DNA from: Homalodisca vitripennis
Lineage: Eukaryota > Arthropoda > Insecta > Hemiptera > Cicadellidae
Direction of reading: 5' to 3'
Length of the DNA: 64,000 bases
NCBI RefSeq assembly: GCF_021130785.1
Contig: NW_025777540.1
Span: 1 to 64,000 of the forward strand
Part shown: positions 1 to 64,000 of the stretch, piece by piece
Numbering within the stretch: position 1 is the stretch's first letter
How the letters are laid out: every line of letters starts with the position of its first letter
Program-made: the position numbers and the translations under genes
Notes under the pieces: model-generated
Seen by the model: only the letters and a program-made list of their open reading frames with translations
Databases searched by the model: none
Told to the model about the DNA's origin: nothing

Positions 1-730
1 AACGGTATAACAACGGCAGGTAGTAAACGTAAATAAACAGAGTAGAAAGTTAATTCATAATAAGCAGCTATACAAAACTGTATAAGGAAACTCTGTCAGC
101 TATCCAAGATAAACAAGAGTTATAACCACCATTTCAGGTTACAAAAATAAACTGTTTTCGTGTATTTAAATGATTTATGTAACACGATGTGTGTATTGGG
201 AGACGTTAGTAGATAGGGGTGGCAGGACATCCTTCGTGTAAGATGTCTTCCCGGGAAATATTTGGCGCATCTGAACGAGTTTTCTATTACAAGTATTTAG
301 TAGCATATCAAAACACTCATAATTACCAATTTTATTAGATACTATCAGAATAGTTAATTTAAAAGCTATATGTCTGATGGATTTAAATTTTGAAACTTCT
401 AGTTTTTCAGATCTTTTAAGATAAGGTTTATTTCGATCATACTTTATCATAACGTACGGTTTTTTTGAAGTCTTCCGTTAATTGTAAATACACAAATTCA
501 TGTTCGCCAGTTTATTACGTATAATTATTTTAAACGCAATCAGTCATAGTACTATATAAAGGGTGTTCCAGAATACCCCTCTAGTATTTAACTAAGGAGA
601 AAGGTATTACCCGCAGCAACCAAAGATAGTGTAAACCCAATAATGTACTAATGTACAATAATGTACCCAAACATAAAGCTATTAGCTTTATGTTAAAATT
701 ATATTTATAATAACAAATAACAAAACAAAC
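1..730. other. AT-rich intergenic sequence, no gene seen
   Basis: I see no supportable gene here. A short motif at about 560-585 (AGGGTGTTCC) resembles the ends of mariner-like elements, but no partner end was found. The small minus-strand reading frame at 175-450 has no recognisable domain and is probably chance. Confidence 0.5.
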
Positions 731-736
731 ACACAC

Positions 737-828
<92 letters not shown>
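731..828. repeat. (TG)n microsatellite
   Basis: About 80-100 bases of nearly uninterrupted TG dinucleotides. It encodes a Thr-His run on the other strand that is not a protein gene. Confidence 0.97.
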
Positions 829-830
<2 letters not shown>

Positions 831-1617
831 ATTCTGAAAAACTGTAAATTAAGATTGTATTAAAATATCTATCATAAGTGTTGTATTTTGGTGATATATT
901 TATGAAGACTGTGAATAATGTCATAGTAACCAGTAATTTACGCGAAAGTACGTCTGACAGAGGGAGTTTATAAATTAAGTCGGTTAGAGAAGATGTAGTC
1001 ATCACAAAGTTAATTTAGATGTACTCAAAAGTTGTGTGAGAGCTGAGAACTTGCTCTTGTCGTAATACTGGTCAAAATTTGATATTTAATCAGCTAACAG
1101 GACAAATTAAAGACAATGATTTCTATATAAACATCGCAAGGAAAATAACCTTTAATTTTCTTTATTTAATACGGTAAGACATTCTCACTTTCACTCCAAT
1201 GACATGAATGATGGAACATTATTGAATTATATACATTTTTTGGATGGAAATTGAAGTTCTTCGTTAGTTAATAGTCTTATGTCTAACGCAAAAGCCGTAA
1301 CACTGATGCATACTCCCTGAAACCACCGAATTTACTTTCAACTACTCATTCTGTTCTTTTAAAACGTATCAGAGAAAGAATGTATTGTTTTTTGCATAAA
1401 GTTTAGATAGGCATATTAAAATTTGACTCTGGAAACTATAATAAAACATAAATATTATACTGGGTGTAACGCAAATCCCACCTTGCCCCCCATACTAACC
1501 TTCCTACGAAAGAAAGAAAGAAACTCTATTTCTCACAAATAAAAAATGACAGATACAATTTTTATAATATTGCACAGACTGACCAAAAAACATTACATGT
1601 ACTTATACATAAACAAT

Positions 1618-1641
1618 ATATAAATATATATATATTATATA

Positions 1642-1709
<68 letters not shown>

Positions 1710-1710
1710 G
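1618..1710. repeat. (TA)n microsatellite
   Basis: An imperfect TA-rich run with AAT interruptions. The surrounding 830-2100 interval is plain AT-rich DNA with no gene that I can support. Confidence 0.9.
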
Positions 1711-2139
1711 CAACTACAAATACATACAACTACTATTACATTATACATCACTATGAGAAATAAAGAAAAAGCTCCAAGGCAAAGCCTGTTTAGAGTGATA
1801 CATATCAGCAAATTAACAGAAAACTTGCAGCATTACAAGCAATACAGTGATAATTTATCCAAACTTATTTATTATAAAATCTGAGTGAAGTTCGTGAAAA
1901 CTCTACTAAATTAATACAAAAATATTAACTATATACAAAATAATCAACTAGGCCTACATGTAAAAAAAATAAACAAAACAAAATGGAGAACATAATAATC
2001 TTATAAGAGGCATTATTATAATTATTGGAAACAGATTACATTTAAAAATCTCATTTCAAATATTAATTTAAAAAAAAAACACTTGTTGAATATATTTCAT
2101 AAATATTAGCCACTTTTTAAGCTTTTTGAGAAAAAATAT

Positions 2140-3070
2140 TTATTGCACATTGACTCTTTATATGCTGCGGTAACAGGTTAAAAGGTTTTGGTGCTGAAAT
2201 ATAAACGTTTTTGTGAAGGTATTTCAAGGTTTTTGTACTAATAAGTCTTCCGCATTTCTTAATTTAAGTTTAAATTTATTTGTTGACTTATGGCTCTTGC
2301 GTCTCAAGAAAAATATTTTTAGAACTTTAAAACCAACATATATCTTAAAGGAAGAATATTCAAACTGAAAAACAAATGGGAGGATGATTCAGTCTTCTTT
2401 CTTTATATGATTATTCTTATAAAGTGTTTTTGAACTGTAATTGTCGGCTTTAAATTAGTTATGTACGTTCCTCCCCAGCACGATATAGCATATTCCATCC
2501 TACTGTTCACCAGGGAAAAATGTATCATTCTCAAAAGTTTAGTATCACACATATTTTTAAAAAATAGAAGATTCTTATTACGTTATTTAGTTTTTGTTTA
2601 AGTTTTGAAATATGAGTTTTCCAGTTTAAATATTTATCAAGCCATAACAGCAAATATTTTGGTGAATCCTCCCCTACAAACTAGACTGCAATTTATATTG
2701 CATTGAGAATTAGTGCTTATACAGTTAAGACATTTATACATAATTTTATTTTGAAAGCGTGGTTAAGGCACGAAAAATTTATGTATTTGGTTTTTTGAGG
2801 ACTTAATATCATATTATTAACTGAAAACCACCACCTTAATGCATTTAGGTTCATGTTCATATTTTCTTCAATTTCTCCCAATGAATTCTCAACATAACAA
2901 AGTGCTGTGTCGTCTGCAAATGCAGTAACCTTACCGTAAAGCCTCCCATTACATAGATCATTAATAGCGAATACAAATTCATTAATTTACGAAGAGAGAT
3001 TAAATGAGTTATTTTGAGGGATGTTTATATGACATATTGTGGAGTATGAACATGTATGGAATATTTTGTT
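2140..3070 (-). pseudogene. LINE reverse transcriptase C-terminal remnant, minus strand
   Basis: Reading the minus strand in shifting frames gives a CR1/jockey-type reverse transcriptase tail. The segment AINDLCNGRLYGKVTAFADD contains the catalytic FADD box (2909-2920, intact). About 400 bases further on comes an ISCWGGTY segment followed by a VQKHFIRII segment, the usual thumb-region motifs. The copy is broken by many stops and shifts, and its 5' half is missing. The CWGGTY motif and downstream residues resemble the plus-strand LINE at 29.9-33.7 kb, so both probably belong to one family. The exact 3' end is not resolved. Confidence 0.72.
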
Positions 3071-6000
3071 TAAGTCAACATTTTAAAATATAAACCCCTA
3101 GCAAGTGATCCCTCATTTTAAGGGTATTATAAAAAAGAGATGGCAAAATTGGAGGTCTCTAATGTCGCTCTATCAAATGTGTTGGCCCATTAATGTTTAA
3201 GTTGTTAAAAAAACTGCTATTTAAATTAAATTTTAATTTTTGTAAAACAGATAAATCATTCACTCACTAGTTACTTTGAGAACTTAATCATAAGCTAACT
3301 ACCTCAAATCATGAAACAAGTTATGATAAGAATTAACAGTTTACTGTTAATTGTGTTACTGATTTTTTGTTCCACTGAACGATGGCAAATTTCCGGAAAA
3401 TCCTGTTTCCTTCAAGAATAAACAAACATCAACAACTATGTATAACATAGTATTTATGAGGTTTTGTTTTTTGTGATCGAAACTTAGTAGGACGTCCTGG
3501 GAATAACAGTCGCTGATTTTCCCATTTTATCTCTTATTTATTTCTAGTTAGTATATGAGACTAATTCAGTCTAGTGAATGTATCTCCTTGTAACTGGACT
3601 AAAGTTTTAGGATTAAAGTAAACATTTAGGTACCGTTACATCATTATATATTCTTGTCTATAAAAGCCCGAAACCTTAATATTTACATTTATAAGAAACC
3701 ACAAGAAACAAAGAAAACGTTGCCTATAATTATATATCTAATACAAGTAAACACTCAGAGTATAGATTTTAACTAAAAGATCAAATAAACCGTCTAGATG
3801 AGGGAATAAATACAGGGTGTTCTTTATCACTTATTTGTGCAAATAGCTTTGTTCAAGAATCTGAGATAAAAGCCATGGCTTAACCAATGGACTTGGGGGT
3901 GGAGACATTTGGATTACATATAACTTTGAATTTTTATCTAGAATACTAACTACAAGAAATACGGCTTCAAGTGTAGTTTTTAGGAAATTACTCTATGTCG
4001 ACAAATTTCACATCTTGAAACTAAATATAGTAAACAGTTTCTCTATTGTGTCATCCTGGACTGCCAAGGATTTCATAGATAAAATATTTTAAACAAGTAG
4101 TTTTTTTAGAAAAATTATTGCGATTTTCAAAATAACAAAATAAGCATAACAGATTGTATTGAAAGTTTGCAGAAGTAATATTCATAAAGCCACACTTGCA
4201 GAAGTTTTAGTAAATGTGGACATTGAGAAAAAGGGATATAACAAAAACATTGAACCACGTGTTTGTGTCTTCAAAAATATCCACATTCACAGGCGGATTG
4301 TCAAATCACTGCTAAGCAAATAGCTGTTCCCACTATGACGTGGACATGGTTCTGTACAGTCTTCTTGATTTACGTTATTGTCTGCAAGTCAGATGTATGA
4401 TAATTAATGGATGTATGTTTGCTTAAGGTAAGTGGTAATGATAATTGTTTACTATACAAGAGCACGAGATGGGTCAGTAATTTTACATACTCGTAGAACT
4501 GGCACAGTGATTGACATGTGGAGTAGGATTATTGGGGGGGAGGGGGGTGCAAGTGCACAAGCCACCATCCTAATACTATTTTTGTATGACCTGCTCCAGT
4601 AATCTCTGTAATACAAAATTATGATATATTAATATAAAAAGTAAGATAACTAAATACATAGAGTGGTCTGAAATATAAACTACATGTAGTATACGTGATA
4701 TATATATACTCGTGTAACGTATGCTGTTTGATTTGCAAACTCTGAGACATAATTTGAAATAAAGTATTATTCAGCTGATTGTATATGATATGTCATAAAA
4801 ATTTAATTTAATTTTAAACTAGTAACACTCTGTCTACTACTGTTATTTTTTTCAAACGTGTTTGTCTTTCGATATCCCGACTGCTGCCTCATGTATCTGG
4901 TTAACAAAGTAGAACATTAATTCTCAAATATTCTTTGTAAAACTGATTCATTCGTAATAGATTTAGAGTAATGAACATAGTTTAAAGCATAATAAGATCT
5001 AATCATGCAGTTTAGTAATGGAGGAAACAGAATCCTGAAATAAAATTAAAAGTTCTCTTCTCAAAATATTCAAAATCAAAATAACACAAAACTTTATATA
5101 TTAACTTTACGACCAAAATTTAATTCACAATACTTTAAAAATTGAATAATTTCTCAGACTCTGTAATATGGGAAACTACAAATTTAATCACAACAGTATA
5201 AAAATAAAAGATATTAACTAAACGCTGGTACGGGACTTACTACTTTGAAGACTATGGAGGCTGATAGGAAACTAAAAACGCACTAATGAAAATTAATAAC
5301 TTGATTTGAATTTACACCCGATTAAAAGAATTACTCTAGATCCCAAACTATAGGATTGGAGGAAGAACTACTGCTTCTCAGCTGGACGTCTCTACGCTGT
5401 CTTTGTCACTTCAACACTGGTCCCCCTCTCTCCGGGAACCGGCTCGGGAACGTATCACCGAAGACATCTCGATCAGCTGATTTACCGGTCTAACCAACAA
5501 ACAATGTCCACGCACCGCGTCTAGTTAACAAAATAGCCTACTTCCTACCGCGATTCAGCATAAAATAATTACAACTACGGTACATATTTTGGGAAATAAT
5601 GTATTGTTATAATTTGTAAATTACATAATTATTATTACATTACAATTAATATTATATAATGATTAAAATACGGTGAATTATTGTTACAAGTAAATGTTAC
5701 CAAGCTGAATATTTAGTATGGCTGTTCTAGCCTATAAGTACATGTTTAAATGTTTAAAAATTTGTTTTGTATGTAATATTTAATATTTTCACCAAGTAGT
5801 GTATCTTATAATACTTGGTGTCTTGAGTTATTTTCGGGAAACAGTTTTTCAATACTTAAAAGGTACTGTTATTTACAGATTGTTATTTTTAAATTGTTAA
5901 ATTTAAATATTTTATATTTACTTTGTGCCAAACATAATTATATAACATAAACATAAACTCTTCTGAATATCTACTGGTTATGTTGGCATTCAATAGGGTT

Positions 6001-7440
6001 CCCGTGAGTGCCGTCAGCGGGACTGGTGCGGCGAGTCTGCCCAAACAGCACTGAAACAAAAATTGAATGCCCGCGCCCTGCCAGCACTACTGTACCAGCA
6101 TCCAACTGGAGCGTCTGTATTCATCTTGAACAAGGTTGGATCCAAAATGTTTTTTCTTTCTTCTTGCACTGAACTTGAGAGGATTGGGTTGTATAGAGCG
6201 CTGCCAGATATTATACCTGGAGGAGGGCCAGTGTTAAGCTTCCTAGTATGTAGTTAGTTTAGGGACATGATCTGTAGGGGAGGATTTCACCTTTAATTCG
6301 GATTCGTGGAGGCAACTAAGCCCCCGCCTCTTTCGAAAATCGGCTTTAAATATTTTTTTTTAATTTTTCGGCTACAAACTTGAAACAAAATTACCTTTTA
6401 AAAATAGTGGGCCTAGAAATTCTACAACCTTTTCCCTCCCCTCAGTTCATAAAAAAAATTACCAGTTAAAATTTTATATTTACTACTGCCGTACCTGATA
6501 TTATGTTATTTATTTACCAAATTGCTATTTATTATGTTATTTATTTGTCAAATTTATATTTATTATGTTATTGTCCATATTGGAATTTTATCTATTGTTG
6601 TTATTTAGTTTGTAAGTTACGCGGTGCACCGTGGTGCTGCAGTTAATTGTATTTTGCATTAAATGTTTTCCACCTAATAATTATAAATCATGTACTCGAA
6701 ATCTTGTCTCTCTTTGTCTCTCTTCTCACTAGTGGCATGTGATTTTTTTTATGTCTTGCTCCCAGTTTGGGAGGGGCGCGCTTCCGATACCTCCTGTCTA
6801 TTTTCGCTAACTCGGGGACAGTATTATGACAGGGCATTTAAGTCACAGAATACAACCTACCATCCAATGGTTACCCGATATTGAGTTACTTTGAGATTAT
6901 CGTACGGCATATTCACTGTATCTGAGAGAACAAAATATATATACCAGACACAAACTTGATACAAACAAACCATTCGCTCCGTAACGGCAATTTGAAGGAA
7001 AAATTGAACGCAGGAAGTCCGTGAAACCATAATATAGCTATCAGGGATTTAAAAGCAATAGCATAACCACACTTTGTCAGGTGTACATAATATTAATACT
7101 TTTTAAAAACGAATACGAAGGGTACAAGCTAAGCCAGGTAGTTGGGTGGAAAGAAAATTAACCATGAATTCCTTTTTAGGGAATTAAAGTTAACGAAAAT
7201 GTAAATAAGGAAATGATTAAATTAAAACAGTTTTAAAATTGATATTATATTTAAACATAAATAATTAGATGCATGTTTTTAAGTAGTATTAATGCTATTT
7301 TAATAAATATTTCCAACCTAATTCTTCTAGATCAAACCTGCCCTAATGGTATCCATTATTTTTGCCTCAAATCTCACATAAGTACATTGTTAACAACCAT
7401 TAACCGTTATTTTAATTTTAAATACAATAATTTACAATAA
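3071..7440. other. Intergenic, no gene recognised; some GC-richer islets
   Basis: Mostly AT-rich. A TACAGGGTGTTC motif at about 3811 looks like a mariner-type terminus. A G-rich run lies near 4531-4548. GC-richer islets at about 5370-5530 and 5995-6310 stand out in composition; the second contains a 64-codon plus-strand frame (6063-6257) with no recognisable domain. These could be fragments of unidentified repeats. Nothing here supports a gene. Confidence 0.45.
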
Positions 7441-7445
7441 CTTAT

Positions 7446-7446
<1 letters not shown>

Positions 7447-7491
<45 letters not shown>

Positions 7492-7537
7492 CACACACAC
7501 ACACACACACACACACTACACACACACACACACACAA
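7447..7537. repeat. (CA)n microsatellite
   Basis: CA dinucleotide run with two short interruptions. Confidence 0.95.
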
Positions 7538-7779
7538 CAGTTTGAAATACTCTTTACATTTATTTTTGTTACATAAGAATCCTGAATTTATAAAGACATA
7601 ATTTTATTTTACTCTCATTTAATATTTGTCTTTCATCACATAGACTTCCCCACCTTCTTTTAAAAAGTTTTTTTACGTCTTATTGTCGTCTTGTATTTAA
7701 TAAACAAAGAGAGGAGGGACCGTAACTATTTTAAAATGTTATGATCATTATTGCTTTACTGTTAAAACATATTATCGTA

Positions 7780-8640
7780 ATTGCACTTATTTCTTACGCA
7801 ATTTAGTAGTGAGGCTTATATAAAGCAATTTAGTCTCGTCAATGGTGGCTTTTAACAGATTTCCATTCCTTGTTTTGATGTGAGAAATCCGGGCCGAGGG
7901 AGGAGGTGCCCCAGGTTGAAAACCTTTTCTACACAACTAACCGAGCTATAGACTTGAGATTTTACATAACGCCTCATTTATAAATACGCAATACTGAGTT
8001 CGCTGATGATTTACCTCACTATGGGATTTAGTTAAAGATTTGCGAGCTTTAGGGCTATCACCGATGTACCTGTTTATTGGGTTCCTGATCATGGAGGGGT
8101 TTTTGGGAACGAGAGAGCTTGTGCTGAACTAATCTTGGCTCGTTATCTAACACGCAAGGTCTCAAAGTTCTGTGGAATTCTTAGGTGTGACTCCTTTAAA
8201 GTTGTCTCGAAATAGAATCACTACAATAAACATGAGATAAGGTAGAGGACTACATGCGGTCTGAGCATGAGGAGGCTGATGCTGCAGTCATCTCCCCCTG
8301 GGCAGTAGATCGGTAACCTGTTTGGTCGTGAATCTGAATGCGTGAACCGGACATCGAAAAAAGCATGTTTATAGAGTCATCTTTTCTGGGATTATCTGTT
8401 CTGATGGCAGTGTGACGAGCAGGAGAGAAATGCTGAACATCTTCTCTTTCACTGCCAATCCATTGATTCTGATCGTTTGCAGAACTGCTGAAACTGTACA
8501 CTGGTAGATCTAAAGACACTTCCGGGGGTGCGTAAAAAGCCCTTGAAGCTTAAGCATTTCTCCACAATGAAGTGTGCCATTGTTTGATAACTTGAGCGAA
8601 GCCTGTTTCGCAACATGTACTCCTACCGTGTTAATTGTTT
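7780..8640 (+). pseudogene. Decayed RNase H-bearing LINE, copy A (5' part)
   Basis: This segment matches, in the same orientation, the LINE remnant at 45.5-46.4 kb. Shared landmarks are the sequences around 8055-8130 and 45938-46010, which in the other copy translate to an RNase H C-terminal motif of the type VPDHE...FGNERA. The region around 8420-8450 still shows the DNA of the C-terminal Cys/His motif (GTGTGACGAGCAGG...), but frameshifts and stops interrupt it. It belongs to a non-LTR group that carries RNase H (I/R1/LOA-like). It is clearly dead. Its 3' part continues at about 10.42 kb, beyond a mariner-like element. Confidence 0.6.
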
Positions 8641-8952
8641 GTATAAGCACCTTGTTTTATTTCTTCCGTTTTAAATTGCTTACCTTTCAACACATTAAAG
8701 ATCATACATCACATTTAGCTCTTTATTGTTATAGGTAAAAATTTTTTATAGATTAAAAACTTCACTTAAAATAAAATCTAGGAGAAAAAAATTCAGTTTC
8801 ATCTAATAAGAGTATCAACTACATAAATACATTTATTTAGCTTTAGAGTATACCCTAATTATATGAAATTAACAGTTTGAGTTCTGCATCATATACAAGG
8901 ACCCAAAATTCATTAATGCATGCTCGTGTTTAGTAACATAAACTATATATTA

Positions 8953-9991
8953 TATACAGAGTGAGATAAAATTTTGGATACATTTTGCTCTGTTTTTATT
9001 TGATAAATATGGAGGGTTGGAATTTGAAACATCTTTCTAGGAAATTGAATTGAACTTTTTGGTCACTGTTAAAACATTGGCCATTTGGCCTTAATGGGAC
9101 TTGGGAGGTGGACGGAGGCTAAAATATAAATATAATCTCCATTATTATTCTATTGATAAATGTAGACGAACACTGGAAATTAAAGCTTTCTATCTCAACC
9201 CGGTCAAAATCGCAGCACATTGAAATTAATAAAAATGTAATAAAGGCTAAACATATACGTCCACATTCAGAAGGTAAATATATTCAATAGGCAACCACTT
9301 TACTTACAAAATCAAACCTGTTTTACAGTTATTACCTGATGTAGGACAGGCTTATAAGGTTTAATGTTTAGTTTCTGGTAAGAATAAACAACGTTAAGAT
9401 GTGTTTTGTGATAATTTACGTAGAAATGGAGTGTTTAAGTGAACGAGACCGTATCCCGATGATGCGAGGCTACAAAGACCGGGTGGAATCTTATGAAAAA
9501 TCAAGAAATTTATTTAATGACACTCATCCCAATGAGATGTTCCAAAGTTGAGGGAAACGATCCAAAGTTTCCAGGAAACAGTCAGCGTTAAAGACCGTAC
9601 CAAACCTGAACGACCAACATTGGCTACAAGCGAAGCATTGTCACTTGGAGTTTTACAGTATGTTGTAGAAGATCTTCATGACCCAACAGAAAATATTTCT
9701 CAAATATTAGGTACATCTCAAACATAAGTTTTTAAAGTTTTACAAGACAATGGTTTAAAACGTAAACATTAGTTTAGTTCACAGGGTACCTAAGGACGAT
9801 TTTGATTGTCGAGTATAATTTGATAAAATAATAGCTTTACATTGATAAAAATACAATTAGTTTAAACAACATTGCTTTGTTACATGAAACAACTTTCATA
9901 TTAAACGGAAAGGTGTCCCAAATTCCATCCCTCCATATTTATCCATCATAAACTAAACCGAGTGTAACCACACTTTTATTCACATTGTATA
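8953..9991 (+). mobile_element. Mariner-like element with ~85-95 bp inverted ends
   Basis: The sequence from about 8953 to 9037 is an imperfect inverted repeat of about 9910-9991. The best-conserved core is a GATAAATATGGAGGG block at about 9002-9016 and its reverse complement near 9930-9945. Outer ends align as TATACA(G/A)(A/T)GTGA on both sides, consistent with a TA insertion site. The element is about 1.04 kb and holds only a helix-turn-helix coding remnant, so it cannot be autonomous. The 3' end runs into an (AAAT)n(AT)n microsatellite. Confidence 0.7.
9424..9830 (+). pseudogene. Transposase-type helix-turn-helix (DUF4817-like) remnant
   Basis: The plus strand from about 9424 reads MECLSERDRIPMMRGYKDRV, followed by a YEKSRNLFNDTHPNE segment. 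This closely resembles the N-terminal helix-turn-helix that precedes mariner/Tc1-like DDE transposases in insect genomes. A stop and frame changes follow, then a short conserved tail with a PKDDFDCRV segment near 9790-9815. The DDE catalytic domain is absent, because only about 90 bases separate this tail from the 3' inverted repeat. It acted in DNA binding; this copy is defective. Confidence 0.65.
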
Positions 9992-10004
9992 AATAAATAA
10001 ATAA

Positions 10005-10057
<53 letters not shown>
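9990..10057. repeat. (AAAT)n(AT)n composite microsatellite
   Basis: Five or so AAAT units followed by a long AT run, directly after the mariner-like element. The same composite pattern recurs at 15.97 kb and 29.04 kb. Confidence 0.93.
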
Positions 10058-10060
<3 letters not shown>

Positions 10061-10419
10061 GTGTATGTGTGTCTGTTTACTTATGTTTTTGGATTATCGT
10101 GGTTTTGTGTGTTCAACTTACTATTATTACACCTCCTAGTGAAAAATCCTGAGAACATGTGCACAGCTGACAAGTATGTCATTTTGTTATTAAACATCTT
10201 AACATACATAGTTATCGTACAACAGAAAAAACGTAAAAATATATAAAAAAAACAATATAAAGCTTTTAATATGTACTCAAATAGTAGTTTTGCTATTGAA
10301 AAAAGTTATACGTATAGTGGCATGAATAATTCAAATTACAGCTATTATTTTTGATCGATGAAGGAAAGAGAAAATACCGTTTTCAAGTAGTTAATTGATA
10401 GTATCTTACTGTATTAAAA

Positions 10420-11420
10420 CTTGGACCTTGATCATTTTACTAATTGGATTTAAAATATAGAGGTTTCTATAACAGACCAAAAGATTATAAAAATTTTTAA
10501 TATGACAAATCACAAATTGTGATCATCACTTTCGAACCAGTTTTGCAACAGGTATAAGTCAGTCAACAAACTGTTCCATGTAAGTCCTTTTGGCGTCAGT
10601 TCAGTTTCCCCAAGCAGCGCCACATGCCAAACGCGTATAACTGTACTCTTCATTGTTATCCATAGAAATATAATAAACAAATACACATTTATTGGTATAA
10701 ATAGTGTCATTTATCGCCAATAAAAGCCACATTAGAAAGAATGTTCATAACAATTCGTAGCCTTATTTTTAAATACCTGTTTTTGGGAACAGTTGATAAT
10801 TATTGTAGATTCTTAATTGGCAAACAACTATTAATGGTGCAAAGTCTATTAATAGTTAAAAAAGTTAGCACTTGGATCTACGAATATACTTTTTACAAAA
10901 AAGCTTACATACGCACAACTACATAAAATAGCTGTAATGATTATATTATAAAAGTTTTTTCAACAAATATAATGAGCTATTTCTATGGTTACATTTTAAA
11001 TAAAAGATTATTATTGCACTTGTGTTTAGGATTACCAGTTATAAAGATATACATTTTTGAAACTTTTAAATGGCACCAATTAGAAAGCAAAAGTGATAAT
11101 ATTGATTTATAATGTGTTACTGTCCTTATAATTCAATTAACATAAATGCCAAAATTCATGATATCTGATCTGACAAGTTTTAAAATATAACTTTAAAAAC
11201 TTGACTGATAAAAACCAACGAAGCGAGATGGGACATATGTTTCTATGAACCTCATTGTTTGTTGTTTGTGTATACTACTCCAGAAACACCCGGGGTATAT
11301 CTGTTTAGAAAATATATTTTAATTCAGTTCCACTTGTTTTTTTGTATTCATTATTTTTAAATTTTGTTATCCAGCAAATTCAAATGTTTGAGCAAAACTA
11401 TTCAAAACATCGTTGGATTA
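10420..11420 (+). pseudogene. Decayed LINE copy A (3' part and 3' UTR)
   Basis: This segment aligns with 46.4-47.15 kb in the same orientation. Shared blocks include AGGTTTCTATAAC, the CCCCAAGCAGCGCCACATGC block (CCCTAAGCAGCGGCATATGC in the other copy), ATAAATAGTGT, and a GGCACCAATTA block. No reading frame survives. It appears to be the 3' end of the RNase H LINE remnant that begins near 7.78 kb. Confidence 0.5.
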
Positions 11421-12452
11421 TATTTCATTACTTTTATACTGATAAAGTATCAATAATAGCATCTGTATTCAATAGCGGAACAAGAAACATAAAATAATGT
11501 TCACGCCAATTAGGCGAAAAAAATGGAATCTCTTTGATATTGTTATCACAACTGTCTCGGGATATTCATGGTTTTATTTTATACCATTCAGTAAGAGGAC
11601 GATAAACTTCTGACTACATTCTCTGTCTCTGTTCACTCGTTCAAGACACAACACCACATAAGGTTAGTAGTTATGATTTATATAATATTTATTGTCACAT
11701 GGAAATTTAAATGACAATTCTATGTAATATTTATTTTATATTTGATCTGTAACTGTATATATTGATACCATTTCATGGATAATCAACAACTAATTCCAAT
11801 CGTAAAAGCATTGTGACACTATAATCAATTCCTTATATAATCTTTACAGCATTTTTCTAAATTATATTACATTTTTTTGTAAATTATTTACTGTAAACAA
11901 AAAGAAATTATATTTTAGCGTAATGTTACTTTATTGGAGTACACAACCGAATATTTCTATCTGAGTTAAATAAATAGTTAACACAATATGAAAAAAAATG
12001 CCAAGAATGTCGAAAAGGAAAAAACTAAATAATAATATGCTTTTGTATTTAATGTACATGATTTTAAATAATGAAGTAAAAAGTATATTAGCCGAAATAG
12101 ATTTCATTAATTATATTTACTTTAGTATTTGTGGCATATTGAATCATACCTATTGCAATGTAATAAATATAAATTAAGGATTTAATTTGGTAATTTTTTA
12201 TAAACTTAATCTCGTAAAAGAATTTACCTCTAGAAACCTTTCCATGCAGTTTCGTTTCTAAACAAGCAACACCGAGTTTGGTGATGAAGCCACTCCATAT
12301 GATTTTACTGAGCTTTAGCGACTATTTTAACATTGTTCTAATGAGTAAAAAGTCAAATATATTAAAGATGAGATGAAATATATTTTATTGTTTTTTTACA
12401 GGAAATGATGTATAAGTTGTTACTGCAAATGATATTTAAGTTGTTGTTACAG
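11421..12452. other. AT-rich intergenic sequence
   Basis: No gene seen. The last ~60 bases contain short direct repeats built on AAATGATGTTTAAGTTGTT-like units, and they end in a candidate splice acceptor (TTGTTACAG, AG at 12451-12452). Confidence 0.5.
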
Positions 12453-12518
12453 GAAATGATGTTTAAGGAACATATCTGTTTCTGCCTGGTGGTAGCGATT
12501 GTTCGCAGCGATGCAACG
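12453..12518 (+). CDS. Isolated signal-peptide exon of a secreted protein
   Basis: From the ATG at 12456 (a second ATG follows at once) the exon encodes MMFKEHICFCLVVAIVRSDA plus T. This is a short charged start, a hydrophobic core and a small-residue end, as in a secretory signal peptide. It is flanked by a TTACAG acceptor and a GTAAAA donor starting at 12519. The minus-strand exon at 51657-51716 encodes a near-identical peptide with matching flanking introns, which makes chance unlikely. I found no second exon downstream on this strand, so this may be the start of a gene whose later exons lie far away or are lost. Confidence 0.6.
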
Positions 12519-13143
12519 GTAAAACATATTTAAGTTATAATATAATTAGTTACATATGCTTTATTTTCCATTACTTTCAATGTAAATACACATTTATGTT
12601 GGTAATATAATAGCAATAAATATATATGTAGAGGTTGTAATACATTATCAACGGTAGTATAATGTACAAGTTTAAGTAAAACTGAGAAAAAAAACTGTTA
12701 GGATTATATTTTCTATATTAATATGTTTATTTTGATGCCTTATGGCCATGAAATTTATATTACATTTTATTTGATTATTTTATATACAAATCTTTAGTTA
12801 CATGACGTAGGAAAAATAAATTCCTAAATTTAAAATTTTCAATAAGAATTCTAAATATGAATTTAACAACAGACATGAAATGATAAGTGATTATTTGCAA
12901 TAAAATGTATTGTGCTTTTAACAAACGTGAAAAACACCAATTTTTATTATTTATGAAGGTAAAAAATTGCTAAATTGGAAACTGCAGTTACATTTATTAC
13001 TCTTAGATAAAATGTCAAGAAATGGAACAATTTATAAAATGGATAATTGTCGTGAGTTCTCTCAAATGTTTATATATATTTCACTCCAAGTCCTATTTTG
13101 TGGTCAGCAAATCTTGCGAGTATAAATATTTGGGATTATATCC

Positions 13144-13144
<1 letters not shown>

Positions 13145-13224
<80 letters not shown>
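13145..13224. repeat. (CA)n microsatellite
   Basis: About 40 CA units. The Thr-His reading frames through it are not genes. Confidence 0.97.
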
Positions 13225-15964
13225 TCCATTCTAAACATATATCTAAAAAAATTACCAATTTATTATTAACTGTAACTATAAATAGTTAATGTTCAAAAGT
13301 TTTAAATTTGGAGGCTTTTGAGATTGGTCTGTAACGTACATAATACAGTGAAAAAAGTTGAATATTGAGTTGGGTTCTTTTACAGCAGTTTCAAAAGAAG
13401 TACAAAATTTAGGTATAATTAAAACAAAAAACGTGCTCCAGAAATTCATAAATTGGCCGATTTGATATTGTAGCATGAATATTCGTTAACATATTAAATA
13501 GCATGCAATATTTAAAAATCCTCTCGTTGATGAGAAGTGAGACGGTATTTTGATAAATATTTTTTTCTAAATGAAGTACCATTTATTGTCTAAGCCCTGT
13601 TTGATACCAAATTGTGATACCAATAAATTTTCTTTTAGACTGTTTTAAATATACCTTGTTTTAACAACATTTACCGTCAATGCGTGTTACAAAACTATAA
13701 CAGAATTGTACTAAATTTTTTAAGTAGGCCTACAAGGTTGCCGAATGCCTAAAATCCTGTAGTATGTTCAAATTAATTATACAAATATGTAATTAAAAAT
13801 ATATGTTTAAAATAATATTTGTCATATTAATCATTTTGTTCAAAATAGAAATATATAAATTTAAAGAAGATCTTTTTCTTATTAAAATGAAGGAGAAGAA
13901 TTCACACTATGACTAGTATAATTTAATATAATATAAATAAAAAACAACTGCTCCGCTGATATTACAAATTACAGCAAGGGGACCTGGACCGGTTACAATG
14001 AAACTTACTGATACATTGCATATGCAAAATTATGATAATTATATTAATAGTTATATTTATGTTAAACAAGGTGATAATAGCACTCAAGCATATAAAATTA
14101 CTTGTTGAAAGCTTACTGTTAGACAATATACAACATAATCTTATGATGCCAAATTTTCTTTCCCATTAATTAAACAACTGATATTAAAATTTTTCCTCAG
14201 GTTTATAGATCATATCTCTAGAACAGGCTATTCAAATGTATCTCTATATCTTTACTTTGTTGAACTGACTTCGCAAAAAACATCCCTGGTCCACGCTACA
14301 TACACGGTAAATACAAACAGTAGTTAGATATATTTTTTTGCCTACACAGCCAATTGATTACGCTTCATGTTATATCAGAAATACGTGTACAATAGGGGAC
14401 AGGAGTTAAGATTTAAGAGGCCTAATATGTAAAACTATATTCAAGGAGTGTTTATAACTATATTGCAAAATGGCGTTTTAAATTATGTGCGATAAATGGA
14501 AGTGCGCTTAGTCAAGTTTAAGTATTTTTAAGAATTACAAACTTACAAATTTGTGAATTTTCAAAAAGCACTACTATCACCATTTTGTTTCATATTTAAT
14601 ATAACATTCCAAGTTCAGGAGAGCTAATTATCTCTCGACTTAAGGCGTCTGATAGATTTGAGTTAGAGTTAGCGTATGTTAACGTCCTTTATGTGACCCT
14701 TACTCTTGTTATCAGTACTACCGACCTTGTAATGTATTGTCTCTTTCCCTAGTTTTGTTTTATAAGATCCCCACACAGGGCAGTGGCCCATATGAACGGT
14801 CAAGAAAAGCATAAACATAAGAATAGTCTCTCTTGAAATATGTCCCAATTCCATAATCATTTTTTATTTCTCTCTTCTGGCCAATAAAACTTAAACTAAT
14901 TCACAATTATTAAGTATATTTCATAAATAAGTTAGATAATTGTAACATACATTATAGCGTGATATGTTACGTGGTGTACAGAAAATTTGTTCGAAAACTC
15001 CAAGCCAATATAGCTAAAAACTCGATAATATTAAACGGCTAGTGTTTTATCAATCTATACTTTAAATATTTTTAATTATGTGAACCGGCTTCACACGATA
15101 ATTGGTATGGCTTGTGTAAAACCAACCAATGTTATCTAAATTTACAAGGCATTATAATTAATATACGAATTGTTTTTACTAAATAATAGATGTATTTTTT
15201 TAACATGGAGACGTAATATATGCCATGTTTGGATTTAAGGTTTTCCAAGATAAAAAAGCAATAATATAATTTGGTATTATTGGGTATTAATCATGCTATG
15301 ATAACAAATAAGTAAGATTCAAAATATATATTTGTACATTGAGTGATGGCATTTAAGATCCTGACCTAATACTTTTTAGTTATAAGATCTAATCTGTACT
15401 AAAAATTTGATCAAGTGTGTAATACAAATAGAATATATAATTTTCACGTGACTTATTATTACATGTATAACATTACTTAATATGACAGTCTAGTCTTGCA
15501 GATAGAATTATAACGTTTACCTGTCATCCCAAGTACAATTTTTGCTGCTACCTATTATCGAGAAAAATTTAAAAAGATATAGTAAATTAGGCTTACTCAG
15601 GTAAGATAATTTATTAAGGTATATGTAAATGTTTATTATGTTATAGGAAGTTTGTATATTTAGATATGAAATTACAGTGTTTAATCCTCCTCCTTAATTA
15701 TCCTAATAAAAATGCCTTTATTCCAACCAAGCCAATACCCTGTCGTGCCAAGGTTATAGTCACGTGTTTTTAATTTACCAAAATGTTTTGTTGTATTATT
15801 TTGTGATTTAAATGTCATCACTTGAAAAAGAGATGAGCCACTGTTTTCCAAATTACGGTTTTCTGTAAGTTATTCTAATAAATATTGCTATCCTTTATGT
15901 TTATGTATGAAATTGAATATATAGTGCGTATCTCTATAAACGTTTCTATAATTATATTATCTAT
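13225..15964. other. AT-rich intergenic or intronic sequence
   Basis: No exon, RNA gene or element could be supported. If the signal-peptide exon at 12453-12518 belongs to a live gene, this would be intron. Confidence 0.4.
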
Positions 15965-15980
15965 ATAAATAAATAAATAA

Positions 15981-16032
<52 letters not shown>
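15965..16032. repeat. (AAAT)n(AT)n composite microsatellite
   Basis: Four or five AAAT units followed by a long AT run. Confidence 0.93.
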
Positions 16033-16036
<4 letters not shown>

Positions 16037-17320
16037 AATATATATACAATATATAAATATATACGGTGCCCATAAACACAAAATTCCATTTTAGCATCTA
16101 TAACATTTTTAAAACAACACAGGTCATGTTTTATATAATTTTAACGGTATTCGAACCCTAAAAACTTAAGTGACGGAAGCAATTGATTATACAAATTCAC
16201 CTAATATTATACAAATGGCCACCTAAAATATATAGAGAATAAGGCTATTGTGTTTTGCTGCCATTTATGTGATACGAAATCTAGTAAAAACATTAATGGT
16301 TCTATAGTTCATGTCACGAGATTTCAATTTATACTATTCATGGCCACAAATGACAAATTCGAGCGGATGTTAGAGGATAATATTTACCAACGTAGTAAAT
16401 ACACCTTTATTAATGTATTAGCGACATGTTATCACCGTTAGAGGTAGGTAAGAACCTTTTTTGTAAAACCTGTACAGTTTATTATAGGTTTATTTAGTTG
16501 TGTTGGAATTTCCCATTAACATTTTAAATTTGCGTGCGAAATAAAGTTTTTATGAAAATGGAAAAAAATGATAACGGTAAAAAACTTTTAAAATTCTCCC
16601 ATGCATGGCATTATTTGAAAGCTCAAGTCGTGAACTGTCCCAAAATAATTTTTGTATGGTTTCTTATGAAAGGAGAAAATAACAATTAAACACAATTTTT
16701 ACTAAAATTGTAGACTACAAATTTGGAAGAAATAGATATAATTAAATTTATTCGTCATCAATATGAATGTTTAGGATGTTAAGAGGATTACATATTTAAA
16801 GCATAATGTGAGTTTGTTTTGTAAACTTATGAGTTTCGAATATAGGAAACAGTTTTTTTTTAAATATTTATGTTTACAAATTTTAAACAAAAAAAACTGT
16901 TGTCAACTTACCGTGGAATGAGTTTAGTCTAATCATCTGGAGTTTGAGTGCTACATATTTTAGACGCGTAGTCTGAAACACCCTGTATCATTGAAATAAA
17001 ACAAAAATCCTAAACATTTTGGAGCCAATCCCCGAAATAATTACATGTATTATTAGAAATAACTAGTGTTATAGAATAACAATCTGTAACACGTACGTTG
17101 TTTTACTTAGAATCAAGATAAATATTGTAATCTGCTAGTTATTATTCTTTAGTTTTAGAAAAGCATCAACATAAAAATATTTATACAATATTGATATATT
17201 GAACAAAGAATCTCAGCAAGTCATAGACACTAAAATTCAATCAACTGAATCCCAATAGCTTGGCATATCATTTATACATATAGCCTGTATATTTTAAATT
17301 CGCTTCGCTTCGGTTAGTAT
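16033..17320. other. Intergenic, with one mariner-type terminal motif
   Basis: The motif GAAACACCCTGTAT at about 16975-16990 is the inverse of the TACAGGGTGTT motif at 3811. Such motifs mark mariner-type ends, but no complete element was delimited. The 63-codon frame at 16250-16441 has no recognisable domain. Confidence 0.4.
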
Positions 17321-17715
17321 GGTTGTTTGACGAGTGTATTATCTCGTTTCTTGTTGCTCCTCGCTGCTTTAGAACATAGTGAGTACTTAGTGTCGATAAA
17401 TGTGTGTGTCAGCCTACTTACCAACTCATACTGCAATAATTATAACACCACTGCATCAATAGTGAAATGTTGTAAACAATATCAGACCTTTCCATTCTTT
17501 TCCAGTCCAGCTGTCAATAACAAGTACCGTCTGCAGATTTATAAAGAAAAACAATCCCTGTCACTCTGAAATCCACAGCCTTTTAGATCTCAAACATCTT
17601 TCGTTACTCAAAAAGATCAGCATTATAACTAATACCTGGTTTCCGGCTACTGTTGGTGGATCGAGTAGCTAACGGTGGTCGGTGCAGTGTATTGGTTAAG
17701 AAGTAAGAATTTGAT

Positions 17716-18621
17716 ATGGCAAACCTTGCCGATAAATCTGTTTGCATAGTCTGCTTCAAAAAAGTGATTGACAAAGGAGTGGAATGTGATTCGGCTTGCA
17801 AACGTTGGTTTCACCCCGATTGCGTCAAGATTACTGCCGGTGAATACAAGAAGATTGCTGATGGTACTACTAGGAACTGGTCTTGTGGTTGCGTTGATTG
17901 TGTAGACTCACAGTCCGTTAGACCCGTGTCTGCTCAAATATCTGATCTGTCCTCGAAATTTGATCGTGTTATTAATAAACTGAATTTGCTTGATGGCCTG
18001 TCACAGGGAATAGAGGATATAAAATACGATTTATCCAGCATTAAAGCTTCTATTGCTGAATTGGAACCTCGAGTCTCTGCTAATGAGTCCAAGATAACTG
18101 CTTTACAGCAAGACGTCCAATCACTTAAAGATTGACCTCAAACTGAAAATCTAGAATCAATACTGGAGGAATCTAATGACAGAGCTCGTCGTGCCAATAA
18201 TGTTATTGTGTATAGATTATCTGAAAGCAAAAGTGGCGATGTGGCTATGAGAGTGCTTCACGATTCAGATAAGGTTCAAGCCTTGATTAATGCCTTCTGT
18301 CCATCCCAAACTGATCTTACCTTCAAGTGCTACCGTATTTGTGCTGCGACTAATAAAAGGGTGCGCCCCCTAAAACTCATTCTTCCTACTCTACAGGCTG
18401 TCATTGTGTTCTTGAGAAAATTTGATGAAAACGTCCTTCGTGGCATCGATCCCGACTTTGCTGATGTAAGAGTGTCAAGAGATCGCACACCCCGTGAACG
18501 TGATCATTTCAACAACTTGAGGGACCAGCTCAAAGTGCGCTCAAAGAAGGGAGAGAAGAATCTCACTATAAAATACGTGAATGGAACGCCGAAGATAGTG
18601 AAGCAGGCTTCAAAAAACTGA
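17716..18621 (+). pseudogene. LINE ORF1: PHD-like finger, coiled coil, RRM-like domain
   Basis: One frame of 301 codons from the ATG at 17716, interrupted by a single TGA at 18133-18135. Residues about 10-62 form a PHD-like zinc finger: CIVC, then ECDSACKRWFHPDC, then WSCGC. Residues about 75-138 are a heptad-rich coiled coil (LSSKFDRVINKLNLLDGL and following). After the stop, a segment RARRANNVIVYRLSESK opens an L1-ORF1p/RRM-like nucleic-acid-binding domain ending at 18621. ORF1 proteins coat the retrotransposon RNA. The PHD-like finger is known from ORF1 of some CR1/jockey-related lineages. The stop could be a real mutation, as the copy has other lesions. Confidence 0.85.
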
Positions 18622-18639
18622 GCGGCGTAGTCACCAGTG

Positions 18640-19458
18640 TCTACTATCAGAATTTTAATGGGTTAAGAACTAAAATTCAAGATATCAAACAGTCCATCCC
18701 TGTTTCTGTATACGATATTGTAGTCTTGACTGAGACCAATCTGAGTGATGACATATCCTCAGCCGAGCTCGGCCTTTCTAATTTCAAAGTATTTCGTTCT
18801 GATAGATCTTCTGCCACAAGTTCCAAATCTAGTGGTGGTGGAGTATTGGTGGCTGTGAAAAAATTCAATAATGGTTACCGAACTTAGTCCTTGTATTAGC
18901 ACAACTGAATCTGTATTTCTTCAAATTAACAAGACATCGTCAAGTCCATCCATGTTTATTGCTGGACTTTACATACCACCAAATAAACCTGATGAACCCT
19001 ACTCGAACTTCTGTGACATTATTGAAGAGTTTTTGAGTACTGGCCCTGATTATGATGTGGTACTACTGATTGGTGATTTTAATCTCCCTGATGTTAATTG
19101 GTCTGACATGTCTCCACCTGCCAGCAATAAGTCATCTCAGCTATTGCGTGACCTGATGTCCTTGCACCGACTGTATCAGATTAATAGAGTCCTTAATGCT
19201 CGAGGGGTTATGCTTGACCTTGTATTCAGCAGTGATGAGAAGTGTGTCGTCTCTCCTGCCTCTGATCCTGTCTTGCCTTCTGAAGCTGCTCATCCTGCTC
19301 TTCATATCGAGGTACCCGTACAAACCTGTGGGTCGGTGTCTAATGTCACAATGAATTATAAGTTTATGCGATGTAACACTCAGGAAGTTTACAACGAGCT
19401 TAGTCTTTGCTGTGGTGAGGAGTTTTATCATATACCTAATAGTCATGATTTTTCTTGA
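18640..19458 (+). pseudogene. LINE ORF2 endonuclease domain (AP-endonuclease type)
   Basis: The endonuclease starts with YYQNFNGLRTKIQDIK and a DIVVLTETNL motif (18.64-18.74 kb). It then shows SGGGVLVAVKK (to about 18.86 kb), where a one-base shift in an A run changes frame. From 18871 the frame continues with FIAGLYIPP and the diagnostic GDFNLPDVNW. It ends at 19458, where the next ORF2 frame has already opened. This domain nicks target DNA to prime reverse transcription. Catalytic-type residues (N of the QN motif, E of LTET, D/N of GDFN) are present. Confidence 0.85.
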
Positions 19459-21430
19459 TAAATTTCAAAAGACCATTCACGATATTGTTCTGAAGCATAC
19501 TCCGTTGAAGAGAGGCGGTGTGTGTAGATTTCCATCATGGTATTCTCCTGAGTTGAGGAGTGCTTTTGTGTGCAAAAAGATCTTGCACAGAAAATACAAT
19601 CCTACTGGTAACTACGGGCACTACTTAGAATTCCAGAGGGCCCGACACCATTGTAAGAAGCTGAGTGACCTCTGCCATGCAACATGCATGGAGCGAGTTA
19701 ACAACTCTATTCCCCTAAATATCAAGGCTTTGTGGAGTTTTTTCAGGAACTTGAAATCTGAGTCTACCAGAGCAAATGAATATTTCTCGGATGATCAACG
19801 TGAATCTAGTCCTGAGGGTATATGTAACCTATTTGCTGATTATTTTGCATACGTATATAGACCTTCGGTTGACCTCATCCCTCAGTTTGACTTCACCACC
19901 CAGATCAATATGTCGTCTTGTACGTTTAGGGTTGAGGATGTGGAGAGAAAACTTTCTTCATTGGAAACTTCCAAGGGAACTGGGCCTGACTTGATTCCTC
20001 CATCCGTCTTGCGCTTCTGTGCTCCCATTATTGCTCCTCAACTTACAGTTATCTTCAATAGATTACTTTGAGGATGGTATATTCCCTGATGGACTTAAGA
20101 GCTGTTTTATTGTGCCAATTCATTAGTCGTCTGATTCTTCTGATGTCCACAATTACCGACCTATTGCTATTCAGCTAGTTCTGGGGAAGATTTTCGAAAG
20201 CTTAGTTCTTGACTATGTGAGCTTTCCAATTCAAAAATATCATAGCGCCGCAGCAACATGGCTTTGTCCGGGGTAGGTCAACAGTTAGCAACTTGGTTGT
20301 TTATGTGGATTACATTTTGTCTGCCTTCTCGAGTGGCGTCCAGGTCGATAGTGTTTATATTGATTTTAGCAAAGCTTTTGATGCTATCAGTCATGGGCAC
20401 CTTCTGGCCAAACTTCACGGTTATGGTATATGTGGCAACCTACTTTCTTGGTTTCACTCCTACTTAAATGATAGAACTTTCTTTGTTAGTTTCGCTGGCG
20501 CCCTATCAAGACCTTTCACCGCCACTTCTGGTGTCCCTCAGGGGTCACGCCTGGGCCCCTTTCTCTTCAATCTCTATATTAATGACTTGGTCAGGTCATT
20601 AAATGTTGACTGCCTAATGTTTGCGGGTGATGTCAAGGTCTTCCGTGCTATTAGGGACCCTTCTGAAACTGAGACACTGCAGATGAACCTATGCTTCATT
20701 GAGAACTGGTGCATCACCAACGCTATGAGCATAAATGCCGCCAAATGTTCACTGGTTTCTTTCACTCGCTCTGCCCAATCTCTTGTGGTATCTGACTACA
20801 TGCTCAATGGAACTGTTCTATCTCGCAGTACAATCGTCCGTGATCTGGGTGTCGTCTTCTCTGCAGATCTTAGCCCTGATAAGCATATTGACTTAATCTG
20901 CGGCAAAGCCCTATGAATGCTCAACTTCATACTAAGAGCTTCAAGGAGTGGTCTTGGCATTGTGGCGTTGAATATCCTATATAATTCCTTGGTAAGGAGT
21001 ATACATAAATACTGTTCTGTTGTCTGGTTCCCTTATCAACACAATCACATTAAACGTCTAGACAGGATCCAGCGACGCTTCGTCCGAGCTGGTGGTGTTA
21101 GGCTGGGTCATAACTATTTTGATGTACCCATTGATCTAGTTGAGGCCTCTCTTGGACTTCTCCCTCTGTCTACTAGAAGGCAATAAGCTGATGCTCTTTT
21201 CCTATGGGGAGTTCTTCGTGGCACGGTCGATTGTTCTGACCTACTCTGTCGCATTGATCTACGTGCTTCAAGATTGACCCGCTCATGCAACCTGTTTTTT
21301 GGTCGGTCGCACCCCACCAACTAGATCATGCACGGTCCTCTTCCACGTTTACATCGACTGGGCAACCAGCTGTGTCGCCAGTTCGACTTCTTTGATGACA
21401 GCCAATCTGCGATCAGAGGAATCTTCCAGA
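19412..21430 (+). pseudogene. LINE ORF2 reverse transcriptase and C-terminal region
   Basis: The segments run from the linker (RFPSWYSPELRSAFVCKK) to the palm. The palm includes YIDFSKAFDAISHGHLL (motif A), SGVPQGSRLGPFLFNLYIND (motif B) and FAGD at 20620-20631. FAGD replaces the usual catalytic FADD, so the enzyme would be expected to be dead. The thumb follows, with LYNSLVRSIHKYCSVVWFPY. Two in-frame stops (20914-20916 TGA, 21184-21186 TAA) and at least one shift near 20.07 kb break the gene. The last recognisable residues end near 21.43 kb. Confidence 0.85.
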
Positions 21431-21449
21431 GTCGGGTTCCCCGGTGAAT

Positions 21450-21720
21450 GTTTGTTTTTTGTTATTGTTCTATTATTGTTATTATTCTTTTATTATATAC
21501 TAGCAAAATTTTGTATTCATACTAGCATTAATTGTTGCTAATTTGCTATTTATCGTTATTGTATTCACATTAGCATTTATTCTTGTTACTTATTTGCTAT
21601 ATCGTTGTTGTTTTTTTTATATTATTATTGTTGTTTTTTTTTTTAATATTAATATTATTATTGTTGTTTTTTTCAATATTACTATTATATTGTTATTGAT
21701 ATTGTCTTTATCGATGCGTA
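21450..21720 (+). repeat. T-rich low-complexity stretch in the LINE 3' region
   Basis: Runs of TATTATTGTT-type units with T tracts between the ORF2 end and the 3' tail. The reading frames here are artefacts of composition. Confidence 0.6.
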
Positions 21721-21945
21721 AACTCTCTGTCTTTGATCATGTACTGAGATAATATATTGTGACAAATCTAAATGTAGCAAAAACTGTATTCAAATCAACA
21801 TAATTTTGTGTTTTGCTGCCATAATATTGTATTAGTTTTAAACGTTGATGTTGTCTTAGATTATGATCACTTTTTTTGTGTCAGCCTTAGTTGTACTTAT
21901 CTGTAAAATGGAGTTCTCCGTATATAAATAAATAAATAAATATTC

Positions 21946-23743
21946 TATATTGTGGCTAATTGTCCATACTATAATTGTATCTAAGATTTATAAGCTCACA
22001 TAAGTAAGTAGTGCGAGAGAAAGACAAGATTGCTGGCAGACTGACAGTTTGGGCACCATTGTGAGATGTTTATTACCTTAGTATGTCTATTGACACGTTG
22101 ATGTAGAACATGGGCTCTCTACCAGTAGAGCTGGTCGTTCTCATGTCAACATTGACAGTATTATATGTTATTGGAAAACACCAGCACTTGATGTCTATGT
22201 CATATTTTACCTCTTCAATAGTTACTGAAATTTTATAATTTCAAATTTTAGTTTATAATAGTTCATTTTAAATAGACTAAAACCCAATGCATAAGTAGAT
22301 ATTTTCTTCTAATACATCAGATACCGTCCCTGTATTTTGTTCCCTTAAAGAACCTATAAACACACGAAACTCAATTTTCTCTGTATTTAATTTACTATAC
22401 TAAAAGTATTATTAATCTAAACACTTGTAGCAACTCACTAGTATTATGAAGGCCATTAGAGTTCCTGTTTCTAATTTGTTTGTTTCTTTAAATTGCCCAC
22501 CAAACTGTATTGTGTTCTTACATATACCACAAATGTAGCTAAATCGAAATGAACAAATAATGGTACAGTAAGTTTTTATATATATTGGACCTTCATAAAT
22601 GAAAAACTTGATATCATTTAATAAATTTAAGATATTGTCCCATTAAATTGTTAAGCAAAATAATAAACAGGTGATATATATGCTTCTTTGTTATAAGAAT
22701 ATAATCAGGCACTAGATATACTACATACACTTGGTTCTCTAAAAACATTTAAGAATTATTATATAGAACTGAAGGTAAAAGTTTTTCTGATTAAAAAAAT
22801 TCAAAAATATTATGTACTATTGTGTGGAAAAAACTACCTGTATCAAAATTTAAATTTGCAGGAGTAAACTCAAATTACTTTTTTTGTTTTTTATGTACTA
22901 ACTCTTTTTATTTATTTATTAATTTTGTTTTGTTAATATCATTTAAATAGTAACATAAGCGCACGAAATAAATAAAACGTAGAAATCCTAAATACTATGA
23001 AAAAAATGCATACGTATCTTCCTGGATATATTATCACTATTCGTGCATACTCCACATTTCTGGTGGAGTAATTAGAGCAAATGGAGATGGTGGATCAAAG
23101 AGTTTTAGACATACGCGTTGCGAATTCTACAGGTTTTTGTAACGTTATATTGTACTATTTGGTTTCATTATAATAGCCTGAATGTATAATAAGCTGTGGA
23201 TATATTGAAACAATACGGCATCAAGTTTATTAGTTTTGGTCACAACTCCAAGTTCGCCTTTATTTGTAAAACTTTGAATTAAATTGTTGAATAAAGTAAT
23301 TATTCTTAAAAGTAATAATCCTTTACTTCTTAGGTAAGAGATCTGTAGTATGAACCATATATCTAATATATATTAATAAATGGAGATTAAAACCGATACA
23401 CACATATTAAAATAATTTAAATGAAATATTACCAATAGACAAGTTTATATAAATATATAGATATATTTTCCAATATAAAACTTAATTTAAATAATCATAG
23501 CACAAACAAGATCCTTTGTTTAAAATATTTATAATAATATTGAACATAAAAACAAATACATTTCCGGTAACCACCTCTTACTACACAGCGTGCGCTGTAC
23601 GCCCTTGTGGAACAGAAGATAAAATTATAATAGTTTTTTGACTAACTGGTAATATTTACTAATACTATAACTGAATAGTAATATCAATTCAGTAATATCA
23701 CAGAATATCAATTCTTTTATATTCCTGCATTTAATCGAAAATG
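21946..23743. other. AT-rich intergenic sequence
   Basis: No gene or element could be supported in this 1.8 kb. It separates the LINE tail from the poly-T tract. Confidence 0.5.
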
Positions 23744-23941
23744 CTTTTTTTTTTTTTTTATTTGTAATTTTTTTTTTTTTTTATTTTTATTTTTTTTTTT
23801 TTTTTTTTTTTTATCATTTATTTTTTTTTTTTTTTTTTTATTTTTTTTTTTTTTTTAATTTTTATTTTCTTTTGTTTTTTTCTTTTTTGTTTTTTTATTT
23901 TTTTTTTTTTTTTTTTTTGTTTTTATTTTTTTTCTTTTTTT

Positions 23942-23976
<35 letters not shown>

Positions 23977-24018
23977 CTATTTTTTTTTTTTTTCTTTGTT
24001 TTTTGTTTTTTTTTTTTT

Positions 24019-24052
<34 letters not shown>

Positions 24053-24105
24053 TTTGTCTCTTTTTTTTTTTTTATTTTTTTTGTTGTTTTTTTTTTTTTG
24101 TTTTT

Positions 24106-24136
<31 letters not shown>

Positions 24137-24268
24137 CTCTTTTTTTTTTTTTTGATGTTTTTTTTTTTTTTTGTTTTTTTTGTTTTTTTCTATTTTTTTT
24201 ATTTTTTTTTTTTTTTTTTTTTTTTTTTATTTTTTTTTTTTTTTTTTTGTTTTTTTTTTTTTTTTCTT

Positions 24269-24313
<45 letters not shown>

Positions 24314-24369
24314 TTTTTTTGTTTTTTTTTTTTTGTTTTTTTTTTTTTTTTTTTTTTTGTTTTTTTTTT

Positions 24370-24460
<91 letters not shown>

Positions 24461-24704
24461 TTCTTTTTTTTTCTTTTTTTTTTTTTTTTTTTTTTTTTTG
24501 TTTTTTTATTTTTTGTTTTTGTTTTTTGTTTTTTTATTTTTTTTTATATTTTTTTTTTGTTTTTTTTATTCTTTTTTTTTTTTTTTTTTTTTTGTTTTTT
24601 TATTATTTTTTTTGTTTTTTTTTTTTTGTGTGTTCTATTCTTTTTTTGTTTTTTGTTTTTTTTTTTTTCCTCATTTTTTTTTTTTTTTATTTCTTTTTTC
24701 TTTT

Positions 24705-24760
<56 letters not shown>

Positions 24761-24789
24761 TTTTGTTTTTTTTTTTTTTTTTTTATTTT
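23744..24789. repeat. ~1.05 kb interrupted poly(T) tract
   Basis: More than nine tenths of the bases are T, with scattered single A, G or C interruptions and uninterrupted T runs of many tens of bases around 24380-24460. All long poly-Phe or poly-Lys frames inside are meaningless. It could be an inflated retroelement poly(A) tail on the minus strand, an expanded homopolymer, or a long-read consensus artefact. It ends abruptly where a plus-strand LINE remnant begins. Confidence 0.95.
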
Positions 24790-27280
24790 GTCTATAAACG
24801 CCATCGTGCATGAGTCACATCGGCGATAATGTGGACATATATTGGTGATCAAAATTTATTTCATTAATGAATGGCCTTCTTTGATAATACACGCTCCAGT
24901 TGGTTTCAAAAGAGTAACTAAACAGCCTGCCCCATGGATCTCAGAATTTATTCGAACACCTTCAGAAGCAAAGAGAATAGAGCTTCCTAAGGCTAAGCGA
25001 TCAAGTTACGTGATGACGGGCTTATATAAAAAATTAAGGAAACAATGTGCAACAACAAATTAGAAATGCCAAATCATGGTTTTACTAACTCTTCCCTTTA
25101 CTAATAAAACAATCTAGCAGAATTTTATGGTCTAAACTGAAAGATCTTGGAGTTGGCAATCCTAACACTTACTCCCATCCCCGGTTTCCCTTAATTCTCG
25201 ATGATATCAACAACTTATTCTTTTGTTTGAGATTCCTGTTTTGATCAGTCTGGGGGCTCAGGAGTATGTCGTCCTGAGCTCGAAGGTGCTACTTTGATAA
25301 ACCTGAGTTTCAGGGCTCTTTCACTCCGGTAACAGAGACAGATGTTTTAAAGTCCTATTAAAGGATTTCCCAGTAACGCAGTCGGGCCGATGGCATTCCT
25401 ATAAGGTTAATAAAAGGAAACTCTTTCCCAGTTACTCTTCCAGACTATCACTGCTAATTTATCATAAATCTCTGGCTACTTCCAATGTTCCCATTTGACA
25501 TGGAAGTCTCTTAGATCGCCCCCTTCCAGAATTGTTCCATCTCCACAAAATCCTTCACAATTCAGGCCAATAAGTATACTCCCTGCTTTATCAAAGTGTT
25601 TGGAGCGGATTGAGTTCATCAGCATTTTTCAATATACCTTGAAAGTAATAACTAATTTTATCAAATTTTCAATCTGGTTTTCGCTCCAACCACAGCACTA
25701 CTACTAGCAACTTCTAAAAATAGTTGATGATATACGCTTGGAATTGATACGAGTCCAGTAACCAATTTTAACCCTTTTCTGACTTTTCAAAGGCTTTTGC
25801 AACTGTGTCTATTATCCCCTTCTCCTCATCAAACTTAGAAGGAAGGTTTCCTCTGATGGGTAGTGTCAAGTGGGTTGAGTCTTATCTTTCGGGACGACGC
25901 CCAGTGTTCAGGTCGGTGGTGAGAAGCAGTCCGAGATGGAGACCAGTCACACGGTGGAGTTCCGCAAGTTCAGTCCTGGGCCACTTTATTTTCACTGTAC
26001 ATCAATGACATTACTACTCAAATTACTCATCCCAATTTTCACTTATATGCAATGACTATACAAATATACCGCCACTTTTCTATAGAAGGGACATACCAAA
26101 CTTTGTGTGACTCTCATGAATTCCGATATTGACGCAGTTACTCACTGGACGTTGAAACATGGACTAAAATTAAAAAAAAAACCCGTAGACAACACTCAGT
26201 GTATTATGATAGGTCATGTCAAAGCTTGTTCCCCGTAAAATTGACTTTACTCTTTACTACGCTCCCAAATAAAAACTAAATGACCAAGATCTAGAATACT
26301 CTTAGAAGTAAAGAATCTAGGACTTATTATTGACAAACACTTAAGATGGACTGAACAGCAGGCTCTTTGATATGTAATAGAGGTCTTTGTGGCGGTGTTC
26401 ACAGCCTCAAGCGGCTGCTTCATATCTACCCAACTCCAGGTTAAAATAATGCTGATCAAAACTCTTGTACTGCCTCACTTCAACTACGGTGACATAGTCC
26501 AGTTAAGACATGACAGTGGAGCTTCAAATAAACTCCAGCGTGCTCAGAACATTTTGCATTAGGTTCAATTTTATAATCTCAGACGTGGATGATCACGTAA
26601 CGCCCTTCTTCAACCAATTTATCCTATAGTTAAAATTACAAGATCTTCGAGACTATCACCACTCATTTCTGTTTGCATCTGCTCTTTAAATACAAATTGT
26701 CCCAGTTATCTTTCAAAAACGACTTTTCAATTTATGTCCTGAAATAAGTGAACGAAGATACAAGGAGGGGTACATCCTTTATTTTGATCTATACCAATTC
26801 ATCGAACAAGCTACCTTAGTAAGACACGCTTTACAGTTTTTCTGCCCTGCCGATTGAGGAATCCCTTACCTATAAACATCAGGAGCCATTGATATATAGT
26901 GCGCGCTCGCTTTGGTGCCGGAGGTCAGGCCTTGATGCTGGGGGCTCAGGGGGTATAGCGGTTGGCGGCTTTGGAATGTGTTACTTTTTACAGGCAAGTG
27001 GAATGCAAGTTAATGAAGTGCATGCTTGTATGTCTTATTAAAGATTTGTAAATTTAATAAAAGTTACATTAGAATTATAGATTTTGTTTTTTATTATTTT
27101 AAAGCTAAGATTCTTTTAATGTTATAAGGTATTAAATAGATTTATTTTATTATACATGTATATTATGTAAGTTTTAATTTTTTACGAGGTTAAGTGGTAG
27201 AGAGGACTTTATAGTCCTAACTTCGCCTCTAATAAAGACATTTTTCATTTCATTTCATTTCATTTCATTTCATTTCAATA
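24790..27280 (+). pseudogene. LINE ORF2 remnant with (CATTT)n tail
   Basis: The plus strand begins mid-ORF2 with KQPAPWISEFI and KKLRKQC, the usual linker before the reverse transcriptase. It continues through heavily shifted palm motifs: a degenerate RPISILPALSKCLERI near 25565-25620, GGVPQ near 25955-25970, LFSLYINDI near 25990-26015, and YAMT at the catalytic YADD position (26046-26057). Thumb fragments follow to about 26.9 kb. The 3' end is a clear CATTT pentamer array at about 27245-27278. It is 5'-truncated and dead. Family: CR1/jockey-like. It starts exactly at the edge of the poly-T tract. Confidence 0.78.
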
Positions 27281-29036
27281 GCTGATTATAATGTCAAACA
27301 AACAGGGCTTGTTTTGTGAGGGTTAAAAAGGGGTAAAATAGATTTGAAAATAAAAAGTGAAGAAATGAAGTTGATTGTAGAAACTACAGCAACAAACACT
27401 GTCACTCTTGCTACACAGCACAACACACCATGTGTATTGGCGCACACAACATCACCTGGTAGTCTCGGACATTACAGTCAAACAGTTTGTAACATATCCC
27501 AATTTCATCTGCATTTATTTCTTCAGCAAAGTTCTATAGGTAGTCCACAAATATCGAGATAAAACTCCTACTTAAACAACGTTAATACATATGTTCGTGG
27601 ACTGTGGCTCAAATGTTATGACCCAGTTTATTTGGCACAAAGCCTTGAAAGGGCTGATTGACTACGCTATTTAGAACCACTAGTCACACCAGTAAAGAGG
27701 TTAAGCAACAATACGCTCGGCCAAGGGTACTCAAAAACTATCTGAGTATATATTATAGTCCGAGAGTGGTCCAAGGTGTTAGCGTTATAAGATAACGTGG
27801 TCTACTACCAATCAGAGACAAGGGAAGAGTGATCGGCTGATATTTACAATCGGCTGTCTGTGTATAGCGAGTTGTTGTATTGTATAGTTTTAAACAATTT
27901 ATAACAAAGAGTTTGTATATGTTATACAATTACATTGTTATTTAGTTAAGACTAAATACAATTAAGTTCTTTACATATAAACATGATAAATCCGTTAATA
28001 ATATTGTAGTCTATGTATATACGTGTAAATACAAGACACAGAGTCATACATGCGAAAATAGCATAAGCTATTATATGTAGAATATTTATTTTATTTCATC
28101 ATTATTGCAATAATATTTCTCCTATAATATGCGTCTGATTTAGTCTAGAAATGTTTACTTTAAAATATATTTTTATGACTTCAATCTGAATATTGCATTT
28201 ATCTCGGGTACATAGGTAATTTATACCCTACATTATTTAAATTATGAAATACATGCAAATGGGTTGTATTATAATCCAAATATTCTGAAATGACATATTC
28301 ATGCAAACACATAACCGATAAATGGCATTATATAGAAATAGTCATGTCCTAATTGGCCATAAATTGTAAAAAGATCATAGTAATATCTTTACCAGTGGTC
28401 CCAGTCCAAGTTCCAATTTTTCTAATATCTAATGTGCCGGGAATATAAATGTTAGTCATTTGATTGAGTCATATAAAAAGTTTCAATACAACGCAAATTA
28501 CGATATAACAAATTGTGTATGTACCATAAAACCTACGTTACAACACAAAATATTGTGTATCATCAAGATAGCGGTTTAACACATCCTAACAGTTACAACA
28601 AATTTCAAAACTATATAGACGATATCGATGTTTTTGGTACCTAACGTTTCCTTGTCTAAATATGCAGCTATACTTTATTGTCTAATTTAGGAATTAGGAA
28701 TATAAGGCGTTAATTAGCAGTGGTATTAAACAACGGCAAGAAACAAACTCATATTCTGACGTATATTTATACAGATTTTGGCTTTATTTTAAATTAAATC
28801 TCCTGCCCCGGAAATCAATACCCAGAGAAACTGTAAAGTCAAGTGAATTACAAAATTTAATATTTATAATATTTGTAACAACGAATATTATTACCACTCC
28901 AATTTCAATTAAAAAAACTAATACAGTTATTTTTAGTTTAAGCTTTTTCTTAAACAATGCTATTTAACTTAAATAAGCTTTTGTAGGATGCATTATAAAA
29001 CATGTCACTGTTACATCATAAATCCATAAAATATTG
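27281..29036. other. Intergenic; possible small degenerate RNA-derived repeat near 27.7 kb
   Basis: No protein gene is supported. The stretch 27680-27740 has a GTTAAGCAAC block followed by CTCGGCCAAGGGTACT. This loosely recalls the internal control region of 5S rRNA and 5S-derived SINEs, but the match is short. The 72-codon frame at 27344-27562 has no recognisable domain. Confidence 0.3.
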
Positions 29037-29046
29037 AAATAAATAA

Positions 29047-29095
<49 letters not shown>

Positions 29096-29096
29096 A
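29037..29096. repeat. (AAAT)n(AT)n(AC)n composite microsatellite
   Basis: AAAT units, then a TA run, then a short CA run. Confidence 0.92.
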
Positions 29097-30416
29097 ACTT
29101 TTGTAATAAAATATTATGTGTAGTCACTACCAATCAAAAACCTCCATACCTACCAATCATGAGTGTAGTTCAGTGAATACGCCAGTTATTAAAAGACTTA
29201 AGTCTAGCAAAGTTCAGTGTGGATGCTACTTGGTCGCCGAGAAGATTTTTTTGCAAGCAGCCCGTCTTCTCGTTTATTAGTGATACTTTATGATATTCTT
29301 TTTTGTTATAAACTAAATGCTTTTTTATAATAAACCATAATTCTGTATGTTATTCTTATTTTTGATGTTGATAGTTGATAGTTTTAAACTTTGGTTAGAT
29401 CTCAAAGAATGTATATGAAGAGGACACATCCTTAAAAGAAATAGAAATGCTAGCGAATTAGTACGCAAAATCGTGTCCGTGCCTCATTTTCCTAGAAACT
29501 GATCCATGCTGCTAAGTTTGATTCTGTTTGGAAGAAAACATTAGAACCTCATATTGATTGCGAATGTTGAGTTCAGCTCCATTACACATTCCGCTTAGTG
29601 CAGGCAATAACAATGTTAAATTAAATATCACATTGAAACAATCCCACCTACCAGAGCTACGTCCTATTGATTATTATGAAGATTTTAAATCTGAAATTAT
29701 TTATTACATTTCTTTTTAATAAATATAGCGGTATTTGAGAAAAAGGTACATGAGCAAAAAATACATATTGAAAAATTATTATTATATAGCTGCATATGGA
29801 AAATTATATGTTTAAATATATGGTCACATTAAAACTTCAAAAGCTTCTTGGAGTCTAGTGAACGCGTTTTCACTGCAAATACGGCTAGTCCCGAGCACAT
29901 ATCATGAGAACGAAAATTTAGGATATCAAGATTGAAAAATGGTATACCTACCTGTGGATCCGCGGTGGAAAGGTAATCATGCGGAAAAGTGAAGGCGATC
30001 CTGTGAAGGCGTTGAACTTAATGGACAACATCAGTGACCTGTAAGTGACTTCTACGATTCTTTTTCTCACATGTTTTGTTATTTAGGCCAATTTGATAAG
30101 TTAAACTTATCTTTTGTTTCATTTTGTTTTTAGGTGCAAAGTTTAACATAATACATATTATAACTATTAATATGTTGTTGGTCTTTTTAGATATATTTAT
30201 ATAAGGTATATTGTAAAAATTATTTAATTATAAAAACCTTAAGTGGTTATAGTTTATTACTTTTTTTTAATTTTCACAAATAGAATATAACGGTTGTTTA
30301 AATCAAAGTTGTGTTAATACTGTTAACTTCTTTGTCCAAAATATTAGGAGCCTCAGGAAATATTTTAATTTGTTTTTAGTGAAATTTAAAACTTAAAAAT
30401 CCAACCTAACTTTATC

Positions 30417-30908
30417 GTGCTAACTGAAAATTGGGTTTTGCCTAACGAGATAAATCATTACAAAATTGACGGGTATACTGTGTATAGTAACTGCAATGAG
30501 GGTTATCGCGCGGGCGGTGTAGCGGTGTACGTGCAGGAGGGACATGAATGTACTGGTATAGTAGCGCTTCACGACATGCAGTCCGCAGATTGTCACCAAC
30601 TAACCTTCCATACCGGTGTGTCAGACTTGGTCCTCCGCGCTGTATACAGGCTCCATGCAATGTCTATGCACCAATACTTTAAAGATATTGAACAACATAC
30701 CGCTAGCCTTGAGGGAAGGAATATTATTTATACAGGAGATATGAATTGTGATATTCTGAGTGATGACATCAATTCAAACAGCTACTTAAACTTAATGGCA
30801 GGACTTGGGTTGAGTTGCTTAGTTGAAGAACTGTCTCGTATTTTTTGTATTTCTCAAACTTGCATAGATCACGGTTTTGTTCGTTTTGACACAACTATCA
30901 ATATATGA
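30417..30908 (+). pseudogene. LINE ORF2 endonuclease fragment
   Basis: A 163-codon open frame begins LTENWVLPNEINHYKIDGYT, the LTExW endonuclease motif. It continues with AGGVAVYVQEG, then IIYTGDMNCDIL (the GDFN position reads GDMN), and ends after CIDHGFV. The start shown is a non-ATG continuation; the true frame comes from upstream (VQNIRSLRKYFN near 30335-30370) by a frameshift. It cut target DNA in the live element. Confidence 0.8.
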
Positions 30909-31599
30909 GTTATACACGAAGCCCAGGTACTGCATTTAGACATTACCGACCATTCTGTAATTTCTGAACTTTGCAGATATGTACTAAAGCACCAAAAGCC
31001 AATCACGGATTAGAAAAAATAAATTATGAATCGATATTTACTGAGCTAGGTGGAATGAACTGGGATGATGTTATAAGTGAATCATATTTTTCTGGAGCTT
31101 TCGAGTTACTCATTTACAAGATTATTACAGCACTTAAAAATAACACCCACTCTTACAAAACCACGAGTAGAAATAAAAAAACTCACACGTTGGATAACTG
31201 AGGCTTTGTGTAAACGTATTAAAACGGAAAAAAATATATAACTTATTGAGAGCGAATCCTCATGATGAAAGAAAGAAATTATATTACAGACGATACAGAA
31301 ATAGTTTCAGTGCTGATTTAAGAACTAGGAAAGACGAATATTACATGAATCAGTTTATAAATTGTGACGGAAACCCTAAGGCTCAGTGGAAATTAGTAAA
31401 TAACGTAATAGGCGAAAGTATAAGCAAACCTTCAGTTAGTGAGTTGGTTGTTTAATGATGAAAAAGTTACCGATAAACAACAAATTGCAACAGAGTTTAA
31501 TAGGTTTTTTCTTAGTATTGCAGATAAGTTGAGAAGTACATCAACTATACAAAGGGAATTAACAACTCTTATTACAATCACGCCTTTCCCGTAGAAATT

Positions 31600-33105
31600 T
31601 TACCTAGGATAATATTTTTGAGACCAACTAATCAGTATTAAGTTATCAATCTTATTAAACGAAAGGAAAACAATAAGTCTTCTGGTTCAGATAATACTAG
31701 CGGTTACTTGTTAAAAAAGTACATAATTATATAACGCCAATCTTAACTAATCTTTTTAATACAACCATTCAAGAAGGAGTTTTTTCCCAATGCCTTAAAA
31801 TAGCAAAAGTTATTCCAATATTTAAACATGGCGACAGGATGCAAACTAACTGCTATAGGCCAGTTTCTTTATTTTCTATGTTCGCAAAAATATTAGAAAA
31901 ATAATTAAAAAAAGATTAATTGATTTTTTCAAGTCTACAAACTTTTTAAATGAAATTCAGTATGGATTTAGGCAAGGCCTAAGTACAGAAGATGCCTTAA
32001 TTGATTTAATGGATAATATACAACTCGGTTAACAGTGAAAATAAATGTGCTGCCTTATTTGTTCACATAACAAAAGCATTTAATACAGTTGATCATGGTA
32101 TACTTTTAAATAAATTATGGTTGGCAGGAGTACGGGGTCATGCTTATGAATGGGTTATAAGCTAGCTACAAGATAGAGAACAATATATGAAAATTGATGG
32201 CAAATTTAGTGAGTGTGACATTATTAGATATGGAGTGCCCCAAGGTTCAGTTCTTGCCCCAGTCTTTTTTTAGTATATATTAATGAACTGTGCAAAGGCA
32301 GGTTACATGGCCGACTGACAGCGTTTGCCGATCACACAGCGCTATCGTACACTAATCCAAATCTACTAGTAATTCACAACTTCATGCAGGAAGATTTAAA
32401 TTATTTGTGTTTTTGGTGTAGTAAGAATTTATAGTGAAAAAACAAAACAATTGAAAAACAAAATACTTTGGTTTTGATGCGAAAACCAAACTAAATTTTG
32501 AAAATCCAATATTTTATTATGACTTAGAATGTAAAAACAATAACAACTGTAATTGCTTAAAGTTGGAATCGGTGACTCAAATGAAATACTTAGGTTTAAT
32601 AATAGACTCAAATCATTCTTGGAAGAGCCATGTAAACAAATTAAAGAGAGAGAGCTGGTGAGAACTGTTAGGAATTTTTACTTGTAAAGGAACATTTGTC
32701 CAAAAAAAGTCCTGACTAACATGTATCATGGCTTACTTGGATCTCGATTAAGATATGGACTAGCATGCTGGGGAGGCACTTACGTCAGCACATTATATCC
32801 TATCATAATCCTCCAAAAGTCCTTCCTCAGAATCATAACCAATTCCCGTTTTACTGATTCCTGGCCATAATTTATGGAGTTAAAAATGCTTCCCTTTCGT
32901 AATTTGTATATCTATAAAGTTCTAAAAATATTTTTTATCAGAAGTTCAAAAAATTTTGACGAACGGAATTTACCTTATACATTAGGAAGTAATTCTGTTT
33001 TTGTTCCTAAATCAGATCTAACTATGGTTCAACAATTTTTTTCGTTGAGTGCAACGAGGATATTCAATTTAATTTCTAAATATATTGATAAAATGTCTCC
33101 TTAAA
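31600..33105 (+). pseudogene. LINE ORF2 reverse transcriptase fragments
   Basis: In successive frames one finds PVSLFSMFAKILEK, ITKAFNTVDHGILLNKLW, YGVPQGSVLAPVF, and FADH at 32324-32335 in place of FADD. These are followed by LGSRLRYGLACWGGTY and a C-terminal frame that stays open at 32874-33104 (FRNLYIYKVLKIFFI and following). The altered catalytic box and at least six frame breaks make this copy inactive. Confidence 0.8.
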
Positions 33106-33703
33106 CGTATATCTTAAAAATTTATAATCGTTCCTTTTAAGTTTATCAGATTGTGAAAGCTTTCTCAGGATAATTTCTTAAGAGAAGTGTCCATGCCATA
33201 AATTGGCTTAGGGTACTCTAGGAATTGCAAGGCTGTTATTTTGTAAGCACTTTATGTATTATAAAAAGGATTTATTACTTTAAATAATATATGTATAATT
33301 CAATTACTTGTTTGGCGAAGTCTTTTTATTTAGTATTTTTATTAGTTTTGAAATTATGTGCACAAACTTGTATATCCGAAGTTATGTGCTTTGTAGTAAT
33401 CGAGCACAGCCATCCTCCAAGTCGGTTTTTGTTAATAATAGGGATGGCACCCCAAAAAGGCTTGCGTAGAGGTTATGTCTACTATTTCAAAGCTTTTTAG
33501 ATACCTAGAAAAGTATTTATAATTTAAGAAAAACTGTATTAATAATCAACAAAATTATCTCTTTATGTTAATGTCTATTTCAGTAATTATTTATTTTAAG
33601 AAATGTATGTAATATCCTATATGTATATCATATGTGTGTAAATTTAAAATATTTATCAAAGTTGTGGAATAAAGATCTTTTGAAATTGAAATTGAATTGA
33701 ATC

Positions 33704-34700
33704 ACACATCACACCAGCTCGGATGACAGTGGGATACTAACACGAAATTCGATGTCGGCTTTTTCTTTGACAACGCGTCTTGACATCTGGTACAGTGGGA
33801 CAGGATGGCGATAGTCAGGAAGAGGAAAGAGTAAAGGCAAGGCGCTTCCAACTCCATGTTTTGGTCCTAGACCTTAGTGTCATGTAGTGTGGTTGAGGTT
33901 TCTTTAATTGGTGTTATATTTTTAGTATTTCTATCTAATTCCTTTTTATAATATTGGTACCCAAAGTGGTGCAACCTCAACCGAAGATTTACGTATTGGT
34001 TGGTCTGCTAATATTATTTATGAAGCCTAAAACTTGTTATTAAAAACAAAATTCTTCTTGCGGAGTTTTATGTTGATTCGCTTCATCCTATTTCATTGCT
34101 GATTTTCAGACCAGTAATGTGGAGCAATTTTAGACTTATCATCTAGTCCTTTTTTGGTATTTCCTTTATGTTTTTTAAATCTCACATTTTGTGGGCGTAT
34201 TGTCTCGCCTGTGTAATCTTTATTACAAGAACATGTTATACTGTACGTATGCACAGCTTTTATTGTCCTGCTTGCCAATGTATGGTGTAGTTGTTTGCGA
34301 GTGTTTTAGAGTGTTTTAAGTTCTAAAAGCAGTTCTAATATTAAATGTTCTACCTCTTCTTCTAACTTTTCCCGATAATCTCGGCACTTCAGGGATCGGC
34401 ATGTACGTAAATTGTTCTTTGTTTTCATTTTCTGACTCTTTGATTTTCTATTGTTTCTTTTGCACTTATCTGTAAGGGGATGAGGGTTTCCGTTTTTTTT
34501 TAAGATCCGATATAAAGTTTTGGATATGTTCTTTTAATTCCTCTTTGATTGAGCACAATTTTTGTTTTGTCAAATAAGGACTTCCTTGTTACATTTTTGA
34601 TGGTTTGATTGAAAATTTAGATATTTGCCATCGTGTGTTTTCTTACGATAAACTGTTGTCTTAAAACGCCTTGATAAATTTAAATCTTAAATATAAATTA
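33704..34700 (-). pseudogene. Penelope-like element remnant with GIY-YIG endonuclease
   Basis: The minus-strand frame at 34093-34278 reads VHTYSITCSCNKDYTGETIR, then RFKKHKGNTKKGLDDKSKIA. This is the characteristic C-terminal GIY-YIG endonuclease of Penelope-like retroelements: a Cys pair, a YTGET box and a basic RxxKHK helix. Shifted frames toward 33.72 kb continue the typical tail. Upstream on the minus strand (34.3-34.7 kb) only poorly preserved linker sequence remains and no reverse transcriptase is seen. Its 3' end directly abuts the tail of the plus-strand LINE at 33703. Confidence 0.75.
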
Positions 34701-36001
34701 TGGCTTTATATTAATAAAAAGTATTGTACTTTATTTAAAGTGTTGCTGACTTCTTACATTAAGTACCCCTAATAAAGTTAATAGTTTTAAATCTAACAAA
34801 AAGCGTGTTTATGTCTTATGTCAGTATCCAAGATTCCCTATTAAATTTAAGCCCGCAGAAGTTAAAGTATATTATCAAGGTGGATGTAATAATTATCACA
34901 CATATGCATTTTAATATCTTTACCTCGTGGCATTTTTGATAAAGATAATAATTTTGCTAAGATTAAGTCCATTTCATTTCATAAGTAATGGTCCTCAAAA
35001 CTGTTAATAAGTTTCTTGTTTAGAAAAACTATTCAACATTGTCTTTTCATTCATTAAAAAATATATATCCTATAGTCATTACGTTTATATATGTGAAGCT
35101 CTAACATGGTTTTAATGATTTTCTTAACACAGGCCGTACAAATATTTATCATCAGCCTATTTACTTATTCCTGTTTACAAAATTGTTACTTGTAATCCAT
35201 ACTCCAAAAATCGATTGAAAAAATTTTATATTTCTTTCTATAGAAGCTTACTTACAGGAATATTTCTTTAAAATAAAAATCCACGAAACTAACTCTTAAT
35301 AACACTAAGTGAAAATTACTGTACAAAATTGAAACTTAATTTTCATATTGACATACAAGTTCTATTCTATTAATACTAATGTAAGAAGAACCAATACTAA
35401 TATTGAAAATTACAAGTAGTTTTCAAATTGATGATCTTTTATATTAAATATGTAAAATATTGTCTTCATATTTATAATTTACTTGAGAAATCAATAAAAC
35501 ACAAATTACAAATGTATTTGGTGGAGAACTCATAATTTACTATGATTTAGTTAAAGCATTATAGATTCAATAAATATCAAATGCTTTCAAAACTGCAAAC
35601 ATCGCATAATTGTAAAAAATACACTAAGAAAATGATATGATGAAGTGTGCTGCACGTTTAACAAGTGCATTATTCTTGACTCTGTTTCGTTTTCAATGCA
35701 AAATTAATCAACATAGTCATATTGACAGCCATTAGAAAAGGTTGAGAATACAATTCACTTTACTGTATTCTATGGACAATAATTTCATCGAATACAGTGA
35801 TTTGCACAACCGTATGTTTAGGTTTGTATATAAAATCCTATAATGGTGTTGGAAAAAATGTACATGGGGCCATGAAAACTATTATTCTCAAGGGAAAGCT
35901 GAAAAATTACGCTAGATATTTACAACTATTCCGACAAGTATACACTTTCCGAATATTGAAATACACTTGTATGCTTGAAGATTTACAGTATTCGAGTCAG
36001 T
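34701..36001. other. Upstream region of the gustatory receptor gene
   Basis: AT-rich, with no element recognised. A plus-strand frame at 35797-36147 overlaps the receptor start in another frame. It could be an upstream ORF or a displaced N-terminus, but it has no clear domain. A TATATAAAA-like box lies at about 35827-35835. Confidence 0.4.
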
Positions 36002-37201
36002 ATGAATCTTCTTTTAGAAAGAGGCCTTTTATTTTGTCAAATATTAATGAGATTTCCTCTGAAGTATACGATACAATCGTCAGGAAACAAAAAGCTGACA
36101 TTTTCACGAGTAGTTTTCTCGTGTGGCCTAATTGTGACTCTATTTAAAACAACGTTTCGGAGCTTTAACATCTACATGATCCTTACAAACAGATACTCAT
36201 TCATATTACATAATAAAGAAACAAACACTACCTACTTCACTGCAGCTGTACTCTCGGTCTCTAATATATTAATAGATGTAATAACATTCAATAACTATAG
36301 CAGGAAGTACTCAAAGTTCCTAGACGTCTGCAACAGTCTGAATATGTTTGATCGCAATCTGCAACTGGAGGCAACTACATGTCGTCTGAGTGTGAAGTCT
36401 ACCTCTCTCATTGCTATCTCGGTAGCCGCCCCAATGATAGCTCAAATAGTACGCATACACACTTTCTTATCTTTGGAAGAAAATCGCACAGCTATAGCAA
36501 TGTATATCGTAAGTACTATTTGTTTGTTCATCATGCACTGTGGACAAACTTGTATGTTGATCCATTATCAACCTGTCACTTGCTGCTTGGCCGAAAGATT
36601 CAGAATCATCAATACGAAGATTACACAAGAAGTGAATAATGATGTTTATAGACAGTCAATGCGAAATCGGAATCCACCACATCCACGTCCCAATCAGGAT
36701 CGTAACGCCAATGACAGGATCAACTCTCTCATGATCGCCTACCACTTGCTTTGTGATGCTGTAGGCCAAGCCAATGATTTCTATAGTGACCTGTTACTGG
36801 CTTCTATCTTCCGTAGTTTTCTATATGTTACCTCATCTCTATATATTCTCTTTATACATCTTTTAATGAAGGACGTAATACCAATCATTTTACAGATAGT
36901 CTGGACACTGTCCCCGATATGTTTCCTATGTATGGTCGTCTCCTCAAGCTTTGACGTCACTCAAGCTTCGTATGAGACAAACACAGTAGTCTGCAAGTTG
37001 ATAACTAACACAAACGTGAACCCGGGCCTGAGGAAACAGTTGAATTCCCTTCTGTTACAGCTCAGAAGTAAACACATCGAGTTTTCTGCAGCAGGATGTT
37101 TTAATGTCAACACACAAATGTTAACATCGATGGCTGCTACTGTGGCTACCAATCTGGTAATACTCATTCAATTCCAGACTCAATATAACCAAGGTGGTTA
37201 A
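36002..37201 (+). CDS. Insect gustatory receptor (7tm_7 family), single exon
   Basis: A 399-codon frame from the ATG at 36002 to the TAA at 37199-37201. It is hydrophobic with about seven membrane segments, near the usual 350-450 residue length of insect gustatory receptors. The N-terminus has FCQILMRFPLKY. A hydrophilic loop (YRQSMRNRNPPHPRPNQDRN) lies mid-protein at the usual intracellular-loop position. The C-terminus reads FSAAGCFNVNTQMLTSMAAT followed by TNLVILIQF, matching the family's TYhhhhhQF signature with Asn for Tyr. These receptors are odd-topology ligand-gated channels in taste neurons. The frame also runs 27 bases further up but without an ATG. AATAAA lies at 37272-37277. The ligand is unknown. 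The gene looks intact. Confidence 0.9.
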   Translation: MNLLLERGLLFCQILMRFPLKYTIQSSGNKKLTFSRVVFSCGLIVTLFKTTFRSFNIYMILTNRYSFILHNKETNTTYFTAAVLSVSNILIDVITFNNYSRKYSKFLDVCNSLNMFDRNLQLEATTCRLSVKSTSLIAISVAAPMIAQIVRIHTFLSLEENRTAIAMYIVSTICLFIMHCGQTCMLIHYQPVTCCLAERFRIINTKITQEVNNDVYRQSMRNRNPPHPRPNQDRNANDRINSLMIAYHLLCDAVGQANDFYSDLLLASIFRSFLYVTSSLYILFIHLLMKDVIPIILQIVWTLSPICFLCMVVSSSFDVTQASYETNTVVCKLITNTNVNPGLRKQLNSLLLQLRSKHIEFSAAGCFNVNTQMLTSMAATVATNLVILIQFQTQYNQGG

Positions 37202-37271
37202 TCGTACATGTTTTGCTGAGTGTTTCTTGTTATGGACTTTTTACCATGTACCGTAATTGAAAGGAATTAAT

Positions 37272-37277
37272 AATAAA
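37272..37277 (+). terminator. Polyadenylation signal of the gustatory receptor gene
   Basis: A canonical AATAAA about 70 bases after the receptor stop codon. Confidence 0.6.
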
Positions 37278-40200
37278 CTCGATTTAAATAAATGAAATAT
37301 CTGACATATAAATTTATAAATGTATTCTTTTATTAGTCATATACGAAAAGATAGTTTGTAAATTACATGAAGAACATTCTGAAACGCTCGATCCTTGGAA
37401 TACTGGACGTAAGTTTTGCCTGATCAACTAAAAAAAGTTATAGCCGTTAGTGGCAGGCCAACGCAACATTTTTTATTCATTAGGGTAATAAAGTGCGTCC
37501 TTTCTGATCTTGACCAGAGAGATAGCGCAGCGCGGTAATTATTATCTGTTGCAATGAAGTAGGGGAATGTATGACGACGATTACAGTTCAAGGTTCCTCC
37601 ACCTGGCGCAATGCTCAAGACAGCTGACTGACTCTCTTCAGCTCCGCGGGAGGATTTCTTTGATTTTACGATATTTTTGAAGAGGTAAGGCAAACTGTAC
37701 TTTTAAAGCATTTATCGTAATTTTGTTAAATAATAAGTAACTGGTTTTAAATAATTCTTTTAAACACCGAATTTCATATAAACTTGGATCAAGTGGCAAA
37801 GGCATTCTTGCATAAAAGTTAAACATGTAACTTCTAGCAAGTGAATAGTTCTCAAGTTAAATAAAATATGAATTAATTAAATTTAAAAATGCATGCTATG
37901 GTTAGTTTTTCTTTAAAGTATAAAATACAATAAATATAAAATACTGAGCCTTCTACTATAGTGCTTTGCACTAAAACCTATTGAATAGCTTTAATTAATT
38001 TATTCGTGCAATATTTTGCTTATTTTAGAGTAACGTACTTGTTACAGAGTAATAATGTCTAGGTACATGTGACACAACCAATTTACTATTGTTTTAATAG
38101 TTAATTTTGAATAATAAAATGATATCAATGTAGTTACCAATTTGTCTATTAGCGTCAATAAAATAAATAATACACTCAGACTTCAGTTACTTATGTAATA
38201 CAAAGAAGTTGTGGGCCTAGTTAGTTAAGTTTCAAAATAATACAATACTGTCCGGTCAAGTGTATGGTTTTAAACTTATGTCAGTTAATTTTAACCTTGC
38301 GTTTTATTATTCTGTCATAAATGTTTCATAATATTAAATAATATTTATAATGTGTACGTTTGATAATCTTTTATTACTAAATGTATAGAAACGTTAATAT
38401 CAATATTAATTGACGATCAGTTTATATAAATAAAAACTGTAAGCTCTTCATTAAATGTTAAAAGTTAACTCAAGAGAAAAATAACTTTTTGCTTATAAAC
38501 TTTAACATTTTGGGGAATAAAATGTTAATATATCCTTAGCTACTTTATTGTTCTTAAATATTTACATGCATATTATTAATGTTACAATTTATTGCGTTAC
38601 ATGATTTTATCGAGCAATAGATTGATCAGCACGGTTCCTTTGATTGTTTTTTGCACAATATAGTTATAATTGTAAAAACTGTGACTGTAAGTCAGTGATG
38701 TTATGCTGCTATACTGTTTATAAGGAACTTTATAGAGTTCTGGGCTTTCGCTCTCGAATGAGACTGCAAGCACCTTGGCATTCAGCTGTACAATATGTCG
38801 GGGTCTTCTGTGTGCTTCATTGATTGTACAATGTGAGGATTTCCTGTTGTGAACGCGCAGATCACTTCCTTGCGTCACGACTATACTGGTGCATATCGTG
38901 GAGTCACGGACCTGATAAGTGACTGTGACACGAAAGTCAAACTTTTCCGTTTTACGTTATTGTATTTATTTTGTTATGTGTTTATTTGTATAACAACTAA
39001 GTGAAGTTTGGCACTTCCAGAGCATACCTATTAAATAAATTTCTTGTTGATAACTAGGTAATTTTTTATATTTTGGGTGAAATTTTGGACCTCAGATTCA
39101 CTTTATTTAGCTTACATAAAAATAAAATCTGCATTTTAAAGCATGTTTTAAATTATATCATGATATTAATGGGAAAATAAATTCAATTTATTGATAATTG
39201 AAACTTGGTTGTCACTGAATTTTACCTTTCTTATCATTATTTAAGCGGTATAATTATAGTTTGTGGATGGCGATAGTACAAAAGTACTGAGAGTAGGTAA
39301 CAAAAACTAACAAAAGAAATTGTGGTATAGGAAACTTCCAGATACTTATGAACATCTTCTTTATTTATAATAAAAGCAAAGCCTAGACCTAATTTAAGTC
39401 TAGTTGAGTGTTTTACTGAGGGTGATCTGCTTTAGCCATACTTGAGAAAGCTTTACTCTAGTCAGAGAAAGCTATTTTTTTCAAAATTATTCAGGTCGAT
39501 AAATTAAGCGGTTTGTTGGTGAAGGTTGCATGCATGAAGTTACTCGTTCAAACTAATTCTGCCTTACCAGTGAGAACTATAACAACTACGGGACGGACAG
39601 GTTTCGGCATTGTTCCTATAGGAAGTACCCCGCCACGAGATAGTGTCCTGATAAATCTACATTCAGCCTACACTTGGTATTGGTAGTAACCATAACACTG
39701 ACTTTGCCGACTTACTACTCCAACCCCACATACGCAACCGACTGGTGCCTGGGCCGTTAATATATATTCCTTTTATTTTAACTCTTTTCAAAATTCCTAG
39801 ACATGGCAAAGTTTTGTTTTACTTCAATAGTTTGTACGCTGCATTATTAAACTGCAATCAGACACCACCACTACAATATTAAATGGTTTTCTTATTTATT
39901 CTACATTTCAAATTGTGTCCATGAGTCCTGCAATATACAGTGTCTTCCACTTTAAAGACTTTATGATTCCTATTGCGTATTTTATTTAAAATTCCATTTA
40001 TGTTGCTTCCTTAAATTCGATAATACATCAGCTTATCGTTTACTCTCATTAACACTTAGTTTTTTTTATGTAAATGACATTTAATCCCCGTTCTAACAAC
40101 TACTCATTACAGGGGTTTTAACTTAATAAAATTTCTAAACACGATAGCCCGTAGCAATATTCACACATCCCAGAGTTTTAAAATATATTGTCTTCTAATT

Positions 40201-41870
40201 ATTGTAAAGTTTTCCTGAATTATGTTTTCAGAGTGGAAGCAACCAGTTGAATTTAAAGTAACTTCTTTAGATTTGCCGTGGTTTTACTTATGACAATATA
40301 GCATCCAAAATTTCTTTCCTGATAAAATCTAAAAATGGTTTGAACAAAACCCTTCTACAACTAACTTAAATTTCCCTGTATTATTAAAAACAGACATTTT
40401 TCTCGAATTTTTCTCCATTTGGTTTATTTATAGGCGATAGCTATCATTCAATTGTTAGTAAATCTACGTACAAGAATTATTAGAATCTAAAATCAAATAT
40501 GTTCTGAACATTATTTGCAAGTCCACTTAAGGCTAAGTTTAAATCATAATTTTTATATATTTCTGTAATATTTCACCATAAATTTCATTGTTATTAATAG
40601 GCGTGTAAGGCATTTCGTTGTCACGTTTGGTTCATATTTGATGAAAAGGTAAAAACAACATTGTTTCGACGCATCTCCCCAGTCTACCAAGTTTGTTGTG
40701 GTGCGACAACACAGAGCTCAGTTCACTATTGCCAGTGATGAGATTGAAGCTACGTTCTTCTAGTTATTCTCTGAATTTATTAATGGATCAGATATCTAAA
40801 AATATATCCTTATGGTAGTACTTAAGTTACACTCACCTTCACACAATGTTTATGAATAATAAGCAGTCAACCTCATCTTACCGCCAGGTTCCATTTGTAC
40901 TCAGGATGAGCCCAGTGCTACATTGTTGGCGGCACAAACCAAATAGAATTCCTTATTTAAGTTGAGAATAGCTAAAACTAGCGGATTAGTAATAACATTT
41001 TTCGTACAAGTTTGCATGTTTTTAATTTATTCACGACAATAAAGATTCAGCATTTTTCTTTCGTATATCAAATAGTAGAGCATCTACTTGTGCATAATCG
41101 TGCATACATGTTGGAAAATTACAATTTATTCTAATAAATTTGACCTTGTTTGTCCTTAGGCCTAGGACTGTTTGGATATGTTAAGTTCTATCAGCATCAA
41201 TGTTCACTCGTTTTTTTCACAGTATTGTCTATGAAATTTTTCACTAAAACAAATAACTAATTTCACTTTATATTCTCCACATTGTTTGGTAAACTGTGAA
41301 TACTGGCACGTTAACACTCCTCATACGTGTGAATGGAGTAAAGCAATAATACGTTCAAAATATGTTAGAACACACACGGAATTCGAATCTCCTTAAACAG
41401 AATCTCAATAAGCTGACAACAACCTACTAACAACACCTAGATTTAAGATAGCCTTTTAAAACTATAGCTCCCATATGGTACTGAACATTTGGTTAAATGT
41501 GATCTTTTGGATATACTCATTTGGTTATAGCCTTTTAAGAAATTGATAAATCTAAATACTTAAATATCATTCAAATGCTAGTACAAACTCTGCCATTCCC
41601 CTATTGGTTTAGTTAAATTTTCTAATCTGCCTTTTTGTTTATTTTAACTATTACAAGTCACTCCTTAATTTTTTTTCCTAACAAATACCCTGAGGTAATT
41701 TGAAGCATACTATTCAATCCTAAATACAGTTGTTTGCCACTCCAGTAATAGCGGAAATCTAAATTTATGTTAAGTGAGACATAAAATTTGTATTGAAACT
41801 TGTTTCGTTTGATTTTTAATTTGATGGGATTTTATTACAATAAAATGAAAGTTCAGTTGAAGATTTTAGT

Positions 41871-41901
<31 letters not shown>

Positions 41902-42066
41902 TTCTTAGCATTTGTTTTCAAATTAGAAAACAGAAAAGATGGCATATCTTTGTTCCATAGCGATAGTACATTTGTATTTGTTTCCATAGATACAATAATT
42001 TCTTTTTTTTAAACCAAATTTGGTTTATTTAAATATCAAAGCGAAACGTTCTAGTGAAGAATCAAA
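37278..42066. other. Intergenic; GC-richer islet at 37.42-37.67 kb
   Basis: Mostly AT-rich with no gene recognised. The islet at 37420-37670 is clearly richer in GC and carries an open 89-codon minus-strand frame (37424-37693) without a known domain; it may be a SINE or another repeat. A second minus-strand frame at 38597-38878 is equally uncharacterised. A short TA run lies at 41871-41901. Confidence 0.4.
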
Positions 42067-42171
42067 ATGGATGAGAGGGTTGGAATCTGGTTCTGTGTGC
42101 TTCTATTTTGGCTTGTATTCCTTGTGGGGTCCTTCTTATACATCCAGGAAATTAATATGAAGAAGGAGTAA
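42067..42171 (+). CDS. Small ORF encoding a 34-residue single-pass membrane peptide
   Basis: The ATG at 42067 sits in a near-ideal insect start context (ATCAAAATGG). The frame reads MDERVGIWFCVLLFWLVFLV followed by a GSFLYIQEINMKKE tail, then TAA at 42169-42171. It has an acidic/basic N-terminus, about 20 hydrophobic residues forming one transmembrane helix, and a charged C-terminus. This layout is typical of functional small membrane peptides. I do not recognise the family; it is not sarcolamban, sarcolipin or OST4 as I know them. A splice-acceptor-like AAATATCAAAG lies about 30 bases upstream, and an ATTAAA signal at 42280-42285. The peptide's function is unknown. Confidence 0.55.
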   Translation: MDERVGIWFCVLLFWLVFLVGSFLYIQEINMKKE

Positions 42172-45100
42172 ATATCTCCTAAAATTTAATATCTTATTCA
42201 ATCTGCATAATTCATGTGAATATTATCTGTAAATATTTATCTCTCGTTAAAGGTTTTTATAATAATGTATGCCGTAAATATTAAACCAACTATTGTGTTT
42301 ATTTCTGTACCAATTTTAAAATTTTTTAGATAGGGGTTGTAAGGTAGTGGTCACATCTTACCATGCAAAGTGTGATTGGTGGTTCATATATTTAAATATA
42401 GGGCTATTGTGAGAGGATTAAATTAGTAGGTTCCAATGAGTATAAAATATTAAATGTATAACAAAATACAATTTTAATTTAAAATAACAACAGAGCAGAA
42501 CAGAGATTTAATATCTTAAAATGCCAATACTAAACATAAATAAATGAATATAATTTGAAATTGGATTCTATAGTACAAGTTATGTTTCATTGTTTTAATC
42601 ACAAATTTCGTAGCTAATAATAACACCTAAACAATTTTCTTATGCTTTGTTTTCATGCACGCAGGAAGATCAGAAAAATATTAATTTTAAAATATTTATA
42701 AATTGTAATATATATTACGTATTAAATGGAATACTTTGACAAATTATAAACATTACATAAAATTTATAAATAGGCGTATGTATTACAAATGCAAACTATT
42801 AATATAATATCCCTACAAATGATAGTTTAGTTAATCACTTTAGGTACAGGTACCTTGGAAAATTAAATTAAACATATTATAACTGTTAATAAAACCCTGA
42901 TATTATGGAATATTACACTGAAAAAACTAAATACAAAATGTCTAAGCACTTTATTTTCACTTGGCACTAACACATGACACTATTTCGCCTAAAGTAGTTT
43001 TATCCCGCACTCGAACACTCTCACTCGCACTCCCTATTGTTTCCTGCCACCGTTAAAATTTCAGATGACTGCCGATCTTCACCTTGTTCTCCAAGATCTT
43101 TCAATGTAGCCCCCGTCAGCTCGCTTGCCATATATTTCAATAATAATTGGTGGGTACAAATATTTTTATACCAGCATTGTTATTTGTTCTAGAACTCTCT
43201 TTACTAATTTTACCTTAGGTTTAACTGTTCGTTACGCTCTTATTGCTATCAGTTCCTTTTTTACTATATTTTCAAATTTATATTATTATTATCATAAAGC
43301 TCTTAAATATTTATAAACTTATTTGACAAGTCATGTGTTTTTCAAAATACGCATTATAAGTGTTATGTCATGCCATATGTATATATTCCACATTTAAAAA
43401 CATCTCTGTGCCAGGAGTACTATTTAAGTCATTATTTTTATTAATCAGAATATAACTGCAAATTTTAAGGGTGCCAAGGAATGTGTCACCCGACATGAGG
43501 TTAAAATGTTTAAATTCATATATCGAGTCCGATTAACTCTACAATTAGGAAGTACGATAGTTGCTTCTGTGCTGAAAGATATCCAAGTCATTGCGCCGTT
43601 ATAGACACAGGAGAAAAAGAGCGAGCGTAACGAGCAAGGGTTGGTCTTCCATATTTTTATCTTTATCACAATAAGATCTTATAATATTAAGGGCGGAGAT
43701 AACAAGCTAGCACACGTCTCAGTCCATGCTCTACACAGTCTAAAACTACACAGTTTTCGATTCGTCATATATTAAGAAACCCAACACAAGTTTACAACTT
43801 CGTCACGATGCTTAATATAATTCTTGACCTGTTTCTCATGACCTATTAGTCATGCAGTTATTCCTTTAAAAAATTCTCATAAGTGTAGTAGGCTACATAA
43901 AAACATTTTGGACAACAATTATTTGGACTCGGAAGATCACGAAAGTTTATTGTGTGAAAATTAGACAGAAATGAAGTTTAAAAATTTTTCTCTAAATATG
44001 AATATACAGTCAAAAGTAGCGACTATAACGCCTTGACGCCACGTGAGAGCATTTTACAAGAATTTGAACTTGCCATACATTATAATAAACCTAGGTTATT
44101 ATTTAACTTTAAACAGAAAGATTCTTTAACTAAATAATATTAGGAGAAAATTATCAAAGAGCATCTAGCTTTCTATGTGTAACTTTAATTCGACGCGTGC
44201 GCAGATTTAAAATGAGTTAAATATTTGCATCAATCCTTATAGTTTTATAATTCATAAATGTATATGCAAAGGTAGACAAGGATATTTAAAAGATATTTTA
44301 AATAAGAATGAATAACAATATTTAACTATACTTTAAAATTCGGTTGTGTCAGTTAGACATTTGATAGTGTGTAAAAGCCGCTAACATGAAATGCTCGTAA
44401 AGCTATTCCATAAAATAAATAAATAAATAATTTATTTTTGCGTTTGTAATTTCAAAGTTTGCGCATTACATCGTAATGTGTTACGTAAAGTGAAGTTTCT
44501 ACCGAGATAACCAGATATTATTTTGGCAGTCAAAGATACCTTCCGGCTCCACAAAATTCTCCTCTTTACAGTTTTTACTTTTTACCAATACTGCTCCTAC
44601 TGCTTTATTATAAAAACTCTGTTAGTATTACATACTTGTGCTTGTGTTCTGGCAGCTATCTATCAACACTAATACCTAATTAATGATTTATTCTAAAGGC
44701 TGGTCCTGAAAAAAACAGAAATTTTATTTTATTTATTTTCAGGACTATAATATTTTATAGTACCAAATCAAATACGAAAACTGATGTTACATGATGTAAT
44801 ATACTGATAATGGAATGTATTTACTGAATTCAATGATAAAGTAATTTATCATAGAATAAAAAAAAACGGCCGCATTTTGTTTTTAAATCTCAAACTTTCT
44901 TTGGTGCAGATGATGTTACAAATTAGCGACAGTAAACATTATATACAACTTATAATTTACAGTTTAACTTTTATAGCGCTTATATAAATTACTTTTGAAT
45001 CTATCATTTTTGGCTTATGTTATTTAAATGATGCTAAAAAGTTTGCTTATTTTTTATTACTGACTTTAATATTTTGTCAAACTTATACAAACAAATAGAA

Positions 45101-45529
45101 TAAATTAAACTATTTAGTGTATAGTACATTATAAGTTCCTTGTAACTTTTTTGATCTTTCTCTCACCTTAGCAGTATGTATTTCTGTATTATATTTGATA
45201 AGTCTATGTTGATTTGACTGATCCCAGACGTCAGTAGGGTTAGAGCATAATCACAAAATCTTTAACCTTTTATATACGAAATGAATATAACACTACCTAT
45301 GGGTAGGATTTTGCACGCGCGTTTTCAGTAAATAACGGGAAGATCATTAACACATATCTTCTAATTGATATGTTACTCATCAGATAAATAAAGGCCAATG
45401 TAAGATATTTGAATTGAAGTTTTCGTTAGTAATATCATGTTTTTTTAAAACCTCAAAATATTTTAGTTGCATTTGAACGATAATGGTGCTTCAAGTATTT
45501 TACAATTGTTGCCATATTATTAAAATATA
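42172..45529. other. Intergenic, no gene recognised
   Basis: AT-rich. Slightly GC-richer patches at about 42960-43130 and 43480-43660 do not show a recognisable domain. An (AAAT)n stub at 44416-44431 may be the tail of an old retroelement. Confidence 0.4.
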
Positions 45530-47150
45530 TGATTCTAACTGCGCTTGCTTTTTTATGGCAATTTACTAATGAGGCTATAAAAAAGCTATGGAGCAAAAAG
45601 GCCATGTGGCTTTTAACAGACTTCAATTCTATCTTTTGCAGTGAGTAAATGTAAACATTTGTATGAATATATCTTCACGATTACGGCCACAATTCTTAAC
45701 GCATCTTTGCGATTCTTATTCTAAAAATTCTACAAGTGAATGGCAAGGTTACGTTCGTTGTACGCAAACCGGACCAAGGGAGGTGATTTTTTAGGGTCAA
45801 AACATATTCTACAGAACTAACTGAGCTATAGACGAAGTTTTTCAAGAAGCCTCATTTCTATATATATATATAATACTCAGTTCGTTAATGATGCACGTCA
45901 AAATTGAATTTGGTTATAAGTTCCCTAGCTTAAGCGCTATCACCGATGTAACAGTTTATTGTGTTCCTGATCATGAATTGGTGTTTGGGAACGAGAGAGC
46001 TTGAGCTTGACTGATGTTGGCTTGATGTCTGACACTATGAGGTTTTAACGGTTCTGTGAAATTCTTAGGTGTGACTCTTCTATAGCTGTCTTGAAGTGGA
46101 GTCACTACAATAAACATGAGAGAAGGTGGAGACTACATCTTGGTCTGAGGATGAGGAAGCTGGTGCTACAGCCACCTTCCCCGTTGGTGATAGATTCTTA
46201 TCCTCTAAGGTCGGAGATGTGAGTGCGCGCAATGGTCATCTGCAGAAGCATCTTCACAGAGTTGTCTTTTTCCGGGAGAATCTGCCCTGTAGGCAGTGTG
46301 ACGAGCAGGAAGGAAATACTGAACATCTTCTCTTTCACTGTAAATCGGTTTCTTTTAAAAATGATGTCTTGATCGTGTTAAAAAAAGAATTATTACTTTC
46401 ATATCTAATATACTTTTTACCGGATGGTCTTTTATTTATATAGGTTTCTATAACGAAAAAAACAGATTTAAATGCTTTATTTAGTAAGGCGATAAAATCT
46501 TAAACGGCGATGGACATATTCAGTTTTGTGATCAAGGATATTTCAGCCAGGAAACTGTTTTATGTAACCTCTTGGATTCAGCACTTTTCCCTAAGCAGCG
46601 GCATATGCTAAATGCATATCAGCGTACTCCTTATTATTATACACAGCTATATTATATATAGCTACCAATTTACAAATATAAATAGTGTAACTAACCGCCA
46701 ATCGTTATATTTAGAACAAATGAGTATTATTTTATCTGTCATTTAAAATTAACAGTTATAGAGATAAATGGCGCCAATTACAAAACCGGAAAGGCATAAT
46801 ATATATTCAAATATTTTGTAAAAGACCTTATTAATTAACTTAACATAAATGCAAACTTTAATGTTGTACTCTCTAATAGGTTTTAAAGTATTACTTGAAA
46901 AACATATGAAGGGTTAAACAACCAACAAAACGAGATAGGACATATTATATTCCTATGAAATGTTTTGCTTGTCATTTTTGTAGCTATATCTCAAAAACCA
47001 TCCTGTGTATATCTGCTACAAAAATATATTTAATTCTATTATATATTGCGCTTCTGTATTCAATATATTTTAATTTAGTTATCCAGTAAGGTCTAGTTCT
47101 TGTGGCAAATCATTAAAGAAAATCATACGCAAAATTTTATTACTTTCATA
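45530..47150 (+). mobile_element. RNase H-bearing LINE remnant, copy B
   Basis: This is the paralogue, in the same orientation, of the 7.8-11.4 kb remnant. It starts in an ITDVTVYCVPDHELVFGNER segment (about 45935-46000). This matches the C-terminal RNase H motif WVPGHxGxxGNExA, with Cys for Trp. It runs through the C-terminal zinc motif at 46126-46443 and ends in a 3' UTR shared with copy A. Similarity between the copies persists to about 47.15 kb. Neither copy can be active. Clade: RNase H-carrying non-LTR group (I/R1/LOA-like). Confidence 0.6.
46126..46443 (+). pseudogene. LINE ORF2 C-terminal CCHC-type zinc motif
   Basis: A 105-codon frame contains NGHLQKHLHRVVFFRENLPC and then RQCDEQEGNTEHLLFHC. 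Together these give the C-x2-C-x8-H-x4-C motif found after RNase H in many insect LINEs. The apparent ATG start is fortuitous; the true frame enters from upstream. The last ~35 residues are out of register with the family and probably follow a shift. Confidence 0.75.
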
Positions 47151-48636
47151 ATGGTCTAATAAGGTTTCAATTACATATTTCACCACTGGAACCAGATAAG
47201 AATAGTCGCAATCCAATTTCATATCTATTGAAACTTATTAATATTTATATTAGTACATTGTGAATGGAATCCGTATGTTTTATGAGAAATTGTTCTATGC
47301 TATACAGTTAGATTTTTGAATTGCTACTCTTATCGTAACAAATTATATAAAATAATATATCTGTCATTTAATAACACCAGATTTATAATTATGTATTGAT
47401 AGTGTTCACACTTCGTGGTAACAGAGTAGAAAGAGAGGGTTCACGTATCCAAACAAGTATTTAGATGCTTCGTATTGCATAAATGCATTACTTGTCTTTT
47501 AAAGTATAAACTCCCACGTCATCATTTTATTTGTAACTGTTATGTATAACAAGGTACTAATAAGCAATATACGAAACGTTTTGTAATCCGTGTATGCTTT
47601 TATTGATTCAATTAAACCAGACTATAATGCTGTACTTTATGTTTTTGAGTAAGTATAGTAAATAATTATGTATGACAACCATTTTGAATCTGAGATAATA
47701 TGTATTTGTGAATTTATCCAAAAATACCTTTTCTTTAGAAAAAAAGTTGGCAAAGTTAGAATTTTATATATTTATTCAGTTTAAATAGTAATATTTAACA
47801 GATATTAAACTAAACAAAACAGGAATGTACTTTATGAGACATGTCTTACTTATTTGTACCTGTCACAACATATTAAAAAATATAAGGAGTAACGCATAGC
47901 CAGTATGTGTAAATGATCAAATATTATAATTATATTAATAATATAATTATAATTTTTTTAATACATAATTTACTTGTGGACTTTCTTTAAATAAAATATT
48001 TATCAATCTTGTTATTGTGCTTAATTTACACGGAGTGAAAGTTCTAAGTTCACTTTATAATTTTTATTTACATGTTTGTTGTTTACACATGTTTAGTAAG
48101 AGCCATTTAAAATATTTTATATTTAGTCCTACAGCGGTTTCTAACCATTACAATTGTATGTTGACAAGGTGTTTATGAAACAAGTATTATATTATATTAA
48201 GATGAAAATTTATTCTTCTTTGTATTTTCTCACTAAAGCTATAGACACAAATAGTTTAATACCGATTGTGGATAGAAGTGTAAGTTACTAAATAAATCAT
48301 TCATAGTTTATATTTTTTGTTTATGTACATACAGTCTATTTAATATATAATGGAGTTAATCTAAGAAACCCACATTTAGTAATGATTATTGGAAACTTGG
48401 AAAGGTATTAGGTAGGCCTAATGAAAAGAAAGTCTGTGAATTTAATAATTTTGTATAATGCTTCATCCATGAAAATATATGTGAGTAGTGCTAAATAAAT
48501 AAATAGCTAGTGAGATCCCTATTCAATGACATCGCCAACTGATATCCATTTATGTGCAAGGGAGGAGTTAACACGTAGGAGGTTTCGATAGTGGCATTCC
48601 TTCAGGCATTCATTAGTGTAGACGAGCTGCTGGGAC
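47151..48636. other. AT-rich intergenic sequence downstream of the secreted-protein gene
   Basis: No gene or element recognised. A short AAATAAATAAAT stub lies at 48494-48506. Confidence 0.5.
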
Positions 48637-48962
48637 TTAATATAGTTGTTGACGCATATTTTGTATATTGTATGGGTATGGAAATATTTGATACTGTGGA
48701 TATTGTGGGTATTGACCTCCCGCAGGTTTGCCAACAAACCCTTGACCCATATCACCATAGCCTCCACGGCCATGGCCTATACCTGCGCCTGCATGCACTC
48801 CTAGCAAATTTGCACCGATCCCGAATCCGAAAAGTGAGCCGAGGAACGAAAAGAAACTCCTTTATTCTTTGGGTTTGCTCCGTGTTTCTTTAGTTCTTCT
48901 AAAGTTGGGTTCAAGCTGCTGGATGTTGTGAGAGGTATTGCTATGGAGCTGAAGTCTTCTTC
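48637..48962 (-). CDS. Exon 2 of a small secreted Gly/Tyr/Pro/Gln-rich protein gene
   Basis: On the minus strand an ATTTTCAG acceptor (AG at 48964-48963) opens into EEDFSSIAIPLTTSSSLNPT, then LEELKKHGANPKNKG. A one-base shift near 48846-48860 (a T-rich run) moves the reading into a frame that encodes GFGIGANLLGVHAGAG, then GHGRGGYGDMGQGF, then GGQYPQYPQYQIFPYPYN, with a stop at 48639-48637. The length, 326 bases, is one short of a multiple of three, as a single lost base would give. The composition resembles glycine-rich cuticular, egg-shell or secreted defence proteins; the function is unknown. Exon 1 is at 51657-51716. The shift is either a disabling mutation or an assembly error. Confidence 0.6.
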
Positions 48963-50810
48963 CTGAAAATTATAAATATATACTGTATGTTTATGTACTA
49001 CATAAATATTAATAGGTATTAAAATATTCTAGTCAACATGCTATATTATGTGCTTGAGCGCTATTATCACCTTGTTTTATATAAATATAACTATTGATAC
49101 AATGATCATATATTTTATATTTGCATTATATGGATTCATTTAGTCAATATATCAGGTTCCCTAATAATAAACAAATTCATATTTTTTTCATTTTTGAAAT
49201 AGTACAGAATTAGGACCATGACTATTTCTTGCATTTAACTTTAAAAAATTTTGTTTTCTGATAAAAATATAAATCGCAGGAAACATGTAATATTACATAT
49301 GTAAAAAACATATGTAATAATCGTAGACTTTTCTAAACTGTTTTACTGTTAGATATCGTAAATATTCAGTTATTTTACAATAGATACCTACGTAATTATT
49401 AATCATAATAATTATTATTAATTTATTAAACACCGTAAAATATACGGTACCATATGTATTTTACATCTTTATTAAACATTATTATGACACTATAAAATAC
49501 AGTTTAATATGCAATACATTAATTTTTAGTTCTATTTCACTGACAGACTTTGTCTTTAAACTGTTTAACGAAACGAACGTTGCTCATTGTATAGTTTGGA
49601 AGCACCTTTTATATTTTTTAAAACTTAGATATATGGATATTCCTGTTTGAATGATAGTACCTGAATTTCCATTACCACAAGTACAATTTTAAGAGGCTAA
49701 TAACATCGTTACAATTTTAAATGAATACATAATTCTGCGTACGCATTTTTACGGTTAAGTAAATTATATTGCTTGAGTGGTACGAACAAAAAGGTGATAA
49801 TGTAAGCGTCAATTACTAATTTTGATTTTAACCATTCAAGGTACCTTAGCTGTAACTGATAATACTAGCTGGGCGGTAGTTTCAAAATTGAATTAGTCAT
49901 AGTGAGAATTTGCTCTCTTATTTTAATAACAGAAATACCTTCTTAATTGACATACATCTATTTTGAACAAAAGGATTCATATAAAGTATCTAATTTAAAA
50001 CATATATCCTAAATTACAGTTTCTAATTATGGATTTGATTAGCCAACATGATTTTAGACATTTCGGAATCTTTGTATTTAAAAATGTTAGTAGAATTATT
50101 TTGTAGTTTTGTAACATGCAATGAAGGTAAGTATTGTTAAATGTAATATATGTTTATAACAGTTTAAAAGTAATGTAATGCAATCAAACTGGGATTAGCC
50201 AATAAATGGTACTTCATTATGAGCTCTTTTAAATGTTCGACTCATTTTCAATCCAGTCTAGATATTGAATCTACGGAACAACACAAAATTATTGAACATT
50301 TGGTATAATCATTAAATGATATTCATTTACATAGATATAAATTAAACTCTTAAACACGAAACGACCGTACACTAGATAGAATAATATAAATCTGTTATAT
50401 TATTTTCTATAAAATACCCCAGTTTATATCTATGTACAGAATTTTTACTGTAGACCAGATTGGGAACTCTTATTTATCCTAATATCGTCTCATTTTCTGT
50501 TCACAAGATAATTTTTAAATATTGCAAGCTATTTGATATGTTAATGGATCTTCATGGAAAAACATTAAACTGCCCAATTATAAATTAATAGGGGACTTTT
50601 TCTGTTTTCAAAGTATCTAATTTTTTTTAAATATTTCTGTCACATTGATCATGTACGTTACATAATTATAAATCTCAAATGTAAAAACAATTAATATTTA
50701 ATGGTTACAGCATATAATTTGTATAGGTTTTTAAATAAACCTTTCTAATTAAAAATTTTTATTTACATTTTGTATTTTGGCCACCAAATGTGACGTGAAG
50801 TCACAACCCC

Positions 50811-51050
<240 letters not shown>

Positions 51051-51465
51051 GCTACACATTTGTCAGAAGGCATAAAATTGCAGAATTCCTTAACTATCCT
51101 ATCTACTAACACTAATGGTAATAGTAACGCTAACACTAATTTAGTAGTGAATTTAACCGCAATTAACGATTATGGAATATTTTTCTTTCAAAGATAATAA
51201 ACATTGGTGATTTCCACGTTTTTAAAAATCACTATATTTTTGATGCCAAGTAATTACTTGTTTGTATTTTAAAATTCTTATTCCAAAGACTGTATGCACT
51301 TAAATTTAAAAAATGTCAAATGTTTAGTCCGTTTAGTGAAATTTATTTATATTACACGCTCAAATAAATTATAATATAAATTTCTTGATCACAAAGCATC
51401 AAAATAAACATATTAATATTAAAAAAAACCTACCGTTGTATATTTATTACACAACCCTTGCATAC

Positions 51466-51468
<3 letters not shown>

Positions 51469-51530
<62 letters not shown>
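51469..51530. repeat. (TA)n microsatellite
   Basis: About 30 TA units, followed by ATGTATGTATATATGTATA. Confidence 0.96.
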
Positions 51531-51656
51531 TGTATGTATGTATATATGTATAATTAATAACGTTATATTCTTCAAGTAAATATTAATTTACATTTAAATT
51601 CATAAAACATTAAAAAGCATATCTAACTACATGTGTTATATACTAAATATTGTTAC

Positions 51657-51722
51657 CGTTGTGTCGCTGTGAACAATCGCTACCACAAGGAAGAAACAGA
51701 TAAATTTCTTAAACATAATTTT
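51657..51722 (-). CDS. Exon 1 (signal peptide) of the secreted-protein gene
   Basis: The minus-strand ATG at 51716-51714 begins MFKKFICFFLVVAIVHSDTT, a textbook secretory signal peptide. It ends at a GTAACA donor starting at 51656. A TTGTTACAG acceptor lies six bases before the ATG, implying an upstream non-coding exon. The coding part is 20 codons, phase 0, and joins in frame with exon 2 (starting EEDF). The plus-strand exon at 12453-12518 is its paralogue: same length class, same flanking splice sites and about 75% identical residues. Confidence 0.68.
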
Positions 51723-52915
51723 CTGTAACAAAAACGTAAACATCAGTTCCTGTAACAACTTAAAAGTTAGTTAGTTGGATAGTTGATCCTTTAATGTTTT
51801 AGACCTTTAATGTTTGATTCAAGTAATAATGATATCGTTAACAATTTATAACATAAACTTAAGTTAAATTTATACTTTTATGTGCTCTATAGGATTTCAC
51901 ATGAATGTACCTAGCATGTTTGAAAATTTACTTATTCGGTTATTTATTCGTTGCCATAATGGTTTAATCGTGATATCACCGTTGTGTACCCGGTCGGATA
52001 CACACCCGGCTTTAGTAAAGCGTTTTGTGCGCCCAATGGTGTAAACGTTGCTATGTATTTATAATTATTACGTTTTTATTGTTTTACTGACTTGGTAGTT
52101 TGTTAAATTTGATCCTGTGCTTAAATAATTACCACAGCCTATCGTGTACCCGCCGGGCGCATGTTTGCTTAATGTTTAAGTTAAATTATTATCTTAGGAG
52201 ACCCTTGGATACCTGTAGGAACATTAAAAAACTTAAAATAATTTTGTTGGTCAAAATAGTGGTCTGCAAACATTATATGTTATAATTTTACAGTTAAAGA
52301 AAACAGATTGTTTTAGAAAAGTTTTTGCTATTATTATTGAAAATTCTATGACAAATATAAAAGTCTAGAAATAAACCAAAAAATAATATACCAATAAAAT
52401 AAAATACAGTAGCATATTTGTTATTATTGTTATCATTTTTTCAATTGAAATGTTCTATTTATTTCATTCAATAAGATTTCTTTGCTCTTATTTACCAATA
52501 AAAGTATATTAACACTAACATATAATTTATTTCCATTTACAATAGATAATTTACAAAAATATGTAATTAATAACACCAAATGTTATAACATTCATCTTGG
52601 GAAGATAAATAATTGATTATAGAGCCATAATGCTTTTACCATCGAATAAGTTGACATGTAAAACAATACATAAAATGGTTAATTAAATTTCCATTCTACA
52701 AAAAAATATTATATAAAGCATAAAACTTACCTTATGTGGTGTATATATTCTGTGATCGTCTGAAGCAATACTGAATTTATTCTGAAGTATATCGTCCTAT
52801 TTCTACATAATAAGACATAAATAAATATAGCGTGACAGTTTTGATATTATGAACTCTGACTTTCCATTGTTTTATGCTAATTAGCGTAACCAATAAGTAG
52901 ACCTCGCGCAGAATG
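51723..52915. other. Upstream region of the secreted-protein gene; no other gene seen
   Basis: AT-rich. A duplicate of the TTAAGTTGTTACAGGAA motif, also present at 12.4 kb, lies at about 51745-51762 on the minus strand. Nothing else is recognised. Confidence 0.45.
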
Positions 52916-52920
52916 AGCGC

Positions 52921-53000
52921 TAACATGGGCTCTTATGGAGTTATTTTAACATGGGCTCTTATGGAGTTATTTTAGCATTGTCTCTTATGGGAGATACATT
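52921..53000. repeat. 26-bp tandem duplication
   Basis: The unit TAACATGGGCTCTTATGGAG plus six bases occurs at 52921-52946 and again at 52947-52972. A degenerate third unit follows to about 53000. It marks the boundary between AT-rich DNA on the left and the C-rich region on the right. Confidence 0.9.
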
Positions 53001-55700
53001 TCGGTGTTTCCTAACCACAGACTTCCTATTTTCCGACGACTTATCTCAACCTAGACTTCCTGTTTGTCACACACCTCTTTATCTCTGACTTTCTGTACTG
53101 CTTAACCACCCGTCCACAGGTCCCGTGTCGACGCCTATTGACACTCACCTTTTTGAGTACCTGAGAGTCTTAACACCCGCACCCGCGTATCTGATGGCTC
53201 CTACCGGAGTCCGACACTATCCTACTACCCCCCGTACTCGGAGCCTGGCGTAACGCCCATACCCGGATTTTGACCGCCTAACCTTTACCGGCCATGCACG
53301 ACATATTCCGTCACCCATCTTTTCGAGTACCGGAGTGCATGAAAAAACCGCACCCACATTTCTAACGGCCCCTGCCCAAACATTTCAAATGCCTCCAATA
53401 CTTAGGGCTCTTAACCACATATATTGCCCACACTGTTATTTATAACACTCCACTCCAGGACCTAGCCGCCCATCTATACCCCCCGTCTCTTACAGACCCA
53501 CACCTGAACAGTCCCTCACAGGGTTCCAACTTATACCCAAATCGGTACTCTGATCGCCTACCTCTTATCCTGAATGTCGACATACAAAATTTTAATCGTG
53601 TGCTTTCACCCTGCCGAGACCCTACACTTTTCGATTGCCTCCATTACTCCTACCCGAGCGTATCGCTCATACCCGGATTTTGACCATTTTACAGTCCAAT
53701 GTACCACATAGGCCTGCAATCGCCCGTCTCCTGGACATGCTAAGACCTGCACCTGTATTTCTAATGGTCCCTACAGAAACCTCACACTATCCTATTACCT
53801 CTCATACCTCGGCTCGTAACCACGGATATTGCACATACTATGATTTCTAACTCCCTGACCTTTACGTGTGTATACGCCTACAGCCTCCCACCTCTCTCGT
53901 GTACCCAAGCGTCTTCGGCCCTCATCCGCACCCTGCCGTGGCCCCACACTTTCCACTCCTAGTCAGGCATAAAGCCAATACCCAGATTTTGATCATCTAC
54001 ATTTTACCGACCAATGTACCACATAAGCCTGCAATCGCCCGTCTCCCGGACCTACACCTGCATTTCCAATGGTCGCTACAGAAACCTCACACTAGCCTAT
54101 TACCTCTCATATCTTGGCTCTTAACCACGGATATTGCACATACTACGATTTCTAACTCCCCGACCTTTACATGTGTATACGCCTATAGCCTCTCACCTCT
54201 CTCTCTCGTGTACCCAAGCGTCTTCGGCCCTCATCCGCACCCTACCGAGGCCCCACACTTTCCACTCCTAGTCAGGCATAAAGCCTATACCCAGATTTTG
54301 ATCATCTACATTTTACCGACCAATGTACCACATAGGCCTGCAATAGCCCGTCTCCTGGACATGCTAAGACCTACTTTTCTAACGGATCCTGCAGAGGCTT
54401 CACACTTTCCTATTGTCTCCCATACCTCGACTCTTAACTACGGATATTGCACATACTACGATTTCTAACTCCCCGACCTTTACGCGTGTATGCGCCTATA
54501 GCCTCCCATCTCTTTCGTGTACCCAAGCGTCTTCAGGCCCTCACCCTCACACTGACGGGACAACAACACTTTCCAACTGCCTCCCGTACTCCTACCCAGG
54601 GGTATCACCCATACCCAATTTAGACCACCTACACATTACCGACTAGTATCCACAAAGTCCAACAGGCATCCATATAATATGTCGTACACCACGTCTCTTA
54701 GCTCTTACACATACTCCACGACTCCACACTCTAAAGTGTTTACTACGCGTAGCGTCACATTCGAAAATTGTCTTCCCACCATTAATACCCTGTACTGGTT
54801 CCCACACATATAGTTAACACCTTTACCTTATTAATCTCCATATACGAGTATTTACCGAGCATATCGCACAATCTTAGTTAGCCTTACCTTCGTAGGGTTG
54901 AAACTTGCATTTCGTTCAAATTCTAACATACTGAGGTCCCCATTAAAAAAAACCAGACCTAACACGGCACTCTCATTTTACTGACAAATATTCATACATT
55001 ACCTGAAAGTGTAATGCTGATATTTACCGAGTACTTTCCCAACAAGATATTCTCATCCCGAGGTCCTAGTCTCAAGCTAACAGCTTATAACACGAGGCGT
55101 ACCTTCTGAGCGACTACTATTTGCCGATCAATGCCCGTGCATATGTTTCAATACCTGGACACCTAATGTCTACGAAGTACTTCATATACTCTTATCCCAC
55201 GCAACCCATCACGGGACCCTAATTTCTGTTACCTTTCACTTGGATGTCTATCACTTCATTCCGGGACCCAACTCTCAAGCAGACTTAACCGGTAATTAAA
55301 AGAACCGTATTTCATTATTAACAAAGCACCATACATTTATTTCAACTACTGCTTAGACATTTAGTTTCCATATTAATCAAGTATTTTGTTTTCACTTAAC
55401 CCACGCCTCCCTTTACGGCACTCCAACTTTTTACCACATTAAATCCACCATCACTTTCTAACGGCCAGGCTCTCATTTTCATAATATCAAGCGAGCGTAG
55501 CTTAATACGGAGTACCATCCCATACAATTTAAGCTTTACCGTGTGTAATTATATATGTCGCTTATACTTGGACATCTAAAGACCCATCATACCTCACTCT
55601 GGTTTCCTAGCTGTTCCCTTACTTTAATTTATTTATAAAGAGACGCATACAGAGGTATTAGTCCAATCGTCTCGAGACCGCGTTATACTAATGTTTATAT
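53000..55700. repeat. C-over-G-skewed region with ~310-bp degenerate tandem repeats
   Basis: Composition changes sharply: the plus strand is C-rich and G-poor for about 2.7 kb. Three good repeat units are anchored by GGATATTGCACATACTA at 53824, 54129 and 54442 (periods 305 and 313). A second anchor, CAGATTTTGA(T/C)CA, recurs at about 53670, 53980 and 54291. Degenerate units extend to about 53.1 kb and 54.7 kb. The rest, to 55.7 kb, is similarly skewed but not clearly periodic. A 200-codon plus-strand frame (53866-54468) runs through two units and repeats itself, probably because the repeat lacks stops. It may be satellite DNA or the outer arm of the neighbouring element. Confidence 0.8.
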
Positions 55701-56134
55701 TATAATCTATACTAGCACTTTATGAAATCTCGACCACAGTGACTTACCCATTGCACCGGCTCATGACACTGCTCGTAACGGACAGTTTGCGGTTTGCGGT
55801 TACCTGCATCCTCGGACTCTGATAATTCATTCTCTACAACAATATTAAAACTAATAACTATTATAACATCTTCAGTACAGCACGGGATATTTGCCATCCT
55901 GAATACAGTCGGAATAATACATAGGTACTGCATTCGGTCTGTAATAAGTTTTAATTTTTCTCCCGAGTGTGATGTAAAGAGCTTTAACTTATTTATAGTC
56001 TATTTTCAAAAACGTATACCGCTTCGTATACTTTGAATTTAGTTAATCATACCGGATGCGATGATTGAGGTTTGCGGTTACATGTAAAAACCCAGACGAG
56101 TAACGGTACAGCTGCAACCGCAATTTTTAAGAGA

Positions 56135-56580
56135 CCTCATTGGTCGGAATAAACGCGTCTCTGATTGGTCTAAAATAGCCGCCAAGCACTCTGATTGGTC
56201 GGTGTTCTACACAGTCGGCAGAGATTTCCCTGTCTCGCCAGTCTGGAGGTGGACGTCAAAGAGGTAAGACCTATGTCGCTCTGTTCCTTGACATTGCACA
56301 ACATTGTGTAAAATTATCAAGACAAGAAAACCTCGCTAATTACTAATACAAAATAAATAAAACATTGCTTACCTACCTAGTTACCCAGATATTATTTTTT
56401 AATATATTACTGTTGCAATGGAATCTCAGGCTATTGAAGTGGTCCCAGAGCTCTCATTGGTCGGCTCCCTATAATAGCGGCAACATTCTTCTCTCTCGTC
56501 AGTTTTTCAGTAGACGTCAAAGAGGCAGGACGTGTGTTGAGTGCTCTGCTCAGTGTTATCGAGTGGTTGAATTTTAAATG
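56135..56580 (+). promoter_or_regulatory. Duplicated promoter-like module with reverse CCAAT boxes
   Basis: ATTGGTC (reverse CCAAT) occurs at about 56139, 56163, 56193 and 56456. Two modules, about 56130-56270 and 56450-56550, share the order CATTGGTCGG, AATAGCGGC-like, CGCCAGT/CGTCAGT, GACGTCAAAGAGG. The second is followed by an arthropod initiator-type TCAGT at 56550-56554. The whole block is mirrored in the right arm (about 63360-63810). Confidence 0.45.
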
Positions 56581-56930
56581 CTATATTAACGCTTTCTTAG
56601 AGTGAGTCAGCGGTGTTAGTGTTTTTTATATTTATTAAGTGCTTTTTTTTACTATCATAGTAATTTTATAAAAGTAAATTAGTTTATAGGAGTTTTATTA
56701 CATTTTAAATTTATTAAGTGCTTGTAATTTATTTAGCGATCACAGACATTAAACTCCTTTACACTGTGTGTGTTCTTAAAGTGTTTATACTATTGCTTCT
56801 TTAAATCTAATACAGTGTTATTGTGTTTTTCTGAAAGTGAACAAGTTAATTCGTTGTGTTACTGTGTTTGTATCGTAGTGACAAATCCAACATAGATTTC
56901 ATTCATTTATTTGTGTGTCGTATTTATAAT

Positions 56931-57704
56931 GGTGGTGGTGAAACAAACCACCTCAAACTCAATCAAGAAAAAACAAAATGCATCTGCATCCAAACAAAAC
57001 AAAAGAAAAATTCAAAAAATTCCTGGACTCCTAGCTTGTGCATAGGTGACAGGGAGATGGATGTCACAAAATCAGCAGAACTGCTGGGGGTGGTATTGGA
57101 TGATGGGTTAGACTGGAATGAACAGTTGGTCAAAATTGAAAGCAAATTAGCCAAAGGCGTTTTTGTCCTTCGAAACCTTGCAAAACTCAAAAACAACCAA
57201 TTGGAAAAATCTGTATACCACTGTTTGTTCGAGTCTCACATCTCTTACTCAATCATCCTGTGGGGGGGCTCAGCCTCAAATCTCAAACGAATTTTTACTT
57301 GGCAAAAAAAGGCCATCAGAGCCATGTTGGGCCTGCCTCCCCGCTCACATTGTAGTGATCACTTCAAAAACCTAAAAATATTAACAGTTCCATGTCTATA
57401 TATTTATGAATGTGCCTGGTACATAAAATCTCAAAACTTGGAATTTATAAACAATAGTCATAATTACAATACTAGATTTAAGAACAATTTCTCAATGCAA
57501 CATAGGCTTACTCTTTTTGAAAAAAAAAACCAAATTTCTCTGAACAAAAAATTTATCAAGTTTTTACCACTAATAATAAGAACAATCAATTGTAACAAAA
57601 AATTCAAGAGTGAGCTAAAAAATTTCCTAATAGATCAATCCTTCTATAGCATGGAACAATTTTTTGATCATTGTAAAGGGCTGGAACACCCCACCCTACC
57701 ATAA
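56931..57704 (+). CDS. LINE reverse transcriptase C-terminal fragment (intact frame)
   Basis: The open frame enters from the arm sequence and reads HLKLNQEKTKCICI (the start of the thumb region after the catalytic box). It continues with SAELLGVVLDDGLDWNEQLV, then HCLFESHISYSIILWGG, then IFTWQKKAIRAMLGL, and ends PTLP at 57704. These are standard jockey/CR1-type reverse transcriptase motifs. The catalytic FADD box and everything upstream are missing through 5' truncation. The frame is uninterrupted, fitting a young insertion. It is not a functional enzyme. Confidence 0.88.
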   Translation, partial: GGGETNHLKLNQEKTKCICIQTKQKKNSKNSWTPSLCIGDREMDVTKSAELLGVVLDDGLDWNEQLVKIESKLAKGVFVLRNLAKLKNNQLEKSVYHCLFESHISYSIILWGGSASNLKRIFTWQKKAIRAMLGLPPRSHCSDHFKNLKILTVPCLYIYECAWYIKSQNLEFINNSHNYNTRFKNNFSMQHRLTLFEKKNQISLNKKFIKFLPLIIRTINCNKKFKSELKNFLIDQSFYSMEQFFDHCKGLEHPTLP

Positions 57705-57799
57705 ACACTGTCCCTCCTATGCAGGGCAGTTTTGGACCTGCAGAAGCCCTAAGATGGGCCAACTTCCTGCGGAAACAAAAGTATCAAGTATCAAGTAAG
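56931..57799 (+). mobile_element. 5'-truncated LINE inserted in the left arm
   Basis: This 869-base block is absent from the right arm, whose sequence shows the empty site (around 63011 on the window). It is flanked by TATAAT at 56925-56930 and 57800-57805, one copy of which exists in the right arm. It ends in AAGTATC-type short repeats, a typical LINE tail. It contains the C-terminal reverse transcriptase region. It must postdate formation or last homogenisation of the arms. Confidence 0.93.
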
Positions 57800-57868
57800 T
57801 ATAATCAAGTTTTGTGTAATTTATTTCGGTTATTACATCATACCACAGTGTACTGTAAAAAAGTTTAC

Positions 57869-57880
57869 TGCGCATGCGCA
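57869..57880. promoter_or_regulatory. TGCGCATGCGCA palindrome (NRF-1/Ewg-type site)
   Basis: A perfect 12-base palindrome matching the NRF-1 family consensus (YGCGCAYGCGCR), 127 bases before the polymerase ATG. The identical site lies at 62934-62945 in the right arm. A TATTTAAG box (57892-57899) and TCATTC initiator-like site (57912-57917) follow, so this is a plausible polymerase promoter. Confidence 0.5.
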
Positions 57881-58006
57881 CCTCCTACACTTATTTAAGC
57901 GCGTAACCTTGTCATTCTTAGACGTGACGTTGAACAGTTAACACCCATTCCAAAAGCTTGTATCAAAGCTGCTTGCTGTATTATTTTAGAGCTAATTACA
58001 TGCAAC

Positions 58007-59191
58007 ATGGATCCCGTAAAAGTTTTGCATACCGGTGAAACCTACTGTAGAAGGTTTAGAACATATGGGTCAGAAACAGTTTTCAAGTTTAACCCAGTAC
58101 CCAAAGGAGTGTCCGAACTTGATTGGATTAAAAAGGGTTTTGGGAGTATTGTCGAAAAGGCGAAAGCCGGTACTACCGAATATGACTACCTAGGCTTCAC
58201 TTTAGATTCTCTGAATTTCAGGACTAAAGATTCCGGATATATCGCTTATAGACCTGCAAATCAAGTTTACGGGGATATCATTTGGGATATATTTGGAAAA
58301 CTTATCCAAAGTAATTCGGATTCGATTAAGTCCATGGACACATTTAGAGTTAAGTGCACCCGCACCAATATTCCAGTAGGTAGTGGTAGCCTCAGAAGAC
58401 CAGGTTTGTATAATAACTTTGAAGAAGAATGTAAAGCACGTAAAGGTATCGTAGTTATTAAGAATAGTGATAGTTTGTGTTTGCACCGAGCTATAGTGGT
58501 AGCAAAAGCCTGTGCCAAAAAAGATCCTCAATTCAAGGCTATACGTGAAGACAAAGGTAAGCGACAAACTTTTAGAGCCCAAAAATTGATGACCAAAGCA
58601 GGGGTCCAAATTTCAGAACGAGGAGCGGGGATCCCCGAACTTAATAAATTTCAAGACCACCTCAAAAAGTATAATATTACAGTTTATAATTACGATAATA
58701 AGGGTAGGGACGTATATTTTATCGGCAACAACGAAAGTGCTTTGTACAAAATTAATCTGTTGTATCACGAAGGCCATTATAATGTAATAACTAGCCTAAC
58801 TGCAGCTTTTGCGTACCATTTTTTCTGCGAAGCATGCCATGTCCCTTACGACCACAAAGGTTTTCACAGATGCTCAAATATCTGTCCTGCGTGTCAGACC
58901 CTATCTCCACCTTGTAAAGAGGAGCATGGGGGAATTTTGTGCCCTGACTGTAACATGACCATGAAAAATCAGAACTGTTTTGCGGCTCATAAGAGTGAAC
59001 GTTGTAAGTCCGTAAAAAAATGCTTACAGTGCCAAAGGCTTGTGTTTCTGAACAACCGTAAGTCAAAACATGTGTGCGGTGAAGTTTTTTGCAAAATCTG
59101 TAACGAATTCATGCTCCCAAACCATCAATGTTACATGCGGGTCGACACAAAACAAACCAAAAACCAAAGACTTTCTTTTCATTTTCTTTGA
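58007..59191 (+). CDS. PolB part 1: N-terminal domain and zinc cluster
   Basis: Starts at the ATG at 58007 (MDPVKVLHTGETY). An out-of-frame ATG at 58000 precedes it. Residues ~157-173 read LCLHRAIVVAKACAKKD, a motif recurring before the exonuclease in arthropod Polinton-type PolB proteins. Residues ~270-385 hold many paired Cys/His (FCEACHVPYDHKGFHRC, CPACQTLSPPC, CPDC, CLQC, CKIC), suggesting several zinc ribbons. The first 204 codons lie in the inverted arm and the rest is unique. The frame ends at 59191; a one-base shift in the A-rich stretch before it moves the coding potential into the next frame. Confidence 0.88.
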   Translation: MDPVKVLHTGETYCRRFRTYGSETVFKFNPVPKGVSELDWIKKGFGSIVEKAKAGTTEYDYLGFTLDSLNFRTKDSGYIAYRPANQVYGDIIWDIFGKLIQSNSDSIKSMDTFRVKCTRTNIPVGSGSLRRPGLYNNFEEECKARKGIVVIKNSDSLCLHRAIVVAKACAKKDPQFKAIREDKGKRQTFRAQKLMTKAGVQISERGAGIPELNKFQDHLKKYNITVYNYDNKGRDVYFIGNNESALYKINLLYHEGHYNVITSLTAAFAYHFFCEACHVPYDHKGFHRCSNICPACQTLSPPCKEEHGGILCPDCNMTMKNQNCFAAHKSERCKSVKKCLQCQRLVFLNNRKSKHVCGEVFCKICNEFMLPNHQCYMRVDTKQTKNQRLSFHFL

Positions 59192-60845
59192 TTTAGAGAC
59201 CCGTCAAGATGAAATTTTAACGGAAGAATCAAAAATTCATAAAGTTAACCTTTGTGTTTCTCAACAATTTTGTTGGAAATGTATTAATGGTAAATCTTGT
59301 GAAATGTGCAAAGACCGAACAAAGATCTTTGATAGTGATCCTGTGAATCAATTTATGAATTACGTAATGGAGGAGAGAAAAAAATTCAGAAATATATGTG
59401 TAATGGCTCATAACGGTCAGGGTTTTGATTTTCAATTTCTGTTAAAGTACGTTCTCGAACAAACAAAATTCACTCCAGAGCTAATTATGCGTGGCACTAA
59501 AGTCATTCTTATGGAACTGGATAACGTCAGATTTATCGATTCGCTAAATTATTTCCCCATGGCCCTCTCTGCACTACCCAAAGCCTTTGATCTCCCCCCG
59601 GAGATGAAGAAGGGTTACTTCCCTCATCTATTCAACACTTTGGCAAACCAAAATTATGTAGGCCCCATACCACCCAAGGAGTACTACTGCCCTGAATCCA
59701 TGTTTGAAAAGACTTACAAAGATTTTGAAAATTGGCACAACGACCAACTTAACCAAAATGTAGTTTTTGACTTTCAAAAAGAGTTGGTCGAGTACTGTAT
59801 CTCCGATGTGGAGATACTGGCGCAAGTGTGTATTAAGTTTAGAAACATGTTTTTGAAAGACTGTAATGTAGATCCATTCATGGAAGCCGTCACCATTGCC
59901 AGTGCCTGTAATTTGGTTTTTAGACGGAATTTTCTCAAAGCCAACACTATTGGTCTAGTCCCAAAGAACGGATACCGTATGGTTGATAACCAATCGCCTA
60001 TTGCTTTACAATGGCTGAGCTGGGAGGAAGAACAGCGTAGTGTCCGCATTCAGCATGCGGGGAGGGACAGAGAAGTTAAAATCGAGGGATTAAAAGTAGA
60101 CGGTTTTGACGGAGAACGAATATATGAATTTCAGGGCTGTTATTTCCATGGGTGCCCGAAATGTTTTCCATTTAATAGAGAAGAACCACTCAAAGAGGAC
60201 CCTTCCGACTCCCTGCACTTAAGGTTCGAGAGAACCAAAGCTAAAATGGCTCGTCTCCGAGCATCTGACTATGAAGTTATTGAAATGTGGGAGTGTAAAT
60301 TCAATCATTTAAAGAAAGAACAACAATTGGATTATCTAAATTTTCTCCCCATTCTAAGCACGCTCCCACTTAATCCCAGAGATGCCTTCTTCGGGGGCAG
60401 AACAGGCAATGCAAAATCTTATCACAAGTGCGAGGACGGGGAAACAATTCAGTATGTAGACGTTTGTTCCTTGTACCCGTTTGTCAATAAGTTTTCTCCT
60501 TATGTTTTATCCCATCCAAAAATATATGTAGGGGACAAGGAGTGTAGAGAAAGAGGCATGGAGGCCGAAGGTCTCATGAAATGTAAAGTATTGCCTCCGC
60601 TAAATTTGTACCATCCCGTCCTCCCTACACGTATGAACAATAAATTAATGTTTGTTTTATGCCGTACATGTGGTCTAGAAATGCTAAACACAGACTGTAA
60701 TCATAGCATCGAAGAAAGAGCATTGACAGGGACATGGACAATGCTGGAAATACGCAAGGCTGTAGAAAAAGGCTATACCATTTTAGAAATGTACGAGCTT
60801 TGGGATTATAAAATTATTACTTACGAAGACGGTGGTCTTTTTTAA
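59070..60845 (+). CDS. PolB part 2: exonuclease domain and palm motif A
   Basis: A 591-codon frame overlapping part 1; the conserved reading begins near 59.16 kb, so its nominal start is not a real one. Exo I FFDLETRQDE (acids at ~41 and 43), Exo II AHNGQGFDFQFLL (~113-125) and Exo III YCISDVEIL (~242-250) are all present. A Cys pair motif (CWKCINGKSCEMC) lies between Exo I and II. Motif A YVDVCSLYPFVN has its metal-binding Asp at ~464. The frame closes at 60845 in a T run, after which coding continues in another frame. Confidence 0.92.
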   Translation: MCAVKFFAKSVTNSCSQTINVTCGSTQNKPKTKDFLFIFFDLETRQDEILTEESKIHKVNLCVSQQFCWKCINGKSCEMCKDRTKIFDSDPVNQFMNYVMEERKKFRNICVMAHNGQGFDFQFLLKYVLEQTKFTPELIMRGTKVILMELDNVRFIDSLNYFPMALSALPKAFDLPPEMKKGYFPHLFNTLANQNYVGPIPPKEYYCPESMFEKTYKDFENWHNDQLNQNVVFDFQKELVEYCISDVEILAQVCIKFRNMFLKDCNVDPFMEAVTIASACNLVFRRNFLKANTIGLVPKNGYRMVDNQSPIALQWLSWEEEQRSVRIQHAGRDREVKIEGLKVDGFDGERIYEFQGCYFHGCPKCFPFNREEPLKEDPSDSLHLRFERTKAKMARLRASDYEVIEMWECKFNHLKKEQQLDYLNFLPILSTLPLNPRDAFFGGRTGNAKSYHKCEDGETIQYVDVCSLYPFVNKFSPYVLSHPKIYVGDKECRERGMEAEGLMKCKVLPPLNLYHPVLPTRMNNKLMFVLCRTCGLEMLNTDCNHSIEERALTGTWTMLEIRKAVEKGYTILEMYELWDYKIITYEDGGLF

Positions 60846-61495
60846 CGGATTTTGTAAATAAGTTTCTAAAAATTAAACAGGAGGCATCGGGCTACCCATC
60901 CTGGTGCCTCACAGAAGAGGATAAAGCCGTGTATATTCAAAATTATTATGAGCACGAAGGTGTCAGACTTGACCCTTCCAAAATTGAAAAGAACGGAGGT
61001 CTTCGCTCCCTTGCTAAATTGATGTTAAATTCTTTCTGGGGTAAATTTGGTCAAAGGGAAAATCAGACAAAAACATCAATCATAAGAGACCCTTTTGAAT
61101 ACTTTCAGTTGCTGTCCAACCCTGAAATAGATGTAAATACTACTCAAATTATTAACGATACTGTACTAATTGTGAACTGGCAGCATATTGAAGAAGCCGC
61201 AGAAGCCCTAAGGACAGTGAATGTTGTGGTTGCAGCATTTACAACGTCACATGCCCGATTAAAATTGTACGAACACTTAGAAAAGTTAGGGAGGCAAGTT
61301 CTTTACTATGATACAGACAGTGTCCTTTACGTACACAGGGAGAGTATGCACAAGGTCCCCACAGGGGACTACTTGGGCGAAATGACCGACGAGTTGGCTG
61401 ACTATGGTCCAGGGTCATACATAGTAGAATTTGTTTCCGGAGGCCCCAAGACTTACGCCTATCTTGTCTGGTCAACAATAATAAAAACGCACTAG
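60838..61495 (+). CDS. PolB part 3: palm motifs B and C
   Basis: The coding reading resumes just before the stop of part 2 and continues through 61495 in one frame; there is no true start codon. It has the usual pre-motif-B segment (SGYPSWCLTEEDKAVYI), motif B LMLNSFWGKFGQR (Lys of KLMLNS near 61016, Tyr replaced by Trp as in many protein-primed PolBs), and motif C YYDTDS with acids at 61310 and 61316. The downstream GGPKTYAY segment is the conserved C-terminal GPK(N/T)YAY motif. A shift near 61470 ends the frame. Confidence 0.9.
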
Positions 61496-61759
61496 TTGAA
61501 GTTTGTAAAATAAAAGGCCTTACTCTAAATTTAAAAACTAGCGAAAAATTAAATGTCGAAACATTGAAAGCATTAGTTTCTGAGTAATTCATTTGACTCA
61601 GTGGACATAGAAGAGAACAGAATAAGACGAACCAAGGACAAAGACATTGTTACAGTCAAAGAAACAAAGTCTTTTTAAATTACAGGGCCCAAAAAGAGAC
61701 TCGAAGGACCCTACGATACTGTACCGTTTGGATTTAAGAAACAAAAATTAACACTCTAA
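61496..61759 (+). pseudogene. PolB C-terminal tail, frameshifted
   Basis: After the GGPKTYAY motif, frame-shifted reading gives VCKIKGLTLNLK, then IEENRIRRTKDKDIVTVKET and, beyond a TAA at 61675-61677, GPYDTVPFGFKKQKL with a stop at 61757-61759. These match the normal C-terminal layout of such polymerases (KGITLN-type motif and a basic tail). Two frame breaks and one stop occur within 260 bases. Confidence 0.75.
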
Positions 61760-62194
61760 CATGTTTAAAAAACTACATTTTCACCAATCACAACGTTAAA
61801 ATTTCATTACAAATCCTGAGACATACATAGAGAGAGAGATTAAATGTAATTATAACCCACCACATCCGTTGGTTGTGATCGAACGTTCGTTAAACCGTTT
61901 ACTTCAGATGTGTACTAGTATTGAATTATGTTATGAGAGCTGACAACGAGTAAAAATTTTAAATTATTTTATTATACAGGTATTTCAATTACGTACAAAA
62001 GAACTTTTTAAATACTAGATAATTGTACTGTATTATTACAGCCATTACATATAATTTTTGCACTCCAGACCCTTCTTTGGGTGGTTGGCCGAAAGTGCAA
62101 AATACAAATGTTTTGAGTGTATATCTGCCCCGTCATCTTTACCTTCAAATGTCACGTAAGTGTGAATGTTTGATCACCCTCGCGTCAAGGGAGC
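61760..62194. other. Unique spacer between PolB and the right arm
   Basis: 435 bases with no coding potential that I can support. It contains a CGAACGTTCG palindrome at about 61880-61889. The minus-strand frame at its right edge is the run-out of the antisense N-terminal copy. If the element were a complete Polinton, integrase and capsid genes would be expected in the core, but there is no room for them here. Confidence 0.6.
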
Positions 62195-62810
62195 TTCTGA
62201 AATTTGGACCCCTGCTTTGGTCATCAATTTTTGGGCTCTAAAAGTTTGTCGCTTACCTTTGTCTTCACGTATAGCCTTGAATTGAGGATCTTTTTTGGCA
62301 CAGGCTTTTGCTACCACTATAGCTCGGTGCAAACACAAACTATCACTATTCTTAATAACTACGATACCTTTACGTGCTTTACATTCTTCTTCAAAGTTAT
62401 TATACAAACCTGGTCTTCTGAGGCTACCACTACCTACTGGAATATTGGTGCGGGTGCACTTAACTCTAAATGTGTCCATGGACTTAATCGAATCCGAATT
62501 ACTTTGGATAAGTTTTCCAAATATATCCCAAATGATATCCCCGTAAACTTGATTTGCAGGTCTATAAGCGATATATCCGGAATCTTTAGTCCTGAAATTC
62601 AGAGTATCTACAGTGAAGCCTAGGTAGTCATATTCGGTAGTACCGGCTTTCGCCTTTTCGACAATACTCCCAAAACCCTTTTTAATCCAATCAAGTTCGG
62701 ACACTCCTTTGGGTACTGGGTTTAAACTTGAAAACTGTTTCTGACCCATATGTTCTAAACCTTCTACAGTAGGTTTCACCGGTATGCAAAACTTTTACGG
62801 GATCCATGTT
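62174..62810 (-). pseudogene. Antisense duplicate of the PolB N-terminus in the right arm
   Basis: The minus strand from the ATG at 62810-62808 repeats the first ~204 codons of PolB. An extra A near 62724 puts the first ~30 codons out of frame with the rest. The remaining part stays open to the arm edge at 62195 and then runs seven codons into unrelated sequence before stopping (62174). It lacks zinc, exonuclease and polymerase domains, so no enzyme is possible. It is a by-product of the arm boundary falling inside the gene. With the shared promoter sequence it could still be transcribed inward toward the polymerase. Confidence 0.85.
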
Positions 62811-64000
62811 GCATGTAATTAGCTCTAAAATAATACAGCAAGCAGCTTTGATACAAGCTTTTGGAATGGGTGTTAACTGTTCAACGTCACGTCTAAGAAT
62901 GACAAGGTTACGCGCTTAAATAAGTGTAGGAGGTGCGCATGCGCAGTAAACTTTTTTACAGTACACTGTGGTATGATGTAATAACCGAAATAAATTACAC
63001 AAAACTTGATTATAAATACGACACACAAATAAATGAATGAAATCTATGTTGGATTTGTCACTACGATACAAACACAGTAACACAACGAATTAACTTGTTC
63101 ACTTTCAGAAAAACACAATAACACTGTATTAGATTTAAAGAAGCAATAGTATAAACACTTTAAGAACACACACAGTGTAAGGGAGTTTAATGTCTGTGAT
63201 CGCTAAATAAATTACAAGCACTTAATAAATTTAAAATGTAATAAAACTCCTATAAACTAATTTACTTTTATAAAATTACTATGATAGTAAAAAAAAGCAC
63301 TTAATAAATATAAAAAACACTAACACCGCTGACTCACTCTAAGAAAGCGTTAATATAGCATTTAAAATTCAACCACTCGATAACACTGAGCAGAGCACTC
63401 AACACACGTCCTGCCTCTTTGACGTCTACTGAAAAACTGACGAGAGAGAAGAATGTTGCCGCTATTATAGGGAGCCGACCAATGAGAGCTCTGGGACCAC
63501 TTCAATAGCCTGAGATTCCATTGCAACAGTAATATATTAAAAAATAATATCTGGGTAACTAGGTAGGTAAGCAATGTTTTATTTATTTTGTATTAGTAAT
63601 TAGCGAGGTTTTCTTGTCTTGATAATTTTACACAATGTTGTGCAATGTCAAGGAACAGAGCGACATAGGTCTTACCTCTTTGACGTCCACCTCCAGACTG
63701 GCGAGACAGGGAAATCTCTGCCGACTGTGTAGAACACCGACCAATCAGAGTGCTTGGCGGCTATTTTAGACCAATCAGTGACACGTTTATTCCGACCAAT
63801 GAGGTCTCTTAAAATTGCGGTTGCAGCTGTACCGTTACTCGTCTGGGTTTTTACATGTAACCGCAAACCTCAATCATCGCATCCGGTATGATTAACTAAA
63901 TTCAAAGTATACGAAGCGGTATACGTTTTTGAAAATAGACTATAAATAAGTTAAAGCTCTTTACATCACACTCGGGAGAAAAATTAAAACTTATTACAGA
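62195..64000 (-). repeat. Right inverted arm of the polymerase element (truncated by window end)
   Basis: The reverse complement of the left arm without the LINE insertion. Differences from the left arm: substitutions near 56155, 56161, 56757, 58202 and 58207 (left coordinates), one extra T in the left arm near 56125, and one extra A in the right arm near 62724. That gives about 99.7% identity over 1806 positions. The repeat still matches perfectly at base 64000, so it continues beyond the window. Confidence 0.96.

What the first reader, a model, noticed from the sequence alone, without database searches (positions are those of the whole stretch)
55938..64000. Polymerase-only long-inverted-repeat element in an insect genome
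Seen: two inverted arms of at least 1.8 kb around a 3.6 kb core that codes only for a family B DNA polymerase with exonuclease and palm motifs. Known: Polintons/Mavericks and adintovirus-like elements pair such a polymerase with integrase, ATPase, protease and capsid genes; linear plasmids (invertrons) have inverted ends and PolB. Inference: this may be a distinct minimal self-replicating element, or a strongly deleted Polinton relative. No partner gene is visible on either side within the window.
Basis: partly seen in the sequence, partly recalled or inferred. Interest (0 to 1): 0.88.

Follow-up and report, generated by a model that had tools for sequence, protein, structure and literature searches.

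The report
Palindromic Polinton with two polymerase genes
This stretch is a broken copy of a roughly 21,000-base virus-like mobile element in a leafhopper genome (likely the glassy-winged sharpshooter) whose long copies are palindromes holding the same DNA polymerase gene twice and no recognisable integrase; it likely copies itself with that polymerase and would be inserted by an integrase borrowed from the ordinary Polintons that also live in this genome.

Summary
The inverted arms are real, but the window shows part of the object. The element runs from window 52896 to contig position 67043 (14.1 kb): a deleted copy with a frame-broken polymerase gene and an insertion in its left arm. Long copies elsewhere in this 2.3-Gb genome (likely Homalodisca vitripennis) are about 21 kb and palindromic: two ~10.5-kb arms meeting at a 13-base loop (axis shared by 17 of 36 loci) or at a ~361-base centre (9 of 36). 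Each arm holds one 1,248-codon terminal-protein/vOTU/PolB gene; 36 of 37 scored genes lack stops; dN/dS is 0.05-0.10 in four usable pairs. Ends are AG..CT, and 19 of 24 loci have exact, mutually different 6-bp target duplications, so assembly folds do not explain the family. No integrase, ATPase or capsid gene was found in the arms; pieces of canonical Polintons with these genes occur in the same genome. Best reading: a Polinton lost its integrase-to-capsid block, became an inverted dimer, and spreads as a polymerase-bearing palindromic satellite, replicated by its own protein-primed polymerase and likely inserted in trans. Architecture is shown; replication and trans-integration are inferred. 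Ten searches of open papers found no such element.

The parts
47206..52895 (.). Host flank mirrored beyond the right end (contig 67044-72666); not part of the element
   Evidence: 97.0% over 5718 columns, 48 mismatches and 123 gap positions; no 6-bp direct duplication at this insertion
52896..58618 (+). Left arm as mirrored in the window copy, starting 5'-AGTAGACCTC; outer noncoding part plus start of the PolB gene
   Evidence: Eight ends of other copies stop at the same base; mirrored by 62195-67043
53685..54550 (+). Tandem array, 309-bp unit, 2.8 copies, inside the outer arm
   Evidence: searches show related arrays in other copies
56931..57799 (+). 869-bp retroelement-like insertion in the left arm only, flanked by TATAAT (56925-56930 and 57800-57805); 282-aa ORF without a Pfam match
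   Evidence: 'retroelement-like' is my reading of the ORF and tail, not a database match
58007..59191 (+). PolB ORF piece 1: terminal-protein-like domain (invariant S102), vOTU-like domain (D155, C158, H257), Cys/His-rich region
   Evidence: alignment A2 of 24 sequences; no Pfam match of its own; domain names follow PMC11071308 sections 6, 7, 9, the assignment is mine
59070..60845 (+). PolB ORF piece 2 in another frame: exonuclease, Vsr-like insert, first palm motif
   Evidence: PF03175 E 4e-34; profile A1 of 17 relatives matches Vsr endonuclease 1odg E 1.9e-6 and phi29 polymerase 1xhx E 4e-5
60929..61495 (+). PolB ORF piece 3: later palm motifs incl. YYDTDS (motif names recalled)
   Evidence: PF03175 E 7e-9; the open frame of L018 ends at the equivalent of about 61760
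62195..62199 (.). Deletion junction: arm-inner sequence joined to the inverted arm at 58618 with about 4-5 bp shared
62195..64000 (-). Right arm, continuing to contig position 67043

Best explanation
The window holds a deleted, frame-broken copy of a Polinton-derived element whose ~21-kb copies are palindromes with one 1,248-codon terminal-protein/vOTU/PolB gene per arm and no recognisable integrase or capsid gene; it likely replicates as a protein-primed linear or hairpin DNA with its own polymerase and is likely integrated by the integrase of canonical Polintons in the same genome. Inferred origin: an ancestral Polinton lost the block from integrase to capsid and, by strand fold-back during strand-displacement synthesis, became a tail-to-tail inverted dimer. 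Every end is then the same origin, and a displaced single strand would fold into one long hairpin that the polymerase can copy round. Shown: architecture (piece by piece, on several copies), ends, target duplications, intact genes, purifying selection. Inferred: extrachromosomal replication, hairpin intermediate, trans-integration, copy-back as the birth event. The window copy lost about 8.1 kb spanning the axis and most of the second polymerase gene, before or after insertion.
For: Palindrome: L018, the middle of one copy, is 99.85% self-complementary over 8,865 columns without gaps, turning at a 13-nt loop. 34 of 36 loci from the inner-region search have inverted arms: 27 in the table, 7 more on fetching. 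Real insertions: 398 ends, reversed control 0; 20 of 30 facing pairs among the 100 listed ends span 20.2-22.8 kb; 6-bp TSD in 17 of 20 pairs chosen from those 30, plus C4501 and C7:57.37. Genes: 36 of 37 scored PolB places without stop, 28 of 37 in 14 inverted pairs. Selection: L018 vs L021 36 syn/501 sites, 8 nonsyn/1953, dN/dS 0.054; the other usable pairs 0.048, 0.090, 0.097 (pairs share sequences). Arms within a copy mostly differ by 0.06-0.4%, copies by about 1-2% or 3-6.6% according to region. Helpers: pieces of canonical Polintons with rve (E 1.3e-7, 0.3 bits under Pfam's cut-off), Pox_A32, double-jelly-roll capsid and PLA2-like genes. Arm-inner stretches match their PolB-integrase spacer (79% over 132 bp) and right-end region (81% over 253 bp).
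Against: No read, episome or transposition was seen. No canonical Polinton with the same ends was found: none of 60 PLA2 places (of 150 scored) lies within 25 kb of the 100 listed ends of 398, and the canonical family whose right end I read ends ...GTCT with otherwise different letters. 5 of 24 loci lack an exact TSD. Arms are not always closest to each other: C7:57.37 arms are shifted by a repeat unit and differ at 36 of 2235 columns inward of it, and the C3777 left arm is closer to C6886 (0.24%) than to its own right arm (0.38%). A further match, inner 4-89 to the right-end region of L040 (80% over 86 bp), does not fit simple collinearity. The 164-aa ORF resembles the terminal-protein domain but lacks the invariant Ser and shows weak constraint (4 syn, 6 nonsyn).
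Confidence: 0.62

Rival explanations
1. The palindromes are assembly folds: reads or haplotypes folded back at ordinary Polintons.
For: In the window and at C8:82.77 host flank is mirrored too and no TSD is present; the window flank is more diverged (97.0%) than its element part (99.7%), which would fit two haplotypes stitched head to head.
Against: 19 of 24 loci have exact 6-bp duplications, all different; 17 loci share one axis and 9 another, which random folds would not give; arms differ by substitutions.
Confidence: 0.05
2. The element is fully autonomous: its polymerase polypeptide, through the linked terminal protein or the Vsr-like nuclease insert, also performs integration.
For: No integrase found in the arms yet insertion is precise; the PolB profile carries a Vsr-like nuclease match.
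Against: The insert is in the profile of 17 insect and other relatives, and a canonical Polinton PolB (L039) aligns along residues 236-1247, so it is not special to the palindrome; integrase-bearing Polintons are present. Borrowing the integrase is simpler.
Confidence: 0.15
3. A satellite virus: the palindrome is replicated by its own polymerase and also packaged in capsids of the canonical adintovirus-like Polintons, like a defective interfering genome.
For: Capsid, ATPase and PLA2-like genes are present in the same genome, the PLA2-like gene at 150 scored places; one canonical right-end region is 97-100% alike at 35 places.
Against: No particle, packaging signal or horizontal spread was tested. 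Not exclusive of the best explanation.
Confidence: 0.2
4. Host inverted or segmental duplication of ordinary deleted Polintons made the palindromes.
For: Mirrored flanks at two loci.
Against: Different TSDs at 19 loci and one modal length near 21 kb.
Confidence: 0.03

Closest known systems
Polinton/Maverick elements and adintoviruses
   Same: PolB of about 1,250 aa with terminal-protein and vOTU domains (PMC11071308 sections read), 5'-AG..CT-3' ends and 6-bp TSD (recalled as Polinton features, observed here).
   Different: Palindromic; polymerase gene twice; no integrase, ATPase, protease or capsid gene found. Polinton-like viruses of Oxyrrhis have TIRs of 232-858 bp (PMC12721341 passages).
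Hairpin and palindromic deletion derivatives of yeast killer plasmid pGKL1 (recalled, Kikuchi 1985; not held)
   Same: Protein-primed linear replicon turned into a hairpin or inverted dimer.
   Different: Those are cytoplasmic plasmids that, as I recall, need the parent for the polymerase; here the polymerase is kept and copies are chromosomal with TSDs.
Symmetric adenovirus recombinants (recalled; search found nothing)
   Same: Both ends replaced by the same end, tail to tail, by copy-back.
   Different: Defective laboratory genomes, not an inherited chromosomal family.
Bidnaviruses (abstract in listing; passage)
   Same: Polinton-type PolB in a short linear genome.
   Different: They combine it with parvovirus-derived genes; none found here.

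Membership tests
Polinton/Maverick | Protein-primed PolB of Polinton type | tested here: met
   PF03175; 71-79% to PolB pieces of canonical Polintons
Polinton/Maverick | 5'-AG..CT-3' ends with 6-bp TSD (feature recalled) | tested here: met
   19 of 24 loci
Polinton/Maverick | rve integrase gene within the element | tested here: not met
   ORF lists of arm pieces; 10 short arm ORFs without a Pfam match at cut-off; not every listed ORF was scanned and introns were not modelled
Polinton/Maverick | ATPase, protease and capsid genes | tested here: not met
   same calls; ATPase and capsid present in canonical pieces, protease there by motif only, without a Pfam match
Polinton/Maverick | Short TIRs around a unique interior | tested here: not met
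   arms meet at the axis
pGKL1-type hairpin plasmid | Hairpin or inverted-dimer DNA (recalled) | tested here: met
   as sequence only
pGKL1-type hairpin plasmid | Extrachromosomal linear DNA with 5' terminal protein | not testable with these tools
   needs native DNA
Bidnavirus | Parvovirus-like genes beside PolB | tested here: not met
   no such match among the arm ORFs scanned

The most novel reading that the evidence does not exclude
A self-replicating hairpin transposon: a defective, copy-back virus genome that became an inherited, selected, genome-wide family (398 ends) keeping only replication (terminal protein plus polymerase, twice) and living off the integrase, perhaps also the capsids, of its Polinton parents. 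It would be the first chromosomal family whose entire genome is a palindrome under selection for its own polymerase.
Probability: 0.5. Interest if true: 0.92.

Novelty: new variant of a known kind. Interest (0 to 1): 0.85.

Why it matters
If true, a class of molecule known (from recall) as laboratory defective viruses and yeast hairpin plasmids exists as a heritable, multi-copy, young element in an animal. It makes the question of how 21-kb palindromes survive and are copied in an animal genome directly testable, and it separates two Polinton functions, replication and integration, into different partners in one genome.

Tried and rejected
Rejected: a unique deletion of a full Polinton (other copies are palindromes); a linear plasmid or bidnavirus insertion (TSDs and ends). 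Led nowhere: viral-contig scans with PolB gave no relative; the PF00770 search was silent in own and control genomes, so it shows nothing; the PF04665 genome search did not complete; the right end of the L040-type canonical Polinton was not reached (follow-up did not complete). C4723 and C5359 stay unresolved: an 86-base fold-back, then other sequence in the 3-kb C5359 piece.

In one search two of six pairs were set aside because a frame is broken (L018-L022, 17 codons; L019-L024, 145 codons, dN/dS 0.71 on 6 changes). In one search the C7:57 left arm is out of register by a repeat unit (14-16% to all others) and is left out of the range given. In one search five of eleven arm extractions failed on coverage. 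By strict match C4:199.71 has no TSD, though TACTCT stands 3 bases off.
Full report
Observation. The inverted arms exist and are far beyond chance: 989/993 and 817/820 identical columns. The window cuts the object. Extending the contig by 9 kb shows that the mirror continues for 8.7 kb past the window edge. Comparison with other copies shows that only part of this is the element. Eight ends of other copies stop at the equivalent of window 52896, with 5'-AGTAGACCTC, and the mirrored end lies at contig position 67043. The element in the window is therefore 14,148 bp. Outside it a further 5.7 kb of flank is mirrored at 97.0%, against 99.7% for the adjacent element part. I cannot tell whether that is a real inverted duplication or an assembly fold.

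The window copy is broken. Its polymerase lies in three ORFs in frames 2, 0 and 2. An 869-bp insertion with TATAAT on both sides sits in the left arm only. The arm-inner sequence jumps at 62195-62199 into the inverted arm at 58618, with about 4-5 shared bases. Relative to long copies this removes the axis and most of the second polymerase gene, about 8.1 kb by subtraction.

Host. A Homalodisca vitripennis protein (P0007) lies on a contig of 211,258,354 bases, the exact length of contig C3 of this genome. The three database relatives of the 164-aa ORF are H. vitripennis proteins, 95-96% identical over 95%, 79% and 46% of it. I infer the species.

Long copies are palindromes. L018, the middle of the copy on C4502, is self-complementary over 8,865 columns with 13 mismatches and no gap, turning at a 13-nt loop. 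A search with the inner 2.27 kb scored 40 of 1,249 candidates and listed 87 matches; 63 of these, typed into a script, fall into 36 loci. Of these, 27 show inverted pairs in the table, some of them asymmetric. Six of the nine singles proved palindromic and C3315 inverted with a deletion. C4723 and C5359 are unresolved. Seventeen loci share the same axis (gap 7-8). Nine share a different, about 361-base quasi-palindromic centre. The palindrome was followed piece by piece on several copies; no single copy was read end to end.

They are insertions. The end pattern (up to 2 mismatches) occurs 398 times (196 + 202), with 0 for the reversed control. Among the 100 ends that the call listed, 30 facing pairs lie within 35 kb, and 20 of them span 20.2-22.8 kb, median 21.0 kb; ten are shorter or longer, from 1.1 to 31.4 kb. 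Of 20 of those 30 pairs whose flanks I read, 17 have an exact 6-bp duplication. C4501 and C7:57.37 add two; C8:82.77 and the window have mirrored flanks and none. That is 19 of 24, all 19 hexamers different.

Genes. A search with the 1,248-codon frame of L021 scored 37 places of 3,292 first-look candidates: all full length, 98-100% identical, 36 without a stop, 28 of them in 14 inverted pairs. Of six class-B pieces L019-L024, four have the intact frame. Synonymous changes far outnumber amino-acid changes between copies relative to sites (dN/dS 0.048, 0.054, 0.090, 0.097 in four usable pairs of six, which share sequences), so the polymerase was likely under selection while the family spread. 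Other ORFs in the arms are short. Ten of them have no Pfam match at a curated cut-off; two weak sub-threshold hits (E 0.05 and 0.09) mean nothing. The 164-aa ORF aligns to the N-terminal domain of PolB (pairwise E 2e-4; profile comparison probability 91%) but lacks its invariant Ser and shows little constraint.

Polymerase anatomy. PMC11071308 (sections 6, 7 and 9 read) reports that polinton polymerases start with a terminal-protein domain, then a vOTU protease domain. In alignment A2 of 24 sequences, S102, D155, C158 and H257 of the window ORF are invariant, which fits a linking Ser and a vOTU Cys/His pair; that assignment is mine, and no structure could be predicted. A profile of 17 relatives matches Vsr endonuclease and phi29 polymerase chains.

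Helpers and origin. A PLA2-like piece of a Macrosteles relative (PF08398) has 150 scored matches of 6,168 candidates here. Pieces beside six of them, each from a different insertion, hold between them PolB, integrase, ATPase and capsid genes. Tested with Pfam were the L039 integrase (rve, 32.3 bits against a cut-off of 32.6), the L039 ATPase (Pox_A32, over cut-off) and the L038 and L040 capsid genes (double jelly roll, over cut-off); the rest is by eye. One right-end region is 97-100% alike at 35 places of the 40 candidates scored. The palindrome's PolB is 71-79% identical to the PolB pieces. The stretch after its PolB matches their PolB-integrase spacer (79% over 132 bp), and a stretch nearer its axis matches their right-end region past the capsid genes (81% over 253 bp). 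A third match (inner 4-89 to that right-end region, 80% over 86 bp) does not fit this order. On balance this fits loss of the block from integrase to capsid before or with the inverted dimerisation.

Mechanism. If both ends are the same protein-primed origin, a displaced strand of a palindrome can fold into a single hairpin with one open end, be copied through the loop, and give back the palindrome. Mismatch repair in the hairpin could keep the arms alike. Arms within a copy differ by 1/1705, 2/1688 and 3/1703 in the outer part, by 9/3219 and 8/3775 further in, and by 4/2100 and 8/2099 in a middle stretch. Between copies the outer part differs by 3.05-6.6%, apart from C7:57 right with C3315 (0.60%) and the neighbouring C8 ends (0.06-0.12%), and the middle stretch by 1.2-2.1%, apart from C6886 with C3777 (0.24% and 0.62%). 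C7:57.37 is an exception within a copy. Integration in trans is the simplest source of the 6-bp duplications but is inferred; no donor with the same ends was found.

Novelty. Ten literature searches listed no paper on a palindromic Polinton; most subscription papers are not held. Of the listed papers I saw listings; of PMC11071296, PMC3671162, PMC12368964 and PMC12721341 passages only. The yeast hairpin plasmids and symmetric adenovirus recombinants are recalled analogues.

Noticed in passing
window 23745-24789: A run of about 1,045 bases with 82% match to poly-T, which goes with an AT skew of -0.5 at 24001-26000.
   Followed up: no
window 50813-51048: (AC)n array of 118.5 copies, 98% match, in the mirrored flank.
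   Followed up: no
PolB alignment A1, profile positions 400-474; window 59070-60845: Polymerases of this clade carry a Vsr-endonuclease-like insert between exonuclease and palm; role unknown.
   Followed up: partly
L016 (C8:82.76 Mb): Two palindrome copies lie 4.2 kb apart, both with AATTGT at the inner junctions, and 0.6 kb of flank is mirrored on the far side.
   Followed up: partly
G000:C1:7979270-7980350: A 1.08-kb pair of the same ends, perhaps a miniature derivative.
   Followed up: no
L018:4379-4633 and L021:7565-7819: An 84-aa ORF of unknown kind shared by both subfamilies with 3 synonymous and 2 amino-acid changes.
   Followed up: partly
L037, L038, L040: PLA2-like genes of canonical Polintons are very numerous in this genome (150 places scored of 6,168 candidates) and one canonical right-end region is 97-100% alike at 35 places.
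   Followed up: partly
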